Source of the DNA: a virus
Strand: one strand, 5' to 3'
DNA: 25,836 bases
IMG/VR virus record: IMGVR_UViG_3300042691_004628
Location: 1-25,836 of that record
The translations under genes and the position numbers were made by a program. Below, piece after piece: positions 1 to 25,836 of the stretch. Below the pieces are notes generated by a model, which had not been told where the DNA came from, did no database searches, and worked only from the letters and a program-made list of their open reading frames with translations. Positions within the stretch are counted from its first letter, which is position 1. The number at the start of each line of letters is the position of its first letter.

Positions 1-457
1 CGCCCTTATTACTTCCTGATCCGCCGGCTCCGCCGTTACTACCTTGTCCACCAGTACCACTTGATCCGCCACCGTTTCCAGATCCGCCGCCACCGGATCC
101 ACCACCATTACCTGCTTGTCCTGCAGTTGCACTAGTACTTGAGCCAGCGCCGCCGCCTCCGGTAGTTGAAACTGTTCCTATATCTGAACTAGATATTACA
201 GATGATGACCCATTACCGCCGTGAGTGTTACCAGTACTATTACCAAAACTCCCGCCGCCGCCAACAGTTAATGTATATGTTATTCCTCTAGTGAAAGTTT
301 GACTTGCATATGCAGTATAGCCGCCGGCTCCACCGCCTCCACCTCTTCGTGCGCCTCCACCACCGCCACCTGAAACAAGTAAATAATCTACTGTAAGAGG
401 GCCACTAGGGGCACCTCCTGATGCAAATACATAAGAATTAAGTAACATTCCTGACAT
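1..457 (-). CDS. Glycine-rich phage tail/fibre protein, 3' part missing
   Basis: The gene starts at an ATG at 457-455 and stays open for about 152 codons to the left edge, so its C-terminus is outside the window. An AGGAGA ribosome site (466-471) lies 8 nt upstream, and the stop of the preceding fibre gene is only 2 nt away, so the two are probably co-translated. After a short start (MSGMLLNSYVF) comes a VDYLLVSGGGGGGA-type segment, then mostly Gly with Ser, Thr, Ala and Asn. The motif 'YLLVSGGGGGG' followed by 'GGYTAYASQTFTRGITYTLTVGGG' spacing is typical of the glycine-rich domain at the tips of many phage tail fibres, where polyglycine sandwiches can form a host-contacting surface. The local base composition is more G+C rich than the neighbours because of the GGN codons. 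The role as a distal fibre or adhesin component is inferred from composition and position; a generic structural protein is the alternative. Confidence 0.8.
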   Translation of the reverse strand, partial: MSGMLLNSYVFASGGAPSGPLTVDYLLVSGGGGGGARRGGGGGAGGYTAYASQTFTRGITYTLTVGGGGSFGNSTGNTHGGNGSSSVISSSDIGTVSTTGGGGAGSSTSATAGQAGNGGGSGGGGSGNGGGSSGTGGQGSNGGAGGSGSNKG

Positions 458-459
458 TA

Positions 460-2586
460 TTATGTTCTCCTATAATAAAGAGTAACTTTTAAGCCAGTTG
501 CGCCTGTACCCGCAGTATCTATATCCATAGTTATTTCATCATCATCTGCAAAAGTAGTTGTAGATAATACTGCTGCTGTGGCTGCGGTGGTACTTGTTTT
601 TTCTCCAGAATCAATTGTTAATGTAGTACTAAAAATAGTTGTGCCGTTTTTATTAATATCTATTGCAGGATTACCAGATGAACTTGCAGTTGATAATGAT
701 GCTCTTGGTATTTGATAAAGAGTCATATCAAATGGTGCTCTGAATGTAATTTTACCAACACCTGTCGTAATTGCAGTAGTTTCGTCACTTAATGCAACAG
801 TCATAAACAAGTTAGGTTTTAATCCAGTTAACAAACTACCATCACCGGTGAAGTAACTTGATGTGACTAAATTTCCTAAGTTAGCGTTACCTGATGTAAT
901 ATTACCAGTAACTGTTAAACTTGCTAATGTACCTGTACTTGTAATGTTTGGTTGAGCATTTGTTGTAACAGTACCTGCTGTAGTTGCACTTGATACAGTA
1001 CCTGTAACATTTGCACCAGCAAGACCTGATAGATAACTACCATTACCAATAAAGAAACCAGTACCACTGGTACCAGCTGTTATGTTTCCATATATACCAA
1101 CTGCACCTGATACACTTCCATAGCCCGTTACTATAGTAATAGTACCGCTACTATCTTGTATATTTGATGTTTTAATTCCAGTGCCAGTATTAGTAATCAA
1201 TCCTGATACTGTTAAACTTGCTAATGAACCAACTGAAGTTATATTTGGTTGAGCATTTGTTGTAACAGTACCTGCTGTTGCCGCAGTAATACCTGTTAAT
1301 AAACTACCATTCCCACTAAAATAATTTGCTATAGCTACATTACCTAAAGAAGTATTACCAGTTGATGTTGTACCAACCATATTCAAGTAAGCTGATCCAT
1401 CATTAGTAAATTGCCATGCATCATCTGTTTCAGTCCAACGCAATAATACTGCTGAACTATCTCCGCGTACAACTCGTATACCAGCATTAGCTGACGGTGT
1501 ACCTGTTGTTTCTGCACTAATGTCAATTATAGAATCTTCTACGCTTAGTGTACTTACACTTAAATTACCTACTCCACCGTTGATAATTAAATTACCAGTT
1601 ACAGTAAGATCATCATTAATTTTAACAGTACCCGTACCTTGTGCTGAAATTGCTAAATCTGTATTTGCTTGACGAGTAGTTATAGTATCAGAACCAATTG
1701 GGTTAGCAAAATTTATTGCGCCGCCATCGCTACTTGTAATATTACTTCCTGCTTCAAGTTGCAGAGGTCCTTTAATTGCAATAACACCTGTACCAATTGG
1801 ATCAAACTGAATGTCTCCTGAACCGCTAGTAGATATTTTTAAATTTTGATTTATATCAGTAGTAAAAGTAATAGTACCACTTACATCTTCTAAAACTTTT
1901 TTACCAGCAACATATAATGAGCCGGGACCAATATATGCATCTTTAAACCATGAAGAAGCATTACCCAAACTATATACATTATTACTGCTAGGTATAATAT
2001 TACCACTTAGTGATACATTACCTACTGATAATAAGTTTGTTGTTTTGTTATAAGTAAATTGAGCATTACCGCCAAAACTACTACCATCATTAAACTGAAC
2101 ATATGTGTTACTACCGCCGGGACTAGTACCACCGCCGCCACCGCCTCCAATACCACCGGTAGTAATTTCAATTTCTGCTTGATCAGCCGGTGGACTACTA
2201 AAAGTTAATACTGCTCCAGCTAAACTGTATGCTGTACGCAATACAAGTGCACCATTATAATTTACAATAGTGTCATTAATACTAGAAGGGGTAGTGCTTA
2301 GTGTGAAAGCAGTCTGAACCCCGTTACCAGTAAAATTATCTACTGTTACTGTAGTTCCACCTGTTGATTGTGCTACCCAACTTAGTAATCCAGAACCATT
2401 TGTTTGAAGTACGTAATTAGCAGAACCGCCGGTTATTGTGATATTACCAACAGCACCTAGATTTGCGGTATTTGTGACAACAACGTTACCAATATACGTG
2501 TTAGACGTAATATTCCCATTAGCGGCGTTTAGGCTAATAGTACCTGTAGTTAAACCGTTCTTAACGTTAAAGTATTTTGCTGTCAC
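460..2586 (-). CDS. Modular tail fibre protein, fifth of five paralogues, divergent C-terminal domain (708 aa)
   Basis: This predicted fibre starts at GTG (2586-2584). The only nearby ATG (2594) runs into a stop after three codons, and the GTG gives MTAKYFNVKNGLTTG, matching the N-terminus of the 1072-aa neighbour. Visible modules are: an ITGG...VLQTNGSGLLSW unit (about residues 50-70); an FTGNGVQTAFTLSTTP unit (84-142); a glycine run (144-158); a QFND...F unit (163-192); a segment with LYVAGKKVLED and TSSDGG (220-330); an AGIRVVRGD module (345-405); and two QPNITS shaft repeats. The last 117 residues (about 592-708) differ from the C-terminal domain shared by the other four fibres. They look like a beta-rich domain (ITFRAPFDMTL, then TLTIDSGEKTS, ending GLKVTLYYRRT) that I recall from other phage structural proteins. 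Role: host-contacting or shaft fibre, inferred from the modules. Confidence 0.85.
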   Translation of the reverse strand: MTAKYFNVKNGLTTGTISLNAANGNITSNTYIGNVVVTNTANLGAVGNITITGGSANYVLQTNGSGLLSWVAQSTGGTTVTVDNFTGNGVQTAFTLSTTPSSINDTIVNYNGALVLRTAYSLAGAVLTFSSPPADQAEIEITTGGIGGGGGGGTSPGGSNTYVQFNDGSSFGGNAQFTYNKTTNLLSVGNVSLSGNIIPSSNNVYSLGNASSWFKDAYIGPGSLYVAGKKVLEDVSGTITFTTDINQNLKISTSGSGDIQFDPIGTGVIAIKGPLQLEAGSNITSSDGGAINFANPIGSDTITTRQANTDLAISAQGTGTVKINDDLTVTGNLIINGGVGNLSVSTLSVEDSIIDISAETTGTPSANAGIRVVRGDSSAVLLRWTETDDAWQFTNDGSAYLNMVGTTSTGNTSLGNVAIANYFSGNGSLLTGITAATAGTVTTNAQPNITSVGSLASLTVSGLITNTGTGIKTSNIQDSSGTITIVTGYGSVSGAVGIYGNITAGTSGTGFFIGNGSYLSGLAGANVTGTVSSATTAGTVTTNAQPNITSTGTLASLTVTGNITSGNANLGNLVTSSYFTGDGSLLTGLKPNLFMTVALSDETTAITTGVGKITFRAPFDMTLYQIPRASLSTASSSGNPAIDINKNGTTIFSTTLTIDSGEKTSTTAATAAVLSTTTFADDDEITMDIDTAGTGATGLKVTLYYRRT

Positions 2587-2606
2587 AGTTCCATATTCCC
2601 TGTATA

Positions 2607-2637
2607 TAGTATAATAGCCATTTAGACTATTATACTA
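2607..2637. repeat. Perfect 11-bp inverted repeat between two fibre genes
   Basis: TAGTATAATAG (2607-2617) and CTATTATACTA (2627-2637) are perfect reverse complements around a 9-nt loop. The repeat begins 1 nt after the stop codon of the 1072-aa fibre gene and lies 20 nt before the GTG start of the 708-aa gene, in the longest gap inside the fibre cassette (52 bp). On the minus strand no U-run follows the stem and the stem is almost all A/T, so a classic terminator is doubtful. An mRNA processing or stabilising hairpin, or a weak attenuator, is possible. The arms also contain TATTAT/TATACT, resembling -10 boxes, but I see no convincing -35. Confidence 0.6.
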
Positions 2638-2638
2638 C

Positions 2639-5600
2639 TTATGTTTTCAAGTAAGTCACTAGTAAATTAACATTTGCATTAAGACTAGCTGATGTTGCAT
2701 AAATTTTTACATTTCCAGTAGCAATATTACTTGATAATTCAATAAGGTCTGCGGACACATTAGAGCATACACTACCGTAAATTGAGATATATGAATTTGT
2801 TCCATCGTGTACCAAAATACTTTCTACGGATTGATACCCGTCATCTCCGGATGCGCTAATTATATATTTTGCAGTTCTATATGTACCGGTTGCAAACTCA
2901 TCAATAACTGTATTTGTTGTAACTGCGATATTACTACGATTACTTGTTAGTCCACCATTTAATGATACATTTCCTGAGATAGTATTGCCGGTTACTGTTA
3001 CACTAGTTAGTGTACCAACACTTGTGATATTTGGTTGTGCATTTGTATATACTGTACCAGCCACTAATGCATTACCAACTTGACCACTGACATTAGCGCC
3101 TGCTACTGAGTTTGCAATGTTTGCATAATGACTTTGTACTGCACTTGATACGTTACCTACAACGTTGCCGCCAGCAATATCTGATAAGTAACTACCATTA
3201 CCACTGAAATAATTAGCACTTACTAAGTTACCGCCAGCTATATTGCCTGCAGTAATATTACCACTACCAACATTTAGATATCCACTAACATTTGCACCAG
3301 TACCGGTGACTGTTAGTATGGCTGCATTACCACTAACTCCAATTACTACATTACCGTCAGTAGCTGGAATTGAAACGTTTGAAGTACCATTAGATATACT
3401 GCTTGAACTAATACTTACCCAACTTAATATACCAGCGCCATCGGTTCTTAATACTTGTCCAGAACTACCACCAGTGATGTGAACATTAGCAACTGGACCT
3501 AACGCAACGTTACTTGCACCTGTAAAATCAATTGTACCTGTACCAGTAAGTCCTGCTAATGTACCAACACTTGTGATGTTTGGTTGAGCATTTGTCGTTA
3601 CTGTACCGGCTGTTGTTGCACTACCGGCAGTTCCTGCACTTGTTGCATAAGTTGCATTTGCCACAGTACCTGAAACGTTAGCACCAGCTATATTAGAGAT
3701 ATAGATACCATTACCACTAAAGTAATTAGCAGTAACTAAATTACCTAAATCAGCATTACCTGATGTAATATTACCTGTTACTGTTACGCTTGATAACGTA
3801 CCAACTGAGGTAATGTTTGGTTGAGCATTTGTTGTTACTGTACCGGCAGTTGTAGCTGATGTTGCACTACCTGAACTACCTGCACTTGTTGCATAAGTTG
3901 CATTTGCCACAGTACCTGAAACGTTAGCACCTGCAATGTTAGATATGTAAATACCGTTACCAGTAAAATAATTAGCAGTAACTAAATTACCACCATCAAC
4001 ATTACCTGCTGTTATATTGCCTGTTACTGATAAACTTGTTAATGTACCAACACTTGTAATTTGTGTTTGACTTGCATTAACACTGAATGTTAAGTCAGTT
4101 AATGTTAATCCAGTACCAGCAGTATACACTTGGGATGTGCTAAATTCTGAAAAAGTGATGTTTGAAGTACCAAAGGTAATAGTACCTGAAGGTGCGCTAA
4201 TAACCCATGCAATACCTTTATTAGCTGTGCCACCAGTAGTAAAGAAATAATCATTAATACTGATCTGTTCCGTACTATCAGCTCCGTATTCATCTGTGTC
4301 AGTTGAACGAACAATTGCAGTAGTATTTGCATATGTATAGACACCATTCCATGCTGAATTAGCTTCATCTTTAACAAGAATACGTGTACCAACTGTTTGT
4401 ACATTAGCACCATCAATATTTAAATATGTACCTGTTGTACTAATATAAGCACCAATCCCATTTGCTGCACCGTTTGGTGAGTTGTAAGCAGTTGTTCCAC
4501 CTGTAGCAACTGCTAAGGTAGATGTAGTGGCAACATATACTGGCTGATGGTATGTGATACCGCTTGTTATCATTGTATCAACATATGACTTTGTTGCGGC
4601 GTCAGTTGATAAACTAGGGTAACCAACATTGTTTACCCATTGTGATTGCATATTTACATTAGCACCAAATGAACCAGTACCTGTTGCAACAAAATTACCA
4701 ACGTTAGCATTACCAGTAACATCTATACTTGCTAGTGTACCAACTGATGTGATATTTGGTTGTGCATTTGTATAGACTGTACCAGCTACTAATGCATTAC
4801 CAACTTGACCACTGACATTAGCGCCTGCTACTGAGTTAGCAATGTTTGCATAATGACTTTGTACTGCACTGGAAACATTACCGTTTACATTAGCACCAGT
4901 AAGATATGTTATCCCAGCACCGTTTGCTGTTATATTATCTACTGTTAGTACTTTAGTTGATTTGTCAAAGGTGAAGTTAGCACTAGCACCAAAACTTCCA
5001 CCATCATTAAACTGAACCTGTTTGTCAATACCTGCAATACCAGTAGATCCGGCACTTGCAAAAGTTAATGTTCCTGAACCGTCTGTTTGTAAAACATATC
5101 CGGCTGCACCACCGGTGATGTGTAAATTACCAATAGCACCTAAACTGACATTACTTGCAGTTGTAAAATCAACAGTAGAATTACTTACTAATCCTGCACT
5201 TGTTATTTTGCCAGGAGCACTTAAATTACCACCGTTTTCAAATGTCCAAGTATTAGAAATCGAACCACCTGTTCCAACTTGTACAGTTACATTACCACCA
5301 CGATTTTGGAATATGTCTGTTTGACTAGTACCTAACGTGACACCTGAACCACCAAATGTGCCTCCAGTAATTTGTGAAGCACCACCTAACTCAATAATAC
5401 CACTTGGCGCAAACTTTGTTGAATTACCACCTGATGTGATATTAATAAGACCGGTCACACTACTTAATGAAACTCTTGTATCATATGTGCTAGCATTTTG
5501 TACGATTTCTGGAGCAAAAACAGTATTAGAAGTGACTAAATTACCACCACTTATATTACCAGTTACTGTTAAACTTGCTAGTGTACCAACACTAGTAATA

Positions 5601-5857
5601 TTGGGTTGAGCATTTGTGTAGACTGTTCCTGCTAGTAATGCATTTCCTACTTGTCCACTAACATTTGCGCCAGCGGTATTAGATAGAAATATACCGTTAC
5701 CAACAAAATAGTTCGCAATTGCAGCATTACCTAAATTAGCAGAAGCAGTGCTAACTATAGTAATATTACCTACTCCACTAAAATTACCAGATGCTGCATC
5801 AATTACCACATCACCAGTTTGTATGCCAGCTTGTACTTTAAAATAGCTAGTTGTCAT
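2639..5857 (-). CDS. Modular tail fibre protein, fourth of five paralogues (1072 aa)
   Basis: It starts at ATG 5857 with AAGGA (5867-5871) 9 nt upstream, giving MTTSYFKVQAGIQTG, the N-terminal signature of the fibre family. The body alternates five QPNITSVGTL shaft repeats plus a variant (SQTQITSVGTL), two VQSHYANIANSVAG units, ITGG...VLQTDGSGTL units and a QFND unit. At about residues 400-590 (nt 4084-4660) it carries an insert absent from its siblings: DAATKSYVD, RILVKDEA, NGVYTY and later VYTAGTGLTLTDLTFSVN. This is a familiar phage fibre module from memory, where 'ATKSYVD' marks a shaft-to-globule junction. The last 92 residues (nt 2642-2917) match the C-terminus of the 2867-aa fibre (DDGYQ, VHDGT, YGS). 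Function as a structural fibre is inferred; no enzymatic motif and no self-cleaving endosialidase-type chaperone is visible. Confidence 0.87.
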   Translation of the reverse strand: MTTSYFKVQAGIQTGDVVIDAASGNFSGVGNITIVSTASANLGNAAIANYFVGNGIFLSNTAGANVSGQVGNALLAGTVYTNAQPNITSVGTLASLTVTGNISGGNLVTSNTVFAPEIVQNASTYDTRVSLSSVTGLINITSGGNSTKFAPSGIIELGGASQITGGTFGGSGVTLGTSQTDIFQNRGGNVTVQVGTGGSISNTWTFENGGNLSAPGKITSAGLVSNSTVDFTTASNVSLGAIGNLHITGGAAGYVLQTDGSGTLTFASAGSTGIAGIDKQVQFNDGGSFGASANFTFDKSTKVLTVDNITANGAGITYLTGANVNGNVSSAVQSHYANIANSVAGANVSGQVGNALVAGTVYTNAQPNITSVGTLASIDVTGNANVGNFVATGTGSFGANVNMQSQWVNNVGYPSLSTDAATKSYVDTMITSGITYHQPVYVATTSTLAVATGGTTAYNSPNGAANGIGAYISTTGTYLNIDGANVQTVGTRILVKDEANSAWNGVYTYANTTAIVRSTDTDEYGADSTEQISINDYFFTTGGTANKGIAWVISAPSGTITFGTSNITFSEFSTSQVYTAGTGLTLTDLTFSVNASQTQITSVGTLTSLSVTGNITAGNVDGGNLVTANYFTGNGIYISNIAGANVSGTVANATYATSAGSSGSATSATTAGTVTTNAQPNITSVGTLSSVTVTGNITSGNADLGNLVTANYFSGNGIYISNIAGANVSGTVANATYATSAGTAGSATTAGTVTTNAQPNITSVGTLAGLTGTGTIDFTGASNVALGPVANVHITGGSSGQVLRTDGAGILSWVSISSSSISNGTSNVSIPATDGNVVIGVSGNAAILTVTGTGANVSGYLNVGSGNITAGNIAGGNLVSANYFSGNGSYLSDIAGGNVVGNVSSAVQSHYANIANSVAGANVSGQVGNALVAGTVYTNAQPNITSVGTLTSVTVTGNTISGNVSLNGGLTSNRSNIAVTTNTVIDEFATGTYRTAKYIISASGDDGYQSVESILVHDGTNSYISIYGSVCSNVSADLIELSSNIATGNVKIYATSASLNANVNLLVTYLKT
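3024..3157 (-). repeat. Direct repeat within the 1072-aa fibre gene, copy 1
   Basis: This 134-nt stretch is nearly identical to 4749-4882 in the same gene and encodes the same VQSHYANIANSVAG...QPNIT segment. By eye only scattered, mostly synonymous differences separate them. The copies are 1725 nt apart in the same orientation, so recombination between them would delete or duplicate shaft modules in frame. Confidence 0.85.
4749..4882 (-). repeat. Direct repeat within the 1072-aa fibre gene, copy 2
   Basis: Partner of 3024-3157: same length, same orientation and same reading frame. It encodes a VQSHYANIANSVAG unit followed by GQVGNALVAGTVYTNAQPN. Confidence 0.85.
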
Positions 5858-5879
5858 TTTTTATTTTCCTTGATTTTCT

Positions 5880-8800
5880 TTAATCTGCCACATAAGTTGC
5901 CATTAGATTAATTGTAGTGTTGGTTGATGTGGTCGTAGCCAACACTCGTACATTGCCTGATAATATACTACTTGATAATGAAACAATATCAGTACCTATA
6001 GTAGATAAACTTCCGTAAATTGTCACAAAACTATCAGAACCGTCATGTATTAATAATACTTCAACAGCCTGATATCCGTCGTCACTATTCACTCTCATAG
6101 TGTATTTAGCTGATCTATATTTATTTACCGAAAAGCTATCAATTATGGTGTTAGTTGAGACATTTACCGGGGTTCTATTACTGTATAAATCATTAACTTT
6201 TAAACTAGTGATTGTACCAGTGTCTAAAACTGTTAGATTTCCAGTTGTACTATAGTTTTTAGCCGATACATTACCCTGAGAAATGACATTACTTGATGTA
6301 CCTCCCACTGTAATATTTGATATTCCGGATGTGAAAATAGTAGCATTTCCAGAAGATACATTTATAGTTCCGGTATCTAGTGTTATCAATCCAGATGATA
6401 CTGTTGCATTTGAAACTGTCAACAAATTGGTTGTTTTGTTGAATATAAAGTTAGAAGTTGCCCCAACATTTCCAGCATCATTAAAGATTACTTGCGTATT
6501 TGCTCCTAATCCCAGTGTCCCGTATACGGTGATTTCAACTACCTCACCTAAATATGGTGCACTTGCCATAGTAACAGTAGAACCAGATAGTGTGTAGGCA
6601 GCATCTTGTTGTAAGATACCATCTATATTAACTAGGATTGCATCTTCACTTGCAGGAGTTGTTGTTAGTACGAATGCAGTCTGTGTACCATCAGCTACAT
6701 AACTATTTTTAATGATGTTGACAAACCCAGGACCTGCGCTTCCACCACTAGCTTGCCAGCTTACATCTCCAGAACCGTTTGTTGTTAATACATACCCTGA
6801 TGTACCACCAGAAATCTTTACGTTACTTACTGCGCCGAGAGTAGTTACTCCATTAACAGTCAATGCAGCTAATGTACCTAATGATGTGATATTTGGTTGA
6901 GCATTTGTGTAAACAGTACCAGCAACTAATGCGTTGGCCACTTGTCCAGAAACATTAGCCCCGGCTACTGAATTGGCAATGTTTGAATAGTGACTTTGGA
7001 TTGCGCTAGTTACATTACCGTTAACATTGGCGCCAGTTATATATGTTAGGGTACTGCCATTTCCAATGAAATAGTTTGCAGATACATTACCGGTGTAAGT
7101 TGGTAGATACGCGGCTACGTTGCTGTTTGCATATCCTGCGGGCAATCCTGTCAACAAACTACCATCACCACTGAAATATGTTGCAGTTACAAGATTACCT
7201 AAATTAGCGTTACCTGATGTAATATTACCGGTAACATCTAAACTTGTTAGTGTACCGACTGAAGTAATATTTGGTTGAGCATTAGTATAAACTGTGCCTG
7301 CTATTAGTGCATTGCCCACTTGACCTGATACATTAGAACCGTCTACTGAATTGGCAATATTTGCAAAATGACTTTGTACAGCACTTGTGACATTACCATC
7401 TACATTAGCACCGGTTATATATGTTAATGTACTGCCATTTCCAATAAAATAGTTTGCAGATATATTACCGGTGTAAGTTGGTAGATATGCGGCTACATTG
7501 CTGTTTGCATATCCTGCAGGTAGACCAGTTAATAAGCTACCGTCACCGCTGAAATATGCAGCAGTTACTAAATTTCCTAAATTAGCATTTCCACTTGTAA
7601 CATTACCTACGATTCCTACATTACCCGTAATAGCAACTCTTGGGGCATTAGAATAACTAGGATAATCGCTTATAACAGATATTACGTTTGAATAACCAGC
7701 AGTGATATGATATCCTTGTATATTAACATTAGATCCTGATTGTAAGCGTAAATCTTCACTACTAGCTATTCCAGAAGAACTAACTATTTTTGTAGAAACT
7801 TGATAATTTATAGTAGCGTAAGACGCATCTATGTTTCCAATAACTGTCAGTAATGCAGGACCCGTATCAAAGAGTAAGTTAGGATTGCCAGTCAACACAC
7901 CGCTATTATTAAACTGTATTTCTCTGGTATTTCCACCAGCTGCCGAAGTATCAATTCCCCAACTTAAATTGCCAGTACCATCAGTTTTTAATACATATCC
8001 AGCTGTACCGCCAGAAATATGTAGATTGCTTACATTACCTAAAGTAACGTTTGATGTAGTTGTAAAATCAACAATGCCAGTTGCGTTGCTTACAATCAAT
8101 CCAGATAATGAGCCTAAACTTGTAATGTTTGGTTGTGCATTTGTATAAACTGTTCCGGCTACCAATGCATTGCCTACTTGACCACTTATATTGCTTCCAG
8201 TTACACTAAATGCAGAACCTGCATATGTTGCATAGTTAGCATTAGCTACACCGCCAACAACATTAGGGCCAGCAACAGCATATGATTGAAATGAAACTCC
8301 TGACCATGTTGCGTAGTTTGCATTTGCTACTTCACCTGATACATTGCTACCAACTACGTAGTTAGCAATATTTGCGTAATGACTTTGAACTGCACTAGTA
8401 ACATTACCGTATACATTAGCTCCGGCAATATTAGAGATATAGATACCATTACCACTAAAGTAACTTGCTGTAGCTAGATTACCTAAATTAGCGTTACCAC
8501 TTGAAATATTAGCAGTAACAGTTAAACTTGATAGTGTACCAACTGATGTGATGTTTGGTTGTGCATTTGTATAGACTGTACCTGCTACTAATGCATTACC
8601 AACTTGACCTGATACGTTAGAACCAGTTACACTAAATGCAGTACCTGCAAAATTAGCATAATTTGCATTTGCTACTGTTGCACTAGAAATTTGTAAATTA
8701 CTTAAGTAACCACCGTCACCACTAAAGAAGTTAGCAGTTACAAGATTACCTAAATTAGCATTTCCACTTGTAACATTACCTGTTACTGTTACACTTGTTA

Positions 8801-11800
8801 ATGTACCAACTGAAGTGATATTTGGCTGAGCACCTGTTGTTAATGTCCCGCCTAGATAAGTAGCACTTGCTAAGTTACCTAAACTAGCATTACCTGATGT
8901 AATGTTACCAGTTACTGTTACACTTGATAGTGTACCAACTGATGTGATATTTGGTTGTGCATTAGTGTACACAGTACCGGCTACTAGTGCGTTACCTACT
9001 TGGCCTGATATATTACTTCCTGCTACTGAGTTGGCTATGTTTGCGTAATGACTTTGTACTGCACTTGTTACATTACCAGTTACATTACTACCAGTGATAT
9101 TTGCTAATGCGCTACCATTGCCTATGAAGTGACTAGCCCTTACATTTCCAAAAGTATTAAATGTCACTACTTCGCTTGAGACAGAGACATTACTACCAAA
9201 TGCAAACTCACTATTTGAGTTATCCCAACCCATGTATGCATCAACGACACCGGTTGTATAGTAATGTAATAATGTGCCTCGATCTTTCCCATCATTTGCT
9301 GTTAGTGGTGCTCCATTAACGCCGCCACCTAGTTCAATGATCGGGTCCTCGACTCTAAATGTTTCTACATTAATGTAAGTTGTATTTCCACCTACTATAA
9401 AATTACCAGTTACAGTAGCATCACCGCTTACACTCAAACTTACTAATGTGCCAACTGATGTGATATTTGGTTGTGCATTTGTATATACAGTACCTGCTAC
9501 TAATGCATTACCAACTTGACCTGATATATTACTTCCTGCTACTGAGTTGGCTATATTTGCATAGTGACTTTGAACAGCACTAGTGACATTACCGTTTACA
9601 TTAGCACCAGTAATGTATGTTATTCCAGCCCCATTTGCAGTTATTTTATCTACAGTAAGTGTTTTAGTTGTATTATTAAATGTGAAGTTAGCACTGGCTC
9701 CAAACGCTGTACTATTATTATATTGTACTTGCGTATCTGATCCAGCTGCTGAAGTAGTGAACACATATGGATCACCGTTTGCATATAACAAATTATTAGT
9801 TTTAATATTTCCTGCGCTTACATTGCCTGTTGCAGATACTCTAGTAGTGCTTAATGTATTAGTTGTATTATCAAACGTAAAATTAGCAGAGCCGCTCAAA
9901 GAACTTCCACTAATAAACAATATCTGTGTGTCAGTTTCAGTTATTGCCAATGCGCCATATACAGTAACTTCAATCTTTGCACCAGATGCAGGCGCTGTAC
10001 TGAAAATTAATGTACTACCACTTAAACTATATGTAGTATCTAATTGAATTAAACCATTCAAATTAACTAATAATGCAGCCTCACCAGTTGGTGTTGTACT
10101 CAAATTAAAATTAGTCTGGACACCGTTACCAGTAAAACTGTTTCTAACAATAGAAACAAATCCACCACCACTTCCTGAGCCAGCTTGCCATGATAGAACA
10201 CCAAAACCATCTGTGGTTAGTGAGTATCCAGCAGTACCGCCAGTAATAGTTAAGTTACCAACATCACCTAAATTTGTCGATCCGTCAACTGTTAATGAAG
10301 TTAATGTACCAACTGATGTAATGTTTGGTTGAATCTTTGTAGTTAATGTACCTGTTAGATAATTAGCACTTACCAAGTTACCACCACTCAATGAGTTACT
10401 TGCACCCATTGTTGTGTTAACTAATGTGCCAACACTTGTGATATTTGGTTGTGTAGCAGTTGTTAATGTACCTGTTAGATAATTAGCACCTACTAAATTA
10501 CCTCCAATTAAATTACCTGAACCTTGTAATGTTATATTTTTTGTAGATAGAGTACTAGTTGATTTAGTAAATGTGAAGTTTCCATCTGCACCAAAATTAC
10601 CAACATCATTAAATTGAATTTGAGTGTCTGTACCTGCAACACCTACTGAGCCTGATGAAGTCCAAGTCAATACACCTGATCCATCAGTAGATAATACTGC
10701 ACCTGCTGTTCCGCCTGATATATGTAGATTTGCAACTGCACCCAAAGTTACATTTGCAGTAGTTGTGAAATCGACTACTCCTGTTGCGTTGCTTACAGTT
10801 AGTCCCGACAAAGAACCAACTGATGTAATATTTGGTTGAGCATTAGTATAAACTGTACCTGCTATTAGCGCATTGCCCACTTGACCTGAAACATTAGCGC
10901 CTGCAATGTTAGATATTAATATACCATTACCACTGAAATATGTTGCACTTGCTAGATTACCTAAACTCGCATTACCACTAGTAATGTTACCTGTTACTGA
11001 CAGACTTACTAATGTACCAACACTAGTTATATTTGGCTGCACAGGTGTTGTTAGTGTTCCAGTAAAATAGTTTGATGTTACTAAATTACCACCATCAATA
11101 TTACCTGCTGTTATATTACCAGTTACAGTTAATGATATTAATGTACCAACACTTGTGATGTTTGGTTGAGCCGCAATAACTACATTACCGGCATATGCAC
11201 TATAATTAGCGTTACCTATAATACCGGTTAATTGACTTCCGTTCCCTAAGAAGTAGTTAGCACGAACATTACCAAAATTATTAAATGTTACAACATCACT
11301 TGATACAGAAACATTACTTCCAAAAGCAAACTCGGCATTTGAATTATCCCATCCCATGAACGCATCTACTACCCCAGTAGTGTAGTAGTGCAATAATGAG
11401 CCACGGTCTTTGCCGTCATTAGTAGTTAACGGAGCTCCGTTAACACCGCCTCCTAGTTCAATTATTGGGTCTTGAACTTTAAACGAGTCTACATTAATAA
11501 AAGTAGTAGTACCAGTAACTGTGAAGTTTCCAGCAACTGTAGCATCGCCGCCTACATTTAGATTTGCTAAAGTTCCAACTGAAGTTATGTTTGGTTGAAG
11601 TGCAGTAGTTAGTGTTCCTGTTATGTAATTAGCACTTACTAAATTACCACCTGTTAAACTACCAGGACCTTCTAATACTATGTTTTTAGTTCCTAATGTA
11701 TCAGTTGACTTATCAAATGTAAGATTAGCGTCTGCACCAAAACTACTATTATCATTAAATTGAATCTGAGTGTTACTTCCTGCTAAACCTGCGGCTGCGG

Positions 11801-14483
11801 GATTAACCCAAGATAATACTCCACTTCCATCAGTGCGTAATACATAACCAGATGTACCACCTGAGATGTGCAGATTACTCACTGCACCTAGTGTTACATT
11901 AGAGGTTATATTAAAATCAACAACTCCAGTAATGTTACTAACTGTTAGTCCAGATAATGAACCCAATGACGTAACATTAGGTTGTACTGCGGTTGTTAAT
12001 GTACCTGTTAGATAAGTAGCACTTACCAAGTTACCACCACTTAATGAGTTACTTGCACCCATTGTTGTATTAACTAATGTACCAACTGATGTAATATTAG
12101 GCTGTGCCGCAGTAATTACAGTACCTGCATATGTACTATAATTTGCATTTGCAACTGTACCTGAAACATTGGCTCCTGCAATATTTGATATGTATATACC
12201 ATTACCAATATAATAAGTAGCAGATACTAAATTACCAGCAGAGATATTACCTACTGAAACATTACCAGTAGCAGCATCTTTGCCAACAATTTGTTGATAA
12301 TATGTTCCGTCATTAGTAAACTGCCATGCTGCTTGTGATTCATTCCATCTAAGTTGTACAGCTAATTCATCACCTCTAATAACTCTTATTCCAGCATTAT
12401 TGCTAGGTGTACCTATTGTTTCTGCACTAATATCAATTGTATTGTCTTGTACAGTAAGATTAGTTACACTAAGATTACTATTGTCACCGTTAACAGTTAA
12501 ATTACCTGTTACAACTAAATTGCCAAGTATGTCTAACCCATTCAATGTACCAACACTTGTTATGTTTGGTTGAGCATTAGTTATGACAGTACCTGCATAT
12601 GTACTATAATTTGCATTGGCTACAGTACCTGAAACATTGGCACCTGCTATATTAGATATATAGATTCCGTTACCACTAAAATAGTTTGCTGTTGCTAAGT
12701 TGCCTAAGTCAGCATTACCACTAGTCATATTAGCGGTAGTTGTTAAGCTAGTCAATGTACCAAGACTAGTGATGTTTGGTTGAGCGCCTGTTGTTATTGT
12801 GCCGGATAAGTAAGTTGCACTTACTAAATTGCCACCACTCAATGAGTTACTTGCACCCATTGTTGTATTAACTAACGTGCCAACTGAAGTAATGTTTGGC
12901 TGTGCAGCAGTTATTACTGTACCTGCATATGTACTATAATTTGCATTAGCTACAGTACCTGTAACATTAGAACCTGTTATACTTGAAAGATATATTCCAT
13001 TACCACTAAAATAATTTGCAGTAGCTAGATTACCTAAATTAGCATTACCACTAGATATGTTTCCAGTGACAGATAAACTTGTTCCAGACGCTACACCTAC
13101 ATTTGGTGTTATCAACGTTGCACCAGATTGGCGTATAAACGTACCTGTGCCGTTAGCGGTATATTCAGATGTAGTTAAGTGAAAATATTCTTGATTAGTT
13201 CCACCTTGTAGCCCGGCTAAGTCATCGTGTAAGATTACCCAAGGTGTTGTAAAGTGACTGTCCTGTACAGATCCGTCCAATGAAAAAGTTAATGTTTTGG
13301 TTGTATCAGATGTTGCAAAAGTTATAATACCTAATTTTGATGCAACTGTTACATTAAATGATGGTTGTGTGCTAGAAAATTGAAACTCTGTCAGAACGGT
13401 AGAAACAACTGTCATTGATCCACTTTTGAAAAGTTGATTCCAAACTTGACCTGCTACTGCATTTTCATTACTGTATCCACTAGGAGTTGAAATGGTAACT
13501 ACAGTATCATTTGTTTTTGCTGTGATTTGATATAATCCATTTGGTGTTTGTAACCAACTTGAGGTAGTATTAGTTCCGCTAGCAGTCACACCGCTGAATG
13601 GTGTACCAGTACTAGCAGTTGCTGTTCTACTTGTACCGCTACCCGTTATAGTTACTGTACCTGATACAAAAGGAATAACTTGATAAAAGTCTAGTTCAAA
13701 TGTATTGGTTCCACCAACAGCATTTATATTAGCATACACACTAAAATCGTAACTTCCTGCATCAAAAATAGTTCTGTTAAGTGCATTTGTTTCCCATGCA
13801 GCCATTGGCAAAGTATTATTATTGACACTAGTAGACAATAGTGTTGAAGATGGTGTATACGGAGTTTGACTTAAACTATTAATTTCAAATGAATTGTTTA
13901 CTGACGATGCCGTAATTGCTGTTGAGGTTAACCAATATTTTACACCTTGGCCAGCAGAAGAACTTCCTGCACTACCGTTAATCCAATTAACACCGTTGTA
14001 AGTTAATATTTGCCCAGTAGATGGATAAGATAATACAACATCACTCAAATTTCCTAATGGTAATCCAGTGATGCTATAACCATTGCCACTGATATAATTT
14101 GCAATAGCTAGATTGCCTAAATTAGAAGTGCCACCAGCTGTAACTGTTAAGTTACCTACAGTTAATAAATTAGTAGATGAGTTAAATGTAAAATTTGAAC
14201 TGGCACCAAAGTTACCATCATTATTAAATTGTACTTCTCTATTGCTTCCTGCTAATCCTATTGCACCTGGATTAGTCCATGATAGTAATCCACTGCCATT
14301 AGTTTGTAAAATGTAATTGGCTGTCCCGCCTGTTATTTTTACATTACCAACTGCACCTAAATCTGACGCAGCGGTTACTGTTAAATTATTGGCATAAAAA
14401 TTAGCATTTGCATCGACTACCGTAATTTGAGTTGAATCGTTTACTGTATAGCCGTCAATTGAGTTGAACTTGGTAATTGCCAT
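5880..14483 (-). CDS. Giant repetitive tail fibre protein, third of five paralogues (2867 aa)
   Basis: One uninterrupted frame of 8.6 kb starts at ATG 14483 (MAITKFNSIDGYTVN) with only a weak ribosome site (GGA, 6 nt upstream). Residues 1-160 hold the family N-terminus plus ITGG and QFND units. Residues about 170-455 form a non-repetitive region ending in HDDLAGLQGGTNQEYFHLT, a motif I recall from other phage fibres. From about 460 to 2770 the chain is shaft: I count 18 QPN(I/V)TS repeats, seven QFND-like units and five VQSHYANIANS-like units. Embedded in it are one AGIRVIRGD module (about 661-731), two IELGGG...DGKDRG modules (about 986-1087 and 1694-1795) and two FTGNGVQT-type modules (about 1440-1511 and 2588-2651). 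The final 90 residues are the shared C-terminal domain. It is extremely Asn/Gly/Thr/Ser-rich with no Cys-based or enzymatic motif. A long beta-structured fibre is inferred. Lack of any stop or frameshift suggests it is expressed. Confidence 0.88.
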   Translation of the reverse strand: MAITKFNSIDGYTVNDSTQITVVDANANFYANNLTVTAASDLGAVGNVKITGGTANYILQTNGSGLLSWTNPGAIGLAGSNREVQFNNDGNFGASSNFTFNSSTNLLTVGNLTVTAGGTSNLGNLAIANYISGNGYSITGLPLGNLSDVVLSYPSTGQILTYNGVNWINGSAGSSSAGQGVKYWLTSTAITASSVNNSFEINSLSQTPYTPSSTLLSTSVNNNTLPMAAWETNALNRTIFDAGSYDFSVYANINAVGGTNTFELDFYQVIPFVSGTVTITGSGTSRTATASTGTPFSGVTASGTNTTSSWLQTPNGLYQITAKTNDTVVTISTPSGYSNENAVAGQVWNQLFKSGSMTVVSTVLTEFQFSSTQPSFNVTVASKLGIITFATSDTTKTLTFSLDGSVQDSHFTTPWVILHDDLAGLQGGTNQEYFHLTTSEYTANGTGTFIRQSGATLITPNVGVASGTSLSVTGNISSGNANLGNLATANYFSGNGIYLSSITGSNVTGTVANANYSTYAGTVITAAQPNITSVGTLVNTTMGASNSLSGGNLVSATYLSGTITTGAQPNITSLGTLTSLTTTANMTSGNADLGNLATANYFSGNGIYISNIAGANVSGTVANANYSTYAGTVITNAQPNITSVGTLNGLDILGNLVVTGNLTVNGDNSNLSVTNLTVQDNTIDISAETIGTPSNNAGIRVIRGDELAVQLRWNESQAAWQFTNDGTYYQQIVGKDAATGNVSVGNISAGNLVSATYYIGNGIYISNIAGANVSGTVANANYSTYAGTVITAAQPNITSVGTLVNTTMGASNSLSGGNLVSATYLTGTLTTAVQPNVTSLGSLSGLTVSNITGVVDFNITSNVTLGAVSNLHISGGTSGYVLRTDGSGVLSWVNPAAAGLAGSNTQIQFNDNSSFGADANLTFDKSTDTLGTKNIVLEGPGSLTGGNLVSANYITGTLTTALQPNITSVGTLANLNVGGDATVAGNFTVTGTTTFINVDSFKVQDPIIELGGGVNGAPLTTNDGKDRGSLLHYYTTGVVDAFMGWDNSNAEFAFGSNVSVSSDVVTFNNFGNVRANYFLGNGSQLTGIIGNANYSAYAGNVVIAAQPNITSVGTLISLTVTGNITAGNIDGGNLVTSNYFTGTLTTPVQPNITSVGTLVSLSVTGNITSGNASLGNLASATYFSGNGILISNIAGANVSGQVGNALIAGTVYTNAQPNITSVGSLSGLTVSNATGVVDFTTTANVTLGAVANLHISGGTAGAVLSTDGSGVLTWTSSGSVGVAGTDTQIQFNDVGNFGADGNFTFTKSTSTLSTKNITLQGSGNLIGGNLVGANYLTGTLTTATQPNITSVGTLVNTTMGASNSLSGGNLVSANYLTGTLTTKIQPNITSVGTLTSLTVDGSTNLGDVGNLTITGGTAGYSLTTDGFGVLSWQAGSGSGGGFVSIVRNSFTGNGVQTNFNLSTTPTGEAALLVNLNGLIQLDTTYSLSGSTLIFSTAPASGAKIEVTVYGALAITETDTQILFISGSSLSGSANFTFDNTTNTLSTTRVSATGNVSAGNIKTNNLLYANGDPYVFTTSAAGSDTQVQYNNSTAFGASANFTFNNTTKTLTVDKITANGAGITYITGANVNGNVTSAVQSHYANIANSVAGSNISGQVGNALVAGTVYTNAQPNITSVGTLVSLSVSGDATVTGNFIVGGNTTYINVETFRVEDPIIELGGGVNGAPLTANDGKDRGTLLHYYTTGVVDAYMGWDNSNSEFAFGSNVSVSSEVVTFNTFGNVRASHFIGNGSALANITGSNVTGNVTSAVQSHYANIANSVAGSNISGQVGNALVAGTVYTNAQPNITSVGTLSSVTVTGNITSGNASLGNLASATYLGGTLTTGAQPNITSVGTLTSVTVTGNVTSGNANLGNLVTANFFSGDGGYLSNLQISSATVANANYANFAGTAFSVTGSNVSGQVGNALVAGTVYTNAQPNITSVGTLSSLTVTANISSGNANLGNLATASYFSGNGIYISNIAGANVYGNVTSAVQSHYANIANYVVGSNVSGEVANANYATWSGVSFQSYAVAGPNVVGGVANANYATYAGSAFSVTGSNISGQVGNALVAGTVYTNAQPNITSLGSLSGLIVSNATGIVDFTTTSNVTLGNVSNLHISGGTAGYVLKTDGTGNLSWGIDTSAAGGNTREIQFNNSGVLTGNPNLLFDTGPALLTVIGNIDASYATINYQVSTKIVSSSGIASSEDLRLQSGSNVNIQGYHITAGYSNVISVISDYPSYSNAPRVAITGNVGIVGNVTSGNANLGNLVTAAYFSGDGSLLTGLPAGYANSNVAAYLPTYTGNISANYFIGNGSTLTYITGANVDGNVTSAVQSHFANIANSVDGSNVSGQVGNALIAGTVYTNAQPNITSVGTLTSLDVTGNITSGNANLGNLVTATYFSGDGSLLTGLPAGYANSNVAAYLPTYTGNVSANYFIGNGSTLTYITGANVNGNVTSAIQSHYSNIANSVAGANVSGQVANALVAGTVYTNAQPNITSLGTLAALTVNGVTTLGAVSNVKISGGTSGYVLTTNGSGDVSWQASGGSAGPGFVNIIKNSYVADGTQTAFVLTTTPASEDAILVNIDGILQQDAAYTLSGSTVTMASAPYLGEVVEITVYGTLGLGANTQVIFNDAGNVGATSNFIFNKTTNLLTVSNATVSSGLITLDTGTINVSSGNATIFTSGISNITVGGTSSNVISQGNVSAKNYSTTGNLTVLDTGTITSLKVNDLYSNRTPVNVSTNTIIDSFSVNKYRSAKYTMRVNSDDGYQAVEVLLIHDGSDSFVTIYGSLSTIGTDIVSLSSSILSGNVRVLATTTSTNTTINLMATYVAD
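6870..7541 (-). repeat. Tandem duplication of a 378-nt (126-aa) unit in the giant fibre gene
   Basis: Unit 1 (7541-7164) and unit 2 (from 7163, matching to about 6870) each begin GSLLTGLPAGYANSNVAAYL and continue through YFIGNGSTLTYITGANV, a QSHxxNIANSV element and a QPNITS element. The period is exactly 126 codons. Most differences are synonymous or conservative (for example NIS versus NVS), so the duplication is recent relative to the rest of the shaft or is being homogenised. Confidence 0.85.
9100..9402 (-). repeat. IELGGG/DGKDRG fibre module, copy B
   Basis: It encodes TTYINVETFRVEDPIIELGG, then NGAPLTANDGKDRGTLLHYY, MGWDNSNSEFAFGSNVSVSS and GNVRASHFIGNGS. It is about 100 aa long and closely matches the copy at 11223-11526 in the same gene; a divergent third copy is in the 761-aa fibre (about 15283-15585). 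The pattern 'D-P-I-I-E-L ... D-G-K-D-R-G ... W' is a non-shaft domain inserted between QPN repeats. Confidence 0.85.
10381..10422 (-). repeat. NTTMGASNSLSGG shaft element, copy 1 of 3
   Basis: This is a near-identical 42-nt stretch encoding VNTTMGASNSLSGG, found again at about 12033-12075 and 12832-12874 in the same gene, in frame and in the same orientation. It directly follows a QPNITSVGTL repeat each time. The three copies mark a larger repeating block with NLVSA(T/N)YL(T/S)GT behind it. Confidence 0.8.
11223..11526 (-). repeat. IELGGG/DGKDRG fibre module, copy A
   Basis: It encodes TTFINVDSFKVQDPIIELGG, NGAPLTTNDGKDRGSLLHYY, MGWDNSNAEFAFGSNVSVSS and GNVRANYFLGNGS. It is the closest match of copy B at 9100-9402, about 2.1 kb away in the same frame. 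Confidence 0.85.
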
Positions 14484-14507
14484 AGTAGGTCCGTAGTTTG
14501 GCCTTTA

Positions 14508-16793
14508 TTAAATTGTTCTGAATTGTGTTGACCAAAGCGTACTATTACTAGACGCTGGGGTGACTGTTAAGTATATATTACCGCTAGCTAAACTTACTCC
14601 CAATGTTCCTGTTGATGTTCCAACTGGAACTTGCACAGTACCTACAACTGTATATTCCACTGTACTTCCATTGTGTACACAATAAACTGTTGCTACACTA
14701 TATCTATTTGCTGATGGCGAATTATTTTGTTCGCTCTTAACATCAAAAATTGCACAACGTGCCTCAGATACTGCTACATACCCAATAACTTGATCGCTAG
14801 TAGTAGCAGTAGTTGTCTTAGTAAATGATCTAATTTTTGTACTTACTGTTGTGCTATAGCCTGCTGTATCCATGCTATATGCTGGCAATGTCAATACATT
14901 AATATTTGCATTACCTACAGTTAATGTACCATTTGTTATACTTACATCAGCATTAGCAATAACTGAGTTGCCAGTAACTGTAAGTACGTTAGCATTTCCA
15001 GCCGCACTTAATGCTACATTACCGCTAGTATAAACAATAATATTACTTGTACCATTTGACAAACTACTTGTACTGATTGTTGCCCAATACAAGTTTCCGT
15101 TTCCGTGAGTGCTTAATACTTGTGTTGCCGATCCGTCAATTACTGGATATGTCAAACCACCTGCAACTAATGATCCTGTTGTAGTTTTTAGTCCTACATT
15201 AAAGTTACCATCAACATTACCATTAACTAAATTACCTATACTTGTAATATTAGTTTGTGATGCTGTTAATAGTGTACCACTTAAATTACCTATAAAGTTA
15301 CCGGCTCTAAAATTAGCATATGCGCTAGCGGTTACAACTTCGTTAGTGATTGTATCAATTTGACTGATAGCTTGAAATTCATCACTACCTGTTTTCCAGA
15401 TCAATGCTTCATTGATTGGTTCGTTATTTGGGTATGCATTTCTTAATATCATACCCCTATCTTTGCCGTCATATGTAGTAGCGTTTGCGCCGTTACCACT
15501 GCCGCCTAATGATATCAACGGATCTTTGATATCTAAATTAGTTACGTTAATATATGTTGTGTTACCTGCTACTGTTAAGTTACCAGTGATTGTAGCATTA
15601 CCTTGCATGTTCGTATCACCACGAACAGTTAATGATCCAACAGATATATTGTTTCCAATATTAGCTGCATCCATAATAATCACATTTGATGTTGATGTGA
15701 TAGATGTAGCCCCAATTAGTATATTAGAAACATATAGATTAGCCCAAAGATTTCCACTACCGCCTAAATTGAAATTGTCGTTAACGCTAGGAACTAATGA
15801 AGATATTACTCTATTCGCAACTGATAAATTTCCTGCATTGAGATTACCGTTAACATTAGCATTACCAGTTACAAGTAAATTACCTAATGTACCAATACTT
15901 GTAATATTTGGTTGGTCGCCAGTTGACAATGTACCAGCAAACAAATTAGCATTTATTACATTAGCGCCAGTAAGATTAGCACCTAAGCCTAAATCACCTA
16001 ATACACTTAATGTACCAAGCGTACCAACAGCAGTTATGGCTGTTTGACTTGCAGTTGTTAATGTACCGGTTAAATAGTTTGCACTTAGTAAATTACCACC
16101 TGATATACTAGCAGGGCCTTGCATTGAAATACTAGACATTACACCAACGCTAGTAATGTTTGGTTGTGCCGCAGTTGTTAGTGTACCACTAAAATAATTT
16201 GCAGTAGCAAGATTACCTAAATCAGCGTTACCACTAGAAATGTTTCCAGTGATAGTAACTACATTAGTTGATTTATTAAATGAGAATCCAGCAGTTGAAT
16301 TAGCTAACCCATTGTCGTTGAATAAAACATATGTGTTGCTACCCGGTACTGAAACGTTACCACTAAAATTACCTACAAAACTACCAAGAAAGTAATTAGC
16401 ACTTACATTGCCATTTGCTGTAATATTGCTGTTTGTATTAATATCACCGTTTGCTAAAATATTAGCGTTTGATAAATTCAATACATTTAGATTAGCAGTA
16501 CCATTTACAGTTAATAAATTAGTTGTAGGATTGAATGAGAAATTAGCACTAGCACCAAATTCGCCGCCATCTTTATATTGTATTTGATAATCTGCAGATC
16601 CAGCTGGTTGTTGAAAGTCCCAAGGTGTACCGTCAAGATGTAACAAGCTATCTGTTCTAACAGCATAATTGCCTTGTACATTACCTGAGAAAGTGCCATT
16701 ACCAGTAGTGATATCACCATTAGCAAGTATGACTGTTGAGGGTACTTCACCTACCGAAAAGCCACCTACTGAGTTAAATGTTCTAATTGCCAT
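14508..16793 (-). CDS. Modular tail fibre protein, second of five paralogues (761 aa)
   Basis: It starts at ATG 16793 (MAIRTFNSVGGFSVG) with AAGGA at 16802-16806, 8 nt upstream and overlapping the stop codon of the 229-aa gene, so translational coupling is likely. Two QFND-type units lie in the first 200 residues, followed by shaft repeats of a more divergent kind (QPNITSVGVM, QTAITAVGTL, QPNITSIGTL, QTNITSIGNL). A divergent DPLISLGG...DGKDRG module sits at about residues 403-503. The C-terminal domain (about 664-761) keeps the VHNG...YTVVGTV and final beta-strand pattern of its paralogues but is less similar to them than the 1072- and 2867-aa domains are to each other. Structural fibre is inferred; its exact place on the virion is unknown. 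Confidence 0.87.
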   Translation of the reverse strand: MAIRTFNSVGGFSVGEVPSTVILANGDITTGNGTFSGNVQGNYAVRTDSLLHLDGTPWDFQQPAGSADYQIQYKDGGEFGASANFSFNPTTNLLTVNGTANLNVLNLSNANILANGDINTNSNITANGNVSANYFLGSFVGNFSGNVSVPGSNTYVLFNDNGLANSTAGFSFNKSTNVVTITGNISSGNADLGNLATANYFSGTLTTAAQPNITSVGVMSSISMQGPASISGGNLLSANYLTGTLTTASQTAITAVGTLGTLSVLGDLGLGANLTGANVINANLFAGTLSTGDQPNITSIGTLGNLLVTGNANVNGNLNAGNLSVANRVISSLVPSVNDNFNLGGSGNLWANLYVSNILIGATSITSTSNVIIMDAANIGNNISVGSLTVRGDTNMQGNATITGNLTVAGNTTYINVTNLDIKDPLISLGGSGNGANATTYDGKDRGMILRNAYPNNEPINEALIWKTGSDEFQAISQIDTITNEVVTASAYANFRAGNFIGNLSGTLLTASQTNITSIGNLVNGNVDGNFNVGLKTTTGSLVAGGLTYPVIDGSATQVLSTHGNGNLYWATISTSSLSNGTSNIIVYTSGNVALSAAGNANVLTVTGNSVIANADVSITNGTLTVGNANINVLTLPAYSMDTAGYSTTVSTKIRSFTKTTTATTSDQVIGYVAVSEARCAIFDVKSEQNNSPSANRYSVATVYCVHNGSTVEYTVVGTVQVPVGTSTGTLGVSLASGNIYLTVTPASSNSTLWSTQFRTI

Positions 16794-16804
16794 TTTCTAA
16801 TTCC

Positions 16805-17494
16805 TTATTCTTTATAACTTGTTATCATAATTTTATATGTAACCAAATTTGAAGTGTATGGTGTTACTAGTAACTCTACACTAGAGGCATTTATTTTTAC
16901 TATAAAATCGCCTACTCCTGGTCCCAATTCTGGAACATCAATTGATCCATATTCATAATAACCTACTTCACTGCCTAATATGCTAGCAAATAATTTACTT
17001 GTCTGTCTATTATTACCTGTTGCATCAGTTGCAATGATAGTGTAATCAATAGAGCATACTGTATTAGCTACAGTGCTATGTAATACTTGTTCAGCACCTG
17101 AACTAGCAGTACTAGCAAACAAAACACTAGAGGTTGAAAATTCATTCAATCCAGAACCCAATGTCATTGTATTAGCAACTAAATCACCTTGTATGGTAAC
17201 TAACTTTGAAGCTGAATCAAAAGTAAAATATTGACTTGCTCCTGCATTACCAAAATCATTAAACACTACATAAGTGTTAAGTCCGGGTACAACAAAGTTG
17301 CCAGTAATATTACCTTCAAATGTTCCTTGAAACAGATTAGCACTGATTGTACCTGTTACAACCTGATCACCACTAATTGTTACATTGCCTATAGATGCAT
17401 AAGGCACTGTTAAATTGCCGTTCTCATCTATAACAGGTATAGGAGGTATCCCAACTGTATAACCGCTTTTACTATTGAATGGATCTGCCGCCAT
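16805..17494 (-). CDS. Short fibre paralogue, first of five (229 aa)
   Basis: The frame is open further upstream from a TTG at 17506, but the ATG at 17494 is preferred. It gives MAADPFNSKSGYTVG, which aligns with the N-termini of the other four fibres, and a GGGA ribosome site lies 6 nt before it. The protein is a minimal version of the family: N-terminal motif, VTISGDQVVTGTISANLFQG-like strand, one FNDFGNAGASQYFTF unit, then the shared C-terminal domain (about residues 130-229). It has no QPN repeat. It is the first gene after the capsid terminator and has its own late promoter (17523-17530), so it heads the fibre transcription unit. It could be a short fibre, a connector between longer ones, or an adaptor such as a whisker or collar part; the sequence does not decide this. 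Confidence 0.83.
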   Translation of the reverse strand: MAADPFNSKSGYTVGIPPIPVIDENGNLTVPYASIGNVTISGDQVVTGTISANLFQGTFEGNITGNFVVPGLNTYVVFNDFGNAGASQYFTFDSASKLVTIQGDLVANTMTLGSGLNEFSTSSVLFASTASSGAEQVLHSTVANTVCSIDYTIIATDATGNNRQTSKLFASILGSEVGYYEYGSIDVPELGPGVGDFIVKINASSVELLVTPYTSNLVTYKIMITSYKE

Positions 17495-17522
17495 GTATGG
17501 TCCCAAATATTATCTTATATCT

Positions 17523-17530
17523 TATTTATC
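17523..17530 (-). promoter_or_regulatory. T4-type late promoter octamer (GATAAATA) for the fibre operon
   Basis: The minus strand reads GATAAATA, one base from the T4 late consensus TATAAATA, which is recognised by the phage late sigma factor gp55 without a -35 box. It lies 28 nt upstream of the preferred ATG of the 229-aa gene and directly behind the capsid-gene terminator. Expected transcripts would start at about 17516 and run leftward through the fibres. Confidence 0.65.
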
Positions 17531-17564
17531 ATTTTTAGACAATATGAGTTTTCGTTCCCAACAA

Positions 17565-17586
17565 AAAAGGCTCCGAAGAGCCTTTT
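17565..17586 (-). terminator. Factor-independent terminator after the major capsid gene
   Basis: A perfect 9-bp stem, AAAAGGCTC with GAGCCTTTT, closes a 4-nt loop. On the minus strand the loop is TTCG, the extra-stable UUCG tetraloop favoured in T4-type terminators, and the stem ends in a run of six T. It lies 41 nt after the capsid gene stop codon (17628-17630). The A/T flanks make it symmetric, but no + strand gene needs it. Confidence 0.9.
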
Positions 17587-17627
17587 AAGTAACTTCCCAT
17601 CCCGAGGGTAAAAAGTTGATCCAATGA

Positions 17628-18833
17628 TTATTGGAATGTTAGGTTTTGAACAGCGATCTCACCTAAGTAGTCAGCGGCATTACCGAAGCTACTTGCAGTG
17701 TTTGTCAACTCAATGTAACCATAACGTGTCATAAATGATACGACTGGTTCAAAAGTTGATGGATCTAGAACAACACCACTGCTCATCAATGGAATGTATG
17801 GGCAATAGAATGCTGCTGCATCTGTTTCACTTGAGCCTTTGTAACCAATTAGAACTGGTTGTGTGTCTTGTGCATATGTGTTAACAAACACACGCATTGC
17901 ACCGTTCAATGTACCAACGAACTTTGTATTTGTTGGTGCTTCGAATGTACCTTCTGTAGTACGTGCAAATGCTGATGTTGTTGCAGACTGTAGAACAGTC
18001 AATGCAGCAGGACTTACAACTGCCCAGTTACCTGCACCACGGCGTGTGCGTTGTGCGATCAAGTTAGCAACACGGTTGATCAGAACTGCCAATGCGGCAT
18101 GTTCGTCACCAACGAATGTAGCTGTACCTGATACGGTAGCTTGGTTGTATGTGTACTCTGTTGTAGCCAATGTTGATAGGCTCAATAGAATTTCTTGGTC
18201 AATTTCAGCGGTAATTTCTTGTGCTAAAGCTGCCATGATTTCTGCTTCAACGTCAATACCATGTTGAGACTGTGCATCTTGTGCTGCCTCAAATGTCCAA
18301 CGTGCTTGCAACTTACGTGACTTAGCTTCAACAGCTTGACGTAGAATTTGAACGGAAATCTGACGACCACCATTGCCTTCTAGGCTTGCTGTATCTGCGG
18401 CTGTGTAGCTAGTTACTGCTGTACCATTAGCAACATCACCGCGTGTGCGTGAATATGCTTGAGCAATTTTGAATGGGCTCAATGCTTCTTCACCAGCTGT
18501 TACGTCTGTATTGGCTGCACTTGTGTCATTTAGACCTTGAGCATAGCGAACACGTAGAGTGTGAATTTGACCAACTGGTCCTGTCATTGGCTGAACACCA
18601 ACCAACTCGTTAGCGATAACTGTTGGCATGACACGACGGATAACTGGTAGAATTACACGGTTTAGTGTAGCAACGTTACCTGCTGTTGTTGTACCGGCTG
18701 AAGATTCAGCTAGTAACTGTTTTTTGGTGTTTTCTAGAATAACACCCATTGTTGAGCGGCGAGTACCTTTAAGACCTTCAAGTAGGGCTTCTTTGGTTTC
18801 GTCCCAACGGCTTTCTAATAGAACTTGTGACAT
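17628..18833 (-). CDS. 23: Major capsid protein, T4 gp23 family
   Basis: This gene encodes the shell subunit of the phage head. The strongest evidence is the C-terminal part: FYCPYIPLMSSGVVLDPSTF (about residues 342-361) followed by FMTRYGYIEL (368-377), a hallmark of gp23 proteins. Other support is the segment TLNRVILPVIRRVMP (56-70) and the position after scaffold and protease genes. At 401 aa it is shorter than T4 gp23 (521 aa), as in many distant T4-like phages. An L-A-E at residues 41-43 fits the gp21 cleavage rule (L/I-x-E), so a propeptide of 43 residues is predicted. The start ATG has a strong AGGAGA (18841-18846) 7 nt upstream, consistent with very high expression. A terminator follows. 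No gp24-like vertex paralogue follows it here. Confidence 0.95.
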   Translation of the reverse strand: MSQVLLESRWDETKEALLEGLKGTRRSTMGVILENTKKQLLAESSAGTTTAGNVATLNRVILPVIRRVMPTVIANELVGVQPMTGPVGQIHTLRVRYAQGLNDTSAANTDVTAGEEALSPFKIAQAYSRTRGDVANGTAVTSYTAADTASLEGNGGRQISVQILRQAVEAKSRKLQARWTFEAAQDAQSQHGIDVEAEIMAALAQEITAEIDQEILLSLSTLATTEYTYNQATVSGTATFVGDEHAALAVLINRVANLIAQRTRRGAGNWAVVSPAALTVLQSATTSAFARTTEGTFEAPTNTKFVGTLNGAMRVFVNTYAQDTQPVLIGYKGSSETDAAAFYCPYIPLMSSGVVLDPSTFEPVVSFMTRYGYIELTNTASSFGNAADYLGEIAVQNLTFQ

Positions 18834-18863
18834 TTATATTTCTCCTAAATTATGTCTTTATTT

Positions 18864-19964
18864 TTAAAGCCCTGCCAAACGTCTTAGATCAATCACGTTG
18901 TCACGTGGCTCAACTTCAACTTGTGTAGTGGCAGATTTATCCCCAGTCATTGCTTTAACACTTTCTGAAATCATTTGCTTTTTAGGCTCTTTTCTTTCAG
19001 TGATGTTATTAAGTACTGCTGGTAGATACTTATCGAAAGCGACCTTTAGACGAGGTGTTTGGACGCTTTCTAGTAAGTCTTGCATTATCTTTGCTTTTTC
19101 CTCATTAAGAGTTCCTAGCAATTCATCCATTGTCTTTTGACGGACAGTAGATTCTTTAATAATGCGAACTTCACGTTCTTTACTTTCAATTAACTTCTTA
19201 GCGTTGCTAATTGTTTTAATGGATTCGGCTAATTGTTTATCTTTAGCTTGTAGTTGTACAAATAGTTTGCGTGTTTCAGCCTTATCATTTAGATAAGTAC
19301 CACTGTATTCACCTGCAAAAGATTCAAAGATACGGCGACCAAAATCGTTTTCACGTGCGATCTTAATATCTTCTTTCAATTGTCCAATTTCACCCTTCAA
19401 ATGTTTAGTTACAGATTCGTTCATTCTCTTAGCACTTTCAATGACAAATTTTGCCTTCAATGCTTCAAGTTGTTTACGTCCTTCAGCAACCAATTTGACT
19501 TTTGCTTCTACTACAGCTTGTTTGTCTTGTGCGAATTCTTTAATTTCACGTGCAAGAGCATGAACAATAAATTGTTCTAACTTTTGCTGACTTTCCATTT
19601 GTAGTTTACGCTCATTACGTAGTTCTTTAATTTCTTCGGATAATTTCTCAACCATAAAATTATTAAACTTTGCTGCATTTTCATGTAGCTTACGTTTTGC
19701 GTTCACGCGGTCTTCATTCATTGCTTGTCTTTCAATTTGAAATTCTTCAATTTCAGTTGATAGACCATCTGTTACCATTTTATCAAGGGCTTCAACCATT
19801 ATGTTCTTATCATGTTCATAACGTTGTGCAAACTCCTCACGAAGTTCCGCACGTACTTGTTCACGAGCCTCATTCAACTTTGATTCCCATGCCTCGTTTA
19901 TAGCGACACTGGTTTCTTCATTGATGATACCGCTCTCAAGTAATGGTTTGATAGCATCTAACAT
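18864..19964 (-). CDS. 22: Prohead scaffold/core protein, T4 gp22-like
   Basis: It is predicted to form the inner core on which the capsid assembles and to be degraded by the prohead protease. The protein is highly charged, almost entirely helical coiled coil, and rich in Glu, Lys, Gln and Arg. From about residues 50 to 210 there are roughly four diverged repeats with the pattern 'FxxxxLxxEIxEL...R/K...KL' (for example EKLSEEIKELRNER, HALAREIKEFAQDK, KHLKGEIGQLKEDI). Length is 366 aa versus 269 in T4, the excess lying in this repeated coil. The ATG at 19964 is chosen because AAGGGGA (19972-19978) is 7 nt upstream; a TTG at 19970 overlaps the protease stop but leaves no room for that site. It lies between protease and capsid genes exactly as in T4. 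Annotation is by position, charge and coil. Confidence 0.88.
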   Translation of the reverse strand: MLDAIKPLLESGIINEETSVAINEAWESKLNEAREQVRAELREEFAQRYEHDKNIMVEALDKMVTDGLSTEIEEFQIERQAMNEDRVNAKRKLHENAAKFNNFMVEKLSEEIKELRNERKLQMESQQKLEQFIVHALAREIKEFAQDKQAVVEAKVKLVAEGRKQLEALKAKFVIESAKRMNESVTKHLKGEIGQLKEDIKIARENDFGRRIFESFAGEYSGTYLNDKAETRKLFVQLQAKDKQLAESIKTISNAKKLIESKEREVRIIKESTVRQKTMDELLGTLNEEKAKIMQDLLESVQTPRLKVAFDKYLPAVLNNITERKEPKKQMISESVKAMTGDKSATTQVEVEPRDNVIDLRRLAGL

Positions 19965-19966
19965 GC

Positions 19967-20614
19967 TCAATTCCCCTTATTTAACTTGAGGTCCTTGATA
20001 AGACGAACCACTTCATCTTTCAGGTATCTCTGTACTTTCTTGTCGTTTTGTGCATCTTTTGCAATATCCAACATTCTATGACCATGACGTAAGTTCATCA
20101 TGCCTTCATAAATTGCTTTAGGATATGCATTAGGTGCACTTGGCTGTGCGACAATGTCCACAGTGACTATTTCAAAGTCACTAACCTTTCCGGATGCATC
20201 ATCAACGTTTCCGCTGCCTCTGCTTGAAACTCCTAACTTAACACCACTCTCCAACATCGTAGACACTAAATGTCCCATTGGAGTTGGAAGTATTTTAAGT
20301 TTGCCAAAACCATTTGCACCATCCATCCACATATTAGATATCATATGTGATACACGATCCAAATTGATTTTTAAATCGTCTGGGTGATCTACTTCACCTA
20401 GAACGCTGTAGCCACCTGAGATTTGCTCATTTAGAGTATTGACGGCTGATTCAATTTCGGAAACGGGGTAAACACGCTCATTGGCGTTCCTTACCCCTCC
20501 CTGGATGAATATCCCTTTCATGTAAAGGGATTTCTTATCACCATCTTCCTTAACGCTCTCAACGACCATGTTGGCACGGTCGAACGTTAAGTTTTCTCTG
20601 AGATACAAAGCCAT
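19967..20614 (-). CDS. 21: Prohead core protease, T4 gp21-like
   Basis: This is the serine protease that matures the prohead by cutting scaffold, core and capsid proteins after L/I-x-E. At 215 aa it matches the T4 enzyme (212 aa). A His in GEVDHPDD (H77) and a Ser in KLGVSSRGSG (S130 or S131) sit in the contexts expected for the catalytic His and Ser of this herpesvirus-protease-like fold, followed by TVDIVAQPSAPNAYP (about 151-165), a conserved strand in the family. The beginning (YMKGIFIQGGVRNANERVYP, residues 31-50) also fits. ATG at 20614 is preceded by AAGGA 11 nt upstream; it follows the acidic core gene by 14 nt and is 2 nt from the scaffold gene, so the three are one unit. Confidence 0.93.
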   Translation of the reverse strand: MALYLRENLTFDRANMVVESVKEDGDKKSLYMKGIFIQGGVRNANERVYPVSEIESAVNTLNEQISGGYSVLGEVDHPDDLKINLDRVSHMISNMWMDGANGFGKLKILPTPMGHLVSTMLESGVKLGVSSRGSGNVDDASGKVSDFEIVTVDIVAQPSAPNAYPKAIYEGMMNLRHGHRMLDIAKDAQNDKKVQRYLKDEVVRLIKDLKLNKGN

Positions 20615-20628
20615 TCTCTCAGTATTCC

Positions 20629-21537
20629 TTACTTCTTAATAATTTTCTTAGCAACTTGTGTTGCTGGCTTAGTGATTGGCTTCTTAACAGTCTTTCTGCT
20701 TTCGCTAGTGATAGACTTTGTATTTTGTCCGTCATCACCATGCTTTGGCTTTGGAGCTGCCTCACCCTTTTCGCTAAAGTTACCTTTGCCTGGAGCATTC
20801 TTAAATGATCCTGCACCCTTTAGGTCTTTAGTAGCTGGGTTTAATAAACCACCTTGTGTACCACCTTTACCACCGTCACCAGATGAGAAATTAACTGCAC
20901 CGGCTCCGTTGCTAGATACTTTCTTGTTTGCACCTAGTGTTGGGCTTTTAGTTTGTACGCCATTGTCGCCATGTGTTACAGAAACTTTTTGAAGTTGAAC
21001 TGCTTCTTCAAGCGTTTCTTCTTCTTCATCATCTTCTTCAGCTTCAGTGACTTCTTCTTCCTCTTCGTCATCGGCAGATTCCATCATTTCATCTCCGCCC
21101 ATTTCTTCGTCACCGCCCATGTCGCCCATGTCATCTCCGCCCATGTCATCTCCGCCTTCTTGACCCATTAGGTCTTCAAACTCAGCCATTAATTGGTCTA
21201 GTTTGTCTTCCAAGTCAACAACACGGTCTTCTAAATCTTCTTCACCCATTTCGCCGTCACCCATGTCATCACCATCAAGTTCAACATCCATGTCGCCCTC
21301 TTCGCCGTCCATTTCGATATCAGCAAATTCATCTTCTTCTTCGGTCATACCTTGTTCTTCGGCACTAATTTCGTCCATTAGACCGTCGACTGGTGAATCG
21401 ACCATTTCTTCGTCCATCATTGATTCATAGATTTCGCGGCTTTTCTCAACTACGATATCGTGAAATAATGCACGTGCTTTATCTTCGTCCTCATTGATAA
21501 TCAAATCAATAAGCTGTTCAAATTTTTTGTTATCCAT
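20629..21537 (-). CDS. Acidic prohead core-type protein (302 aa)
   Basis: The protein has three visible parts. Residues 1-45 are helical (LIDLIINEDEDKARALFHDI followed by VVEKSREIYESMMDEE). About 45-180 are an extreme acidic stretch dominated by Asp, Glu, Gly and Met, including GGDDMGGDDMGDMGGDEE. The rest (about 185-302) is Gly/Ser/Asn/Lys-rich and ends in a strongly basic tail (KKPITKPATQVAKKIIKK). Its place between portal and protease genes is where T4 has its small core proteins gp67 and gp68, but it is much larger. An internal core component that is processed in the prohead is the best guess. The start has AGGAGA (21544-21549) 6 nt upstream and a perfect late promoter 36 nt upstream, so it heads the transcription unit running to the capsid gene. 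Exact gp67 or gp68 identity is not claimed. Confidence 0.8.
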   Translation of the reverse strand: MDNKKFEQLIDLIINEDEDKARALFHDIVVEKSREIYESMMDEEMVDSPVDGLMDEISAEEQGMTEEEDEFADIEMDGEEGDMDVELDGDDMGDGEMGEEDLEDRVVDLEDKLDQLMAEFEDLMGQEGGDDMGGDDMGDMGGDEEMGGDEMMESADDEEEEEVTEAEEDDEEEETLEEAVQLQKVSVTHGDNGVQTKSPTLGANKKVSSNGAGAVNFSSGDGGKGGTQGGLLNPATKDLKGAGSFKNAPGKGNFSEKGEAAPKPKHGDDGQNTKSITSESRKTVKKPITKPATQVAKKIIKK

Positions 21538-21572
21538 TGTTTGTCTCCTGAGTTAAATGGCTTGTGTAGAAT

Positions 21573-21580
21573 TATTTATA
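21573..21580 (-). promoter_or_regulatory. T4-type late promoter, perfect TATAAATA
   Basis: The minus strand reads TATAAATA exactly, the consensus for T4 late transcription (gp55-directed polymerase, no -35 element needed). It lies between a terminator (21591-21617) and the AGGAGA/ATG of the acidic core gene, in one of the two longest intergenic gaps of the window. Transcription would begin near 21566 and cover the core, protease, scaffold and capsid genes up to the terminator at 17565-17586. Confidence 0.85.
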
Positions 21581-21590
21581 TGCCAATAAC

Positions 21591-21617
21591 AAAAATAGCA
21601 CAATAAGTGCTATTTTT
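21591..21617 (-). terminator. Hairpin terminator after the 74-aa gene
   Basis: A perfect 11-bp stem, AAAAATAGCAC (21591-21601) with GTGCTATTTTT (21607-21617), encloses a 5-nt loop. On the minus strand the 3' arm ends in five T, giving a factor-independent terminator 22 nt past the stop of the 74-aa gene (21640-21642). It separates the tape-measure/portal unit from the core-to-capsid unit. Confidence 0.87.
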
Positions 21618-21639
21618 TTACACTTTTACCTGTAATACG

Positions 21640-21864
21640 TTATAAAGCCGGGCCTTCAGTGGCTACAGGAGTATATTGCTTGCGAACTTTTTTAAGATTC
21701 TTATTATGTTCGTAGTTTCTGACATCTAACATTTTACGCAATTTTCTTAATTGCTTCAATGTTAATTTGGTTTTACGAGTATCCCCATAACGGTATTTGC
21801 TACCGTCATTGCTAACATCTTGGTAACCTTGCACCGGAGCATCGTACATTTCAAAGAGTTTCAT
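21640..21864 (-). CDS. Small basic protein between portal and core genes (74 aa)
   Basis: I do not recognise a named family. The protein is basic and predicted mostly helical in its second half: LTLKQLRKLRKMLDVRNYEH then NKNLKKVRKQYTPV (about residues 34-68), after a polar start (MKLFEMYDAPVQGYQDVSND). It starts at ATG 21864, 8 nt after the portal stop, with no clear Shine-Dalgarno; a CATAAATA octamer covers the junction. In T4-like phages small capsid-core genes (gp67, gp68) sit here, so a minor head or prohead core protein is a reasonable guess, but T4 gp67 is acidic and this is not. It ends shortly before a terminator. Its conserved-looking context and its usual codon composition support it being real. 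Confidence 0.7.
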   Translation of the reverse strand: MKLFEMYDAPVQGYQDVSNDGSKYRYGDTRKTKLTLKQLRKLRKMLDVRNYEHNKNLKKVRKQYTPVATEGPAL

Positions 21865-21869
21865 ACTAT

Positions 21870-21877
21870 TATTTATG
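21870..21877 (-). promoter_or_regulatory. Possible late promoter octamer (CATAAATA) at the portal/74-aa junction
   Basis: The minus strand reads CATAAATA, a one-base departure from the T4 late consensus. It overlaps the portal stop codon (21873-21875) and ends 5 nt before the ATG of the 74-aa gene. A transcript starting here would be leaderless, so it may be a chance match in AT-rich DNA. Confidence 0.3.
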
Positions 21878-23633
21878 CTGGGGGAGGAGGTACGCCGCCG
21901 CCACTAGCAGGCATAACTTCAGGTCCTGCTACAGCGGGCCCGATCTCAGGTGGCATCTGATTGTTTAATGCATCTTCATCTGGTAGATTTTCTACACTTT
22001 CTTCGTCAGTTTCTAAATCACCAGAACTGATTCCAATACTACGTAAGTCACTACCACTTGGTTCACTTGATTCTGGTTCTTCACGTTCTTCAAACCATAA
22101 GCGTTGATTTTCTTCAATCTCTTCCTCAGTCAATCCTAAGAATCGTTGCATAGCAAAACGCTTACTAATGTATGGGAATGCTTCCATTGTTTGAAAAACA
22201 GAAACTCTAGCATTGTCTAATTCACTTTGACGATATGACGCAAAATTTTGAGGTGCATTAAATTTGATATTGAATAAACTACTATCAATATTAAAACCTC
22301 TCCAACGCATGAATAGTTTAAATTCATCGTTTAGTTTTTGTGCTATGTAATTTTGCAATCTTTCACAATATTGATTGAAACGAAACTCTTGTATCATAGC
22401 TGTTCCAACACGACCGTCATTCATTGGAGTTGGACTATCTTCAGGGCCTTGTGGTAAATAACTACTAGGTACACGCAACCCACGTGCTAATCTGTTATTG
22501 AAATAACGCAAATCATCAATCTCGCCTAAATTTTGACCACCTTGCAATGTAGTTACATCACTACCTCTACCGTCTGCTGTTACTGGAAAGAAATAATCTT
22601 CATTGATACTTAATGGATTGTATGTAGCGTCCATCACACTTTGTCCACCTGACAAACTTGGTATGCGTCTTTGGTGAATCTCGTTCTTAACTCTATCAAC
22701 GAAAGCCATAGCCATGTGACTTGGCATGTTACCTACGTCAATCTTAAAGATTCTACGTTCCGGGGCACGGCTAATACGATAGATCAATATAGCATCTTCT
22801 AACAATTCTTTTTGTTTATAAACTTTGAAAATGTTTTCTAATACTGATTGACCAAAAGGCCAGTATCTATCTAAACCTTCTGTTAAACTCAAATGAACTA
22901 CGTGTTTAGCATCAATAGCCGCTTCATGTATTCCTAAACTAAATCTACTACCAGTAGTAGGTTCGTTTGGCAACGTGTAACTATACGGAGCACTATGTCC
23001 AGCTGTTGGTGGTTGCGCTTGAAAATCAGTTGATGTTTTTTCTGCTATTGATAAATTTTGTAAATTAGGATTAATATCTCTAATAACATATTGTTCCGGC
23101 TTCTTACCTTCACTTTCATTTACAATAACTTTACTAACTTTAGTCATATCTATCCAATATAACTTAAAGTTTTCTGGATCTCTTACAAATACTTGATCTC
23201 CATACTTAATACTATTACGAAATATCTTAAACACTCTGGTGTCAAATTCGTTTAGCTTACACCACTGTTGTAATTGTTTTTTAATCAATTCAACTTCATG
23301 GGGTGTTGGATCTTCTGAAAATTCTATTTCAAAAGGTGTGTTGTTTTGTTCGTTTTTCTGTGTACTGAATTCGCTGATGATATCTAAACATGCGTTGATT
23401 TCAGCATCTACATCCATCATTTCATATTGGTTATAGCGTTCAATACGATTTGGGTGTCCAGTATAAACTTCTGGCAAACGACTTTGATAATTCTTGTAAC
23501 CAAAATCAGTATTGTTCCATCCTCCGGTTGAGTTATTTTGACCAGGACCGTTCCAGGCTCCGGTGTTATTATTGTAGCCAGAGATAGGACTTTGCTGTCC
23601 TGTTAAATTTTGGAAACGCTTTTTATATGACAT
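21873..23633 (-). CDS. 20: Portal protein, T4 gp20 family
   Basis: This gene encodes the subunit of the dodecameric portal vertex, the DNA gate and the nucleus of prohead assembly. Length is 586 aa versus 524 in T4. Family hallmarks are GHPNRIERYNQYEMMDVDAE (about residues 59-78), YRISRAPERRIFKID (285-299) and the segment YFFPVTADGRGSDVTTLQGG followed by QNLGEIDDLRYF (347-378). The first 40 residues are an Asn/Gly/Trp-rich, probably flexible extension, and the last 60 form an acidic then proline-rich tail (EIGPAVAGPEVMPASGGGVP). It follows the tape-measure-like gene by 17 nt and precedes the small basic gene by 8 nt. There is no obvious ribosome site at ATG 23633; a GATAAATA octamer lies immediately upstream. 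Confidence 0.95.
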   Translation of the reverse strand: MSYKKRFQNLTGQQSPISGYNNNTGAWNGPGQNNSTGGWNNTDFGYKNYQSRLPEVYTGHPNRIERYNQYEMMDVDAEINACLDIISEFSTQKNEQNNTPFEIEFSEDPTPHEVELIKKQLQQWCKLNEFDTRVFKIFRNSIKYGDQVFVRDPENFKLYWIDMTKVSKVIVNESEGKKPEQYVIRDINPNLQNLSIAEKTSTDFQAQPPTAGHSAPYSYTLPNEPTTGSRFSLGIHEAAIDAKHVVHLSLTEGLDRYWPFGQSVLENIFKVYKQKELLEDAILIYRISRAPERRIFKIDVGNMPSHMAMAFVDRVKNEIHQRRIPSLSGGQSVMDATYNPLSINEDYFFPVTADGRGSDVTTLQGGQNLGEIDDLRYFNNRLARGLRVPSSYLPQGPEDSPTPMNDGRVGTAMIQEFRFNQYCERLQNYIAQKLNDEFKLFMRWRGFNIDSSLFNIKFNAPQNFASYRQSELDNARVSVFQTMEAFPYISKRFAMQRFLGLTEEEIEENQRLWFEEREEPESSEPSGSDLRSIGISSGDLETDEESVENLPDEDALNNQMPPEIGPAVAGPEVMPASGGGVPPPPA

Positions 23634-23640
23634 AGTGTAA

Positions 23641-23648
23641 TATTTATC
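23641..23648 (-). promoter_or_regulatory. Possible late promoter octamer (GATAAATA) before the portal gene
   Basis: The minus strand reads GATAAATA in the 17-nt gap between the tape-measure-like gene and the portal gene, ending 7 nt before the portal ATG. It is the same variant as the fibre-operon promoter. A transcript from it would have almost no leader, and no Shine-Dalgarno is visible, so function is uncertain. Confidence 0.4.
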
Positions 23649-23650
23649 TG

Positions 23651-25836
23651 TTAAGCCTTGGTGTATGTCAATATTTCTGCACTGATATCACTGGATCTAC
23701 GTTGTTCTGATATGAAATCATCTAATTTACTAGATAATGTACTGATTAAATCACGTAATATAGAGTTATCATTACTAGATTCTTTCATTGAATTGGTCAA
23801 TTCAGATAATGGCCGTTTAGTAATAGAGTTGTCTGATTCTTTAGTTGTATTTTGTTCTTTATAAAAATCAAGAAAATTTTTCAATATCGATATTGGCACC
23901 ACTGCTTCTTTACCATGCAATTGTACTGGATATCCAGACTCTGGTCCTTTAAACAATCCACCTGTTCTTGCGCCCAATTCAGCATGAATATGTCCTTTAC
24001 CTACTGCTTTTTTACTACGGTCATTATATTCATCCTTAACCATAATTCCGGGCATTGCTTGTTTTAGTTGTGCGGCCAGTGCTTGCCCTGCTTCAATTGA
24101 CGGGAATTCTTGTAGTGTAAAGTCTAATGCTTTACCTTGTACATGCTTACTACCTGGTACATTATCATTATGGTATTTGTCATTAAAAGAAGTAAAATGA
24201 GCAAAGCCAGGTACACTACTTTGAATTGCCCTTGCTAATTCAATAAGTTTAGGATCTAGGGTAGATCCTGTACGATGTACATCCCCTTGTTTAATTTTAA
24301 GGCCTTCTAATGGATTTTTTTCTTTTCCTTCTTCAGAGTTTGATATACTAGTAGGAGTTTTGTTAGTAATTCCAACGGAAGCAACCTTAGCTTGGCCAGC
24401 AGTATATTTGCTAACTTGAATAGAATCTTTAATAGTAGCTAGCTTATCTTTAATATTTTTTATCTTATTGTCCAACACAGCATCAGTTTCTTTGTATTTT
24501 TCAACCCCGTGTTTTTTCTTAAATTCTTCACTTCCTTCTTCTAATCGTTTTCTTTTTTCTAATGCTTCCGTTAATTCTTGTTCTACTCTTGTTTTCTTTT
24601 TGGATAGTATGAGTTGTTTTTCTTCTTCTTCTTGTATTGTTGATTTCACATCTGATATAGTTTCATAAGTTTTAAACATACCTGTTAAATCAGGGCCGCC
24701 AAACCACTTTAAAGTTTTAGCTATCTGCAAACTAAATTGTTTTACTACCTCACCAAACCCAACAATAACTGGAGTAGTTATATTTCCCAAGGTATAATTA
24801 AATTGTTCTAACGCACTTCTGGTTGCTCTTTCTGCTTGTTCTTGTTTAGCAAAATTTTCAATTCTATTGCCTGTTTCTTTCTTATCAATGTTTTTTCTAA
24901 ATTCAGCTAACGCCTTTGCATCTTTACCGAGGAATGCCATCATACCACGGTATGTTTCTATACCTAGCAAAAATTCTTTTACAGAGTCGGCGCCACCGTA
25001 TTTTAATTGAGTTGCAAATTGTTCAAATCTAGGCTCTAATAACTGAGCGGTACCTTGCAGATTTTTATACAATCCATCCATCATTGCTTGATCATTGGCA
25101 AATTTTTGTTTACCAAAATCTACCATACCGGCAATACCTTGCGGGCCTACAGACTGTAATATCTTAGCACCAAATTCATCTACAATAGCACCACCTGTAC
25201 GTATGATAGATTTTGCCCCAGTTGCATAATCTTCCCCATATGCTAATGAATATGCTTGAACTTGCAATCTTGCTTTTTTTTGATTTTCACCGCTCAGCGT
25301 ATTCAGATATGATTGAAATGCTAAATCTTCTTCTTGTTTTCTTCTAGCCTTATCTGCTTCCTCACGATTTTTTCCGGTCAATGCTGATAATTCGTTTAGA
25401 TTACGTAAATAACCCATTGTATCTTTGTTTAAATCTGCGGTTGTTCTTTTATTTGTATTGCCTGCAAGACTTAGACTGGCTATAAAACTTCCTGTCGTAT
25501 TGACAGCTTCTTCCATGGTATAACCTAAACGAAATAATTCTTTTTGAGTTCCTTCTTTTAACGTTTGACCAAATACTTCAGCAAAAATCTTTCTACCTTG
25601 TCCCACAGTTGAACTTAGGTTAGCTAACTCTGGACTTACTTTTGATATTGCGGCTACATACTTGTCTACCTCTTGTACGCTTAATCCAGTTTTTTGTAAA
25701 TCATTTAGTAATTCTTGAAGATTTGTACTGTCAATTTGACCAATCTTAGATAGTGATTGATAAGTTTTAACAAGTGCATCGTTCTGTCTTAGGCTTTCTC
25801 CTACTAACGTGCCCATAACGTTGACCAACATGCCAA
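23651..25836 (-). CDS. Tape-measure-like tail protein with M15-type zinc peptidase domain (5' end missing)
   Basis: The frame is open at the right edge; a Met at 25831 is probably internal. About 727 C-terminal residues are visible (numbered from that Met). Residues 1-380 are helical, with no clear family; 400-470 are a charged coiled coil (QEEEEKQLILSKKKTRVEQE onward). At 525-620 there is a peptidase M15-like domain: SKHVQGKALDF (561-571) fits the zinc motif SxHxxGxAxD (H563, D570) and GHIHAE (613-618) supplies the distal HxH. Right after it comes TGGLFKGPESGYPVQLHGKE followed by AVVPI (623-647), a motif typical of the C-terminal part of phage tape measure proteins. The likely roles are setting tail length and cutting peptidoglycan peptides during DNA entry. 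It sits directly before the portal gene, where T4 has its tail-tube gene 19. Confidence 0.8.
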   Translation of the reverse strand, partial: GMLVNVMGTLVGESLRQNDALVKTYQSLSKIGQIDSTNLQELLNDLQKTGLSVQEVDKYVAAISKVSPELANLSSTVGQGRKIFAEVFGQTLKEGTQKELFRLGYTMEEAVNTTGSFIASLSLAGNTNKRTTADLNKDTMGYLRNLNELSALTGKNREEADKARRKQEEDLAFQSYLNTLSGENQKKARLQVQAYSLAYGEDYATGAKSIIRTGGAIVDEFGAKILQSVGPQGIAGMVDFGKQKFANDQAMMDGLYKNLQGTAQLLEPRFEQFATQLKYGGADSVKEFLLGIETYRGMMAFLGKDAKALAEFRKNIDKKETGNRIENFAKQEQAERATRSALEQFNYTLGNITTPVIVGFGEVVKQFSLQIAKTLKWFGGPDLTGMFKTYETISDVKSTIQEEEEKQLILSKKKTRVEQELTEALEKRKRLEEGSEEFKKKHGVEKYKETDAVLDNKIKNIKDKLATIKDSIQVSKYTAGQAKVASVGITNKTPTSISNSEEGKEKNPLEGLKIKQGDVHRTGSTLDPKLIELARAIQSSVPGFAHFTSFNDKYHNDNVPGSKHVQGKALDFTLQEFPSIEAGQALAAQLKQAMPGIMVKDEYNDRSKKAVGKGHIHAELGARTGGLFKGPESGYPVQLHGKEAVVPISILKNFLDFYKEQNTTKESDNSITKRPLSELTNSMKESSNDNSILRDLISTLSSKLDDFISEQRRSSDISAEILTYTKA

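Follow-up and report, generated by a model that had tools for sequence, protein, structure and literature searches.

This locus raises the question of what a giant phage does with five tandem fibre genes whose products share their end modules: whether the products are parts of one fibre or several different fibres, and where on the virion they sit. The window, a linear virus record of 25,836 bases, is a fragment of a phage genome. Its minus strand encodes T4-like portal (gp20), prohead protease (gp21), scaffold-like and major capsid (gp23) proteins, the last of these 64-68% identical to the capsid proteins of jumbo phages such as Vibrio phage 2.275.O, PA5oct and 121Q, and the source is an uncultivated giant T4-like phage. 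The fibre genes, here called F1 to F5, come after the capsid gene, in tandem on the same strand between positions 460 and 17494. We put the probability at roughly 0.8 that their products are joined end to end, as five segments, into a single articulated long tail fibre.

All five open reading frames that an earlier note on this DNA had described are present at this place, on the minus strand and with the lengths it gave: F1 (16805..17494, 229 aa), F2 (14508..16793, 761 aa), F3 (5880..14483, 2867 aa), F4 (2639..5857, 1072 aa) and F5 (460..2586, 708 aa, with a GTG start). In our model these would be the first, baseplate-proximal segment, the second, the third and longest, the fourth, and the last, which has a different, variable C-terminus and would lead to the tip. 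Shaft units of the QPNITSVG type number 0, 2, 18, 5 and 2 in F1 to F5, respectively, so that the note was right that the number of shaft modules differs; these shared units account for much of the spread in length. The "graded length" of the series, which it also described, is not kept, since in relatives F3 has between about 500 and more than 2600 aa, and F4 between about 590 and 1331. F1 measures about 219-236 aa in most relatives and 510-522 aa in two, L034 and L036. Lengths thus vary several-fold in uncultivated relatives, while the gene order capsid-F1-F2-F3-F4-F5, including the place of F2 as second segment, is kept. Searches recovered 36 loci with F1 and 76 with the C-terminal domain described below, and because the end modules recur throughout both sets, they cannot be attributed to chance. 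Among named phages, tblastn returned no match for F1; near the capsid genes of 121Q and Vibrio phage 2.275.O there are tail-fibre genes nearby and no F1 homolog. The shaft repeat of F5 weakly resembles the Chlorovirus glycoprotein repeat PF06598 (E 2.6e-4, below the curated cutoff), a likeness limited to that shaft repeat and uninformative on joints, and it was rejected as a functional clue.

An N-terminal motif, which we call the plug, begins all five proteins. A profile of 38 aa, built from F1-F3 of the window and iterated over the 36 loci recovered with F1, matches only the starts of proteins and never their interior, in the window as in relatives. Its matches to F1 (17366..17494, beginning MAADPFNSKSGYTVGIPP), F2 (16680..16793) and F3 (14370..14483), all on the minus strand, are strong (E 1e-15 to 1e-21). 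The N-terminal ends of F4 (5750..5857, minus strand, MTTSYFKVQAGIQTGD) and F5 (2479..2586, minus strand, MTAKYFNVKNGLTTG) form a related subfamily, N1b, with the pattern KYFNVK.G..TG; these two are about 45% identical to each other and about 26-30% identical to those of F1-F3. The single common motif claimed previously is therefore found on all five proteins, with the amendment that it has two branches. When plug profiles were compared with the N-terminal end of T4 gp34, hhalign returned probabilities of 0.8-2.4%, which are not significant, and that end was rejected as a homolog of the plug. A PHROGs scan of F1, F2, F4 and F5 found no gp34, gp35, gp36 or gp37 family (F3 was scanned with Pfam only), and family scans of F1 found no capsid-binding family, an absence that counts as weak evidence.

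At the opposite end, a domain of about 90 aa closes F1 (16847..17095), F2 (14535..14804), F3 (5907..6161) and F4 (2666..2923), all on the minus strand. The profile for it, 87 residues long, built from the window and likewise iterated over the 36 loci, places it exclusively at the extreme C-terminus of F1-F4, with no internal match and none in F5, in agreement with the earlier observation that the first four genes share one end domain. Identities between these domains are 48-49% for F3 and F4, 26% for F2 and F3, and 37% over 43 aa for F1 and F2. Searches of PDB sequences with the C-domain and F1 profiles found nothing significant, and recognition of the domain needed a fold search. An AlphaFold2 model of the F3 domain (46 sequences, pLDDT 94.4, pTM 0.84) had as its best PDB match by Foldseek T4 gp9, 1QEX (probability 1.00, E 4e-4), with a TM score of 0.69 over 106 columns. 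A model of F1 that is of low confidence, its N-terminal half included, still matches 1QEX (probability 1.00, E 0.029), and the C-domain profile by itself recognizes a gp9 sequence, that of Cronobacter phage GAP161 (E about 1e-4 for 1000 sequences). The gp9 trimers of T4 are called "socket proteins"; the N-terminal end of gp34 attaches to gp9, the long fibre joining the C-terminal domain of gp9 coaxially (PMC3004832). Judging from the modeled fold, the C-domain of F1-F4 is of the T4 gp9 kind, the socket type of long tail fibres; given that fold and the role of gp9, F1-F4 all finish with a domain of the type to which the beginning of a fibre is anchored in T4, and we infer a fibre-holding role for it here. 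The C-terminal domains of some tailspikes also match the same fold by Foldseek, so the fold taken alone is no proof of a socket role.

The distribution of the domain in related genomes points to the same role. Sixteen related contigs were searched with the C-domain profile, and the search was repeated on a second contig set. In the large contigs of the first sixteen, the profile matched the fibre cluster plus one extra, distant gene, and across both sets exactly one such lone gene, with an N-terminus of the gp9/gp10 type, was found in each of the 10 related contigs that reach 180 kb (10/10). In the first contig set its product is 258-270 aa long and has the N-terminus IDIG.L.NDGTGDPLR.AF.KIN.NF. 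One copy matches phrog_677, "baseplate wedge tail fiber protein connector", with an E-value of 5.8e-13, and matches the Pfam family T4_gp9_10_N (PF07880) weakly, at 4.5e-4, below its cutoff. Outside the fibre clusters, then, the sole carrier of a socket found in related genomes is a gp9-like baseplate connector. By extension, the phage of this window probably encodes its own gp9 outside the 25.8-kb fragment, in a single gene that would specify about 180-315 aa and include this C-domain.

If sockets hold plugs, the ends that face each other across a gene border should belong together. Gene ends were typed with profiles; single-linkage clustering was dropped, as it lumped unrelated shaft-like ends. 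Non-redundant gene pairs in which a socket (C1) is followed across the border by a plug (N1) numbered 55 and 146, together 201, in two data sets that have some contigs in common, although this adjacency is partly trivial because most such genes carry both ends. In some relatives a segment gene is divided. F2 is split into two genes in L017, L020 and L031, and F3 in L021, L030 and L031; in each case the first half keeps the plug and has a new C-type end, and the second half has a new N-type start and keeps the socket. The new ends pair, C2 with N2 (which is phrog_9417) and C3 with N3. There were 3 and 12 C2>N2 borders in the two data sets and 4 and 3 C3>N3 borders, 22 of 22 matched, and crossed pairs of end types numbered zero across both data sets. 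The earlier note had named as contrary to its proposal a case in which the five genes of relatives amount to a single fragmented gene. No such case was encountered: in none of the loci inspected were they fused, and in some relatives F2 and F3 were instead split further.

Because related loci are not independent, we counted positions instead of pairs. C1:N1 joints occupy the four gene borders; C2:N2 joints are found inside F2 and inside F3; and C3:N3 joints are found inside F3, behind F5 in L083 and, in L047 and L052, in a separate fibre located downstream. All nine position classes agree, for which the chance is 4!2!3!/9! = 8e-4. A lag test gave a similar picture, in that similarities among C-domains 0 to 4 track those among plugs 1 to 5 with r = 0.86, versus r = -0.35 for the plug of the same gene, with the limits that there are only five paralogs, that 11 of 120 permutations reach 0.86 and that one close pair drives the result. 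Stated plainly, the sockets of F3 and F4 are alike (48-49%), the plugs of F4 and F5 are alike (45%), and the plugs of F3 and F4 are not (26%).

The ends also balance. The five plugs of F1-F5 are set against five sockets, one on gp9 and four on F1-F4, and no socket is carried by the last plug gene; within this lineage gp9 is the unpaired socket and F1 the unpaired plug, with F5 closing the chain. A relative with a contig of 524 kb, G021, has two fibre clusters and one lone gp9-like gene, and the final gene of its second cluster likewise has a plug and no socket. There are exceptions. In one lineage (L109, L112, L129, L133 and L136) the F3 socket is followed by a gene without a plug, and it lacks a neighboring plug because F4 and F5 are absent there. 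The C-domain genes of phages S-SM2 and S-SSM7 have no adjoining plug gene, and in a few truncated or weak cases plug or socket profile matches lie away from protein ends.

Signals in the flanking sequence set the cluster apart from the capsid gene. After the latter, between it and the fibre genes, the minus strand has a terminator-like hairpin of the intrinsic type (17563..17586, read from the sequence as GGCTC TTCG GAGCC followed by T6), and 36 nt upstream of F1 stands the octamer GATAAATA (17523..17530, minus strand), which differs by one mismatch from the T4 late promoter consensus TATAAATA. With at most one mismatch, the consensus occurs in all 15 of 15 distinct regions upstream of F1, against 4.7 expected from shuffles, and in 13 of the 15 the near match lies 36-38 nt from F1. 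From the promoter-like site and the hairpin, the fibre genes look like a late transcription unit of their own. F5 has a conserved 5' element, ACAGGGAATATGGAACT|GTG (2584..2603, minus strand), a small hairpin with the start codon inside its stem.

Beyond the last joint, variability takes over. The C-terminus of F5 differs among relatives, and the genes downstream of it are variable, encoding lectin-type proteins of the Laminin_G_3 family (L021, L030 and L031), small proteins and further fibre-like proteins. In the window, the gene directly 3' of F5 (2..457, minus strand, cut by the end of the stretch) encodes a glycine-rich protein (PF21722, E 3.1e-10; phrog_2295) and is likely a tip or adhesin gene; in L021, L030 and L031 the Laminin_G_3 proteins occupy this position. 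The end of F5 and the variable genes that follow would fit a host-range tip, by comparison with T4 gp37 and gp38.

The structure that we favor is a chain of gp9-F1-F2-F3-F4-F5 plus variable tip genes, in which gene order would be fibre order. Each segment would presumably be a homotrimer with an N-terminal plug, a repeat-built shaft and, on F1-F4, a C-terminal socket; the socket of each of these four would make physical contact with the plug of the next segment and hold it. F1 would be held by the first socket, the gp9 of this phage, which would sit on the baseplate and have its gene in another part of the genome. F5, having a plug and no socket, would carry or recruit a variable receptor-binding tip with lectin-like or glycine-rich proteins. 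New joints would come about through the splitting of a segment gene, with two other end types that match each other added at the break. By T4 proportions, in which gp34, gp36 and gp37 together provide 2536 aa per 144 nm, the 5637 aa of F1-F5 might make a fibre of very roughly 320 nm.

The earlier note had offered stacking of homologous segments into one long fibre, which the gp9-type ends and matched borders support well, beside competing fibre types at one attachment site and fibres of the head or neck; the last two find no support here, where F1-F4 end in a gp9-type fibre socket, F5 does not, and ends match across borders. Were the five proteins alternatives to one another, their shared N-motif would compete for gp9 and the C-domain would be only a common trimerization or receptor-binding end. 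The presence of the N-motif on all of F1-F5 fits such an arrangement, as do the resemblance of tailspike C-terminal domains to the socket fold and the two whole clusters with one lone gp9-like gene in G021, in which genome two whole fibres may possibly compete for gp9. We nevertheless consider it unlikely for F1-F5: the C-domain is of the kind with which gp9 holds fibres and is absent from F5 only, its similarities track the plug of the next gene and not that of its own, and the halves of split genes each lose one common end and gain matched new ends, so that F2b and F3b could not reach a common site.

Segments might be stacked in the same manner and yet form whiskers on the head, the neck or the tail sheath. 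The cluster stands after gp23; CBB, a related jumbo phage, carries 119-nm tail hairs not assigned to any gene (PMC5259590); and the neck fibre of phage A-1(L) is a chain of stacked trimers (PMC10966104). We judge this very unlikely, since the only socket carrier found outside the fibre clusters is the gp9-like baseplate connector and since, with a promoter-like site of its own and a terminator-like hairpin after the capsid gene, the place of the cluster beside that gene says little. That the five genes are evolutionary leftovers, tandem duplicates of one fibre gene of which only some products enter the virion and none join end to end, is barely credible: shafts and ends are clearly paralogous and lengths vary widely, but five orthologous groups with position-specific ends keep their order across deep divergence, and the matching of end types at split sites would not be expected of such remnants.

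Taking the articulated fibre as the better reading, it seems rather probable that a more general plug-and-socket code lies behind it, in which the gp9-type joint is iterated, at least two further joint types (C2:N2 and C3:N3) are inserted at different places, and phages gain or lose whole jointed segments, changing in this way the length and the tip of their long tail fibres. Which joints are compatible would then be readable from sequence, and the ends of a gene would tell which segment follows which. The single baseplate socket domain of T4 would have become a repeated joint, giving a fibre of at least five hinged segments; phrog_9417 could then be proposed to act in a fibre joint, and a possible reading would be at hand for the lone C-domain proteins that cyanophages have. 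All this bears on a question of practical weight that is still open, namely how phages construct very long fibres and exchange the tips that bind the host. The open-access literature searched describes no case in which successive fibre proteins each end in a gp9-type domain.

Among known systems, the neck fibre of Anabaena phage A-1(L), gp82-gp81x14-gp80, offers homologous trimers stacked head to tail, as the presumed trimers would be here, into a single long fibre whose end piece is different (PMC10966104); it differs in using many copies of one product, on the neck, where the present cluster has different genes and a gp9-type socket. The same C-domain is found in cyanophage proteins, SSM2_107 of S-SM2, SSSM7_233 of S-SSM7 and gp333/gp334 of S-SRM01, with one C-domain gene per inspected stretch versus four in a row here. 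In S-SRM01, a cultured Synechococcus phage, the C-domain gene (gp333) is annotated as a baseplate wedge subunit, and directly after it comes gp334, whose product starts with the plug, NFKVKNGLEVG (hhalign 90%, E 1.7e-6), and which bears the annotation distal long tail fibre; this order also speaks for stacking. Closest is the T4 long tail fibre (gp9-gp34-gp35-gp36-gp37), likewise of a T4-like phage, with its gp9-type C-terminal socket domain, its tandem fibre genes in proximal-to-distal order and its tip or adhesin genes after the last. The contrast drawn by the earlier note, that T4 fibres consist of unrelated proteins, was overdrawn: some repeats and motifs are common to the long-tail-fibre proteins of T4 (PMC3004832), and the end domain of F1-F4 belongs to a T4 baseplate kind. 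By these comparisons, the F1-F5 fibre would work like the gp9-anchored long tail fibre of T4 and yet be no plain member of that class, its plug being not demonstrably gp34-like and F1, F2, F4 and F5 matching no gp34-gp37 family. T4 uses the gp9 socket once and makes its later joints with the gp35 knee and gp36, whereas in this cluster one socket type ends four successive fibre proteins.

The border between the capsid gene and F1, the fibre gene nearest to it among the five tandem fibre genes F1-F5, carries varied, unrelated inserted genes in seven related loci (L007, L025-L027, L030, L034 and L036), and this variety makes it look like an insertion hotspot. One of the inserts encodes a protein with 'MKHFIYKTTHKNGKYYVGRHS' that, by its sequence, resembles a GIY-YIG homing endonuclease. 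At the other end of the array, loci L044-L054 carry more fibre-like genes 3' of F5, with an N-terminal type ('LLQPFNLDT..NYTF.TLTANI', 'KIEP..V..SANFTF') other than the plug, the N-terminal motif of F1-F5. Two end pairs recur there, '..YYN..QGW' followed by a 'MSDYSTLKN..'-like start, and '..MA.VFGF/IFGG' followed by a protein of about 118 residues; they may be additional joint types.

The 524-kb contig G021 contains two separate clusters of plug/socket fibre genes (L149, 155000-170000, and about 362800-380400) but one lone gp9-like gene, so a pair of jointed fibres may use the attachment sites in common or split them between themselves. Some gp9-like proteins of this group (L144, L147, L148 and G019:74448-74879) are only about 178-192 aa long, with the C-domain almost directly after the N-terminal motif and no middle part. 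Before the portal gene lies a 726-aa ORF (window 23651-25831, minus strand), up to 948 aa in relatives, for which a PHROGs scan found no family; it holds a peptidase-M15-like stretch, 'GSKHVQGKALDFTL..GHIHAELG'.

The F4-F5 gap (window 2587-2638, minus strand) exceeds the other gaps in length; a strong hairpin, whose sequence is not conserved, sits there in the window and in many of the relatives. F5 alone among the fibre genes strictly keeps an element at its start, ACAGGGA-NNAT-GGAACT|GTG (window 2584-2603, minus strand); F4 starts, in contrast, are ordinary. Across 1.85 Mb of loci the element matched 62 times, at least 58 of these plainly at F5 starts, while at the remaining four the protein begins VTG... 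An 11-mer of the element occurs at 11 sites in ten large contigs, eight of them directly 3' of F4. The element can fold into a hairpin of 4 bp whose stem includes the start codon; this pairing is kept in each of the 23 distinct sequences and includes one compensatory pair. With two GGA motifs inside it, the element is reminiscent of a CsrA-type translational operator.
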